From Hydra vulgaris (lineage: Eukaryota; Cnidaria; Hydrozoa; Anthoathecata; Hydridae), in contig NC_088920.1 of assembly GCF_038396675.1 (NCBI RefSeq), forward strand, positions 67,961,001-68,025,000: a DNA stretch of 64,000 nt. Direction: 5' to 3'. The position numbers were made by a program, and so were the translations under genes. A model generated the notes under the pieces. The model had not been told where the DNA came from and ran no database searches. It saw nothing but the letters and a program-made list of their open reading frames with translations. Shown here in pieces: positions 1 to 64,000 of the stretch. The first letter of the stretch is position 1; each line of letters opens with the position of its first letter.

Positions 1-604
1 TGCAGAGCTTCTTATTTCTCTTCTTTTTAAAACTTTTTATTGAATTAGTCTTTAAAAATAAAGAAACAAAGTCTGAGTATTCACAAAGTTTCTTATCAAC
101 AAATTCCTCTTTTTTTTTTATTTTTAAAAGCGTTTCCTTCCAGTAGTTCTCACTCAACCAAGTTAAAGCAAACATCACACTAGATTTTAGTATATCAGTA
201 CCTGGCAAATGTGAATGAGTTGCTTCATGTCGCAAATCAACTATCCAATCAGGTATTTTAATTTGATCTGCAATAACTTGTACAGACTGTGCATAAAGAC
301 CTGTTTGCAATTGATCTGTTACTCCATTAACAAAACGAACAATAGCCATTGACATGCTTAATCTCTGTTGATCTTCTGTAATATTCTCCTCATTGGTACC
401 TATATATGATGCTATTAAACTAGCAGTTAACTCAACAGAAATCGGTAAGGTGCCATTGCGTACTCGACTCTTCCATACATTAACCATATTGATTCCTTTC
501 CTTTGTGATTGAATATCAGAAAAACAGTACAATAAAGTACCAACTTCCATCCATTCATCCCATGAATACCATGCAGTTTCTCGATTATCAAACTTGCAAT
601 TCAT
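1..604 (-). CDS. LAS1L: LAS1-like protein, N-terminal 201 residues (partial, runs off left edge)
   Basis: The minus strand is open from an ATG at 604-602 to the window edge with no intron. The predicted start is MNCKFDNRETAWYSWDEW. It has the LAS1 N-terminal (HEPN-type) pattern: an early W-x3-W region, then VNVWKSR, a MAIVRFVNG segment near residues 86-94, and IPDWIVDLRHEATH at about 117-130. R125 and H130 form the R-x4-H motif that is the RNase active site of LAS1 HEPN domains. LAS1 cuts ITS2 of pre-rRNA together with the kinase Grc3/NOL9 in the nucleolus. Vertebrate LAS1L is roughly 700 residues, so only the amino-terminal third is here. The ATG is chosen because it gives the usual short lead before the conserved Trp region; no upstream exon was recognised. 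The lysine-rich end near residue 190 is typical of the linker after the HEPN domain. Confidence 0.9.
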   Translation of the reverse strand, partial: MNCKFDNRETAWYSWDEWMEVGTLLYCFSDIQSQRKGINMVNVWKSRVRNGTLPISVELTASLIASYIGTNEENITEDQQRLSMSMAIVRFVNGVTDQLQTGLYAQSVQVIADQIKIPDWIVDLRHEATHSHLPGTDILKSSVMFALTWLSENYWKETLLKIKKKEEFVDKKLCEYSDFVSLFLKTNSIKSFKKKRNKKLC

Positions 605-1361
605 TTTATTTTAAGAGCGTGAAGAAAATCTAGATAATACCAAATAAAATGAATATTAAAGCTAATAATATTTGATATGAATGTTTAACTACCTAATTAA
701 AAACAAAAAATAATAAAAATTATTGTATAAATAATATAATCTTTGTTTTATATTAATCTGTATTATTTATTTCTTTTCTTTATTTTCTTAGAAATTTTAA
801 GAAAATAAATTTTTAACATTTTAATAGAATGTTAAAATTAAATTAGGTTCAATAATATAAATAAATCCAATATTTAACTTTCTATGTTTCTATTTAATTT
901 AATCTTAGAGTATTTTGATTTTCATTATTAACCGACAACTTTTGCATTTTTAAATTTACATCAAATTAAACCAGGAATTAATGATTTTTTTTAATTTCTT
1001 CGACAGCTTTTCCGATCGACTGTATCGGAGCAAGTGTATTATTTTATGGCCGGAGGTAAAATGTGGAATGGTGGAATGAGCAGATACGCAGATATTTTTG
1101 CGGTAAATGCGGTAATAAAGTGCGGTAATAAAATGCGGTAATAAAGTACGGGAAATTCCTTCTAATCTTATCCCTGCCCCTCATTGGATGTAGCAGCATT
1201 CCTTTGCATGTTTTCCCTATGATTGATTGTACGGAAGCCGCCAAGCCCCTAACCATTTTCCACACTTTATTCTCGCACTTTTACCGTGTAAAATTTGAAC
1301 CCTACTTTTTTTATTTTTGCAGTTCATATTCTTCTTTACCATAAAACAAAATTTAATTACA
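605..1361. other. Intergenic AT-rich stretch upstream of LAS1-like gene
   Basis: No coding signal is seen. It must hold the LAS1-like promoter and 5'UTR, but no core motif could be assigned. A short minisatellite with the unit gcggtaataaart is repeated about three to four times at 1099-1150. The small antisense frames here have no recognisable content. Confidence 0.5.
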
Positions 1362-1545
1362 CAGGCCCGTAGCAACCGGGGGGGGGGACTGAAGAGGCAT
1401 TCCCCCTCCCCCATCCCCCGTCCAATAATTTTTCAAATAAATAATTTTGAATAAATTGACTGAAAAAATGACTAAAAAAAAAGAAAGGTCCAAAGAACTA
1501 TTTCGGGGTAGTACTGCTCCCTCCCCCTACCCTAATATTATTACA
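1362..1545. mobile_element. MITE-like repeat, copy 1 (inverted relative to 35209-35402)
   Basis: It begins CAGGCCCGTAGCAACC and carries a G-run, then a segment with GACTGAAAAAAT, then CGGGGTAGTACTGC and a C-run. The same blocks occur in reverse complement at 35209-35402, where both ends are visible (CAGGGCCGTAGGAAC and CAGACCCGTTGCAACC). This shows a dispersed hAT-like MITE of about 190 bp. The right limit of this copy is approximate because LINE ORF1 sequence follows directly. Confidence 0.55.
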
Positions 1546-2239
1546 AACAAGTTTGAAGAACAAAAAAGAACTTTGCTTAAAGAAACAGAAAGGTTATTAA
1601 AAGACCAAGAAAAGAACTTCACACAAATAGTGAGTGGAAATATAAAAGTAATTTTCTGATAGATTCGACAAAATAGAAAATGAATTAAATATTAACAAAG
1701 TGAATATGCAAAATATTGAAAAAGACGTAAACGATGTGAAAGAAAGTCTCAACTTTCAAGAAGAAAAAATAAAGGAAGAGTTTACACAAATAAGGAGGAA
1801 ATATGATCTTGAATTTAAAAATATAAATAAATAAAATACTGACTTAGAAAACCGCTCTTGTCGTAACAACATTAGAGACGATAGTCTAAAAGATTCGCCT
1901 GAAGAAAGTTGGAGTGAGAAAGTTGTGAGAATCTGTGAATGCGAAATTGTGGAACGAGCGCATTGAATTAGGTCGTATAAAGAAGACAAAACACCAAGAA
2001 CTATCGAGTGAAACTACTGAGTACCAAGAAAATAAAATTTTAAGTTAAGTTAAAAACCTAAAAGGAAGTGGAATATATATAAATGAACACTTTGCTAAAG
2101 AGAAAGAAACTTTGGGAAGAAGTTAAAATTCTTCGCAACCAAGGTAAATAGGCAACGATTAAATTTAATAAAGTTTTTTGTAGCGAATTTAGAAAATAAG
2201 AAAATTTTTGCGTGTAATTAAGAAAAAGTTAATTTTCTT
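1546..2239 (+). pseudogene. LINE ORF1 remnant (coiled coil plus RRM-like transposase_22 type)
   Basis: Plus-strand frames read a lysine/glutamate-rich coiled coil (KQLEEQKRTLLKETERLLK-like, about 1550-1800), then ENRSCRNNIRDDSLKD, SPEESWSEKV and a region like IERAHRI before several stops. This order is that of the ORF1 RNA-binding protein of non-LTR retrotransposons. At about 2090-2210 the pattern INEHFAKE followed by LWEEVKILRNQGK in shifted frames matches the ORF1 C-terminus. Multiple stops and frameshifts make it inactive. It is the 5' part of the plus-strand LINE that continues at 3331-4870 after the element at 2242-3328. Confidence 0.65.
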
Positions 2240-2241
2240 TA

Positions 2242-3328
2242 GGGCAAACTGACCAATTAATGGCCACATCTTTTTTAAAAGGCACTATGCAGACAGTAAT
2301 TTTGTCAGATTTAATTTTTCTTTGCTATATTTAATAATGGAAATTCTTTCAATTTATTTTGAGTAATAGTAACCAAAATATTAAAAAAAAAAACATAAAC
2401 AATTTATTTGAACTTAAACTTTGAATAAACACCAATTAATGGCCGGGTTGACTAATTAAGAGCCAGTTGGCTTTTTATTAGAAAATTACTTTGTCACAGG
2501 TTAAAATGTTGTGAAAATAATTTAATTTCCATAAGATTTAAATGAAATAAAAAAGATTTTAAAATAAAATAATGAAATAGTTAAATATTGATTATTAACT
2601 GTTACACATCAAATTTTATAAATTTATTAAACGGTATAATTACTCAATAAAAACTAACTTAGACATAAGTACCCCCTCCAACAATGGGCAAAATAACTTA
2701 AAAAGAAAATAAATTATTTTTATAACTGTATCTATAAAACTGTATATTGATTCAAAGAATTTTATTGATCAAAACTCAAGAAATACATAAAAAAGTATTA
2801 ACAAAATTTGATAAAAAATATTAACTTGTTCACTTATTAATAACAAAATCAATATGTTTTGATTGCTTTTTTATTTTTCTATCCTGTTGTTTTTTTATTT
2901 CTCTATCACATCCCTACATTATGCGGCCATAAATTGGGCGATGTGAGTGGTGCTATACAAAGCTTTTCAAAATTCTAAAACTTATCATTGTAGCTTAAGT
3001 GTTTAAAAGATAAATATGTGACTTAAATTTTAAAATAAACCTACTTAAATAACTGAACCTAAAAAAATGCATCATAAAAACTATTTTAAATATGTTTAAA
3101 AAATCCAAAACCGGCTATTTTCCTCCCTAAAAAAAACGATATCTTTAACATAATATAAATATTCTATTTATAAACTATAGCCAAAAATATATATTGCATA
3201 TTATTTATAGTACAAATAGCTGAAGAAAAAATCCAAATATTTGATCAACCTGTTTAAAAAATCTTTGAAAACAGCCCTCAAAAAAGCGGCTCTTAATACG
3301 ACGTGGCCACTAGTAGGTCAGTTTGCCC
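2242..3328. mobile_element. TA-flanked DNA element with GGGCAAACTGACC inverted ends
   Basis: The left end reads GGGCAAACTGACC followed by AATTAATGGCCAC. The reverse complement of the right end reads GGGCAAACTGACCTACTAGT then GGCCAC. Both sides carry TA (2240-2241 and 3329-3330), the target duplication of Tc1/mariner-type and some other superfamilies. The element is 1087 bp, AT-rich and without a transposase frame, so it is non-autonomous. Internal copies of the subterminal AATTAATGGCC motif occur near 2430 and 2930. It interrupts the plus-strand LINE. Confidence 0.75.
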
Positions 3329-3330
3329 TA

Positions 3331-4244
3331 CTTAAGGCTAAATAAACAATAGATTACGAAACGCGACACTTTAATGTTTTTAAATCGGCTTATAACTTTT
3401 TACTTAATAACTCTTACGACTCATTTGCATTTTTTTAATGAAAATAATTTTAACTCGCGGTTTTTTGAATTAGGAACTTTTAAAATGAATTCAAATCATT
3501 AAATAATAACTTTACGGTAATACAAATATAAGAAGTATAATTAACAATATTGACAAACTAAAACATTTTCTTGTAGAATAAAATCATTTGTTCAGTATTA
3601 TAAGCTTAACAGAAAATTAGTGTTCTGACGAATCATCCAGAATAAATTCAAACCTATTAATTCCGAACTACAAACTAATATCTTATGAGCAAAAAGTTCA
3701 AAAAGGAGGAGCGGGAATTATGACATATATTCATAATGATCTGACAACTAAAATTAGAGACGATCTTTCGGTTTTTGATGCCGATGGTGAGATCTTTACA
3801 ATTGAAATAATAAACCAAAAATTAAAAAAAATACTGATGCCCACCTGATACAAACCACCTGAAGGTGATATAAAAGGATTTTGAAATTGTCGAAAATAAA
3901 TATTTCTAAAAACCAACAAAGAGCACAAAATATTATTCTGTATTGGAGACATAAACTGCCTACAGTACAATGATGATGCTGTAAACAAAATTTTTTTTGA
4001 CGATATGTTTCAATACTACATCTTTCCTATAATAAACAAACCCACTCGGGTAACATCAAATTCAATCACTGCAATAGACAACATATTAACTAGTTCATTT
4101 TATGATTCTTCATTAAAAGCAGGTGTAATCAAAACGCATATATCCGATCACTTTCCAATATACTTTTCCTTTTTTCAAGATACAAAAAATAATAACTCCA
4201 AAATCAAAGTCTTTAAACGAAAATTTAATAATTTTACTATTTAA
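3331..4244 (+). pseudogene. LINE ORF2 apurinic-endonuclease domain remnant
   Basis: In plus-strand frames one reads IPNYKLISYEQ, then GGAGIMTYIHNDL, then CIGDINCLQYNDD and finally NKPTRVTSNSITAIDNILTS with THISDHFPIYFSF at 4005-4244. These are the successive blocks of the APE-type endonuclease of CR1/L2-class LINEs, including the terminal SDH motif. Two stops lie between the blocks. The LINE continues after the insertion at about 4245-4743. Confidence 0.75.
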
Positions 4245-4743
4245 CAGTTTACTACTCACTATCGGTAGTGAGGTGGGATAAGATTTATCAAGAATGCAAC
4301 ATACGTACGCTCATAGGGGGGAGGGGGAGGGGGAAGGTCTTCAAAAAGCGTACGAAAGCGTATGGGGGAGGGTTCAATTTAAAAGTACGTACTTTGATTT
4401 TCTAATTTATCACAATTAACCAGCTAATCAGTAGAAAAGTTACATTCTGACTAAAGGTTCTAGTTTGCCAACATAAAAAGATGAATGTTATATGGAGTAG
4501 AGGGTATAGTTTCCCTCTATGCACACACATGTATGGGCGCCCTCAGAATTTTTAGATGTTCCAGATAGGACACTTTCACACATCGTGCAAACTCCTAACT
4601 TAAGTTTGTTTTCAATATTACTGATCTCGCGTAAGACTCGTATTTTACTTACTAAAGAGGGGTGCCTGAAAAAAACGTCCGCCTTAAGGGGGGTCAAATT
4701 TCAAAATTTTAGGCGTACGTACTTTATGGACGACCCCTTATAG
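4245..4743. mobile_element. Insertion in the LINE with GTACGTACTTTATGGACGAC end
   Basis: LINE coding similarity stops at 4244 (next to a TTAA) and resumes at 4744 with EQQLKVKYLQRPWITRGMKN-like sequence, so about 500 bp are inserted. The right end reads GTACGTACTTTATGGACGAC then CCCTTA. Similar words (GTACATACTTTATGGAAGAC) occur at 14728-14750, so this is a dispersed repeat family. It contains G-rich runs near 4316-4370. A clear matching left end was not found and the superfamily is unknown. Confidence 0.5.
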
Positions 4744-4867
4744 AACAACAATTAAAAGTAAAATATTTACAACGTCCATGGATTACTAGAGGTATGAAAA
4801 ACTTGCCTCAAAAATTAAAACTCATTCAAATCATACCTAAGTGATACCCAGAGCAAACTAAAATACA
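4744..4867 (+). pseudogene. LINE linker region between endonuclease and RT (fragment)
   Basis: Reads an EQQLKVKYLQRPWITRG block, the conserved RKPWITKGI-type segment that follows the endonuclease in CR1/L2 LINEs. It ends where the 3' tail of the oppositely oriented LINE begins. Confidence 0.6.
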
Positions 4868-4971
4868 AAGAACTTTTTTTATTTTATTTTATTTATTTTT
4901 TTTGTTCTTTTTATTACATTATAAATAAGCATTTCGTTACAATATTTAAAATACAAATATATAATAATAAA

Positions 4972-5090
<119 letters not shown>

Positions 5091-5120
5091 ACCGTTATTA
5101 AATAATAAAAGAACGCAGGA

Positions 5121-5154
5121 ACTCGTAGAAGACCATACGGTCTTGTCGTCGAGT
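5121..5154 (-). other. LINE 3' stem-loop
   Basis: On the minus strand ACTCGACGACAAGACC is followed by GTATGGTCTTCTACGAGT; the outer ACTCG/CGAGT and the inner AAGACC/GGTCTT pair. It is in the 3'UTR position of the minus-strand LINE and shares its core with hairpins at 7739-7772, 12564-12606 and in the SINE near 19048-19087. Confidence 0.65.
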
Positions 5155-6601
5155 ACCGCTAAGAAATGATCGTGTTAAAATTTATAAGATATTTACAAGA
5201 TAAAAAATAAGTTACCGAAGTAAGAAACTTAAAATATTCCGTTACAAATACAAGATACATTATTATATATTACAGTTGTTAATGATGCATATATAATTTT
5301 TATAAATCAATAGTTAAATAGGGGGTAAAAAGGAAGATCACTAAAAAAAAAAAAATATATCAAAAGTATATTGTTACATCTTCAATTGTAAAAATGAGTT
5401 CTTTAAGCTTTCGTTTAAAAGAAAAGTAGTTACTTTGATGAATAAAATCCTTAGTAAAATTTTTTAAAACTATTTTAAAATATATGAGACGTGCTACATG
5501 CTTCTGCTGACAATAAAGAGGTTTAAGTTTAATTTTCTTTGCACTACCCCAAGCAATGTTTGCATAGTTTATGTGATAATGAATAAATGAGTGATATAAT
5601 TGTACTAAAGTACGTTTATTTAAAACATTTCTTGCTTTGTACAATATTCCTATACTTTTTGAAATTTTACTTGATAAGTTTTTAATGTGACTTTTCCATG
5701 TAAGATTTTCATCTATACAAACACCTAGAAAGTTGGTTACTGTTACTTGTTTAATTTGTATATTGTCAATAACAAGATGAGGCATGTTAATTGGCAGTTT
5801 ATGTTTTTTGATAAGAGAATGGAAAAGAACCCATTTAGTTTAATCAATGTTAAGAGATAATTTGTTAGTCTTAAACCAGTCAGATATTTTGATTAACTCG
5901 ATGTTCAAGCAACTAAATAAAGTAGGAATGCTTTTGTGTGACATAAATAAATTGGTGTCATCAGCAAACATAATTGTTATTAAATCCGAGGCTTTGTATA
6001 AATCATTAATACAAATAAGGAAAAGAAGAGGTCCTAATATGGATCCTTGAGGAACTCCACATGTAATATTTAACAAATTTGATGATAATGTTTCATCGGC
6101 GTAAACAAATTGTTTGCGATTAGTTAAATAACTTTTTAACAATTTTAAAACATTGCCTGTTATACCACAACATTTTAATTTTAGAAAAAACAGAGAGGAT
6201 AGAAATAAGACGATAGTGTTTAACATTAGTTTTTTCTCCTTCTTTAAATATAGGAATAATTTTTGCTATTTTTAAATCATCAGGAAAAACTCCCTGATTA
6301 ATAGAGCATTTAAAAATTTGGAAAAGTATGTCTTTTAAAACGTCAAAAGAGTTTATAATAACGTTCCCATTGACATCATCCGGACCAACTGCTTTATTTG
6401 ATTTTAACAATTTATAAGCACTTTCAAACTCTTCAAAAGACAAATCAAAAAAATTCAGATACGAGTTTAGAGGGTCATATGTTGCCTTAAATGATTTTTT
6501 AGGGTTTGGAATTATTTCGGCTAGGTTTTGTCCTACAGATACAAAATATTTATTAAATTCGGAAGCAATTGTTTTTTGATCAAGAATAAAATTATCATCT
6601 A

Positions 6602-7505
6602 GGGGAAAGGCGCCTATGATGGCATACTTAACTTTGAAGCTTCATTATTCAGTATCCTGAAGACCAATAATAAAAGTTTTGATATGGATACATTCCTTGT
6701 TACATCTAGAACAATAATTACCTTGGGAGTTTTCATCAGTTTTATTTTTTTATATAAGTTATTCTTAATGTAAAAAAATGCACAAGTATGCCATCATAGG
6801 CAACCACTGCTCCTATGATGGCATAGGGGAGGATGGGGCTAGTTAGGATCGAGAGTAACTTAATGATTTCATTTAACCTTAGAGTTTTCCCTTAGAAAAG
6901 TCAGAAATTACTCGAAACCATCCTAATTTACCATTTCATGCTACACACCAGCATTGTAAAATTTTGCGCATGCGCATAGGATATATTGCGTTTTACGTAT
7001 ATTTTTGACCAAAAAATTTGTTAGAGCATCGCTTTCTTTTAACTTTACTTAAAAATAAGTTTTTCTTATAAAAAAAAAAAGGTTTTCCCAACTCGTCAAT
7101 ATTTCAACACCCCCAACTCGTCAGTATGCCATCATGGGTAAAAGTCATCATTTTCATTAAAACAAGCTGTGTCTGCTTTGTTCAAAAGATAAAATTAAAG
7201 TAACTATTGCACTAAATGCACAAAACTTGAATATAAAATGCATGAAAATTTCATTTCTGCCCAGTTAATAGTAAAATCACAATCTTAAATATATGAAGGA
7301 AATAAAACTACAACAGCACATCCCAAAATCGATTTTTGTTGATTATAAAAACAATATTTGTGCACAAGGGACGTTTTTTCACTAAAACTAATGTAAAGTC
7401 AGTATAGTCATGTAGGTCTAATCATTTTTTTATCAAAACCAGTTTTAATAGAAATATGACCGGTATGCCATCATAGGCGCTATGCCATCATAGGCGCCTT
7501 TCCCC
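6602..7505. mobile_element. TA-flanked 904-bp DNA element with perfect GGGGAAAGGCGCC inverted ends
   Basis: Both ends read GGGGAAAGGCGCCTATGATG followed by GCATA, a perfect match of about 25 bp. TA is duplicated at 6600-6601 and 7506-7507. Removing the element plus one TA joins the flanking RT reading frame without a gap, which proves the insertion. Internal subterminal copies of TGCCATCAT(A/G)GG occur near 6790, 6812, 7127 and 7465. No transposase frame is present, so it is a non-autonomous Tc1/mariner-like or related element. Confidence 0.85.
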
Positions 7506-7507
7506 TA

Positions 7508-7640
7508 CTTTAATAACTGAGGCAAAGATTACGATGTTTTTTTTAGTGTTACCCGTAATTTCATTTATTAGTTGCCAAGTGCGTTTAGAGTTTAATTTGT
7601 ATTTTTCAAGTAAATTAGTGTAGTATATTAATTATAATTT
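7508..7640 (-). pseudogene. Upstream part of the minus-strand LINE RT frame
   Basis: Reads KYKLNSKRTWQLINEITGN, the conserved block just before the RT domain in CR1/L2-like LINEs, and joins in frame to DDNFILDQKTIASEFNKYF on the other side of the 6602-7505 element. Confidence 0.75.
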
Positions 7641-7800
7641 ATACAAAATACTTATGCGTATCACTGCATGTATATTGTTTAACCACTTTTGATTAAATAT
7701 AAAAATGAAATAGATTTTATATAACCATTTAAAGAGGTACTCGATGATAAGTCTTCATTGACTTCTACGAGTTTTCCTTCACAACAACATGTATATATCT
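7641..7800 (+). mobile_element. LINE 3'-end fragment with stem-loop, plus strand
   Basis: Contains the hairpin ACTCGATGATAAGTC ... GACTTCTACGAGT at 7739-7772, in the sense orientation on the plus strand. This is opposite to the neighbouring minus-strand RT, so it is a separate LINE tail. It ends directly at the hAT-like element; TATCT at 7796-7800 is the target duplication of that element. Confidence 0.5.
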
Positions 7801-10523
7801 CAGGGGCGGATCCAGGATTTTTATTGACTGTAGCAAAAATGTCATAAATATTTTTTTGTCTAAAAAAAAAGTCCTCGCTTTTCACATTTGCCGACAGTAC
7901 GAAAAGTCCAAGTTTGCCAACTGTTTGCCAACATTTCGTTAAAAAGTTTTCGTTAAACTGAATACTTTTTAACGAAATGATAGTTTACTTTTTTTTTATG
8001 ACTTTTAATCATGACTAAAACCCTAAACGAACCCTTATCCTCAGTCGATGTATTTAAATTTAGTTTTTGGTACTCCTATTGCCAGTCAATGAATTTATGC
8101 CAAATAATACACAAAACATTATCATATAAATTTATCTATATATTTAAATTAACAAAATCTTTGTAGTTGTTAAAATGTTTTGGTCTGCAAAAAAATTGGA
8201 GGTTGATATTTGAAAATGAAACGACAAATTTAATCTAAATTTGTCGTTTAATTTTAAACTAACCTTACCTTATGAAATATCTAAAAATTGAAATAAACAC
8301 TTCAACGATTTATATCAATTTATAAAAGCAATTTATAAATATTTTCATATTTTTAATAATATACTTCATTACTTCACTACAATAAACTTTTAGTCAAATA
8401 ATGAAAAAAAGAAACAGGTTTCAAATCAAATAAAAACAGTAAATAAACGTTTCAATAAAAATATATTGCGTTAAATAAATAAGGAATGTTTTTAAAATCC
8501 CAAAATAGCAAACTCCAGACATATTACAATTAACAACGATACAGTCAACAAATGTCAGCAAATAATGAAAAAAAAAGGGGCAATGAATAAATGTCAACCT
8601 AACAAGATAAACTTAATATGGTTGTTCTTTGTTTAAAACAACATAATTCTTTGTTTGATTTGGGTGTAGAAAGTTTTCAGTTTTTTATAAATGAATATAG
8701 CAAAGTATATTGTGACGATAACATTCAATTTCAATTAAGTTATGCATTAAAGCATAAAAGTATTCAATATGCAAGTCAAACAAACTTTATCTTTAATCAA
8801 ATTGAAGAAAAGCCATTGAACAGTTTTGTCAAAAGGACATTTTAATTCACCTATTTTAAATGATTTTAGATATTGACCAAAGTTTAAAAAAATAAAACAT
8901 TATACTGGCAAAATTTCATATTTGTTAAGCAAATCGTAATTTCAAAATACGTGTTAATGTAAATAAGAGACTTCTTTGGTTTTGAAGAACACTCAAAAAA
9001 TATGTCTAACGATACTTTTCTTAAATTTCTAAATTCTGTTTTAAGTAGTTCTGTAACAAATTTTCCTAACGTAACATACTTGTAACAAAAGCGTTTCTCT
9101 TAATAGCATTTTAATCAGCAAGATTATTTCTTCATGTGAATAATTTGCAAAATGCCTTGTTATTTTGTGTTTTTGATGACATGGACAAAAGTTAAACCAC
9201 AAAAGAGTTCTATCTGTAGTTTACCAAGGTTTTTCTTTAAATTTTAGATTTTTTAATTAAAGTTAGATTTTTGTCACATTTAATTGCCTTTGTTTTGCTA
9301 TTTGACTTTCTTACTGATTTTAAAGTTAAATTAATTTGATCACATAAAAATTAGGAATTTATATGTTTACAGGCTTTCACGACATTTTCAAAAAAAATTT
9401 AGGACCATCAAACATATTACTTGTATTTCAAGTTATCATAACATCTAAAATACATTTCGAATGAGAATTTATATCAATCGTTTTCCCAAAACAGCAACTT
9501 CCTGATACAATAACATTTTTGTAACATACACCTTGTCACAGAGAATAATAGTAGTAATTTCCTAGCAGAAATTTCCAAATTAAAAAAAAGTAGTAGAAGA
9601 CTCCTTGCAATTTTAGAATAAACTAAAAATCTATTTGAGAGGAAAATTGTGCATTTTAGTTTAACCTTTTTGAAGTTTTGATGTCAATCAGATCATATAA
9701 TAAAGTGTCGTCTCTGGGAAATCTATAAATTTTTTAAAACGTTTTTAAATCGTTTGACTTCTTCAATGATAAATAATTGGTAGTACAGCAATAGACACAT
9801 TTCACTATTTTTCATAAACATAAACAAATTTCACTATTTTCTTAATAGGCTAAATAAATAAACCAACAGACGGTGCTATTTAACTTAGTCTTTATAATTA
9901 TAAACCTCTTCATTTAATGTTTGCTACCCACTTTAGTAAAAAAAGTTTTATTCACGGAGAGTGGATATTTTACAGAATTACTGTCTTTGCTACACAATTT
10001 TTTTTTTTGGCACAGGTTCTCGCTTGATGACTTTTAGCCACTACGTAAGACCTCCTTGGTAATAAAAAGATTTCACCTAAATAGCTTCAATATATAACAA
10101 ATTATCGGGGACATGTATAGAGTTGTTTCAAAATATGACAAATTGACTTTAGCTACAGTTGCTAAAGTCGATTTGCCATTTTATTTAACTCCCAGTTCAA
10201 TTTAAGTTGATACGCTGCAAAACGTTTGACATTCTTTTAAAAATTTATGGGCATGTGAGACCAAACCCGATAAAAACATGGGTTTTTTTAGTGAAGCATT
10301 TCATTTTTCTGAATGATATATTTTCGTAACATAGTCAACTTGGCTCAGATAAAGTTTTAAATAAATTTTTGAAGCGCCGCATTTTGATTACTGGTAACCT
10401 GCATATCTTATTTAAATTATTTTTCTCTTTTGCATGAAAAAAAAATGTATGTAAAAAAAAAAGAAGAGAAAAAAAACTGACAGTAGCAATTGCTACACTT
10501 GCTACAGCCTGGATCCGCTCCTG
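7801..10523. mobile_element. hAT-like DNA element, 2723 bp, 5-bp target duplication
   Basis: The left end is CAGGGGCGGATCCAGG and the reverse complement of the right end is CAGGAGCGGATCCAGG, 15 of 16 matching. TGTAGCAA follows on both sides after a short gap. The flanks carry TATCT at 7796-7800 and 10524-10528. CAGGGGCGGATC-type ends are familiar from hAT-like elements (recalled); the 5-bp duplication is shorter than the usual 8. The interior is very AT-rich and only short open frames remain, the longest 75 codons at 8618-8845 with no recognised domain. It is decayed or non-autonomous. Confidence 0.75.
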
Positions 10524-10528
10524 TATCT

Positions 10529-10919
10529 GAAGTAACAAAAAATTGTTGTCTTTTTATTTTTCTTATTTTTATTTTTCATTTTTAAAAAACACTGATAGTT
10601 TTTATATTAAGAAACATAATTAATTTACGTTATACTTAGTTAAACTTGTTATACCACGTTTTATTATGTTACTTTATACATAGTGTTATTTTGTTATATT
10701 TAATACGTTGCATCATAGTATGTCATATAATTGTAACATATCGAATTGTAAATTTATTGATGTTGTAAAAAAAAAATTTCCAGTTAAATATATAATATCA
10801 TATTCAATATATAATATATAAAGATTACTTATGATATTTAAAAACACAAGCAGTCAAATAAGAAAATGTAATGTTTAAATTTTTTTTTTTGCAAACGAGT
10901 ATAAAATTTATAAATAAAA
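10529..10919. other. AT-rich stretch, no gene seen
   Basis: Very AT-rich sequence after the hAT-like element, with no coding signal. It may be LINE 3'UTR, since RT C-terminal similarity on the minus strand starts just after it. Confidence 0.4.
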
Positions 10920-11510
10920 ATTATTCCGTAAGATTTAAAACATAAGTTTTTGTTTGATAAAGAAATGAGTTTAATGATTTTGCCATACTTAAATTGGCTT
11001 TCAGAAAAGAGTTTTATAGCTTAGGTCCTCTAAAAGTTAGGCTATATTCTGTGCATTTTTTTACTTGTTTAGGTAATTTATATTTGTTACTTTGATTTAT
11101 TCTTAAAAAATACTTCTCATTTAGATTTTTATTAAATCTTCTTATAAAGACTTCAGGAGTTAGATCATTGTTATATTTATACATAAAGTTTAGGTGTAGG
11201 TAAATATTTTATAGTTTTCGATATTCCTAAATCCAAATTTCGATATTATTCTGAATAGGTATTGTCGACATTACTCCTTCTAAATGAATTTTGACACTTT
11301 TTTTTTTCGAATTAATTCCTTATAATTAACATTTAATATTAATCCAAAAAAAACGTTTTGATCAAAAAAATTTCGTGTTATTTCCGTTTTTCGAGCAATT
11401 TTTTTCCATATTATTCTGCTTTCCCAATTTTTGATTGTATATATTTTATATGTGCCATGGTAAATGACCATCCACAATAACAATAACAATAAGGTGTAGT
11501 TGAAGATAAA
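10920..11510 (-). pseudogene. LINE RT C-terminal (thumb) fragment, minus strand
   Basis: Minus-strand frames read KYNNDLTPEVFIRRF, NEKYFLRINQSNKYKLP, EYSLTFRGPKL and LNSFLYQTKT, the C-terminal pattern after the RT domain in CR1/L2-type LINEs (...Y.GPKLWN...SL..FK). Further upstream the frames are broken by stops. It lies head to head with the plus-strand fragment at 11518-12045. Confidence 0.65.
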
Positions 11511-11517
11511 ATATCAA

Positions 11518-12045
11518 AAAATTTAGGTATAATGTACAAAGCAAAGCAGTTATTACATCGATCTTGTTTAAAAAGCATTTACTTTTCTTTTATTCATTGC
11601 TACTTATGCGAACATTGCTTGGTGTAGCACTAACGCGACGAAAATAAAAAAATTGCTTAGCAAACAAAAACAGGCTATAAGGATAATTTCAAACGTAGAT
11701 CGCTTCTCACACACACAAACACTATTTAATGAACTCAATATCCTAAATGTATATAAACTAAACCTCTATCAAGTTCTTATTTTCATGTTCAAACTTGATA
11801 AAAATATATTACCAATCTTATTTTATTCAATTTTTGAAAAAATAAATCACATATACCCTACTAGATTTTCAAAATACAACTACATTCAATCCAAAACTTA
11901 TTATTCCGCTATTGTAAAGCGAGGACCAAAGTTGTGGAATATAATATTAAATAATGAAATGAAAACTAATTATTCTCTAAACCAATTCAAAACAAAACTT
12001 AAGCAATTACTTTTGTTAACTGAAAATGAATTAAATTTTTTTTAA
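11518..12045 (+). pseudogene. LINE RT C-terminal fragment, plus strand (5'-truncated copy)
   Basis: Starts in shifted frames with KNLGIMYKAKQLL and YANIAWCSTNATKIK. It then has a clean frame from 11653 with KQKQAIRIISNVDRF, LFNELNILNVYKLNLYQVL and KRGPKLWNIILN, ending at 12045 with KTKLKQLLLL. This is the standard thumb and C-terminal tail of CR1/L2-like RT. The upstream RT core is absent, consistent with 5' truncation on insertion. Confidence 0.8.
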
Positions 12046-12606
12046 TAAAACTTCTTTATATTAGAAATCAATAATTAATAGTTAATTAATTACTTTAGAT
12101 TATTAATACATAATTAATCAATAATTGTACAAATATTTTTATCATTTTAAATGATAATCTTCTTTTTGAGAAATTTATTTTTTATTTTTGCGTTATTTAT
12201 TAATCTTTTACTTTTATTTTATACTGTTTATTTGCTTTTACTTAATTGGCAATGAAAAGTATTATAAATATAATTAAATAAGTTAAACTATAAAATGCTC
12301 TACCAATAAAATGTTTTTATATAAAATCATATCTTCTTATTTTAAACCAATTCTTAAATGTTATTTTTGCCATTTAATATTTTAATAAATTTTGTTTCTT
12401 TTATTTTACAAAGCAATTGTTATATCTTATTTTTTGAAAAACTATAAATTTTAAACGATATGCGATATATTTAAATTTTCTTTTATAATATATATCAGAG
12501 ATATATACATTGAAACTATATTTTATTGTCAAACTATATTTTGTCTAGTAATGACGCATTTTTCGGGGCTTAATGATAAGACTAAATTTGTCTTCTTCTA
12601 GCCCCG
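12046..12606 (+). other. LINE 3'UTR with terminal stem-loop
   Basis: AT-rich, non-coding, directly after the RT stop. It ends with a hairpin at 12564-12606 whose arms are CGGGGCT and AGCCCCG; the core GATAAGAC ... GTCTTCT is shared with the other LINE tails and the SINE in this window. Confidence 0.6.
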
Positions 12607-12607
12607 G

Positions 12608-12667
12608 TCATGTTATTATTTTTTTATAAGTTACGACTGTAAATTTTTTTTTTATCGGCAAAAAAGT

Positions 12668-12698
<31 letters not shown>

Positions 12699-13656
12699 AC
12701 TTCTAAAAACTTTATAGTATCTTGTTTTTTAATTTGTTTATAGTTTACAATAAGTTTTCGCAGTTTTAGAGGAAGGTTTTCTTCTTGTGTTTTTTTATAA
12801 ATCAAGGTATATTGTGTTTTTTCAACGTTAAGAAAAAGTTTATTTGACCTGAACCAATCATTTACTTTTTCTAATTCAATGTTCGTATCAGCATATAGTT
12901 GATTCATAATGCTATTAGATAAAAATAGATTATTTTTTTCTGAAAACATGACAGCATTTAGTTTTACTGATGCATTATTAAAATCATTAACATAAATTAA
13001 AAATAAGAGTGATCCTAGAATCGATCCTTGAGGCACTCCACACAGAATATTCAGTATTCCGGATTTCTTGTTTTGAACATATTGTTTTTCTAGATATATA
13101 ACTTTTTATACAATGATATAATTAACTGCATCTTCGTTAGTATTATGACAAACATAGATATCATTCCAATTTTCTATATTTAATTTATTCGATAGTTCAT
13201 TTATATTAGTAATTGTTAAGTTACTTTTTTTAAATTTGTAAACTTTGGCTGAGTATCTTGAGTACCTTTTTTAATGGTCAGGATATGATGGATAGATCGG
13301 GAAATGATCGCTTATATCTGTTTTATAAAATGCCTGACTGAAATGACGTTTCTAAGTATATGTTTCTAAGTATATTATCAATTGCTGTTTTTGAGATTTT
13401 ATTCACTCGAGCAGGTTTATTGATTACTGCTTTAAATTTTTCAAAGTTTTTACGCACGCTTATGTTTAAATGAGATGTAGAAAAAGACATCTTTTTTAAT
13501 TTTAAAATTATAAGGATCAAAATATGATGTTTTCATTAAGTTTATTTGAGTTTCTATGATAATATTTAAACTATCTTCAGAGAAGTTAAGAAAACCCATT
13601 AAAGTATCAAAATTTAAAGTTTTAAAATCATCGTTAGCAAAAAAATTTTCAGCCAT
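12608..13656 (-). pseudogene. Internally deleted LINE, minus strand, with destroyed RT catalytic motif
   Basis: Upstream part (about 13200-13520): KPARVNKISKTAIDNILRN and KTDISDHFPIYP, end of the endonuclease domain. Next KSNLTITNINELSNKLNI and DAVNYIIV. The sequence then jumps directly to LEKQYVQNKKSGILNILCG and VPQGSILGSLLFLIYVNDF at about 12990-13090, so the first half of the RT is deleted. The expected FADDTNLF is MFSEKNNLF here, so the two catalytic Asp are lost. It breaks off at an A/T run at 12679-12700. The upstream 68-codon frame 13450-13656 has no recognised domain. Confidence 0.75.
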
Positions 13657-14277
13657 TTAAAAAAATAATAATAAAAGATAAAATAAACAAGAGCTTATTC
13701 AAGAACTCATATAATAATATTACTTATTTTTAAATAGTCGGCAAAATTTCAACTACATCTACATTTTTTTGCCTAAATTCGTGTACTGTCAATTTATTAT
13801 ATAGAACTTTGGCATAACAGCCATTTTATCTAATGTTTAACTAATAGTTCTTTACGAATTCTTCTAGTTGTTTCACTAAAATTCTTTTTAATATATAATG
13901 GTACCATTTAGTTTGTTTACAACTCAATGAGCACGTTCAATCCACATGAAGAGTCTCTTGTTACGACTTTGGGTTGATTAGGAGAACTGAGGCAATTGCG
14001 TAGCTAATTGCTTGGGATGCCATTTTCTATCTATAAATGATTGTAATAAAGTACTGACGCAGTAAAACCACTGGTTTAGGAGCTCTCTCCTTGTATGCAC
14101 CTGTATGCTTTAAGTACCCCCTCCCCCTATAGCTCCACCTTTCTGCGCACACATGCATTATTTATTAAAAAATCAATCACCTTTTTTCTAACGCATGAAT
14201 TTTTCAAAACGTTAAAAACAAAAAAAAAATTAGTTAATTCGGCATATCTAACTTAAATAAAAAATGTTAATTTTTCA
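13657..14277. other. Unassigned AT-rich stretch
   Basis: No convincing gene. C-rich words with CTTTAAGTACCCCC at 14108-14125 resemble the repeat family at 4245-4743, and GTACATACTTTATGG at 14728 continues it, so a repeat copy seems to be split by the MITE at 14278-14578. Confidence 0.4.
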
Positions 14278-14578
14278 CAGTTGCATTACTAGGGTTGGTG
14301 TCACCTAGTGCGATAAACTTTTTTGGTGTCACCCCTCTAGACTTATATTAACTGGGCCGACAACACGGGTTTTAAATTTCTAAAAAAAAAAAAGGTCTAG
14401 AAAGTACAACCTTTTGATTTTTGTGTGAAATAAAAACCTGAAAACTATTGGTTAGGCCACACGCAAAAATAAACCAACACAAGCATAATCAGTTTTTTCA
14501 TACTTGCATTTTTTTTTATTTTATTGTCACCCCTATGTGTCAGGTTGTGATGGTGTTACCCCCATAATGATGCCGCTG
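14278..14578. mobile_element. hAT-like MITE, about 300 bp, 8-bp duplication (7/8)
   Basis: The left end is CAGTTGCATTACTAGGG; the reverse complement of the right end is CAGCGGCATCATTATGGG. The flanks ATTTTTCA (14270-14277) and ATTTTTTA (14579-14586) match at 7 of 8 positions, the length expected of hAT target duplications. There is no coding capacity. Confidence 0.65.
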
Positions 14579-15299
14579 ATTTTTTAAACTCTTGAAACTC
14601 GCTGTTTTTGTTACAAAATAGGAATTCAAGTTTTAGAAGACCAACCTGTCTTTGATGCCGTTTTAAACACCCCCTCTCTCCCTTTGCACGTATTTGTACG
14701 TTTTTGGGCACCTCCTCCCTGATACCTGTGTACATACTTTATGGAAGACCCCACACACATTAATTCCATTGCCGTGAAATCAAATTTCAACCCTCTGACT
14801 AAATTATATGTGCTTCCGTTTACCACCTCTTCATTTAATCACCTAACTCTTTATTTTTTATCGTTCTCCTTTTTCCAATGACTATGGTGGTTTGGAATAT
14901 GTCAAGATCTCTCCAAATTTTTTAACTCGTACTTCCTCTCTGGTTTTTGCTTTTTTGAGCAGTTATTTATAATTGTAATTTTTTTTTTATCTTTATTTCA
15001 AGAACAAAACTAACAAAATAATTAACAAAACCTTTTTTTAATAAAAAATAAGAATTTTTAATAAAACATAACAAAATAACTTTTCTTTCTCGAGAATAAG
15101 CGTCTTTTTATTATTGCAAGAAGTCTAAGTAAAAAGATGTCAATATTTTCAAAGTAAAAAGTTCCACCTCAAGTCTAAGTAAAAAGATGTATCTAATGTT
15201 TTCAATTTAATAAATCTCGTAACTAATCTCAAAATTTAGGTTCTAGAGACTTTTGGAAAATCTTCTTCAGTGTCATAACAAAGTAAGTCTGACATTCTA
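14579..15299. other. Repeat fragment and AT-rich spacer
   Basis: Up to about 14760 it holds C-rich sequence with GTACATACTTTATGGAAGAC, related to the 4245-4743 repeat. The rest is AT-rich, with a partial direct repeat AAGTCTAAGTAAAAAGATGT at 15119-15138 and 15172-15191. No gene is seen. Confidence 0.45.
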
Positions 15300-17030
15300 T
15301 CTTTTTTACAAGGGTAAAACCTTATTGTTTTTCCTAAGGATTACGCAGAACTATTTGCAAAGAATTTTTCCGTTATTCCATTTCTCAAATTAAATGGCCG
15401 TACACTTCCTTGCATTCCTGTTAAAAAGCTTAACCCTTCATTGTTAGACATCCAAATCACTCTAGCTTCAATTGCTTTCTCAATTAAACTCTTCATTCCT
15501 TTTATTTTATATTTCTTCTGATTCGATTCTTGAATCTTATGGTAATTGAATCTTATGGTAATTGAATCTTATGGTAATACTCTTCCTGCCATTCTAGTTA
15601 AACTGGTTAGCTCAGAATTCCCTTCAATTCTCTCTAAACTATTTAATAAGTGACTAAATCTTTTTTTCTTGCCTGCTGGAAAATGGCATCTGTGGTTCTA
15701 ACTTCTAAAAAAATACCTTTTTAAAAAAAATTAAAAAATACAATTTAAGAGCTGTGGGGGTGTATTATTAAAAGTTAAAACACAACTTCACCCCCACCCA
15801 CCCTTAAATTATCCAATCAGTTTTCTTTCTATTATTAGCAAGATTTTTGAATCTTTAATTAGCAAATTTCTGATTTTATCTTGAATCAAATAATTACTCT
15901 CTGACAATCAATACGGATTTTGAACTTCTCGTTCTACGACTGACTTGCTGAGTGATATAATGGAAAGGTTCTATCGTGCATTAGATTAGGGTGGTAATGC
16001 AAAGGCTTAACCTTTCAAAAACTTTTATAAAGTTTTGTTTGCTGATATTCTCTATAAACTTACTTTATATAGTGTATCTGGGAAAATTTTTGAGATTGTT
16101 AAATTATTTCTTTCTAACCGCAGTATCAAAGTCATCCTCAAAGGCCAACGCTCTTTTTAATTTCCAGTAACTTCTGGGGTACCACAAGGTTCCATTGTTG
16201 GTCCTGATTTGTCTCTTATCTACATTAATAATCTTCCTGACAACCTTACATCTAAAGTAGCTCTTTTTGCTGATGACTCAACTTTATATTCTTGTCTTGA
16301 CAAAAAAACCTTTTTTCTTGATCGCATAGAACAGGCAGCCAATCTTGAATCTGATCTCACTTCTGTAACAGATTGGAGCTTGCAGTGGTTTGTGAATTTT
16401 AACTCCAACAAAACTCAGTTATTTATTAAAAACAACAGTTGCAATATTGTTGACATTCCTACTTTACGTCTTCTCGAATTATTATTCACCACTGATCTTT
16501 CATAAAAACCAAATTTACATTCTATTGCAAAGCATTTTCTTTAGTTTTCATTAGCATGAAAAAGAGAATTGCGTCACAACTAAGCAAACTAACATGATAA
16601 AGAGAATTTCGGCTCAACTAAGCAAATGTTAACTATTTAATGATTAGCATTTGTTTAGTAACTTAGCAAATAAGTAGTAAAGTAAGCTTACGACGGATTC
16701 AATTCTACAAATCTCTTCTTTTTTTGTCCCTTATGGAATACTGTTGCCATATTTGGACTGGATCAACTAATGATGCTTTTTCTCTTCTAGACAAGGTCCA
16801 GAAGTGGAAGTTTTTCTATCCCACTAAAACAATTCCTCATCCCACCTAAAGTTTTTTAAGTCTTTCGTTAACTGTTTTCTTGTACTTTAACAATATTTTT
16901 TGTTTTTTGTAACTCCCAACTTAATAGTGATTGCTTGTCTTGCTGCCTTGCTGAATGTGACTTAGTTTGAAAAATAATAGAAATATTGTTTACAAGCAGT
17001 TTTAAGAGTCACTCACAAAGAATAAGTATG
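15300..17030 (+). pseudogene. Jockey-like LINE ORF2 remnant, plus strand
   Basis: Plus-strand frames give FPKDYAELFAKNFSVIPFL and LPCIPVKKLNPSLLDIQIT (15330-15460). They continue with FKVLFADILYKLTLYSVSGK-like text (about 16030), VTSGVPQGSIVGPDLSLIYI (about 16165-16230), NNLPDNLTSKVALFADDSTL (16230-16290) and a block ending DWSLQWFVNFNSNKTQLF (about 16370-16420). YKSLLFLSLMEYCCHIWTGS at about 16710-16770 is the thumb. The FADD motif survives, but stops and frameshifts are many. A 17-bp triplication of AATCTTATGGTAATTG at 15535-15580 interrupts it. The same LINE type appears on the minus strand at 58329-58655. Confidence 0.8.
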
Positions 17031-17389
17031 TCTTTTGATGATAGCAAATGCAATTATAAAGAGAGTTTTATTGTTAATAAAAACTTTTTTAACTTAATTT
17101 ATTGTTATCGTCATTAGCAAAGAGTTTTGAATACCAGCTAGCACGTGCGTGTTAAATCAGCCCTATCTATAAATGATTTACTACAACAACAATCTTTTGT
17201 TCTTATCAGAAAAGATTACACTGTTTTCTGTCTTTTCAAGCTTTTGTCTTGTTTAGATTTTTCCAGCTTTTTGAAGGTTTATATGTTGCAAAGGAAGATT
17301 AACTTGTTATTCGAAAACCACTATATAATAGTTCAACAGCTTTTCTATTATCAAGTTATTTTACATGTTCTACAAAATACTGTATTGAA

Positions 17390-17396
<7 letters not shown>
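17031..17396. other. Unassigned AT-rich stretch
   Basis: No recognised coding content. The open frame starting at 17145 runs into the microsatellite and has no domain. Confidence 0.4.

Positions 17397-17464
<68 letters not shown>
17397..17464. repeat. (TA)n microsatellite
   Basis: About 34 TA units, pure. Confidence 0.95.
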
Positions 17465-17469
<5 letters not shown>

Positions 17470-17586
17470 TTATATATAAAATAAGAATAATATTGTATTT
17501 TGATATTCTTGATAGCTTAACTTAAAAAAACTAAATTTTATTACCATTGATTTAATACTTTTGATACATTTGAGCTATTTCCATAG

Positions 17587-17641
17587 AGAGCATTTCCACA
17601 GTGTGATGCTGTATAAAAGCATTATTCTGTGGAAATGCTCT
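17587..17641. repeat. Short perfect inverted repeat
   Basis: AGAGCATTTCCACAG at 17587-17601 is exactly complementary to CTGTGGAAATGCTCT at 17627-17641, with a 25-nt loop. It is either a hairpin or a minimal foldback element; no target duplication is evident. Confidence 0.7.
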
Positions 17642-18467
17642 ATTATTCTTTTCCTTAAGTCATGTTATTACCAGCATCAATGAAACTGTTTAGAACGCTT
17701 TTCGCTAACGCGCACTCTACATTGCATTGCATCCTTTGTATGGCTCGTTGTAAATCGTTATCAATAACTTAATATCTTTTCAGACTTTATGAAGTGCCAT
17801 AATTATACAATTTCCATAATATGAAATAGCGATTCCTTTTTTTTAAAATCTATGTTCTTAAAGAATTGCTTTTTTGAATTCTTTAAGAATGTATATGGCC
17901 CGAATTTACACCCTCATGATCCCTAGGTTAAATTAAATTTTGGAGCCCTCAAAAATATTTTGAATGAAAAACCATTATATAGTCTATATAGCATTAAACT
18001 GTTTGCTGTTTGTTTTAGTATCTTTAATTCTTTAGTTTTGCGCTACGGCTTTTATGAAGATTTGTTCTAGAATTCCTTCAGGCAGATTTAGTCTCCATGG
18101 GATTTAGTATTGCAGTTGTTAATGATTGCGTAAATAGAACTTTACATAATGTTAATAATTGTCCAGAGAAAATTGTTGTGCAGCAATCAATACAATCATG
18201 AAAATAATACTTTTTAAAACTCATTAAAACCTAAGAAAACATTTTTTAAACTCATTTTGGGGCCACCAAAACTTTGGGGCTTAAGGCTGCAACCTACTTA
18301 ACCTATAGATAAATCTGGCTCTGGACGTATGCAAAAGAGTTTGTCATCCCTAAACCACATCGAAAAATAAAAAACTTGTGATAAAACTTAGGTTATATCA
18401 TTATCTCCTATTACAAAGAACACATTTACGTGTTTGCAAATGTCCTTTTTTCCCAACTGTTATTATT
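17642..18467. other. Unassigned stretch with repeat words
   Basis: No gene is seen. GCGCTACGGCTTTTATG near 18039 recurs at 35488, which suggests a dispersed repeat. The text around 17900-18310 (GGAGCCCTCAAAA, GGGGCCACCAAAACTTTGGG) looks like a transposon terminus but no pair was found. Confidence 0.35.
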
Positions 18468-18812
18468 TTAGCTTAAGTCTTCTAACCAAAAACAAAGAAA
18501 AGTGACTAATTGATTAAGAAAGTGAGTAAATATGTACAGCAATGCTATATGTACAGCAACCTCAACATAGACATAAATAACAGTAGCGTTCAAAACTTCA
18601 TTAAAAAAAAAATTCATAGTAAATACTACATGTTTGAATAAATAAAATGTAAGACTTTTGGAGAGTATGGTAAGAAGTATATTTACATATTGTGGTGGCT
18701 GTGGTACTGGTAGCCTTTTGTCGTGTGGGACAAATGCTGTAGATGATGGTATGTCTGAGTATTTAAGAGCTCGTCTCCCTTTAGCTATTTTGTGCCTCGT
18801 AATATCAATCAT
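18468..18812 (-). CDS. Unrecognised 114-codon frame, possibly a transposon gene fragment
   Basis: Starts MIDITRHKIAKGRRALKYSD and continues IPSSTAFVPHDKRLPVPQPP, a proline-rich segment that looks like genuine protein and reminds me of linker regions in cnidarian transposon proteins. The second half is hydrophobic and low in information, probably non-coding read-through after residue 40. No start, splice or family could be fixed. Confidence 0.25.
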   Translation of the reverse strand: MIDITRHKIAKGRRALKYSDIPSSTAFVPHDKRLPVPQPPQYVNILLTILSKSLTFYLFKHVVFTMNFFFNEVLNATVIYVYVEVAVHIALLYIFTHFLNQLVTFLCFWLEDLS

Positions 18813-19041
18813 GCAAAAGTAACAGCTATTTTGGTGGTCAGTGCGGTGGCTATTAGGTCCAAGGCTATAAAACTTGTCATAAGGGCCCCAAAATTCTTTA
18901 AAATTTTTCCATCAGGCATTACAAAAAAAACAAAAACTTCTTGCATTTGCAAAAGGGCCCCTAAATTTGCAAATGGGCATCTAGACTCGCTGGGCATTTG
19001 TGGGTGGGGTGTGTGGGGGAGCTGTGTTTTTGTGAGACCTT

Positions 19042-19224
19042 TTTTTTAGTTATTAAGGTGCTCCAAGAAGACCTATTGGTCTTATCACAGAACACCGTGG
19101 AAAAGCGTTTAACCAGTAAGTTTGCACCTCCGTCCTTACCCATATCGTTTATTGGACAAGAGCCGAACCAGGAACCTTTAGGCTATGAGCCAGAACTCTA
19201 ACCTCTGCGCCATGGCTGCTTGAG
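19042..19224 (-). mobile_element. tRNA-derived SINE with LINE-like 3' stem-loop
   Basis: On the minus strand the head reads AGCAGCCATGGCGCAGAGG; TGGCGCAGAGG (19202-19212) fits the pol III A box and GGTTCGGCTCT (19159-19169) fits the B box. The body follows, and then a hairpin in which GGTGTTCTGTGATAAGACC pairs with GGTCTTCTTGGAGCACC (19048-19087). The core GATAAGACC/GGTCTTCT is the same as in the LINE tails at 5121, 7739 and 12564. The SINE therefore probably uses a CR1/L2-like LINE for its mobilisation. Confidence 0.75.
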
Positions 19225-19226
19225 TA

Positions 19227-20581
19227 GTTTTAGAGTAGTTCAGCAGGTTTCATATATCACATGAGGGGTCATGGTTTGTCCTGATAACCCATAATGATCT
19301 TATGTAGTACCTGCTTTTTGCAAATAAATTGATAATGTATTGAACAAAAGCATACGTAGTAAAATATAGCAGAAGAATTTCAACATTCTGTACTAGCCAT
19401 TATGAGAAAATATTGTTGACAAAGAGAAGTATTGACGAATCTTTGTAGGCTGTTGCTAGGTGTATTAAGAAATGTAAATACTAGTTGGGAAAGTTAATTA
19501 CAATAAACAAAATAGCCTGAATAAAAACCTATAAAAATAAGGGTTTAAAGATGAAAACAGTCTAAGATTTATTATCGATTTCAATGTTAATGTTTATTAT
19601 TTTTATTTATTTTTAGATTAAAGTTTAAAAGAACATTCTTGAATTAAAAGTTCCAAATCAATACTTTAGCTGCTGCATCAACTCAAATTTTATAAAGGAG
19701 ATTTCACAAATATAGAATTGCCATTCATTTATAGTTCAGCTCGATTCTATTTTAGTGAGAGTATTCTAAAAACATTATTGTTTTCAATAATTGAAGAGGA
19801 TAGAGATGTAAGTATTAACACAAATGTAATTACTGGAAACAAGAATCTACAAAATAGTGATTTATCTCTGAGACCACGTAAAGGCTAGTGATTTATCAGT
19901 AATCATAATCATAAAGTGATTTATCTCTGAGATCAATAATCTCTTAGACAAATTTGAACTTGAGTGTAAAAAAAATCTCAGATCATGGGTTGTTTTATGG
20001 GAGTCATATGTTTATGAACCAGTCCTTACTACTTTTTTAACAGCTTCAAAGATCGAACAGTTATTACTAAAATTTATGAAGGTCAAATCTCTGCAAATCC
20101 AGACAAATCTCTACGCTACATTCTTCTCAATGTTTAAGAGGCAATCAGTTAAACAAAGTTCAACAGTTGCCTCTTGAGCGTTGTGTAAAACAATTTACAG
20201 AAGCTTTAAGTAGAGAACACATTCAAAAGAGAAAAGGAAATTGAGAAAAACAACTTACAAGTCAAATAAAAAGTTTATGTCTAAAAATAACAGTACACAA
20301 GATGAAAGCTTGACAAAAAATACTTTTGTAGAAAACGCATAATACTTGGTGAAGTATTGCTATACTTAAAAATAAATCTTGTGTTTAAAAAAAAATATTT
20401 ATATAATATCTCTTTTTATTTCCTTTATATCAATATCTAAGCAATAAAGTGATGTTAAAAATTAATTTTTATATTTACTTATAAATACCACACACCATTT
20501 ACTTATAGACACTCTTATAACTTCCGCCGACGAATGATATGATTTTGCTATTAGTCTTAACATAATATTCCTTTTATATGC
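19227..20581. other. Unassigned AT-rich stretch with possible decayed coding
   Basis: Frames around 19930-20250 read fragments such as SWVVLWESYVYEPVLTTFLT in broken frames, which look like a decayed protein, but I cannot name it. No element boundaries are seen. Confidence 0.3.
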
Positions 20582-20609
20582 AAGTTTGTGCGCTGCAGCG
20601 CACAAACTT
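20582..20609. repeat. Perfect 28-bp GC-rich palindrome
   Basis: AAGTTTGTGCGCTG is followed directly by its reverse complement CAGCGCACAAACTT. A second partial copy (TTTGTGCGCTACAGCGCGC) follows at 20612-20630. It is GC-rich against its surroundings. Confidence 0.85.
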
Positions 20610-20844
20610 TGTTTGTGCGCTACAGCGCGCTGTGGCTAATGAAGCCATATAGACGAGTTGCGCATGTTACTATAGGTATGCCATTATTGGATTTGGTTTA
20701 CAAAATTACATGGCGCATACATTAAACTTTCATTCCTATATATTTTAATAATGTATTATAATTTAATTTCTCCTTAAAATATAAAGTAAATGTTTAATTT
20801 TAGAAACTTACATTTACTATACATAATTATATACTCTTAAAAAA

Positions 20845-21045
20845 GTTCAGACAAACTCTGTCCGGAATGGTTCAGGTGGACAAATTTACCTGAACATTCA
20901 GGCAATTTAATTCAAACATTCAGGCAAGTTACCGTATTGGTTCAGGTATTTTAGTAAACCAGCTGAACACTTAGTGTAAAATTCCTGAAATGTCCAGGCA
21001 AAAGCAGTTACGTGAACTTTTCTACCGGAGCGTTCAGGTGCTTTA
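20845..21045. repeat. Cluster of CCTGAA/TTCAGG motifs
   Basis: GTTCAGG, CCTGAACATTCAGG, CATTCAGG, GTTCAGG, CCTGAA and GTTCAGG occur irregularly, about eight times in 200 bp and in both orientations. The short minus-strand frames here have no recognised domain. It could be a subterminal repeat zone of a transposon. Confidence 0.5.
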
Positions 21046-21270
21046 CCGGAAACATCAAGTAAATCGTCTGAAAATGCGAAATAATTTTTCTGCGCCGAAC
21101 AGTAATCACCGTTAAACTTTTTAGGGGTCGCATGCGCTTGCATTCTCTTATTTTAAAATTTTTTATCAAAAATGAGCATAAAAAAGTTGTCAGAGTCACA
21201 GTTGGCAGAATATTTTTTATGAAAAGGAATATCTATAGATGCTACAGAAAAGCTTAAAAGTAAGCTATCT
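21046..21270. other. Unassigned
   Basis: No gene or repeat could be named. A GCATGCGCTTGC word occurs near 21128. Confidence 0.3.
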
Positions 21271-21800
21271 TTTCATATTTTTTGCGAACGTACGTAAAAG
21301 AGATATGTATATAGTATATTTACATATTTATATATGTATATTTACATATGTATATATTACATTTACATACGTATATTTTTTGCGAACGTACGTAAATAAG
21401 ATGTTTATATTATATACACATCTCTTACGTACGTTCGCAAAAAATATACACATAAATATGTATATTAAAAAAAATATACACATATAATATATGTATATAT
21501 ATGTATATTAACATATGTATATATTACATTTACATACATGTATAATATATGTATGTAAATGTAATATATACATATGTAAATATACACATGTATATATACA
21601 CAATGTATATACACATCTCTTGTTTACAAGACAGTATACGTATTTGAATTATATACATATTATGATATAAAATATCATAGTATATAAAATGTAGTATATC
21701 ATAGTATATATAATATACTATATCATGTTATGATATATCATGATATATCTGGATGTATGATATATATGGATGTATGTATATGTATGATATATGATATACA
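21271..21800. repeat. Palindromic TA/TG-rich tract with GCGAACGTACGTAA repeats
   Basis: TTGCGAACGTACGTAA occurs directly near 21282 and 21380 and inverted near 21424-21440. A 28-bp perfect inverted repeat lies at 21512-21539 and 21549-21576 (CATATGTATATATTACATTT onward) with a 9-bp spacer. The whole tract can fold into several hairpins. Confidence 0.7.
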
Positions 21801-21829
21801 AAATAGCTCAAAAGAGAATAATATCTTAA

Positions 21830-21992
21830 AGGGACTTACCGGTACTGTCAGGTCAGATTATCCTTATGTCAAGTAAGGTTGCCAGTAGCAAGCTACTGGT
21901 AACATGTAATCCAGTACAACCTGCTTCATGTTAATGTAAGGAAGGGCATCCGGTTTTAAAACATTGCTTCAACTCTTTCATAATGGCATTTA
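21830..21992 (+). mobile_element. SINE/LINE tail-like fragment
   Basis: Contains AAGGAAGGGCATCCGGTTTT then AAAACATTGCTTCAA, which matches the AAGGAAGGGCATCCGGCC-type 3' tail known from several invertebrate SINEs and RTE-like LINEs (recalled). The upstream segment GGTTGCCAGTAGCAAGCTAC with CTGGTAACATG forms a small stem. Confidence 0.45.
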
Positions 21993-22198
21993 TATGTCAT
22001 TATGAAGAACCATCCAAACCACACTAGTGTGGAAAAATGGATGTAAAACTTACACAAAAAAAATATATATATATGTAATTATATATATATGGATGTATGA
22101 TATACATAGATGCATACGTGTGTATAGATGTCAAAATATATTTTTATTATTTATCATATCGATATACTATATCAATAACTATATTATTAATAATGTGT

Positions 22199-22369
22199 AT
22201 CTTTTTATTTAAAAAAGTTTATAGATTATACACACCACATACTACATAACTTTTATAATAAACACTATATAGAATGTGATATTTACATGTCACATTCTAT
22301 ATGGTGTTCATTATAAAAGTTATGTAGTATGTGATGTGTATAATCTAAAAACTTTATAAATAAAAAGAT
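22199..22369. repeat. 171-bp inverted repeat (foldback element)
   Basis: The left arm starts ATCTTTTTATTTAAAAAAGT and the right arm ends ACTTTATAAATAAAAAGAT. The arms are about 80 bp with few mismatches and contain ACATACTACATAACTTTTAT in common. The centre is near 22284. No TA- or TTAA-type duplication could be assigned. Confidence 0.75.
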
Positions 22370-22617
22370 GTACATACAATAAAATTTACAAAGTCTGACT
22401 TAGTTCAACCAAGTTTAAATTGGTAAAAAAAGAAAAAATTGAAGTAAATAAGTAATAGATGTGCAACCCTACTATTTTATTAAATTGTTGGTTATAATAA
22501 TTGTTACAAAATATATTTGATTAAATAATTATAAACTGTATTTAAAGACGAAAAGGTTTCTATTAAAACACAAATGTTTAGTTTTTATACTAAATATACT
22601 ATTGATTATTATTTTAG

Positions 22618-22712
22618 GTGAAGAAATTGATGGGTTAGCTTTTTTGGAGTTGAACGCATTATTGTTGCATGCGATGGGCATCAAAATGGGCCAGGCCATT
22701 AAAATTTAAGCC
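22618..22712 (+). pseudogene. SAM-domain exon, degenerate
   Basis: After a good acceptor (TATTATTTTAG ending at 22617) the frame reads EEIDGLAFLELNALLLHAMG then IKMGQAIKI, stop, AIIEEKRL. This is the second half of a SAM domain (E-x-I-D-G-x-A, L-x-x-L-G-I-K-x-G, A-x-K-I). The stop replaces one residue in the last helix, so the exon is dead or the gene is a pseudogene. The SAM-gene-like exons at 32136-34350 on the same strand may belong to the same broken gene. Confidence 0.6.
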
Positions 22713-22760
22713 ATAATAGAGGAAAAAAGGTTAACAATTTAATAAAATATAATCATAATA

Positions 22761-22764
22761 AAAT
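22761..22764. repeat. Target duplication AAAT, left
   Basis: AAAT directly precedes the CACGGTG end at 22765 and is repeated at 28231-28234 after the other end. Confidence 0.7.
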
Positions 22765-22809
22765 CACGGTGATTTAAGCATAGGATTTTATTGTGAGCAT
22801 GCGCACACG

Positions 22810-23959
22810 TTTTATTTTTAAAACAACAAAAAAAAAATGGCGAAGTGATTTTCAGATAAATAACAATAATTCCTTGATTTAGTTTCATACTAGACATTTA
22901 CTTATTTCTCATTAAATAACCAGCACGGTATACTTTTGAAGTCTTCCATCATAGAGTGTTGATAGTAAAACTTAAAAATCAATAAGAATGTTTTCAAACA
23001 AAGAAAATTTTAATGTTCAAAATGTAAGGTTTTTTTTCTAAAAAACGGAAACATCTGTTAGACATTTGAACGAATATCTTTTGTTTGAAAATTTTTGGGC
23101 TAAAAAGTTCAATTGTTCTAGATTCAGTAAAAAATGCCCAAAACATCTGTATATGTCTTTTTAACCTGTCATTTTTTTAAAAAGAGTTGCACGCTTTAAC
23201 GGCAAGCTGTTGAAATTATTATTTTTTGCTTTTTGAAATTTAAAACCCTAAACTTGCACGATGTTCAGGGTTAAATGCAATTTTAGTAATTCTTTTTCTA
23301 TTTATATGTTATATATAGTATGAAAAACAATATTATCTAAGAAATGTATAAGAATAAAAGAATCTGTTCACAAGAAAACTCTGCAATTTTTTGGTGAACA
23401 TACTCTAATGTTTTGGTGAACATGCTCTAATGTTCTATAACATCAGATAATCTATTCCTTTTCATGATAACAATTCATATGCATGCTAAATATTATTGAG
23501 ATAATTATGATAGCATGCACAAATAATGCTCATGAGATATTGTGTCTGTTGACCGAGTGGGCCCACCTTTTTCAGGATAGGTAGGGGTCTAGGGTGCAAT
23601 TATACCTTGGCACCCTGGACCAGTTCGCCACTGCTGATAATAATAAAAAAAGAAGCGCATTTCACAATCCTGTATCCAACATAGATTATTAACATATTGT
23701 AATTAGTAAAATACCCATGCGTCTAATTCCTGGCTGTGCATACGACAAAATCCAAGAATGCGGGAGAGGGTAGTTTCTTTTCTAGTTCTAGAAAGTATCC
23801 TTTCTAATAATAATGCATTTGTTAGGATAAATACTATATATTAATATCTTCGTATCAAAATTACGATACAATTTCAAAACAAATATAAACTATATATACA
23901 CATATTTGGACTCAATTTAATTTACGCTCGAAATGTTGTTCTTTTTTTAGTTTCCGGCT
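22810..23959. other. 3' non-coding part of the N-RAG-TP-like element
   Basis: AT-rich with no coding. TTTTGGTGAACATRCTCTAA is directly repeated at 23391-23430. Near 23550-23640 a fragment whose reverse complement begins CAGTGGCGAACTGG may be the end of a small hAT-like insertion; its partner end was not found. Confidence 0.4.
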
Positions 23960-26900
23960 TCATTGCTTTGGTTTTTGGATGGTTTTGTAATGTTCCTTCA
24001 AAGTGCTTTTCAAGCGACTACAACTTTTCATGTGCCAAAATAAACGATTAAGATTGTTACATTCGGCATGCAAACTTTCGCCACCTTGTTCCCCATAAAC
24101 TCCAATGCCCAATCCCCATTTTTGAATAGAATATGGGATTCGAGCAAGTGCATCTTCGGAGTTATAGATTCATTTGGCCAAGTCAAGCGATAAAATTCCA
24201 TAAGATTGCGTATTGCTGATTCTAAAATTAAATAATTAACGAATATGAAAAAAATTTAATAGGTATTTTGTAAATAAGTTAATCAAATTTCTAACTCCTA
24301 CCTAGCTCCTGAATATCGTTCTGTTGAAAAGATTGCGAGCTGTTCATGAAGTTATGACATTTTGAATAATATTGAAACAACTGTTTAAATTTCTGACTCA
24401 CATTATTTGATAGTAAATAAACATCAGTGTCAATAAAACCAAGATTAGAAATTAGTTTTGGGATAGAATTGCACAAATCAAGCAAAGGTTGAGACTAAAT
24501 TAAATATGTTAAATTAAAAAAATTTTAAATATTTTTACTAATAAAGATTTTGAAATATAATATACAACCCTCGGAATTAGGGTCGGCATTCGGCAATGCC
24601 AACCTAACTGCCGACCTGAAAATATTTGAGATCGGCAAAAAATTGCTGACCTCGTTTCTATGTTTTATGGTTAGACCTTTGTATCAAATAATTTTTGCCG
24701 ACCTGATGCCGACCTCAAAAAGACAAAAAGATTGAGGTCGGCAAATTATTGCCGACCTCATTTTTCCTAATTCCGAGGGTTGAATATATTAAAAAAACCT
24801 TAAGCATTGTGTGAACATGGTTTCCAACAAAACATTTCCCATGATAAGCCTGTCTTTGTACATGATTAGCCTTTAAAACTTTATCAAGTTGCTGAATGCA
24901 GGGACCTGAAATTTTATCAAGAATGTTTGCTTCATTCAATGAATTTAGTTCTTTTATCTAAAAAAAAATTTTAAAACATGCTACAAAAATTGTTGGAAAT
25001 TGAATTGAAATTGATATATTTTTTGTAGCTTTCGAAGGTCTTGTTCTAAATTAAATAAAATTCATATTTTTTATACAAACATAATTATGTAACAATCAAT
25101 ACTTTGTCACTTCTTTCTAAATCATAGTGGAGTATTCTTGGTACATATACTTTCTTAATTTCTTCAGTTTTGTCTGGTTCACATAAAACTTTCACTGAAA
25201 TTGCCTCTTGTAAAAGTGTTATTTTATTATCACAGTCATCAATAATACTTTTTATAACATTTGATTGAATATGCATGTTAACATATTTGTCAAAATCATC
25301 TCTTCCAATTGTATTATTTTGTAATGCAAGTTCTCCAGCAAGTTTTATATCTATTAAGTGACATTCATCCTCAAACATGTTAAAAAACTTCAAATAGGTA
25401 CCTAAAGATATATGTAAAGCGGGTACAGCGACCTAAAAACAAAATTATAATTACTTTTAGATTTAACATCAACTGGTCCAACACTACCACTGAAACCACT
25501 ACCAGCATTAAAAATCCAAAAAATAGTGCTGAAAATAAATAACCTGATCTAGAGGAATATTAAATAATGTTTCATTAATGACATTGTTAAAAAACTTCGC
25601 CTTTTTTAAATTTCCGCTATTACTTTGAAAACAATGAAAATCAATGTTTAAAGACTTTAAAGATCTTTGTGAAACACTGTCCTTTCTATTAAGTGGAGCC
25701 AGTTGGATATTTTTTTTGGTTATATCACAAAAAAGACAGCAATGTCGACCTATAAAAACAGCTAAACTATCATTATTGTATGGTGATAAGTAAATTAAAG
25801 AAAATAAAACAATATGGTAACCTTTATTACATAAAATCTCTTAAAATACAGAAAATCTACCAATAGCTCCTGTGATTCCATATACACTGCAAAGGAAATC
25901 ATAATCTCCAAACATAAAAACACGAACATTATGATTTCTAAAAAAAAATTTAAAATTAAATAAATCAACATAAAATATTTGAATTTTATTTAAATTATGA
26001 TGCTATTTTCTTCAGAAATTGTAACTCACTGCCATATCATTTTTTGTATCTGGTCAACTTGTAGTGTATATCGAGCCCTACCATGAGATTATTTTGATAA
26101 TCTTTTGCCTCAAATGTGCTGAACACAATACTATTAGATTTTGAGTTTAGTTGGTCTTGGTTTACAATTTGGTAACTCATTTTAAATGAACCATGATCTC
26201 CTTCAATTTTAATGTGTATTTCATCATTTTTTATTCCATCTTTTTTTATTAAGTTATAACTAGAATGTTTAAATCAAATAAATACATAAGATATAAGAAA
26301 AACATTTTTAACATTTACTCTTCTTTATATTTATATTTTCAGTTAAAAATTTCCATACCTTTCAAGAATATTTAGCATAATTTCAATATTTTTAGGCAGA
26401 TTGTCTATATATGCCCAGGGAATAAGTTTGATTTCAAAAACTAACTTATTATTTTTATTTTGAAAAGTAAAATCTGCATCTAACACAACAAGATTACTCC
26501 CTGCCAAGTCATTTGCAACTACTCTTTGTTTAATGTTTGAAGCAGTGTTAATATTTTTTGAATTTAACCACCTACAATATTAAGTAATTATCATTTAGAC
26601 CTTTTTACCACGTTTAATTGACTCATTTGAATATACAACATTTATAACTCTCTATTTATTACTCTCTAAACAATTAACATTCTTTAAATATTTTTTTTCC
26701 TAGTCAAAGTTTTTAGTTTACTCCACGGTATTCCTACATCAGCCTTAAAAGCAACCAATTCTTCTGCAGTATATTCAACTATTCCAATCTTAGCACTTTC
26801 TAACAATTTACTTTTTTGATTGTCATCAAATGATTTTAGCATAACTGCTGTTTGTATTATTTGAGAATCATTTGAATTTCCAACTTGATGATTAGATTGC

Positions 26901-27767
26901 TCCATCAGGAATCTGTGTCTTTTTCTCAGTGTACTGTTGCTGCAAGATGCACTTTCCTTGTAAGCTTTAGGTGTAACAGTTAAACAAATGGGCTATAACC
27001 AAAAATAATAATAAATAAACCTATAAATATATAATTAACATAAATCTTTATTATGTTTATTCAAAATTAATCAAGTCTTTTTTTTATTTTTTATTTCAGA
27101 TTTAAGTACTTTACAAATTTTATTATATATAAATGTTTCATTACCTCTAATATATGGAAAGAACTGCAAAGGCTATTAATCATGATGTAGGTTGAACATA
27201 TAGGACATTTTGCTTCACTTTCAAGTTTACCTTTAATACTTGATGTAATACATAGACTGCAAAACGAATGTTGACAATCTTTGATCATGACTGGTTGACT
27301 CATTATTCTCCCACAAATCTTACAAATACATAATGCTATATGTGGATTTAGCTGCAGATTCAATTCAGAAATTTGTTCTTTGTTTAAAGGTAAGGGCAAC
27401 GACTCAAGAAACAAGTTTATATTTAATTGTGTCCATCTTTTAAAAATTCCCGGCATCCAAGATTGGGACTTGCTTTTCGACCAACCTTACCAAAAATACA
27501 TTTACACTCTTTTGTTGGACATTTTAACCAACTTTTTGGTATAACATTGAGTTTTTTATTTCCTCGTTTTTCAATATTTCTCATAGTTGAATAACATTTA
27601 AGGCATATTTGTTGTGGGTGAACCTCTAAACAGTCTTCATCTGTTTTTTTTTTTAAAATATTAAATATTCTTTCAGTCTTACCGGCAGTTGTTAAAGCGT
27701 CTTTTCCTGTCAAATTTTCACAAATTCTACAAACTCTTAATAATTTTTGTTGGTGTTTTTCAACCAT
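23960..27767 (-). pseudogene. N-RAG-TP-like transposase with RAG1-type N-terminus (ten exons, inactivated)
   Basis: Exons read from the sequence, 5' to 3': 27767-27145, 26992-26700, 26571-26359, 26259-26030, 25937-25861, 25749-25544, 25432-25103, 24957-24799, 24494-24302, 24221-23960; phases agree at the junctions. Exon 1 has RVCRICENL, VHPQQICLKCYSTMRN and CPTKEC as in the RAG1 N-terminal region, then a C3HC4 RING (CKIC, CQHSFCSLC, CPIC). Exon 3 gives RWLNSKNINTASNIKQRVVA. Exon 4 has EGDHGSFKMSYQIVN (probable first Asp), exon 5 FGDYDFLCSVYGITGA (second Asp), exon 6 RHCCLFC, exon 7 VPALHISLGTYLKFF, exon 8 GKCFVGNHVHTMLK, exon 10 KMHLLE and GEQGGESLHAECNNL (probable Glu). Inactivating changes: frameshifts near 27436-27448, 26060-26085 and 24125-24150, and a donor GT changed to GA at 26699-26698. 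It is the only gene of the element. Assignment of the catalytic triad is inference. Confidence 0.85.
24565..24782. mobile_element. 218-bp palindromic MITE in an intron of the N-RAG-TP gene
   Basis: The left end CAACCCTCGGAATTAGG is exactly the reverse complement of the right end CCTAATTCCGAGGGTTG. AATATA flanks both sides (24559-24564 and 24783-24788), a 6-bp duplication. The interior is built of GCCGACCT/AGGTCGGC words in both orientations. It lies in the intron between the 24957-24799 and 24494-24302 exons, so it is younger than the host transposon copy. Confidence 0.8.
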
Positions 27768-28230
27768 CTTTTAAATGATCTTCTTGAAAAGCTCTTAACT
27801 AAATATTGAAATTACGTTTCATAAAAAATGACAGGTTATAGAAATTGATAATTTTGGAAAGACAATGAATAATATTTCTATACAAAACTAACCCAAATGT
27901 CATAAAAATTTTGCTTCGACCATAATTGAAATGTATATAATGTGTTATTTTAAACCATATTACACTTTATTGTTCCATTTAGTATAGTACAAATTAAAAC
28001 ATAAATTTCAGTTGGATTTTGTGCATATAGCAGCTAAAATATGTAAACTACCATTTTATTTGTTTGAATTATAATAAACATATACCAATTTTCTTTAAAA
28101 ATGTGACACAATGCTTCAAGCTGTATAGTAAGTTTTAACACGGTAAATAAATATTTATATATTTTACTATTTGTATCAGACGCATGCGCATAATAAAATC
28201 ACAAGCTTTCATAAGTATTGAATCACCGTG

Positions 28231-28234
28231 AAAT
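28231..28234. repeat. Target duplication AAAT, right
   Basis: Directly follows CACCGTG, the right end of the N-RAG-TP-like element; equals 22761-22764. Confidence 0.7.
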
Positions 28235-28350
28235 ATAGACTGCAGAAAATATTTTTTTAGTTTTTATTAAAAATATTTTTTTAGTTATATATAAATTATG
28301 ATGATTAAAGTGAACATTATTTTTATATTTTGCATGATATTTTATAGGGT

Positions 28351-30627
28351 TTGTTACAACTGAGTTGTTACTTGTGGACAAAATTTTTTCAAACCACTAA
28401 TGATTATACTTATCATTTAAGAGACACGCACCTGTTGTTTGAACCTTGTTTTTTACGATGCAATGTTAATGGTTGCATTCGCACATTCACACTTTATAAA
28501 GTGTTACGTAAACACATTAAAAAAACTCATAGGTGTCATGATACTTTGAAAGAAGTTTTTAACAATTCAGGTATTACTATGCAAAATACAGAAAACAAAT
28601 ACTTAGCCAAAGATTATGATGAGGTTTCATATTTTGAAAGTTTAACAAAAGAAAGTGTAGCAAAAGAAAGTGTTTTTGTTGCACCTATTGTAGACGGGTA
28701 TGGTGTTTCGCAGGCAGCATTATAATTTTTGATGTCTTTTCAATCTTCTAGTTCCATTTCTCTAAGCACATCTCAGTTCATAATGGATAGTTTAAATGAA
28801 TTGCTAAATAATATTAATTATTTGCTTGCCAAGGCAGGCGTGTTAAAAACATACAGATGTGATACTGCAACATTTAATGCTCTTTCAGAAGAACTTAACA
28901 CCTGGAAAAATCCTTTTAAGAGCATTGATACTCATTATAAATTGTTGAATTATCTTAAACTAAAAGGTCTCTATGTTGAACCTGAAGCACATTCAATAGG
29001 AGATCGGTGGGATGTTAAGCGAGACAGATCAACAAAGCAACAAATACAGGTGTGTGTGAAAAATAAATTTTACCTTATACCAATTGAGAAAACCTTGGTT
29101 TTGAAACAACCTGAGACTTGGAAATTTTTAAAAAGAGATAATGAGTCAGCAAATGATATAGCAGAAGATTGGTTAGATGGTAAGCATGGCAGACAACTAA
29201 AAACATATGCCAAACATTATTTTCATAACAGTATTCATGTATTTATTTAGATTTATTCTGATGAGGTAGAGACAACAAATCCGCTTGGATCTAAAACTGG
29301 AATACACAAGTTAGGCGCATTTTATTTTACAATAAAAAACTTTCCACCAGCTGTAAATTCTGCGTTAAGCAATATTCATTTGTTGGCCTTAGCACATTCG
29401 GAAGACATTAAGCAGTACACCACTGATCCTGTTATGGAAGTTATTGTTCAGCAATTAAAAGACTTACACAATAAGGGTTTTACAGTTTTTTGTGATGGAA
29501 AAGAGCTAAATATATTTGTTGTTTTTTAACTCAAATTGTTGGTGATAATTTAGGGCTGCATGCAATACTTAGACACATGGAAAATTTTAGCAGTGCTTTA
29601 TTTGTTTGTGACTTGTGTATGGCGACTCAGGATGAGATGCAAAAAGTATTTTGTGAGTATTCTTTTACAATGAGGACACAACAATCATATGAGCAACATA
29701 TTGAGCAGCTTAAAAATGGTCCCATTTCATCTAAAGAGTGTGGCATCAAGCGGCCATCAACTTTAAAAAATTTGTACTATTACCATCCTGCTTGTAATGA
29801 CTCAGCCGATATAATGCATGATTTATTCGAAGGTGTAATTCCGTTTTAAGTCAAGTTATTTTTGCGCTACATAGTTTATGACTTGAAGCTTATTAATTTC
29901 CATGGGCTTAATTGTTGTATTAATACAATGGATTATGGTCTGGTTAGTAACTCAAAACCTAGTTTTATAAGTGAGTCAAATTTAAAATGTCACAACTCAT
30001 TACTTGGACAACGGTCAGCTCAGATGCTGATTTTGTTTTTACATTTACCATGTATTTTAGCTGATGTTACTGACAAAGTAGATAATTTAAAATGGCGTTT
30101 GTACCAATTGCTAAAGCAGCTGACAGAAATTATTTTATTGCCAAACTCTGCACTGTCACATGTTTTGTACTTAAAAGATCTTGTATCAGAGCATTATGAG
30201 TTATTTAAAATATGTTATCCTGATAAAAGACTTTTATATAAACATCACAGAATGATTCACTATGGTATTATAATAGAGAATAGCGGACCACTTTTACATA
30301 TGATGGTAATGTGGTTTGAAGCAAAGCATAACTTTTCTAACCGTCTTGCTCATTATTTGTAACTTTAAAAATATAGTGTTTTCTCTAGCAAGCAGACACC
30401 AACTTTCTTATGCTTTTGCTTGGATGACTAGATGTCCATTAAAAGGGATTTCAGATGTTGGAAATGGTACAATTATTTCATCAACAGATATTAGGCATAA
30501 GTCATTAATTTTACCTCTTATTGGTGAAAAAATAGATGTGTTTATGACTGAAAAAGTAGTCATTTTTGATCAAAAGTACCAAACTAAGATGTCTGTACTT
30601 CACTCTATTAGTGATGAAGGTCACTAA
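28351..30627 (+). pseudogene. C2H2-finger/transposase-like protein of a second DNA transposon, degenerate
   Basis: A possible acceptor (TATTTTATAG at about 28346) precedes a C2H2 region: YTYHLRDTH, CNVNGCIRTFTLYKVLRKHI, KKTH (28351-28725; the first Cys pair is damaged, CYLW). Then come 28729-29250 with LKTYRCDTATFNALSEELN and GDRWDVKRD, and 29251-29530 with YSDEVETTNPLGSKTGIHKL and GAFYFTIKNFPPAVNSALSN. SADIMHDLFEGVIPF is at about 29800-29849, and 29862-30362 ends with CYPDKRLLYKHHRMIHYG. The last block (30360-30627) starts LASRHQLSYAFAW. This order is that of a widespread animal transposon gene with N-terminal fingers and a D-I-M-H-D-x-x-E-G-V block, probably CMC/EnSpm-related (recalled). 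Stops and frameshifts after 29250, 29530, 29849 and 30362 make it inactive. No inverted ends were found. Confidence 0.65.
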
Positions 30628-31048
30628 CATCATTTGTTAAAATTGAACAAATATATGTTCATCAAAATATAATTTATTTTATTGGACTTATTTGGCATGT
30701 CCACATGTATTGTGATCTAACTCTATCGTATTGTTGTTCACTTGATTCAGAGCGTATATGATTGAGAGCAAGTGACTTAGCAGATTATAAACCTTTTTTA
30801 TGCTGTTCATTGTTTAAAACCTGCATGTATATACGAGGATATTATTTTATGTCACTCTTTGTATCATTGTAATGTATTAAAATGATTTTTCATTTTTTAA
30901 TAATTTGTATATTTTGCTTAATTGTAAATTCTAAAGATAGCAGTTAAAAAAAGCTTAATATTGAGTTGCTAAAAATAATATAAGTAGTTTGCTAAACTAA
31001 ATGTAAAAGTATTTATAACCTACTATAACTTGTCCAAAACAATAAATG

Positions 31049-31049
<1 letters not shown>
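30628..31049. other. AT-rich stretch after the finger/transposase pseudogene
   Basis: No coding or boundary is seen; presumably 3' sequence of the preceding transposon gene. Confidence 0.4.

Positions 31050-31100
<51 letters not shown>
31050..31100. repeat. (TA)n microsatellite
   Basis: About 25 TA units; the Tc1 copy at 31109 inserted at its edge. Confidence 0.9.
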
Positions 31101-31106
<6 letters not shown>

Positions 31107-31108
31107 CA

Positions 31109-31939
31109 CAGTCATGGACAAAAGTTTGTGACCACTGCAATTTTTTTACAAAAAACACTCAAAATTTAGAAAAACAAATAGTAAATTATAAATCAGTGCA
31201 TATATTTTGAATGTTTATTCACACTATACAGGTTAAACAGCATGTCTATTCATATTTTAGTATTTACAATGAAATCCTTTATTTTTGAGAATATTTTCAA
31301 TACGTCCTGGCATCGATTCACACAGTTTCTTGCAATAGTCCGGCGTAATCTCCTGCACCTACTCGCGTTTAATCCAGTTGATGAGGTCATCTACAGAACT
31401 TGGGCTATGTAATTGAAATATTTTGGTATAACGTACTTTGGATTATGCCTCTGATTTGGTGGGCGTCTGACATGTCTACAAAATGAGTAGAATTGCGTGA
31501 ATGTTGTTTCAACTGAAAAGAACACTTGTTTCCACTGGGCTGGTGTCCACTGCCTGTACTTCTGACAAAACGCTATGCGATTGCGAATATTCTTTGGTGA
31601 AAGCTTCGGCTTCCGTGCTGGTCGGTAAGATTTCAAGCCTGCATCAAATAATCGTCTGCGTATTGTCCGACTGTTTGGTTTCTTGGATGGTGATCCAGGC
31701 AGTTTGCCTCTAATGGCACTTGAGGATGCTCTTGGTGATTTTTTTGCTTCAAATAAGGTTTCCGTAATATAAATATTTCAGTTATATCTGAATATAAACA
31801 TCAATTTTAGACTCTAATTGACAATTAGCACAAATTGGTACAAAATTGTAGCACTAAAGTAGCCCAAAAGCAATTCAGAGTAGAATACATCAAAAAATAT
31901 GTGAAAATCGCAGTGGTCGCAAACTTTTGTCCATGACTG
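31109..31939 (-). mobile_element. Tc1-like element with internal deletion
   Basis: The ends are CAGTCATGGACAAAAGTTTG then TGACCACTGC, and its near-perfect reverse complement at 31912-31939. The right flank is TA; the left TA is degenerate. Minus-strand frames read YRPARKPKLSPKNIRNRIAF and CQKYRQWTPAQWKQVFFSVE (about 31500-31636), the Tc1 transposase HTH-to-catalytic linker. VFFSVE stands where D-E is expected, so the first catalytic Asp is Val. The sequence later jumps to SSVDDLINWIKRE and CESMPGRIENIL, the transposase C-terminus. The middle of the catalytic domain is missing and the element is 831 bp instead of about 1.3 kb. Confidence 0.85.
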
Positions 31940-33465
31940 TATATATATATAAACATTTGTTGTTTCGAACAAGTACGTTACTCCTTTAATAAACAGCTTG
32001 AGAAGTAAATTCCCCCACATTTTTTGCAGCAATAAATTCCTTTTATAAAAATTTTTTGAAATTTATGAAAATTTATCAAACATTTGCTTAATTTAAATTT
32101 GGCGATACAAATATTTTCTTTAATATATGTTTTAGGTATCCTTCCACAAAAACCAAATCTAAACTTGCAAAAGCTATTATCACTGCCTTTCCAAAGCTAC
32201 ATTCTGGTGGAAAACTTGGATATGTTTGACTATAAGAGACATTTTACTAATTTGTCAATTATAAGTTGAGTTGTCTATGAGGTAATAAAATCTAATTTTA
32301 CAAACAAAAAAATTTTGTAGGAAAACTATTATAGCCCATATACAGAGTATGTAGTGGGTAATAAGACAAGGAAGGTCACTCCTCATGGCCACATAGAAGA
32401 GAGACTGAAAATTATGCGTAAACATGTTGGTGTTCATGTACATGCTCGTCGAAAGAGAGTTATTGTTTTGGCAGAAGAGTTCCACTCGTCCGGTATTTTA
32501 ATATTAAGTATATTTTTCATAAACTCTTTCTTCGTTTAATTTACCATATACTCACTATTTTATTTACCTAATACTCACTATTAAAATTAATTTTCCAAAT
32601 AAAGCATATAAACAATCAGCTAATAAATCTAGCTAAAATTAAAAATTTTAAATCTATATAAATATTGAAAAATAGTTTTTTAAATTTGTGTTATAAATAA
32701 TATATATTTTTTTGTATAGCACCTTTCTCAAAAGAAGAACTAAGTATGATAGGAGAGTTGAGATTTGATGACTTAGGCTATGAAAGAAAGTTGGACTGTA
32801 TGGAAAAAACTTCATGTTCTCGTCGAAAATGGATTGTGAATTGTAGGCCAACATTTGATGATTTACTCAAAACATTTCTGCCACTAAAAGATCTAGTCAT
32901 ACACATAAGAATAAAACTCACCCTATTATCATTAAAACCTTTCACCAATAAATATTTAAAATTATTTATCACAAAAATTAAATGTATTGTAATTCATACA
33001 AGATACATCTAAGATGTATCTTTCATGATTTGAATGATACATCTTTTGAATTACAAGATACACAAAAATTACAAGATGATCTTGTAATTTTTAAATATTT
33101 TTTTGTCCTATAGGTTTTGCTTAAGTATTCTTAGTTTTGCTGAAGTAAAATTAAAGAAAATGATTTTACTAGCAGTCTTATACTATATTCTTATCTTAGT
33201 TTCAGAAGGATTTCTGTTGCAATTTTCCAGAGTCAAATGATTTTTTGGCTCATTGAGAGCAAATAACGCCACATGTTATCTCATGGGCAAGGCAAAAGAC
33301 AAGTTTGATGGTGAAGCAGATTCTTGCTGAGCTTGATACGCAAGACAACTCTTCTATAGGTATCTAAGTGTTATAAAACAATATGGCATGGTGTATTTGA
33401 TATGTAAAATCATTATAATAGTTTATAAATTAATAAAATGATTTCACTAACAAAAACTATTTGTT

Positions 33466-33690
33466 TTTTTAAAACAGGAATTGAAATGAATTTTGCATTC
33501 TTATTACTCTGCTTTATAATTAAAGTGCCATCAAAGAATAAAAGTTGTGCATCAGCTGCTGAAGTTGTAGAACATTTCATTCAATTTTATTTTTTTTTAA
33601 AACAGGAATTGAAATGAATTTTGCATTCTTATTACTCTGCTTTATAATTAAAGTGCCATCAAAGAATAAAAGTTTCATTCAATTTTATCC
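33466..33690 (+). repeat. Tandem duplication of an exon with its acceptor
   Basis: TTTTTTTTAAAACAGGAATT and the following exon are repeated with a period of 128 bp (exon starts 33478 and 33606). The second copy lacks about 36 bp (GTTGTGCATCAGCTGCTGAA onward). Confidence 0.85.
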
Positions 33691-33923
33691 GGTATATTGG
33701 AATAATAGATTTCTAATAGATATAAATTTATTCATATTAAGTATAATATTAAGTTTGTAGTAATATGCACAATAATATATATTTAATAACTTTACATGTT
33801 ATTAACATTGCTATACTGAAAAATGCCCCGTTGAGAGTTGGACTCTCAAGGGAAGGGGAATACATAAATATTCTGCGAATGTCCGAGTTAAGCAAAGTTC
33901 TCGGTATACCGAGATACCGGTAT

Positions 33924-33997
33924 ACAGATTTTCAATTCTTCTTGAACTCTCTCTCCATATATATAGAGAGAGAGTTCAAGGGGAATTGAAAATCTGT
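33924..33997. repeat. Inverted repeat, hairpin of 74 bp
   Basis: ACAGATTTTCAATTCTTCTT pairs with AAGGGGAATTGAAAATCTGT around CTCTCTCTCC/TATATAGAGAGAG. The next bases GTTCGAGTTAACAGAATTCA then ACTG resemble pogo/Tigger-type ends (CAGT-GAA-GTTAACTCGAA), so this may be a MITE of that type; the left end is unclear. Confidence 0.55.
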
Positions 33998-34410
33998 CCG
34001 ACTTATCCAGTGTTCGAGTTAACAGAATTCAACTGTATGTTTAGTTATTAAATATAGTATATATAGTATTAGTTCTAAGTTGTATGTGCTGATATTTATA
34101 TTTATTATGTAACAAATTTTTTTTTACATTTTTTAATGACTTATTTAATTTCTATGCTGCATCTAAATAGGTATCAACTCCGATGGAAGTTGTGGTTAAA
34201 GTCTTACTCACAAGCATCTTTAGTCATAGCTTTGGGTACTCATTGCAGTGTCGAACAATTATTTATTGTTACAGAGTGTCGAGCTATTCCTGTCAACAGA
34301 TGTATATCTTATGCAATGGACATATTAAACTTTATTTTATAATAACATGGAGTATGCGGAACAATGTAGCCACATATTGTAATTTTTGCAACATACTGTG
34401 TTAGGTTACC

Positions 34411-35208
34411 AAGACGAAATGCATCTATCAAGAGGAGCCAGTGACTTGTCCCTTTGCCTTAGACAAAAACTTAATCAATTTTAAATGCTGAAACAATTAT
34501 ATTTTAATTATTATTTTCTATATTGCATTGTTAAGCGTAAAGCGTAAGCGTTTGTATTAATTATAAATTTAAATATATTGACTGTCTGAAAATCAAATAT
34601 CGTTGTTACGTCTAAACCGAGTTCATTTATAATCACAATTTGGCATTTTACTGAAAATTTAATATCTTTAGGCCTAATAAATACTAATATCGAATTTACG
34701 AGATATATATATATATATATTTATTTATTTATATATATATATATAGAGGAAAGAGTGAAGAGAAGTGGAACACGGAAATTTTTATTAGGGTAATTGTAAT
34801 ATCTTTTTTATTTGATGTATAAACTGAACCAAACAAGTTTTTACGAATAAACCTATTATTCAATCCTCTTAGGTTTCCAGCCAATTATAACTAAGTATAT
34901 AAATTTTTGCTTTTAGAGAAACCGTGCCATTGAAGTAAAGTGGGACAAATAAATTTAAAACAACATTTTAACACAAATTATTAAATAGAAACTGAAAATA
35001 TCATAAAATCACCTAATCGACATAAAAATGTTCATGAGCTTTCCACCAATCGAAATAATTTTGAAAGTCATTTTTTTTGTGATAAAATAAAATGTATGCA
35101 AAATTCGGCTAATAAATACGGCTGCGTATTAACTTTTTTGAAAAAATATTAATTTGTTTTTTTGTTTTTATTTTAATATATATTATTCGATCAGCAAAGT
35201 ATCGAATA
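34411..35208. other. Unassigned stretch including a (TA)n at 34704-34744
   Basis: No gene is seen. After the microsatellite, GAGGAAAGAGTGAAGAGAAG then TGGAACACG (34746-34774) and AGTGGGACAAAT (34938) look like transposon words, but no partner end was found. Confidence 0.35.
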
Positions 35209-35402
35209 CAGGGCCGTAGGAACAAAAATAATATTAAGGTGGGGGGGGGGGGGAGGGCAGTACTACCCCGAAATAGTTTTAAGAACCTTATTTTTTAATT
35301 TTTTCAGTCAATTTCTTCAAAATTATTTATTCGAAAAACCATTGGGGGGGGGGGGGAGATGCCCCCGACTGTCCCCAATTCCTCCCGGTTGCAACGGGTC
35401 TG
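35209..35402. mobile_element. MITE, about 194 bp, copy 2
   Basis: The left end CAGGGCCGTAGGAAC and the reverse complement of the right end CAGACCCGTTGCAACC are imperfect inverted ends. The interior shares CAGTACTACCCCGAAATAG and the G-runs with 1362-1545 in opposite orientation. Confidence 0.6.
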
Positions 35403-35938
<536 letters not shown>

Positions 35939-36972
35939 TACTTTTTAAAATTGAAATTCTTGTACGATTTTAATAAATTCATATCGTAAATAAACAAATT
36001 TGTGTTAGTATTTAGATAAGTTTATTAACTATAATATGAGAACGGTAGATTTAGCTGATTGATTTTATTTGCGGTGTATTGCAATTTTAATGAAAAAAAA
36101 AACTGCCCATATTTTCTTTAACTCGCCTTCAATTTTTTTCTAGTATTTCTATCATCAGTACCTATCCTTTTTTTGCTACCAGTTGTGTCGTTAATGGGAA
36201 AAAACTTACCTTATGCACAGCTTATATTCATTGTTTCTAAATTCATAATTTTCAAGATTATTGCCGCTCTTTCATAAAAAATTCTTTTTTTTGGCTGCCA
36301 ACATCCTCGATAAACTTTACTTTTAGTCTATTATTCTAGAAGTTTTCCTAAAGGAAAGAGAGTCTTATTCTCGGCTTATTCAAACTGTATTTAAAAATTA
36401 AAGGGAAGGGATTTGCCTTACCTTATCCTGGCTTTGTTTCAATTGTATTAAAATAAGCAACTTTACAAGAAGCAATAGCACAAACTATTTAATCTTTGAG
36501 AGTTGTAAGTATTTATCTGCAAATTGCATAAAGTATATTTCCTGCAAATTAAGATCACAGTTCTCAATATTTCTAAACTTCTACAACTATTTATTCTAAC
36601 TTGCTCCATATCTTTTTTAAAAGCACAACAAGCATACTAAAGCGCAATTTTTAGTGTTCGATGCTGTTACAATTTCCGTTATGTAGTCACAATATCTTGA
36701 TTTAAAGAGTACACATTGCTAATGCAGTTTAAGGTTATTTAATTAACGTAAGTTTTTTAATCAGAGTAAAATTAAAAACACTCCTAATTGTTAACTAAGA
36801 AAACAAGTTTTGAGAAATACAACTTTTGTTGTAAAAACTAAGAAAAAAGTTTCTATTTTTAAAAATTTTGCTGAAAATAAAAAGATAAACAATAAAATAG
36901 TAGAGAATGTTGAAAGTTGTAATCTCAGATCATACTAGTGTATTTATATATATTTAATATATATTTATAAGG

Positions 36973-36975
<3 letters not shown>
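35939..36975. other. Unassigned AT-rich stretch
   Basis: No gene could be recognised. Frames near 36110-36330 give low-information hydrophobic text only. Confidence 0.35.

Positions 36976-37054
<79 letters not shown>
36976..37054. repeat. (TA)n microsatellite, target of the 37057-40004 element
   Basis: About 40 TA units ending in TTA at the element border. Confidence 0.9.
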
Positions 37055-37056
<2 letters not shown>

Positions 37057-37057
<1 letters not shown>

Positions 37058-40004
37058 GGTGGGTCAAATTATTTTTTTTTATGAAACATGAAAATAAAGT
37101 TGCATTTTGTTGTCTCTATTAATGATATGTAAAAGAAATGTAATAAAAATTTGATTTAGTTTTGCCAACTTTAACTTGAATTTTACTATATTAGGTCAAA
37201 ATGATGCTATTTTACAACAGTTGTATAATTGCAGGATAAAAGCATTAAGATTTAGGTTTTTTGATGATTCATGTTAATAATATTTTATTAATAGTATACA
37301 GAACTTTGCAAAAGTTTAGAGCACCTTACGAAATATAAGACAAAAAGCTATTAGTGTTGTTTGTTGACTTCCGATAACATGATCCTGTACTTTATTATAA
37401 GATATATACTTGTATATATTACATTTAAATTACGTTGTTTGTTTTTTTGTTTTAGTTTAATTAGTTAAAATTAAAAATAAAAATGGTTACTGTTAAAACA
37501 AGAAGTGAAACTGAACATGGTATACTTGGACAACCTAGACCATTCCAAACAAATCAACTGCCAACTTCTGCTGATGTTTTCAAAGCATATGACTATTTAT
37601 TAAAAAATAACAATTGCGCAAGTGTTACTGAAAGAGCAACAGTCATAGCTAATGAAATTAAAGCACTGTACAGCAAAGCAAGTATTCCTACCAGTACAAC
37701 AAAGTACATGAGCTTGGTAAATACTCTGATCGCAAGAAGTCCTCTGCAACATTTAAATCAAGTTTACAGATGTTAGACCAACTATTCGATATTTGTCTGT
37801 GTAAGTGTTTTAATAAAGGTGTTCGGGAAAGGTCAGCTTGTTCATGTCCACAGCCAAAAAAAATTCCAACACTTGAATGGGAGTTCTGGATAGATCAAAA
37901 AACGGTACGAAGATGGTAATAGGAAAAGTAGACAAAGAAGAAACAATAAGCTGCAGAAGAGAGAAAAAAGAGGAAGTAAAACATGCAATTTACCGATTAC
38001 AGATAAGAAAATGAAGTTTGATAAAGAAATTGATCCAAATAAAACATATTGCAGTGATAATGAACAGTCAAAGCCAGATGAAGAATTTTTGCCAATTGAG
38101 ATGTCAGATAGTAAAGTGATGTCAAGTTATGAAGTGATGTCAAGTGATAATGAGATGTCAAGTGATGAAGAGATGAAGGTTTACAACACTAAACAATATC
38201 CTGAGTTGTGTAAGGCCATGGATAGGTGTAAAATCATTAACAGGGATGCTTGCCTAATAGCAAATGCTGTACTAAAAGATTTAGATCTTATAACACCAGA
38301 GAATGCTATTCATCCAGCAAAACTTCGTCGTCAGAGAAATATGTGGAGGAAAAAAGAAGTTAAGAAGCATGCTGCTAAAGTCCAAAAAATACTTTGCATT
38401 GGATTTGATGGAAAGCAGGATATCACTTCCGTTAAAACAAGTGGTGTCCAACGAAATTTCAAAGAAGAACATTATGTGATAGTGTTATTTCCGCAAAACA
38501 AATATGTCAATCATGTCACGCCACAAAGTAGTAAAGCTGTTGATATTGCACAAGAGATATTATTGATCATCAACAACATCAAATCATCAGACACTTTAGC
38601 AGCAGTTGTTTGCGATGGTTCTGTGAATAACACAGGTCAACATAATGGAGTAATCAGAAAATTAGAAGAAGGTCTTGGGAGAACATTGCAATGGTTGGTC
38701 TGCTAGTTACATGCAAATGAACTACCTTTTAGAAAATATTTCTCTGTTGTGGATGGTGGACGTTCAACAGGTCCAGCTACTTCAACAGGTAAAATAGACA
38801 TTGCACTTGATTTTGATCCAAAAGATTTAGATATTGTGAATTTTAAACATATACCTGGTAAAGTTAAGGATGTAAGTGTTGATGTCAAGAAAGATTTAAG
38901 CTCTGATCAGATATACCTTCTAAAAGCTTGCTTAGCTGTTCAGCAGGGATACACTGCTTGTGATCAAATATTGTTCCTCCAGACTGCTATGCCAGGAAAT
39001 CTGAACCATGCAAGGTGGCTAACAAAGGCCAATCGTATTTTACGTTTGTATATGTCTAATGAAAATCCTTCAAAACCATTGCAAAGAATTACAAGATTCA
39101 TCGTAAATGTTTATGCGCCATCGTGGTTCAACATAAAGCGTCATTCTTCCTGCCTTGACGGAGCAAGAAACTTCTTTTATCTTATGAAGCAGTGCTATGA
39201 ACTAGGGAAAGAAGGGTGGAAAATTCTTAAACCAGTGTTGCAAAACAACTGCTATTTTGCTCATCCTGAGAACATTCTTATTGGAGGAGTTACAGATGAA
39301 AATGTATCAATTCGTCAGTTTTCGTGTGACAAAATAATTGACGCACAAGCTACATCACAAAGTAGCAAGATACGTGTCTTTGATAAATCAAGCATCAAGC
39401 TTGATCCAGAAGCTTCATCATTCATAAAAATGATTGACTGATCTGTTGCTATTGCAACACCACCACCGCTTTTATCAACTGTTTCTAATGATGATCTTGA
39501 ACATTTCCAGTTCCACGTTGATGTCTTGAGTGGTATTCCATGCCATTCTCAGACAGTTGAACGTACTATGAAAGACATCTCAGCAACAACTATGAAAGTT
39601 TTCGGGCACAAATCACGACATGGATTGATTTTGCAGTGTCGTAAATCTCGAGCAGAATTACCGAAAATTGACTCTAAATCTGATTTCTTGAGCCATAACA
39701 AATAGCAAATAACTGAAACAAATTGCTGCTATGTGTTGCCTACTACACTCTGACTATTTCTCCTTTAACAACTACTTGCATTTTTAAATTTAATGTAACA
39801 AGATGTCGAGTAATGGAATAAAGCATTAAACCACGTGTATTTACATTATACGATTATACAGTAATTTTAATTCCCAAAGTTGCGGATCCAAGACACGCTT
39901 CAATTTTATTTCAAAAGGAGTTTTTTTCATAAGTAGACTGTAATGCAACATTTTAGTAATGTTTCACAGCCCTAACTTAACATTTACATCATAATGACCC
40001 ACCC
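37057..40004 (+). mobile_element. Complete TA-flanked transposon with GGGTGGGTCA ends
   Basis: The left end is GGGTGGGTCAAATTATT; the reverse complement of the right end is GGGTGGGTCATTATGATG. TA at 37055-37056 and 40005-40006 is the duplication, in a long TA microsatellite that continues on both sides. The 2948-bp interior contains one plus-strand transposase gene (37483-39704). TA duplication alone would suggest Tc1/mariner or another TA-targeting superfamily, but the protein is not Tc1-like; I cannot assign the superfamily. Confidence 0.85.
37483..39704 (+). pseudogene. Transposase of the GGGTGGGTCA element, three broken frames
   Basis: Starts MVTVKTRSETEHGILGQPRP. A frameshift near 37715 leads to KYSDRKKSSATFKSSLQMLD and LFDICLCKCFNKGVRERSAC. 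Stops and rearranged frame lie at about 37900-38010. Then 38011-38703 has an acidic SSDEEM repeat region, ILCIGFDGKQDIT (possible first Asp) and VVCDGSVNNTGQHNGVIRKL (possible second Asp), ending EGLGRTLQWLVC, stop. Read-through of that stop (38704) gives LHANELPFRKYFSVVDGGRS and PATSTGKIDIALDFDPKDLD. A further stop at 39439 is followed by HSQTVERTMKDISATTMKVF (possible Glu) and GHKSRHGLILQCRKSRAELP, ending 39704. Similar proteins with the VNTG, LHANELP and SR-x-x-LP blocks occur in insect and cnidarian genomes (recalled). Only about three lesions separate it from a continuous gene of roughly 700 codons. The DDE assignment is inference. Confidence 0.7.
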
Positions 40005-40395
<391 letters not shown>

Positions 40396-40399
40396 CGTA

Positions 40400-40496
40400 G
40401 GGTTGCCAGACGTCCAGCTTTTACGGAGATTACAGTGTCAAACCGGTAAAAATAAATTTTTTTACTGTGTTCTTCGTAAAACCCGTCTGGCAACCC
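40400..40496. mobile_element. 97-bp MITE with GGGTTGCCAGACG ends
   Basis: GGGTTGCCAGACG at 40400-40412 is exactly complementary to CGTCTGGCAACCC at 40484-40496. The left flank is TA; the right flank is AA. The sequence between has partial pairing (TTTTACGGAG/CTTCGTAAAA). Confidence 0.7.
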
Positions 40497-41468
40497 AATA
40501 TATACGCGTATATATTTAAATCTGTTTAAACAAAAATAAATAAGCAACAAAATTTTAGAGTGGCAGAAAATAAATTTAATATATCTATAAATAAGTTGGA
40601 ATTAAAGTAGACTCTTATCTTTTGCATGGCACCTTTAAGACTTAGCATTGATATTAGGCTGATCGAACGACATTTTAACTAAAATTGTTATATTAATCAT
40701 GAAACTTTACTAAACATATGTCATGTTATTTTTCTCTCTTATCTCAGATATGTTTGTCTTATCTCAGACAAGTTTGGGGACAATTTTAGCAGCTCACTGT
40801 TTTAAGAGAAGCTCATCTCCAGAATAAAAGAGTAACTTCAGAATAAAATCCTAAAATTAAATTATTTCTAATATACTAAATCGCATTCTGTAATAAAAAC
40901 TGTAAAACTATAAACTGTAGCATTCTTTATTTTTTATTTAAGTTCTTTAAATTGTGTTATCTTATTCAGCTATCATATTTGTTTGGAACCAAAATCATAA
41001 TAACCTACTCTTACATTAATCAACTTTTTTTAATTATGGTAAAAAAGGTAATTATATTCTACGATCTGCTCACAACTAAGTCTGTATCTAAATATTGAAC
41101 TTTTCATGATGACTACGAAACCATACAACATAAAAGCATACAAACATGGAACAATCTACCCCACTAAATTTCCAATTAAAATCTCTTAAATCATTCTCAT
41201 AATTTAAAACTGCTTTCTTTAACTATTTTTCAGAAAAATATTGTTTATAAATTTTATACCAAATCTAATACTATTTATCCAATAATTTTCTCTTCTCTGT
41301 AGTGTTATAATTAAAATTTCTTTTATTAAATTTTAATCTTACTTAAACTGAAATACTTTTACTACTATTCTCTTCTTCATTATTATTGTTATTACGATAT
41401 TTTTATCATAATTAATATTATTATTCTTACTGATATATTATTGTTAAATTATTATTATTGTTGTTATA
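40497..41468. other. Unassigned AT-rich stretch
   Basis: No gene is seen. Short broken frames at about 41040-41230 (e.g. a KHTNMEQSTP-like text) could be the last traces of a LINE C-terminus. Confidence 0.35.
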
Positions 41469-41470
41469 TA

Positions 41471-42730
41471 ACGTCTGTTCACAAAAAATCCGGAATGAAA
41501 AATTGTTCTTAATTGAATACAAAATTAATCGATTTTTGACAAAAAATTTTTAACTAAAATGAGTGACTGGACATTGTTAACTATTTTATAACCGAAAGTG
41601 GTCCTAAATCAGCGGCTTTTCGAACTTTAGTTTTGACTGAATCCATTAGGTTGAAAAAGTAGTCTGGATCAAACTCTTTCAACTTTAATCGAATTCTATT
41701 CTTAAGGTGGTCAAGATTTTTCGCAGTAAATCCATTTCCATAAACTTTTGCTTTTAAATGTGCCCAAAAATTTTCAATTGGCCTTAACTGCGGTACATTT
41801 GGGGGGCTATCTTTAGCGTCGACAAAGTTAATACCTAAAGTGTTGTAAGTTTCTAATGTGTGTTTTGCATAATGACATCTCGCTCCGTCAAGCCAAAATA
41901 AAATTTTCATGTTTTGATGCTTGGAATTTATAAATGGAAGAAGTCTTTTTGTAATACATTCTTTAGAATAAGTTTTTGCATCCAGTGCACAGTTTTTTAC
42001 AGCAAAATAAGGCGATGAATGACAAAAACGACTGATTGCAATCCAAACGAGAACTTTCTCGTCAAACTTTTTTTTGAAGTGAACAATTTGCACCATTTAC
42101 ACAGAAATAAGATTCATCGTCCATGATGATTTCAAACTCATTTGATGGCTTGAAAAAAGTTTTTGAAAGTTTTAATAAGTTTTTCTTTTGTTTAATTTCT
42201 TGCTTTTCTGTTGTTTTTGGTGCATTTTTTCTTTTGGTATACTTGAGTCCATGCATACTTAATAATCTATTTACGTATGAAACGCTTATCTTATATTTTA
42301 GTGCCAATTTTCTTTGCGAAATCCCGATTCTCTCTTCTGCTCTTGCAATTATGGACTCTCTCTTTTCTGGTGTAATTTTAAAAGGTTTTTTGCCGCAACC
42401 GATTTTTCTATTCATTGGCAAATTATTTTCAGACCTTTTAATTATGTCATAAATTGTAGATTTAGCGATTCCCATTTTCTTAAAATGATCCACTGTAAAT
42501 TTCTTTCCACTGTTTATGTTTTGTTTATAAAAATTTCCAATCACATTTCTAACATCGTTCTCTTTTAGATGCTCCATGTTTATTTGAATTAATTATTTAA
42601 ACTCAATTTTGCCACAAAATGAAACTGTTGTTGTTGACCGATTAAATTTAAAAATTTCGAATCGAAAATTTGAAACTTAGAACAATTTGTGTACATTTGA
42701 AATCAGTCCGGATTTTTTGTGAACAGACGT
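41471..42730 (-). mobile_element. Nearly intact Tc1/mariner element, DD37E type
   Basis: The ends are ACGTCTGTTCACAAAAAATC then CGGA and its exact reverse complement, flanked by TA at 41469-41470 and 42731-42732. The length of 1260 bp and a single transposase gene on the minus strand are normal for Tc1/mariner. Perfect terminal repeats indicate a young insertion. Confidence 0.95.
41581..42577 (-). pseudogene. Tc1/mariner transposase, DD37E, one-base frameshift
   Basis: The N-terminal half starts at 42577 and carries two helix-turn-helix regions (KFTVDHFKKMGIAKSTIYDI; GISQRKLALKYKISVSYVNR). The first catalytic Asp is in EIIMDDESYF. The frame breaks in an eight-T run (A on the coding strand) at 42068-42075; one A fewer would fuse QKK to FDEKVLVWIAIS, the normal next block. 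The second Asp is in ILFWLDGARCHYAK and Glu in VPQLRPIENFWAHLK, with 37 residues between them, so DD37E. Total about 330 residues, full length. The break could be a true mutation or a homopolymer sequencing error. Confidence 0.92.
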
Positions 42731-42813
42731 TATCATCATATAATATAGTATATACGTTTTAAAATAAGTTTTATATACGTTTTAAAATCACTTCTATCAT
42801 TCCTACTCGTATC

Positions 42814-43086
42814 ATAATTCTTTGATGGGCGGACATAACAGTATATTTGCATTTTTAACCATTTAACGATTTATATGAGAAAATGTGTCTTGTGTATGCC
42901 GGCATCAATGGTATTAACAGTATAGTTACACCATTCGGTTCAAACAGAATAAAAGTAATAACCCATTTCTCAAAATATGACTTCTGTAGCAAAATAATTG
43001 GGTTCATAATAATGTTTTTTTGCTCTCCTGAAAAGTTACACTTTTGCATTTATACTCTTATGTCCGCCCATCAAAGAATTATTATA
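42814..43086. mobile_element. MITE with ATTCTTTGATGGGCGGACAT inverted ends
   Basis: ATTCTTTGATGGGCGGACAT then AACAGTAT at the left (about 42816) matches the reverse complement of the right end (ATTCTTTGATGGGCGGACAT then AAGAGTAT, ending about 43081) over about 28 bp. The flanks are TA-rich, so TA or TTA duplication is possible. There is no coding. Confidence 0.75.
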
Positions 43087-43677
43087 TACTTTTTTATTAT
43101 TAATGACTATTTTTAATTTTTATTGACTTTGACGGGTGTTTACTCCTGTTAGTACTTATTACAATTTATAAATATCTTTGATAAATATAATAAAAATTTG
43201 ATTTAATTTTGATTTGTGTAGGACTTTTTCAATTAATTTTTTAACATTATTTGGTTAAAGTTTCGGTTTTTTAATTTTGAAAAAAAATAATAAAAAATTT
43301 AGATTTATTAATTAAGTTTAAATTTAAAACTGAATTTTATTTATTAAATGTAAAATGAATTAAAATTAATTTTTTTTAAATAACTTTTTTCCTTTACTAA
43401 TATTCATTTTTAATAATATACTTATATTTAATAAACAAAACAAACATTACAAAAAAAGTTCTTTTTCTATTTATATATATACATATGTATATTTATGATA
43501 AAAAATTTTATCATCTATTTACAAATCATTAACTCGTTTTTTTTTACTCTAAGATTGTTAACTGATTGGCTGTGTGTGGTCCTAGAAACTTTTTTGCTTG
43601 CTCCTTTTTCTAAACTTGACTTATTTCACATTTATTTCTTCAAGAAGTATAAGCTATTAAAATATCTCAGTTTTTTA
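43087..43677. other. 3' flank of the SOX gene
   Basis: AT-rich. On the minus strand it should contain the SOX 3'UTR; several AATAAA words (TTTATT on the plus strand, e.g. near 43303 and 43338) are candidates for the polyadenylation signal but none can be singled out. Confidence 0.4.
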
Positions 43678-45018
43678 CTACATAGCTTTTATTTGATTAT
43701 TTGATTGCTCTATAGTTTTTCCTTCAATTTTAACGTTAGAATTAATTTTAACACCAGAATCGCTGTCATCGCTTGTCTCGTTTTTAGAAATTTCTCTTTC
43801 TGTCATAGAAAGCATTTGTATATGTTTTTTCTCTATCATATTTTGATGAGGGGTAGACTCATCAACGGAATAACTTTGAACCGTTGAATATCTTTTGGAT
43901 TTAGGAGATATCCTTTTACATTCAGAACAAAAACAATGTTTTGGATGATTTTCGTATGCTCTTATATCATGGTAGTTATGGTGATGATGATAGCTATGAG
44001 GAAGGTAACGGACAGCAGGAACAATGCAGCACTCTTCGCGACAAACTTCATTTTTGCTAGTATGAACCACGTGGTGAGGAGATCCTCTTCTATGAACCAT
44101 AACTGGAATTGGTACAACATATGATTTCCCGAGAAATTCAGGACTATAGTTTGTGTATTCATCATAGCCATTATAACCTTTGTCACTTTCCCAATGTTTT
44201 ATTTGTTCAGCTCTGGCTTTTGCACGCATTTTTTCACCTAGTAAATCATCAACACCTTTTCTCTTTTTTTCTGCACTTAATTTTTGGTGATATTTTGCAT
44301 CTCCATCTTCATAATCAGATTTTGGATCTGCAATATCTTCATCGTAACTATAGTAACGGGTTACTGGACTGCGACTTCTTGGGCGAATACCTGAGGATTC
44401 TCTTTGATTTTCACGTGAACGCGAATAATGTTCTCGAGAGTCATAAGGAGAGGGCGGGCTTCTGTGATAAATGCGCATCGGAGAACTTCTTCCATGATAA
44501 TGATCCAATGGACTGTGAGTATGAGAGACTTTTTCTGGACTATCAGTTCGGTAATACCGAGAATGAGGATAAACAACTGTAGTTACGCTTTCTGGACCCA
44601 CATGAGGGCGGTATTCAGGCGTCCTACGATGAAAGCCAGTATAAACTGGTACAGCTGTCGGTACAGATCTAGATTGAGTATAGTCTGCAAGCGGAATACT
44701 GCTAGGGCGCTTAGGTGCAATAGAAGGCAATTTTTCTTGATTTACTGAAGAGGCTTTTGGTTTACGTTTTGGACGGTATTTATAGTCTGGATATTCCGAC
44801 ATGTGTAAATCTCGAAGTCTTTTTGCCTCTTCGGCATATGGCGCTCGATCTTCTTCCGATAGCATTTTCCAAGAAGTACCTAACTGTTTTGAAATTTCGG
44901 AATTATGCATTTTGGGGTTTGCTTCGCTAATCCGTTTTCGCTCCATTCTAGACCACACCATAAACGAATTCATTGGCCGTTTAATATGTCCTTTTGGTTT
45001 ATCTAAATCAGATGCCAT
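43678..45018 (-). CDS. SOX-family HMG-box transcription factor, 446 residues, single coding exon
   Basis: The HMG box starts at about residue 12 ([20 protein letters not shown]) and ends with [13 protein letters not shown] near residue 88. It has the SOX signature RPMNx[18 protein letters not shown] and the C-terminal basic nuclear-localisation segment. Such boxes bind the minor groove at AACAAT-type sites and bend DNA. The box is close to SOX groups B and C; I do not fix the group. The remaining 350 residues are unlike known vertebrate SOX tails: rich in Ser, Tyr, Pro and His, with Y-R-S-P-type repeats (about 150-220), a YHHHHNYHD stretch, two Cys patches (CREECC; HCFCSEC) and an acidic DDSDS with VKIEG near the end. 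The ATG at 45018 follows a 40-bp leader and an apparent splice acceptor, so a 5'UTR exon lies upstream. Codons are intact throughout, unlike the surrounding mobile DNA. Confidence 0.95.
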
Positions 45019-45058
45019 TTTGACAAAATTGTTGTGAGTACAAATCTTCGTTGTTTTC
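45019..45058 (-). other. SOX 5'UTR part and splice acceptor
   Basis: On the minus strand TTATTTTTTTAG precedes GAAAACAACG at 45058, a good acceptor directly upstream of the start codon. The upstream non-coding exon was not located. Confidence 0.6.
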
Positions 45059-45725
<667 letters not shown>

Positions 45726-45776
45726 GTATATATACATGTGTATAAACATATATACACACACGTATATAAATATATG

Positions 45777-45816
45777 TCATTTTCTAAAAAATGTATATAC
45801 ATTTTTTAGAAAATGA
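45777..45816. repeat. Perfect 40-bp palindrome without spacer
   Basis: TCATTTTCTAAAAAATGTAT is followed directly by its exact reverse complement. Confidence 0.9.
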
Positions 45817-48800
45817 TATATATAATTATATACTTTATATAAAACTTCTACAAAACACTATATATTATGCTTCATTAAATTTTTTTTTTGTATTAAAAAT
45901 ATATTCAAAGTAAACAAAGCTAAAAGTATTCCATATTCCAACAACTCTTTTTAACAGGAAAAACACATTGAGTCATATTTTACGAAAATAAAAGAAATAG
46001 TTGCGAGGTTCAGTTAGTTGAGCATGTAAATGTACGGTATTTTTATTCTTTTCAAAAAAACAATAAAACTATGTTAAAGAGATTTATAAAAAGACATACA
46101 GAAACAGAGACGCTGAAAAAAAGTTTGAGGGAGAAGTTATAAAGAAGTCTATGAAATAAGTTAGTTTTTATTTTGATTTAGGATGAGAAGGGGCAAGATT
46201 ACCAAACATAGCCTGAATGAGCATATGCAAATCGGTATAAGTCGTTTCTTCGTTACTGCTATTTTTTATTGAAATTATAGCAAAATTGCAGTAAACAATT
46301 CGGTACGTAAATGATGACAATTGGGCACAAAATATTATATATACTAAATATTTTGTATACTAAAACTAAATAAACATACTTTATTAGATTTAGCGTAAGA
46401 GATTTTGTTATTGTATAAATTTGTTTCAAATTAACAATTAAATTTTTTTTAATTTTTCCATTGTATTTAACTTATTATTTTTTTTAGTTCCACTGACCTA
46501 AATAATTAAGCAATATAAGATTACAAAAAAAAAACTAAATAGGACAAATAATAAACTTTTACTGTGAAGCTAATAATTTCTTAGGTAAGGGGGGGGGGAG
46601 GGGTGTTTTGTCCTTTGTTTCCTATTTTTGCGTCACAGTATAAAAGACTTGAAAAATTTATTTATTAAAAAATTTCATAATATTTATATTATCAATTCAT
46701 CATGCATTACACATTTTATACTCGGCAATTTTTTTATTTTACTTACCCAAGGGGTATTTTAAAAAGAAAGTTTATTAGAATACTGAAGATTAGAAAAAAG
46801 TTCATTTAAAATGCAAATACACAATCAAAGAATAAAGTTACCTTATTTTCCGTTCTATTTTTCACCTCACAGATTTTGCGTATGATTTCTAACACACAGT
46901 TATCCATAAACATTTCTCTTTATTTAGCTGTCATGTTTTAACTTCACTATTCTATTATTCGTAAATATGTAAATAGATTAACAAAATCTCAAGGTCGAAA
47001 AGTTTTAAGTATTGGATCTTTTGTTATTAGGCTATCATAACATTTTTTCTTTTCTTTCATTATGGTATTATAAACTCGACAAACCGCTCTTTGGAAACAA
47101 TAGAGCATGTTTGCATGCAAAACAAAACAAAATCAGTTAAATTTTCAACTAAATTTATAAACTGTTTGCACCTAGAAAGGGTATAACTCTAATGGCAAGG
47201 CGTAACTAGAAAAGTAGATTTTTTCCATAGTGCCACTATAAGAGATAAAGAGTGTTTAAAGAAAATTGTGTGTTTAAAGAATGTAATAAATAAAGAATTT
47301 AAGGTATAAAAAAGAAACTTTTAAAGAAAAATTTAAAAATAAGATCAACTTTATTTCCCAAAATTATTTAAAATATCTTTCAAGCTATATCTAACTTTTA
47401 ATGCTACTTCATGAAACATTCTATAATTCATGTTATAATAAGATAACGCAGATTTAAAAAATTAGAAACAAATGAAAGTAAAAATCCGATGGATTTACAC
47501 TTCTGATAAGTCCAACCAATACATTATACAATAAACTCACACTTCTAATATATATAATTGACAATGCTGTAGTTTACACATATTCAAGTTGAACACTAAC
47601 CCCAACCCAAAGTATACTTAAAAATAGTTTTTCCCTCTCCCATTAGAATTTTTATCACCTTTCTAAAATAAGAAGAAAAGCAACCAAACAAAAGAAAATG
47701 AATCTTATACAAATTTATGAAAAATTTATTACCCAAAGTAATAAATTTTTATTTAAATTTAATATCACCGCATCACATGACAAGCACTTATAAAAATTAT
47801 ATAAAAAGAATATATAATATTTAGGTCATTTTTTAAAAATAAAATTCTATTGATATAGGAATCTGAAACATATGTATATAGTATGTTTGTTAAAAATAGC
47901 GATGGTGAAGCATTACTCGCTATCTACTTTTTAAATGATCTCATATATAAAGTAACAGATAATCCCGCTAATAATCCCAGTAAACAGAATATTATAAATA
48001 CGATAATAAACCCGGTGTAAATACAGCTATAAAACATATTCGGTTCAATAAAAAATTGAAAGACTGATCCATTAATTTACCGTTCTAAAAAAGCTAACAA
48101 TAGAAAAAGTGTGGCGATTTCGTTCCTTACTATTGTACTATTGTAAGCCCAATTTTTTTTTAAATAAAAATTACCTTTTTGTTCTTTTAGGACAATAAAA
48201 GCTGACGTCCAATTTTAAAACAAAAACTGAGCTGAAAAAATTCGAATGAACATAAACAAGCGTTAGAAACAAGCTCCGTTTCAAAGCATTGTAAAATAAT
48301 TTTTTAGCTCTTTGTTCATTGTTTGCGAAACAATGCCATGAATAAAGGTTTTTCAATGACCTACTGTTTAATTTGAATGGTCTCAATTGATGGTGGTGCG
48401 CTTCAAATGAATATAGGACCTGTTCTGATCAAGTTTATTCATCGGCTTTTAGTAATTCAATTTATTATAGATATTTGTTATTGAGTTGAATGCTTCATTC
48501 AACTTTGAGCATTGTTTGTTAGCGTTTGTCGAAACAATGTTCAAGAAGTTGTTCCGAAGCTGCGGTTTTACTGAAAAAACAATAACGTATAAATTTTATA
48601 CCGCGTCAACAATTTAGTCTAAAAGACTGATAGGATTTAATACAAAATCAGAATCTAAAAAGTATATTACGAGTATTATTTCATGAAGTATTATTATTAA
48701 AAAAATCTTCAAAACCGATTAAGCTTTGAAAAAATCGCTAAGCTTTATTCCTCTGCAAATTGTATAATATTTTTCTAAATGTTCGGAGAATGAGTCGGAA

Positions 48801-49188
48801 AAAATTCTTTGATATTTGTAAAAACAGAATATTTATTTGCTCTTTGTGTGCAGTTAAATTCTCCCGATTTTCCGTTCTTAAAATCGTGTTTTCATATAAA
48901 TCACACTATAATATCGCTGCGCTTCTTTAACAATTATATAAAAGCACTAGTAACGAAGTTAAAATTATTTAAAACTTTATATTTTGAGTGCGTAAACTAA
49001 TAAAAAAAATTATTATATAAACATTGAAACAATTTCAGTTGTATTATTTTAAAAAAAGAAAAGAAATAAACAATAAAAGGAATCATATTAATCATTTTAA
49101 GTAATTACCAGAGCAAATTTTTTTTCTTTATAAAATTTTTAAAGTTATTGCAACGACAATATTTGCAAAAAACGAGAAAATTTATATA
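45817..49188. other. Long AT-rich intergenic stretch
   Basis: No gene, RNA or mobile element could be supported. A G-run lies at 46590-46605, and a GAAACAATG word is repeated near 48325 and 48530. It probably contains the upstream regulatory region of the minus-strand SOX gene, but no specific site could be named. Confidence 0.4.
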
Positions 49189-49360
<172 letters not shown>

Positions 49361-51151
49361 TATATACATATGTAACTTTCAGTATATTTTTACAAAAAAT
49401 ATAAACAATTTTCAATTTTAAAAATATAAAAGTTTTCAATATAACGACATCAGCTCTTAAACTGAACGTCAGTTTTTAGCTTAGATTAATTCATATCTAG
49501 ATTCGGCTGATACTAATTCAGTTGGCAACGTTTAGCTTGATAAACAATCCATATTATCAACTTTATTGGTGACCGAGTTTTAATAAACCTGGTTTAAACC
49601 CAATATATGGAAAGCGACACACCTTACTCGTGCTCCCACAACACCTGCATTAACAATTTTAGATTCCCACTATACCGTCGTCATATTCTAAGTTTCTAGC
49701 TAGTTTTACCTCCTCATCCGCAATTGCCTATCAAATATAATAATAAATGCAACTATAAACAAAAATTTATTTATAATTTTTATTATAATCGCCGCACTGC
49801 TTCAAATCAAATTATAAAGACGAGACTCATTTAAAAGTTATGGTAATTAAATAATTACAAAAAATTTAACACTCATTAAAAAAGTTGAAAAATAAAATTA
49901 GAAATTTAACTAAGAACAATTAAAAACACTGAAAAATTAAAAATTTTCATAATAATAATAAAAAACGACATTTGAAAATTAATCTGGTCAATCGTAAATA
50001 TACACATACACAAAACACTCCTATAGTGAAGATCATGTTAAACATCGTTATAACCGATGTTGCGTTCTTTCAAAAAGCTTAATTCTTTTTTATTGAATTT
50101 GTTTAAATAATTTTCGGTTTTGTTATTATATTATGTTTATTATAACCATTGTATATTCTAATTAAATTTTTCGGAATTTTTATAAATGAGAGAGATTACT
50201 GGTCATTTCGAGTAGCATATCAAACCGCGACAAAACCTCATCATCCAGTCACACAAATAGAAAAGCTGCAAAGAATACCTTTGCGAGATGGTAGACTGAG
50301 GGGTATCACACAAAGGTTGGAACCCAAGTGAAAAATTAAAACTAGCGAATAACTTATCAAAGCCATAGTTGTTATAGGTCTAGCAACTTTTAATACTTAG
50401 TTTTTTAACTTAATATTTAACAAGTCTCGAAAAAATATCCACTTAACATTTTTACTTTAATCGAAATGATAAACTTTTTGTTATAGAACGGCTATATTAA
50501 ATTTTGGCATAAGACTTCCTATTTTCTAATTCTAAAAATTAATTTTCGGCTTTGTCTACGCTAATTCACTTTTAGTTCAGCAGTTTTTTTTGCAAGTAGT
50601 TAAAATAACTTAAACCCTTAACCTCAGCCATTACGGATTTTCCAAATATATCTTATCAAAAATATTTTAAACAAACTTTTTAATTTAAAGAACGATAAAT
50701 AAACTTCTATAACTTTTTTGCGGAAAAGCAAGCATCCCCCAATGATCGGAACTGAAATACTTCACACTTCAAGAAGTTTTACTCGTGCTTATAGCACCGT
50801 AAATAAAAAATGGAGCACATAAATTAAAATTTAAGCTGTCAACATTTTGTTTTGATACAAAAACTAGAATTTGTATAAGTTACTTAAAGAACGTTTGTTT
50901 TTCTCATAACTAAAATAGACGTAGCCATGTTTTAAAAACATTTAACTACCGATTACCATTTATCTTTCGATAGGGAAGATAGCATTTTATCATTTAATAC
51001 CAACCATCTAATTGTACCTTGGATTAAAATAGATCATCTGCATAAGTGCTATTGGTCATCTGATTGCAAGTGTCTTCCAAAAGATTTTATCCGTTGGACT
51101 AAGTTTGCATTGACTAACCTTTGGTGTCAAACACCTACACGCTCAAAGGTT
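49361..51151. other. Intergenic stretch between SOX and INTS6
   Basis: No gene is recognised. A 60-codon plus frame at 50149-50331 has a non-repetitive second half (TATKPHHPVTQIEKLQRIPL) but no family or splice context. The part next to 51152 must include the INTS6 3'UTR. Confidence 0.4.
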
Positions 51152-54100
51152 TTAACTTTTTTCAGATATTACTAAATTTTGAAGTAAAGTCTCAAGCTTC
51201 TTTACAAGACTATGCAGTTGAAATCTATTACTTTCGTCTATAAGTTCGTTAATAAACAGAAATTTAGCGTTAGAAGAAACGTTTAATGACTCCAAGAGAT
51301 TGAGTATAAATTGAAAATCTAAAAATAAAAATTCAACTATACATAAACAAACAAAAAAAAACATAAATGAGTATTAACAATATGAATAAAAGAATGAATA
51401 AAATCGGATAATAAAAATAAATGAATAATAACAAAAATAAATATATATGAACATTAAATATATAAATGAAAGTGAAGGATGTCAACCTTTCCGTTCTCGA
51501 AGAGCTTTCCAGACCTCAAGACGAATCTTAACAGGATATTTTTTTTGAAGTTCTAATCTCGCTTGTTTTAGAGAATGATTAGAAAGATTATTTACATCAT
51601 TTGCTATAAGAGATTCTTTAGGAACCTCTAAAGAAAAAATTGGAACGTTCGTCGAAGAAGAAACTAAAGTACTTTCAGCGTCTAATTTTTCATCGTTATT
51701 TAAATTATTAACTTTTCTCTTTCTATGCATTTTTTGTAATTTTCGAAGTTGGTCGTTTACACTTATTGATGTTAGTTTTTTATCGTCTTTCTTATTCACA
51801 ACTTTTGAGTCTTTGCTATTGTTTTTAACATAAGTGTCTTCAGATTTAAGACACTTTTGATCGATAACTTGATTTATAATATTTTTTACGGGTTCTAATT
51901 TAGAAAAAGATATCAGTTTTGGCGGCGGAGTATTAGGACGCCCAACTGGACGCCTACTAGGAGCAGAATCATTTCTTTTTCGTTTTACTTTTAGAGCTAA
52001 CGGTTCGTTTAAACGCTTCCGAGGATTTTGGTTAAAAGCACTTTCATCTGCTTCATCAACGATAAATTGCTAAGAATAAAAAAATAACTTTATATTTATA
52101 TAATTTAAAAGACGAAATGCATTTAAAAACAAATATACTAATATATATTTTATTAAATTTTAAAAATACTCAGAAAAAAAAAAAAAAAAAAAAAAAGGTG
52201 ATATTGTAGCAGCGCTTTGTTTGACCTCAACTTTGTAACCGCCAGAGGTTGATTGTGGCTCATGAATTTAAATTGAAATAAATATTTGAAAAACAACTTA
52301 CTAAGTAAGTCTTTTAAAAACTACACTTTTAAAATCTCTTATCTATCTTTACATAAGATTTTCTTTCTCTATTATATAAAGATTATAAAGTGTTCCTAAA
52401 TACAAAAACATTAATAAACTTTAAATATTAAAGACCATCGTTGCAAAAAGACATTTTTGTAGCTACAGAAATTACTGTGCAACTTTTTTTGTGACACCTT
52501 TTAGTTTATTCTCATTTTATGATGTTTATACCTAAACGATAATCTTGATATCTACATCATAATCTAGATATCTACATCATAATCTTGATATCTACATTAT
52601 TATCTTGATATCTACATCATAATCTTATTTAAATCATCTAATTCTGTTTTCTGCTCATCTTATTCTATTTATTATTTTAAATTTATTTTAAAAAGTTTTG
52701 AAACATTTACAAAGTGTAATCTTAGTGTTCACTGCTTACTAAGCCAATCTATCATTGCATTATTCAACTAAATTAAAATAACAGTTTCTTGTTTTTCAAT
52801 GTCTTAATTGCAAAAATTTGACATTTTCACAATTGCAAGACATTTATAGAAAAAAAAATAGCATCATACTTGGTCCTGTTCTTTTAACTTGAATGGATTT
52901 CCGAAGGTATGCAAACGAATTTGACTAGAATCAACTTCGCGTAAAGGTTTTACTTGTTGAAGTTCCGGCTCTTTGTAGTTACCCATCATGCTTATAGAGA
53001 TGCAATGTTTTAATTCTAAATTCAAATAACATAAACATCTATTTTTTTTTAAGATTTACAATAAAAAATTGTCAATCAGTAAAACTAGTACTTGAAAATA
53101 GAAGAATTCAGTAAACTAATGTGAACAATGTTTTGATTGGATTATATTCTTGTCTATTTTATCTATCAGACTCTTAATGCTTAAAACACAACATGCAACA
53201 AGAAAAATATGAAACCATTTAGAGCAGCTTAAATATGTACTAAATGACTATTCTTAAGAATGAATTACTAAAAAATTGGTAAAAACATTTAATGTTATTA
53301 GTAAATAAAATTCATAATAATTTAAAACAATACCCTCATCATGCATTCTGCTACTCAGAATATTTGGCATTTGAAAGAAATTAGCTCTCATTCTGTTAAC
53401 ATGGTCAATAATATCACCACGATGAATGTCAAATGGATTCTTATAACTTTGGACTTGAAATCTCTGTATAAAAAATGAAATAGATAAATAGTTTAATATA
53501 CATAACAAATTTTAGTTAACAATAAAGTTTACAAGTTTTAAAAGAACTATTTTGAACAGAAAGATTCATTAAAGTGCAGAAGGGGAAAACAACTTAAGTG
53601 GAGCAAAAAGGAAACACAACTATATTTTGCAAAAAAAAAAAAAAAAAAATATATAAATGGTCTGGGAGCCGTAAGTAACAAGTTATTTGCTTCCCAATCC
53701 CATTTTGAGCTTCCGTATTTTATTTCATAGTCCTAAAATGTTTCTAAAGTATTGTCTTGTTAACTAAGCTAATTTTTTTAATTTAGATGATTTTAACACT
53801 CATTCAGAGTTTCATTTTTTTTTTTTACATTTTTTAAGTTTTAAAAAGCAATCAACAAAATAGAAGTTTACAAACCATTAAATATATTAAAATCATTAAA
53901 TATATTAAAATTAACCATATAATATATTAAAACCATTAAAAACCATTAAATACATTAAATAAAATTGAAGTTTACAAACCATTAAATATATAATACATTA
54001 AATAAAATTGAAGTTTTTTAATCTATATTGATTGTGAATATTTCTTTTTTTAATCATTATTAAGTGGTACTTTCAGAGCACACTAATATAAAATGAAGTT

Positions 54101-54878
54101 ATGAAATTGAAAAAATACAGTTGCATAATTCTTATACAAAATTACTTATAAAAAAACCAATCAACAAGTTTTTTATAATTTTGGTTATAAATATTTGATT
54201 TTATTACAAGTAAACAGGTAATAATAAAATAAATTTTTATAAAAATGGAAAAACAGTAAAAGCACTATTGGTTGTAAACCAAGAAAACTACTGAAAGATG
54301 ATGAATCTTTTAAACAAGATTCTAAATGAAATTAAAGGAATTTAATTTTTTTTTGTGGATCTAAAATCTTCAGAGTGGTTAGTTTATTATACAGTGATGA
54401 TGGTCTGCATTTTTATTAAAGAGTGATAATGGTCTGCATTTTTATTAAACAGTGATGACGGTTTGCATTTTTATTAAACAGTAATGATGGTCTGCATTTT
54501 TATTAGACAGTGATACTGATCTGCATTTTGCTGTTAACTTATTTAAAATTGAAGTTTCTTAAATCAAACACAAAAATCTTTATGTGTTTCATTTAAGAAA
54601 CTTCAATTTTAAATAAGTTAACAGCAAAATGCAGATCAGTATCACTGTCTAATAAAAATGCAGATTTGCAATTTGTAAAAAACACATAAAGATTTATTTG
54701 TTTTTTACAAAACACATGAATCTTTAATTACATCAACCAATGCAGGTAAATTTCTAGACATGAAAAATTGAGCTTCCTCAGTGGTCCTGTAAAAAATAAA
54801 ATTTTTTGTTAATTAAAGATTAACTTTTATTAAATATTTTAATATGTGAAACTAATTTTATACAATTTACACACACAC

Positions 54879-54935
<57 letters not shown>

Positions 54936-57900
54936 CACATTTTTATATTGAAAAGGATTAGAAAAATAAATACAATATAATTACATTTTTGTTTTGTCAT
55001 CAATTGGTTCAGGTTTCATACGATTTATTGCAACATTTTCTTTTAACAAAAATGCTTTAAAATCTTTTTGTTTACCGTCTGTCAATTGTGGTGCACTAAC
55101 AATAAAAATTTTAAATTTTTTAAAAAATGTTAAAATGTTTAAATAACAACTTCCAAAAACAAATTCAAAAATGTGTACTATGGTAACAGATATATAAAAA
55201 ACGTACTATGGTAATGTTATTTTGATGGGGTCAACTGTGCTCTGTTGACTGTGAATATTTATCAGCCTCTCTGCTTCATTTTTCCCAAGATGCTTGATTC
55301 TTTTCATATACGAAAGAATATTGTAATTTAAGGAACCATCAAAATGATCAGGTATTAAGTTGTTAGTAACTCCCATTCTTTTAAATGCATTTTGAAGTGA
55401 CTAAAAAAATCAATAGATATAATCAATCAGAAAAATATAAAAAATTGAAAAATATAAAAAATTTATCAATTATATTATGCCGAAAAAATGAAAACAATCT
55501 TGATCTTTACAAATTTATTTGATTTTATATTATAAATAGTTAGTTATAGAGTTGCAATGCAAGCTTATCGGCTCACACGTAGTAACCCATCTTAGGATAA
55601 GCCACTGTAGCAATTATGCTGGAGGTTGTCCAGCCAATTCTTGAATGCTTTGACTGTTCTTGCGTTCACTGTATTATCGGATAGCGAGTTTTAACAGTTC
55701 ACAATTCTGTTAGTGAAGAAATTGATTCCGATGCGCTGTTACGGACTAATTCTTTGCTCAGTTGTCCTCTAAGACCAGCTCTGGGCTCTCTTGTGATTGT
55801 TGGTACACACCATTTCACTTTACTGATTCCTTTTAATATTTTAAATTATTGAAGGAGGTCGCCCCTTTGTTGACGCAAAGTTAGACTAGTTAGGTTGAGT
55901 TTGGTTAGCCTTTCTTCATAGCTATGTTGCCTCATTGCGTGTCCAATCTTGGTCGCTAGTCGCTGAACTTTTTCAAGTGTTTTTTGGTCCTTTTTTGTTG
56001 ATGGCAACCAAGTACATACTGCATATTCCAAATGTGGCCTGACATGTTTTTCCATAGTGCTGGATCTCACAATATAAACTTGTTTTTTAACAGTCCAAGA
56101 AATTTATTTGCGATCAATGCAGCTTTATTGACTTGTTATCTGGCTTAAGATCTTGACTTATTGTGACACCAAGGTCTATTTCTATCATCACTGTTGTTAG
56201 ATCTCTTTTTGTGCCTGATAGTGGATCTAGCGTAGCGTATGTCACTGATTTGTTTGCTCGGCCAATTGCATCACTTTTGATTTACTAAGATTTAGTTACA
56301 TTTGCTAAGTGTAGCACCAATCACTTATCTTGATGATATCATCTTGCAGGCTTTTAGCGTCAAGCTCTTTATTTCCTGGCCGGATTGGTGCTATTAATTT
56401 GGTGTTGTCCGCAAACATTTTGTAGCAAGAGTTAATGTTGTCTGGGAGGTCGTTAATGAAGATGGAAAATAGAATTGGTCCTAGCACGGGTCTTTGGACA
56501 ACACCGCTAGATACTGGTTTCCTGATAATGTGTCACCTAAAATGACTCGCTGATGTCGATTTGTTAAAAATGAGCAAATCCATGCAAGCAGTTGACCTAT
56601 TATTTCATATTTGCCCAGTTTTTCAATAGGACTAGTATGCTGAACTAAATCAAATGCATGTAAAAAGTGGAGAAATACGATATCTAGTGGTATATTTTTT
56701 GCCATTGTTTTTGGTGGCTAAGTTTGTCATACATGATTTATTCGCAACAAAACCATGTTGTTCGCTACGAAAAAGGTTATTTTTTGTGAAGTAGTTGATA
56801 AGTTTATTCCTTACTATTTCCTCCATAATTTTACATGGGATCAAAGTCAAACTGATTGGTCTATAGTTTCCGGGATCTGTTGGGCTTCCTTTTTTAAATA
56901 TCGGCATTACATTTGTATCTAGCCATGCTGTTGAACGCATTGATACATTAAATAAGATCGATAGTGGCTTGGCGAGTTTGGTGGCAAGTGCTTTGTTCAT
57001 AACTATTTAGTTCATTATTTTTATTAGATAAATATACTTTCATTAGATAAATATCAAATTTTTATTAGATAAATATCTACAACATTAAGTTCAGTTTCTT
57101 TAAGAAATTAAAGTGTAATGTTAGTTTAACTTTTTTAAATATATATTTAACCCTATAAACATTTCTCACAAATCATTATTTTTCATCAATATTTAAAAAG
57201 TTTGAAATAATTTTTATAGCAAAATTTGTTAAATGAAATTTTAAAAATTTTTTTCTAATGAGAAGGATCATATATTTATATCAAGTTTTATTATATTTTG
57301 TTTGAGCTTAAAAGAAAATAGCTTAGGCGTTTTGCTAAAAGAAGTATAGCTTAATTATATATACATGTCATAACAACCTTAAGAAGAATAGTATATTTAT
57401 ATACATGTTATAATTACAGTAATACATGTCATATAATTATATAATCCAGCTTTAGGTATTATTAGTTTAAAGTGAGAATTTTTAAAGTTTAGAAAATGGC
57501 TAACAAATAGCCAAAAATTTTAAATCAATTAATTTTCTGCTGTTTACTAAAATTTATTGAAGTAAAGTGACCGAATTAATAACAAGTTTAGATATAGTTG
57601 GTGTGGAACAGACTATGACCTGTATCTTACTGTTCCTGATTAATTCAAAAATAATTAAATCAAAAAATGAAGAGTTTTGATTAGATAATTTTTTTCTTGT
57701 TACTTAAATAAGATAGACAGTTTAGACCCTGGTTTAGGGCTTTATTTTTTTATACTAAATTTTTTTTTTTTTTAAATCAGACTGTAATTAATGTTGTCTA
57801 AAATTTTATGATTTCTAAATAAAGCATTTTATATTTATATATTGATACAGATTCACAGTTAAATAATTGATGCTCCCTTGAGACACAAAAATTATACTTC

Positions 57901-60900
57901 ATATAAAGTTGTTTTTGAATAAATTCAAAAAAGCACTAACATTTTTTTAGAAATTATTTTGATCAAATAGTTTTTTGTAATGAGTCATGTGGTTTAAGGT
58001 GCTGTATATGATATTTTAAAACAAATTCAATACATTTAAACTTATAACTTGTATTTCATAGTTAAAATGCCTATTTTTTTATAACAAAAAAGTGTAACAA
58101 AAATTTGTAACATTATTTTTATATCACTCGAAAGAAGGTGGGGGCAGGAATGTTTGCAACTTCGTAAAGATTTGTTGCATAATAAATCTAGTTAAGTTGG
58201 GTGTTAACCAAAATTTTTGAAAAGTATCAACAAAAAAAAATTTATGTTTTTTTTTGAAAAAAAAAACAAAAAAAAAAACATTTTTGCTTCCAACAAGGCT
58301 GCAAGCAACCACTAATTAAAGTTGTAAGTTACTGGAAGAGAAAAGATAAAGATTGTAGAGCAAGATGATGATTGACAGACAACTTAAAGGATTGCAAATT
58401 ATACGAATCAGGAAAGCAAGATGAAGGAAGCGAATTCCAAAGAACTGATGTTTGAGGTAAAAAACTAGATGAATAAGCGTTTTTGGAGCACTTAGGAACA
58501 GTCACAGAAAAAGGATGAGACTTAATTGAATGACAAGTAACACGAGAATGAATTTTAGTAGATGGCACAAGAGACGCTAGCTCTTTAGAGCAGTGCCCAT
58601 TATAGTATTTGTAGAAAAGAGAAAGAGAAGCAACATTATGTATTTTTAAAGACAATTTTCTGTACTTTTAAATTCAGATGATGAAAATTTTCTCGATGAA
58701 GCCATACAGGTTGAGGAACATGAGGAGCATTTACAACAGGATATGATTGATGAAGAAAGTGCAGCAGTTTGGGAAAAAAATCTAGCCATTGTTTTCCAAG
58801 AAGGTGTAAACATGCCAAGATTGAGATGTGCAGCTTTGTTCACACTTTGGAGCTAGCTAGTTGTGATGCTTTAAAAAAAACTTTTTTGGTAGAAGTCTAG
58901 AATGTTGTGAAGAAACTAAGAAATTCATAATAAATTTCTAGCTGCAGTTTTTGTTAATGCTAGATGTAGAATACTGTTAAAAGAGAATCAGATATATGAG
59001 CAAAACAAAACAAAAACTTACAAAAGAGATGCCAAAAATATAACAGTAAGTCAAGAAATAAGAAAAACAGCCAAATAAATTTGAAAAAGAAAATGATAAA
59101 AAAAACCAAAAGAAAAAAAAAAGAAAGGAAAAGTGTGACCAAAATTAATTTTTTAAATAAAAATACTGAAAATACAAATAAAAAAAACAAAAAAAAAAAA
59201 AACTATTTTTACTAAATTTAAATAAAAACAGAAGAAAGTACAGGAAATTTTCAAATGTGAAAATGAAGGAATTTAGTTCATTCTTAAGATTCATATTTTT
59301 TTTAAACTTGTATAGTTCCATCCCACAAAAGACAGAGGTTCCATCCCACAAAAGACAGAGGTTCCACCTCACAAAGGACAGAGGTTAGAAGCGTTTCTAT
59401 GAATAGCTAAACAAATCTTTGAAAAAAAAATTTTTTTTTAATTTTTTTTGAGGAAAAATATATAAATATATATAACATATTATTATTAAAATATTATAAA
59501 TATATATAATATATTATTATTAAAATATTAGACCAAAAAACTTTTGGAATGCTTTTAGATGTTTAAACAAAGACATAAATTCTAGATTATTTACCATAAA
59601 TAATAAAAAAAAACAAAGAATCCATTACTTCAGAATTTGCAAACCACTTCGAAAAAGTACTGAATACTTCAAAAATAACACATCGTAATGGAAATCATCG
59701 GAGAATTCCCCCGTGTACAAAACATGATGATGTTATAATAACTGAAGAAAATATAATTAGGGCTATTTCGAACCTAAAATTTAAAAAATCTCCTGACTCT
59801 TTCGGTATCTCAGGAGAACATTTGAAATACGCAAATTGTGATACTTTAACAAAATGGCTCATCAAATTTTTTAATTATTCCATTAATTATGGATGGACAC
59901 CATTACCAATGTCGACGTCTATTATTGTACCCCTTGTTAAATTGTATAAAAAAATCTTTAGATAGCCCGAACAATTATCGCGGTATTAGCATTATACCAA
60001 TTTTTACAAAGGTTCTAGAATACCTAATCCTTATTATATGTCCGGATATTAGAGATACTCACCCCCAACAATTTGGATTCAATGCTAACTGTTCAACGCT
60101 ACATGCTGAATTTCTAATTAGCGAAACAATTAAACATTACAATAGCAACAATTCACCTGTATACCTATGCTCTTTAGATGTAGAAAAAGCTTTTGATAGC
60201 TGCAACTGGAATATCCTATTTGATAAATTATATTTCGATAAAAAATTACCACTCTGTATAGTTAACACTATCTCTTCGTTATATAACAATAGTAGTGCAA
60301 CAGTCTCATATCAAGGTTGTAAATCAAACTCCTTTCTTCTAAAGCAAGGAGTAAGACAAGGATCGATTCTTTCACCTCACCTATATAATATTTACACTGA
60401 AAGTCTTCTTGAAACTATTACAAATCAAGGTATTGTTGGCACATCGATATATGGTAACTTCACTAACTATGGTAAATTAAACTTGTTTCTTCGTCTTCTT
60501 AATAATAAAACAACTTTAGACATTATCTTTTCACAACTGAAACACCCCTTATTTAAACATTCGTTTGTTGGCGATATTCAGGACCTATGCCGTTTTCGGA
60601 TGCTAAATTTTCAAAACTTAATTCAAAATAAAAAGAAGATAAAAATAGCACTTTCTAAAAGTGAAATTCCCTCCGAAGTTGAACAAACTTTGAAACATGC
60701 AATAGAGTGCTGGAATGCGAAAGAGCAAAGAGGAATTTTTAAACAAATTCTGGAAGAAAAAATTCTTAAGTGAAAATCACGAGAAATAACTTTCTTATTT
60801 TTCTTTTTTACTTTGTAAATTACATTGGGTGTTAAGTAAATGAAATAATAATAATATTTTTAGCTTTTGTATGTTACGTTTTACGTTAGTGATACAATTG

Positions 60901-62520
60901 ATCTAAACTTTAAATTTATTTATACTATGATTAAATTTTAAGGAAAAACTTTGTAACTGATCAAATAAAAAAATCAACTTTAGTAATGGTTGTTTTAAGT
61001 GATTTTTTTTTAAAAATAGATTTAAATAACTTTTTTATATAGGTTTGTAAACAAAGAATAAGCCTCAGTTAAAAATACAGAATAAATTGTTTACTTGAAT
61101 TTTCTTATCTATCATTTTAACAAATTTGAATATCAAATATTTCTCAAATCTTTATAGTTCACTAAAATTTATCATAATATAATTATAATATAAATTATAA
61201 CAATTATAATATAAATTATAATAAAAAATTAACTTTATATGAAACATAAATAATAACAATAATAAAAAATAAATTTGTAAGTTATCTATAACATCATATA
61301 ACTTCTATAATAAACTATAAATAAATTCTTGAGGATTCTAATTTTATTAAATAAAGTAAATTCCTACTATTATATATCTAAAAAGTTACAAAGTATACCA
61401 CAATATAATAACTTGGCATCTTTCTTAAATATTGCTCAAAAGACTGCTGCCATTTTGGAGAAGGTTTACACTTGTGTACTTTTATCAATTCATCTTAAAG
61501 AAAGAAAAATTAAAAAGATAACCAAACAACAAAAATAATAAGAAATAAAATAAAACATAAATGTAGAAGCAAAACATTATTTTATAATTATATCTTTACC
61601 TTTTTAAATTATTTACCTGATACTACAGGATACATAGTTTTTAGCAGTTTTTAACAGAAGTATAAATATAATTATATTTTTCCTGTATAAATATTTTATA
61701 ATAATAATAATAATAAAACCGCTATTTATTCGTTTAGAAAATAGATTATAAGAAATAAATGGTTGCTAACGCTTAGAGTAATGGTGTAATGGTGTGTTGT
61801 ACTTTCACTATTGATTTATTAAAAAATACGACACCATTAATGTTTATAAAACACTGAAAACTTTAAAGACCCACAAAAAAAAAAAAAAAAAAAAAAATTT
61901 TTGTAGATTTAGAAATGATTCTTTACAACCTTAAAGTTTTTAACTTTTATTGTCTTAATCACTTTAACTGACAAAACAAATATCTTTAATCCAACTGTTG
62001 ATGAGATCAGATGATAAAGAATCATATTTAAAACGTTAATAATTTAGCAAGTTATAATTAAATGATTATTACTAATCAAATTCTTACCAATCAACGGCAT
62101 AACCACTGGGTAGTTATATGGAAGAACAAACAAATTTACACATAAAAGGTTTGTAGCAGCTTTTAAGTAACCAAATGGATAACCAATCTCAGAATCACAT
62201 GAGCTACCACTAACGAACACCTTAAAAATAAATCTTAAAAACAATAGATCTATGAAATTATCAACAACAACAAAAATCATTACACGTGTTTATAGACAGA
62301 CAAAAACATAAATAATTACAAAAGTTTACAGGTAGAGAGAGAAAAAAAAAAAAAAAAAAAAACTAACCTGCCATGCAATATTTGGTTGTTTTCGTTCAAG
62401 TATATATTGAGTTAAAGGTGAAGGTTCAAGCTCATACTTGTCAAATGGAAGGTTATCAATGATCATTGCTTCACAAGGTTTACACTGAAACTTTATGACA
62501 GGATGACTATCGCGTGGTGG
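51152..62520 (-). CDS. INTS6: Integrator complex subunit 6 (INTS6), C-terminal ten exons, 5' end outside window
   Basis: Exons on the minus strand: 62520-62368, 62220-62088, 61493-61399, 55402-55207, 55095-54985, 54786-54709, 53461-53334, 53015-52870, 52069-51487, 51318-51152 (stop). All have GT-AG borders and matching phases. Diagnostic blocks: HPVIKFQCKPCEAMIIDNLP, FDKYELEPSPLTQYILERKQ, FGYLKAATNLLCVNLFVLPY, KVHKCKPSPKWQQSFEQYL, YKNPFDIHRGDIIDHVNRMR, MMGNYKEPELQQVKPLREVD, RLHTFGNPFKL, VDEADESAF and the C-terminal FQFILNLLESLNVSSNAKFL. These follow human INTS6 in order, about 600 of its 887 residues. Integrator processes snRNA 3' ends and attenuates Pol II in the nucleus; INTS6 helps to recruit PP2A. 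Exon 9 includes an RRPVGRPNTPPP segment resembling an AT-hook and is basic. The intron 61398-55403 is 6 kb and full of LINE remnants. One frame break occurs in six A's (55379-55384), probably one base missing. Confidence 0.95.
52070..52869. other. INTS6 intron with 20-bp tandem repeat and poly-A tract
   Basis: AATCTTGATATCTACATCAT is repeated about four times at 52540-52626 and an A-run of about 24 lies at 52174-52196. No other content is recognised. Confidence 0.6.
53462..54390. other. INTS6 intron, AT-rich with irregular tandem repeats
   Basis: ACCATTAAATATATTAAAA-type units repeat irregularly at 53874-54020, including a duplicated AAATAAAATTGAAGTTTA/T. No gene is seen. Confidence 0.5.
54391..54530. 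repeat. Tandem repeat, about 34-bp unit, four to five copies
   Basis: The unit contains GGTCTGCATTTTTATTAAAC then AGTGATGAT, with small differences. The last unit runs into the left arm of the palindrome at 54491. Confidence 0.8.
54491..54664. repeat. 174-bp palindrome in an INTS6 intron
   Basis: The 74-bp arm 54491-54564 (starting TCTGCATTTTTATTAGACAG) is exactly complementary to 54591-54664; the 26-bp spacer pairs in part (AAACACA/TGTGTTT). It ends about 45 bp from the 54709 end of an INTS6 exon. Confidence 0.9.
54880..54932. repeat. (TA)n microsatellite in INTS6 intron
   Basis: About 26 TA units preceded by CACACACA. Confidence 0.9.
55590..57010 (-). pseudogene. CR1/Jockey-type LINE RT remnant in INTS6 intron, same strand
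   Basis: Minus-strand frames in order: NKALATKLAKPLSILFNVSM, PIFKKGSPTDPGNYRPISLT and NNLFRSEQHGFVANKSCMTN (56650-57000), then IPLDIVFLHFLHAFDLVQHT (56481-56705). Next come LGPILFSIFINDLPDNINSC and MFADNTKLIAPI (56305-56487), and HVRPHLEYAVCTWLPSTKKD with LEKVQRLATK (55846-56070). The catalytic FADD is FADN, and several frames are broken. It is a 5'-truncated, inactive copy. Confidence 0.85.
57011..58328. other. INTS6 intron, AT-rich, nothing recognised
   Basis: No coding or element boundary could be supported; only homopolymer-rich segments, for example 58229-58280. Confidence 0.45.
58329..58655 (-). pseudogene. Jockey-like LINE RT C-terminal fragment, minus strand
   Basis: A clean 108-codon frame reads VASLSLFYKYYNGHCSKELA, SLVPSTKIHSRVTCHS, FSVTVPKCSKNAYSSSFLPQ and LWNSLPSSCFPDSYNLQSFK. 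This is the conserved C-terminus of the Jockey-like family also seen at 15300-17030. The rest of the RT is absent. Confidence 0.8.
58656..58855 (+). pseudogene. Unrecognised coding-like fragment
   Basis: The plus strand reads DDENFLDEAIQVEEHEEHLQ, QDMIDEESAAVWEKNLAIVF and NMPRLRCAALFTLWS, stop. The composition is protein-like, acidic then hydrophobic, but I do not know the family. It probably derives from a transposon gene joined to the LINE fragment. Confidence 0.35.
59316..59386. repeat. 22-bp tandem repeat, three copies
   Basis: GTTCCATCCCACAAAAGACA then GAG is repeated at 59316, 59338 and 59361 (last copy GTTCCACCTCACAAAGGACA). Confidence 0.85.
59560..60773 (+). pseudogene. LINE reverse transcriptase, plus strand, with catalytic block deleted
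   Basis: Upstream frames give FANHFEKVLNTSKITHRN and ENIIRAISNLKFKKSPDSFG. The long frame 59889-60773 has NNYRGISIIPIFTKVLEYLI, VYLCSLDVEKAFDSCNWNIL (first catalytic Asp region) and LKQGVRQGSILSPHLYNIYT. After GIVGTSIYGN it jumps to NYGKLNLFLRLLNNKTTLDI and a basic C-terminal tail. The expected Y/FADD block is missing, so about 150-250 residues were deleted in frame. It is antisense to INTS6. Confidence 0.8.
60774..61398. other. LINE 3'UTR and INTS6 intron
   Basis: AT-rich with ATAATAATAA and AATTATAATATA runs; no coding. Confidence 0.5.
61494..62087. other. INTS6 intron
   Basis: AT-rich; A-run of about 23 at 61877-61898; nothing else recognised. Confidence 0.5.
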
Positions 62521-64000
62521 CTAAAAATAATAAAGTTGATGATAGGTTGATGTGGTTGCTCAAATTAATTTTAAAACCAATTAAATCTTGTCTTTTATCT
62601 AATACCATCAGCAAAATGCTCATTAGACTAAAAACAAGAGGGGAACTTTTAAATAATTTAAACCTAAAGGAATTTAAATTAAACTTCAGGTAACTTATAA
62701 TTTGTAACTTTTCTGTTATTAAAAAAACACTTTGAATGTCTTGACTTTGAATTTTCATCAAAATATTTTTTAAATTGCACATATATTGGAATTTAAATTT
62801 TAAAAATCTTTTCTCACTAATTCTTTTTTAGATCAAATTTCAAATTTTATTCTTTTTGTAGATTGCTTACCAATTGTAATTAATCAATGTCTATAAATAA
62901 AATATCAAAACAAAAATTTTGTATTTGATATTTTTTAGTTTAAATTTCCAAACCATTTATTTAATTTATTTTAAGCACAATTTAGGATTCATAAGAACAT
63001 AAACAGCATTTTGTGTCACTGCATCCAACCTTCTGTGCTTAAAAAACACGACTAAATGAGGAGCCCATCTGCAAAACATGCTATGACACAAAAATTAAAA
63101 CTTAATTGAGTTAATTTTATTTCCACATTCCAAAAAACTGAAATCTATCAAATAAATATTAGACCAATGGATAGTTTTTTTGTCCTAAAAATAGACAAGG
63201 AAAATATCAATTTCTGTTAATGCGCAACTTATTGCTTATGGTGCAATGCACTGGATTCTCTAATAATGACTTTTCATTTAAATTAAACTTTATATCAAAA
63301 CATGACTATATAGTAACTAAAAACACATTAAAAAATCTTTCATTACCACTAAATTGTTCATATCTTACAAGATAAATGTTCTTTGAAGTAGCTTTTCATC
63401 CAATAAATCTTACCTTGTAGCAAAATTTACTATCCCTGCTTGCTCTTTGTGAGACTAATAATTTGGCTGTTCTATCTTTGAATCACAGTATTAGTATTAG
63501 AATTAGTATTAGAATCACAGAGATAAAATTAGAATCACAGTAATCAGACTATTATGTACTGATATTTATCCTGACTTACTACTATCTTACAGATAACTGA
63601 TAGTATTTTTAAGTTTGGGCTGACAACCTATTCTTATTATCCTTGGGCCAGGGTCTTTTTGTATCTGAAAATTGTGACTGTTACAATTTTCAAGATACAA
63701 AAATTGTTAAAAACTCCTGGATTCAGGGGGGCATGAAAATTTATATTTTCTCTTGTCAGTTTAAAGTCTAGCCTCACTCTAACACCATGGTTTTATCCTT
63801 CTTTTCTTTTTTTTTTATTTCTAATTATAATCATTTCTATCTTTATCCACAAAAACAATTCTCTTATTGCAATATTTAGATATTCCAATTTAATAAATGG
63901 TAACACTTTTACTTAGTCCTCATCATGGTAGTAATTGCTAATTTTCTATTGGAAAGATAGCGATTACTATCATGGTTGCTGGTCAAGCAAGCATTTATTT
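62521..64000. other. INTS6 intron running off the right edge
   Basis: No INTS6 exon preceding 62520 could be found here, so the intron is at least 1.48 kb and the VWA-domain exons lie outside. An ATTAGTATTAGAAT-type short tandem lies at 63487-63540. No gene is seen. Confidence 0.5.

Follow-up and report, generated by a model that had tools for sequence, protein, structure and literature searches.

Several Hydra Chapaev families combine a RAG1-type N-terminus and a core of predicted RAG1 fold with end spacers of 12 and 22–23 bp, which may bear on the origin of the 12/23 rule. One copy lies in the window, a stretch of 64,000 nucleotides of Hydra vulgaris (NC_088920.1, positions 67,961,001 to 68,025,000), and with high confidence it can be considered a dead cut-and-paste transposon copy of the Chapaev group, as seen from its ends, duplications, domain make-up, spacing, and decay.

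Both the inverted CACGGTG ends and the AAAT duplication named by the first-pass annotation are present at the borders of the element, CACGGTGATT standing at 22765 (plus strand) and at 28230 (minus strand; Table 1). Searches of the Hydra genome, the counts of which are lower bounds, gave at least 136 match pieces to the element, the window's own included. The inverted ends were found again in many further genome copies, so that those of the window are not a product of chance; in a few copies (L024, L029, and L030) the tips are decayed. Exact 4-bp duplications flank 22 of the 26 two-ended elements, with the window copy counted, and no matching duplication is present in the remaining four. As this set was collected with fixed-length patterns, it tests the ends and the duplications, not the spacing.

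Table 1. Features of the Chapaev-type element in the window (positions are those of the whole window).
Feature	Position	Strand	Basis or remark
Chapaev-type DNA transposon, decayed copy	22765..28230	-	ends, TSD, genome matches
Target-site duplication (TSD) AAAT, left	22761..22764	.	exact 4-bp repeat
Target-site duplication AAAT, right	28231..28234	.	exact 4-bp repeat
Terminal heptamer CACGGTG, gene-3' end	22765..22771	+	recurs in other copies
20-bp internal block, gene-3' end, 12 bp from heptamer (spacer 22772-22783)	22784..22803	+	
Exon 10: H(4)H motif and catalytic-Glu candidate (GEQGGES)	23961..24221	-	frame broken at 24129, again near C-terminus
Exon 9	24302..24494	-	gene model and relatives' alignment
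Nested MITE-like insertion of 224 nt with inverted ends CCCTCGGAATTAGG	24565..24788	.	intron after exon 8
Exon 8	24799..24957	-	gene model and relatives' alignment
Exon 7: LH motif (PALHISLG)	25103..25432	-	alignment A1; motif named in PMC4079192
Exon 6: C(2)C motif (HCCLFC)	25544..25749	-	alignment A1; motif named in PMC4079192
Exon 5: second Asp motif (FGDY)	25861..25937	-	gene model and relatives' alignment
Exon 4: first Asp motif (GD)	26030..26259	-	6-nt loss at 26194, 4-nt loss near 26075
Exon 3	26359..26571	-	gene model and alignment A1 with relatives
Exon 2: linker/transposase start	26700..26992	-	GT donor (26698) lost in window copy
241-nt deletion site	27124..27125	-	filled in 5/6 compared copies
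Exon 1: CHAPA-type zinc region (RAG1 N-terminus-like) and RING	27145..27767	-	frame broken near 27456; 3' border doubtful
20-bp internal block, gene-5' end, 23 bp from heptamer (spacer 28201-28223)	28181..28200	-	
Terminal heptamer CACGGTG, gene-5' end	28224..28230	-	recurs in other copies

A single minus-strand gene of several exons occupies the interior (27767 to about 23960) and encodes a Cys-rich N-terminal region, a RING, and a DDE-like transposase. To this extent the proposal of a single ten-exon gene stands; as a working gene it does not, for the ten-exon model contains three frame breaks within exons, and one of its junctions has no GT donor. The junction of exons 1 and 2 is doubtful because the relatives read on through that place. 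A candidate extra exon near 25040 was not retained in the model, since the phase and the relatives fit a direct junction of exons 7 and 8. In related copies the transposase reaches about 980 aa and comprises a CHAPA zinc region, a RING, a second Cys cluster, and a DDE core.

Decay was scored against six copies 96–98% identical to the window copy, two of which, L018 and L019, are themselves gapped in parts of the stretches compared. Missing from the window copy are 1 nt near 27456 and 7 nt at 24129 (both intact in 6/6 copies), 4 nt near 26075 (filled in 5/6, L018 being gapped), 6 nt at 26194 within the first-Asp motif (filled in 4/6), and the GT donor at 26698 (retained by 5/6, L019 being gapped). 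The 241-nt deletion removes the segment leading from the RING to the transposase, which in the relatives contains a further Cys cluster, and the last codons are out of frame relative to those of relative P0002. The nested insertion at 24565–24788 is a gain of the window copy in comparison with these copies. Sequencing or assembly error is an unlikely cause of the frame breaks, given losses of 1, 4, 6, 7, and 241 nt at places where most of the six copies are intact. The deletion, the frame breaks, the lost splice donor, and the nested insertion are not compatible with the "complete" transposon of the first-pass annotation, and to judge from these lesions the window copy cannot produce a working transposase. 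Both end marks are intact, and it could therefore, in principle, be mobilised by the enzyme of another copy.

As an alternative, the transposon could have captured a generic RING gene as its N-terminal half, with no relation to the RAG1 N-terminus. In a single-sequence search with the RING alone, generic E3 RINGs (RNF125, TRIM, polycomb) are indeed better matches than the RING of RAG1, and the model of the N-terminal region (mean pLDDT 63.4), compared by VIA, a comparison that barely tests the CHAPA part, gave RINGs, U-boxes, and similar folds, with no RAG1 among the 50 matches listed. Pfam scans of 9 + 5 relatives gave no RAG1_imp_bd row for 8 of the 14, some of which are without the N-terminus; the window's own exon matches this domain weakly (E 0.013), and its RING is recognised as zf-C3HC4 (E 8.4e-10). 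Against such a capture, RAG1_imp_bd is above the cut-off in three of the 14 relatives, and the pre-RING (CHAPA-only) profile, searched against 177,635 distinct PDB sequences at E <= 10, finds RAG1 alone, in three rows (E 7.8e-9, 2.4e-6, and 2.4e-6). Furthermore, full-length RAG1 is the top match (E 4.3e-11) of one profile that covers the second Cys cluster in addition to CHAPA and the RING. Capture of a generic RING gene is thus very improbable, and the searches support an N-terminal region of RAG1 type, more than a generic RING. The first-pass annotation was open to two objections, namely that the ends might not be conserved in other copies and that the N-terminal exon might match generic RING proteins only; neither holds, since the ends are conserved and the pre-RING profile finds only RAG1.

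The transposase motifs C(2)C (HCCLFC), LH (PALHISLG), and H(4)H (MHLLESH) were found by eye in alignment A1. Twenty proteins were found, 13 of which were taken into alignment A3 and 12 (plus L028) into A6; A4 consists of 8 of the 13 rows of A3, and A5 of 7 rows of A3 and a piece of the window. A scan of viral contigs with proteins P0013 and P0001 gave no relative. The core of relative P0006, as modelled, would have a RAG1/Transib fold with a RAG1-type RNase H (Foldseek and VIA; the model is weak, mean pLDDT 54.5, and usable in its core only). A GG-PRP segment presumably resembles the start of the nonamer-binding domain of RAG1; homology with that domain is not claimed, as the profile of the segment (A4) gave no RAG1 match and one unrelated row (E 2).

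The RAG1-type N-terminus, the predicted RAG1/Transib core fold, and the CAC ends would also suit a Hydra member of the RAG-like (ProtoRAG/TransibSU) or Transib elements. The duplications speak against such membership, being of 4 bp and not of the 5 bp of RAGL, ProtoRAG, and TransibSU elements. Moreover, the window copy has neither room nor an open frame for a RAG2-like gene (beside the gene, no frame of more than 69 aa at 22765–23960 and none of more than 55 aa at 27770–28230), and the core has no significant sequence match to RAG1 among the best 60 of 101 profile-search rows. Membership in either group can be regarded as extremely improbable. Chapaev elements are described as having target-site duplications of 3–4 bp, 5'-CAC...GTG-3' ends, and a CHAPA domain, followed in two subgroups by a RING (Kapitonov and Koonin 2015, PMC4411706; PMC4079192), and C(2)C, LH, and H(4)H are listed as motifs of their transposase (PMC4079192). 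The first-pass annotation called the element N-RAG-TP-like; the features tested in Hydra fit the description of Chapaev, CHAPA being recognised by the RAG1 likeness of the pre-RING region together with the Pfam RING. Since Chapaevs with a CHAPA domain plus a RING are already in print (PMC4411706), the main point of the first-pass annotation was known. What is added here is the bipartite, unequal ends with one-turn/two-turn spacing, which the passages on Chapaev in PMC4411706 and PMC4079192 covered here do not mention.

In all five families and subfamilies examined a CACGG-type heptamer is followed by the 20-bp block (ATTTAT...GCATGCG, unlike the RSS nonamer by eye) at a distance of 12 bp at the gene-3' end or 22–23 bp at the gene-5' end, so that the two kinds of end differ by one helical turn. 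The exact values of 12 and 22/23 hinge on the block start chosen, and only the offset of 10–11 bp is independent of that choice; in family B, where the two ends are already identical 2 bp ahead of that start, the values would become 10/20. In the spacing table, the 3' and 5' ends of A2 were taken from different copies. Genome scans with a free gap gave spacers of 12 or 23 bp in 62/64 ends and of 12 or 22 bp in 57/58 ends, and none of the 22 facing pairs of ends was symmetric. The first of these scans returned 19 ends at 12 bp vs. 43 at 23 bp, an imbalance that is at least partly an effect of the pattern, as the second subfamily, with CACGGCG as its usual 3' heptamer and T as the first letter of its block, escapes that pattern. 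When the heptamer was searched freely with up to one mismatch, it was absent from 2 of the 31 block matches (L024 and L029), and the block itself was not found at loci L020 and L023. One further block scan printed only those block matches with a heptamer upstream. The exact block pattern, searched in genome contigs, was found in five prokaryote stretches, which by our estimate is roughly what 18 fixed bases would yield by chance.

This geometry resembles the one-turn/two-turn layout of V(D)J signals. The transposase core would recognise the heptamer and cut at it, a region N-terminal to the core would grip the internal block, the synapse would bring together two ends of unlike kind, and insertion would be staggered by 4 bp. 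The pairing of unlike ends is the probable reading. Alternatively, the unequal spacing has no role in pairing and goes back to one indel of 10–11 bp in an ancestral end, the block being an enhancer or promoter motif. As the families share common descent and one genome, one old indel, passed on to all of them, could account for the spacing; spacers of both 22 and 23 bp occur, so that the length is not absolutely fixed; and the GCATGCG core, short and palindrome-like, is a possible binding site for a host factor. The 12-bp spacers of families A, B, and C are as conserved in their letters (83–92% identical) as the block (80–85%), and their constant length may therefore be plain inheritance. What argues against an inherited indel is the constancy of length where the letters have diverged: the 12-bp spacer of W shares just 50–58% of its letters with those of the others, vs. 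75–80% for the blocks, with lengths kept at 12 and 22–23 bp, and the 22-bp spacers of A, B, and C are 55–68% identical vs. 70–95% for the blocks, again with constant lengths. In addition, other spacer lengths occur in just 3 of the 122 ends from the free-gap scans. The inherited indel is a serious candidate, if a somewhat improbable one.

The one-turn/two-turn asymmetry that became the 12/23 rule may predate RAG, having come from a common ancestor of transposons with CHAPA-RING and a RAG1-fold core, and Hydra Chapaev would still pair unlike ends by it; this we hold to be unlikely. The ends of invertebrate RAG1/2-like gene pairs are reported not to follow the 12/23 spacer asymmetry (PMC8355894), ProtoRAG has spacers of 27 and 31 bp (PMC8289069), and invertebrate RAGL may be rather insensitive to the asymmetry of its ends (PMC7204232). 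The Hydra families offer a cnidarian system for a direct test of the 12/23 rule, or of a look-alike that arose separately under an identical helical constraint.

Among the known systems, Chapaev has in common with the Hydra element the 4-bp duplication, the CAC...GTG ends, the C(2)C/LH/H(4)H transposase, and the CHAPA zinc region followed by a RING, the window copy differing in its decay. N-RAG-TP of Aplysia, compared by its description (PMC8355894, PMC2996935), is likewise a transposon encoding a protein similar to the RAG1 N-terminus, whereas in Hydra the same gene also holds a DDE transposase. Transib (HzTransib) differs in its canonical transposase, which consists of the core only (PMC4411706), and in its 5-bp duplication and mostly symmetric ends (PMC8289069). 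ProtoRAG/RAGL shares the RAG1-type core fold, predicted for Hydra, as well as CAC tips and bipartite unequal ends (TR1-27/31-TR5 in ProtoRAG; PMC8289069, PMC7204232), but has a 5-bp duplication, a RAG2L partner, and an offset of 4 bp between its two spacers, as opposed to 10–11 bp in Hydra. The V(D)J 12RSS and 23RSS, finally, combine a heptamer (CACAGTG in vertebrates, CACGGTG in Hydra) with a second element one or two turns off, at spacers of 12 and 23 bp compared with 12 and 22–23 bp in Hydra; that second element is the ACAAAAACC nonamer in the former and the 20-bp block in the latter.

In the window, the transposon is delimited by tips that read CACGGTGATT inward from both sides, as the first-pass annotation had it, and is flanked on each side by AAAT. 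Its ends are bipartite and unequal: at the gene-3′ side a 12-bp spacer separates the heptamer CACGGTG from the 20-bp block GATTTTATTGTGAGCATGCG, and at the gene-5′ side a 23-bp spacer separates the same heptamer from GATTTTATTATGCGCATGCG. A block search in the window allowing up to 3 mismatches gave 2 matches against an expectation of 0.09. Across two subfamilies, represented by the window and 20 fetched loci, there were 31 occurrences of the block, 29 of them with a CACGGTG-like heptamer (at most 1 mismatch), the spacing being 12 or 23 in 29/29. When the gap was left free between 2 and 30 bases, scanning the genome yielded 64 ends, 43 at 23, 19 at 12, and one each at 19 and 27; the reversed pattern gave 3 matches. 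The recurrence of the ends in other copies, proposed earlier as a check, is thereby borne out.

In the copies read from three other Hydra Chapaev families (A, B, and C), about 34–54% identical in the protein parts compared, the 3′ end has a spacer of 12 bp and the 5′ end one of 22 bp. Throughout, the absolute values depend on the 20-bp block; taking the longer identity of family B, they would be 10/20. A second free-gap scan, covering two of these families, gave 58 ends (29 at 22, 28 at 12, 1 at 18) and 4 matches to the reversed pattern. Facing pairs within 12 kb are 12/23 in 4/4 cases and, in the other set, 12/22 in 17/18 and 12/18 in 1/18; no symmetric pair was found among them. The offset of 10 or 11 bp is one turn of B-DNA. 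The transposase would grip each end at two places and, like RAG, would probably join one end of each kind. It is also possible, if somewhat doubtful, that the asymmetry is an inherited neutral indel, in favor of which the 12-bp spacers are as conserved as the blocks among A, B, and C (83–92% vs. 80–85%). The 22-bp spacers of these families are 55–68% identical vs. 70–95% for the blocks, and between the window's family and the others the 12-bp spacers are 50–58% and the blocks 75–80% identical.

The element shows all the Chapaev marks described in the available text of PMC4079192: a target duplication of 3–4 bp, tips in CAC/GTG, and the transposase motifs C(2)C, LH, and H(4)H. Among elements with both ends, the target duplication is exactly 4 bp in 10/12 from the two subfamilies of the window, 9/10 further pairs, and 3/4 others (22/26 in total), whereas the RAG-like and Transib elements, as far as the accessible parts of PMC4411706 and PMC8289069 go, have 5 bp. 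Kapitonov and Koonin, in the portion of PMC4411706 at hand, report that in two Chapaev subgroups a RING is preceded by the CHAPA domain, a zinc region for which they propose a relation to the N-terminal part of RAG1, these being encoded by no other transposable elements known at that time; therefore, the evolutionary point of the first-pass annotation was already known, and the window element is a further Hydra case. Past the zinc clusters, the GG of the segment SGGPRP is invariant in 13/13 aligned proteins, including that of lancelet, and is perhaps a DNA contact.

RING (Pfam E 8.4e-10) and transposase were both recovered, reading the gene piecewise, together with a Cys-rich N-terminus. Eight of the nine junctions of the model are GT-AG, the first of them doubtful because relatives read through it; the remaining one lacks its donor (26698). 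Aligned with six copies 96–98% identical to it, the window copy is without the GT donor at 26698 and has lost nucleotides at five places: 241 at 27125, 7 at 24129, 6 at 26194 (within the first-Asp motif), 4 near 26075, and 1 near 27456. In addition, its intron following exon 8 has gained an insertion of 224 nt. The element is thus a broken copy, neither the complete element nor the intact ten-exon gene described earlier. The 241-nt deletion corresponds to a stretch that, in the relatives' proteins P0001, P0003, and P0012, lies between RING and transposase and holds a further CxxC...C cluster; among public models of close relatives, P0001 supplies the N-terminal part and P0003 the C-terminal part. 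The nested insertion, at which about 6 nt of target are apparently duplicated, was not found in the six loci compared (L014–L017, L020, L021).

The proteins closest to the element's gene are Hydra vulgaris models. In the 911.5-Mb, 15-contig genome containing the window, 136 match pieces were listed, the window's own included: eight places at about 90–99% identity, a few more at 82–94%, and a second subfamily mostly at 70–83%. Short elements of 2.6–3.0 kb, without room for the full gene, show the same 12/22 ends and are probably non-autonomous relatives. The transposase-like gene adjoining the element looks CACTA-like; three scanned pieces of it gave no Pfam match.

Features of the window and short elements elsewhere in the genome
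Feature	Position	Strand	Remarks
Transposon	22765-28230	gene on minus	inverted tips, flanking duplication
Element's gene	27767 to about 23960	minus	ten-exon model
Nested MITE-like insertion	24565-24788		inverted ends CCCTCGGAATTAGG
Large inverted repeat, MITE-like	22200-22370		left of element; by eye
Exons of another transposase-like gene	28348-30362	plus	C2H2-like finger, GDNLGLH...CDLC, DIMHDLFEGV; adjoins element
487-aa open frame with HMG box	43678-45141	minus	HMG_box 2.2e-23 (Pfam); SOX-like by eye; probably host gene
Tc1/mariner-like transposase pieces	41581-42592	minus	DDE_3 1.6e-5 for 41581-42096, below cut-off
LINE-type reverse-transcriptase fragment	59850-60773	plus	RVT_1 5.1e-18
LINE-type reverse-transcriptase fragments	3900-6641, 11572-13105, 16161-16505		by eye
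Short element, 12/22 ends	G000 C9:21242501-21245073
Short element, 12/22 ends	G000 C9:41797778-41800635
Short element, 12/22 ends	G000 C10:28755429-28758402
Short element, 12/22 ends	G000 C11:15449073-15451964
Short element, 12/22 ends	G000 C15:4564464-4567336

Kapitonov and Jurka are said to have discussed, in 2005, a 12/23-like spacing in Transib ends. In the accessible parts of the literature on Chapaev, RAG-like, and Transib ends (including PMC4411706, PMC4079192, PMC8355894, PMC7204232, PMC8289069, and PMC6941560), no mention of unequal 12/22–23 ends in Chapaev was found. Some Transib ends have RSS-like heptamers and nonamers with spacers of various lengths, according to the available text of PMC6941560. 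ProtoRAG, in the part of PMC8289069 at hand, has a comparable two-part arrangement, but with 27/31 spacing. The window heptamer is one base off the consensus of the vertebrate V(D)J signals (RSS), and the Hydra block is unlike the RSS nonamer. Common descent of the Hydra asymmetry with the 12/23 rule is unlikely; convergence upon that rule under the same helical constraint is plausible, with a chance approaching even.
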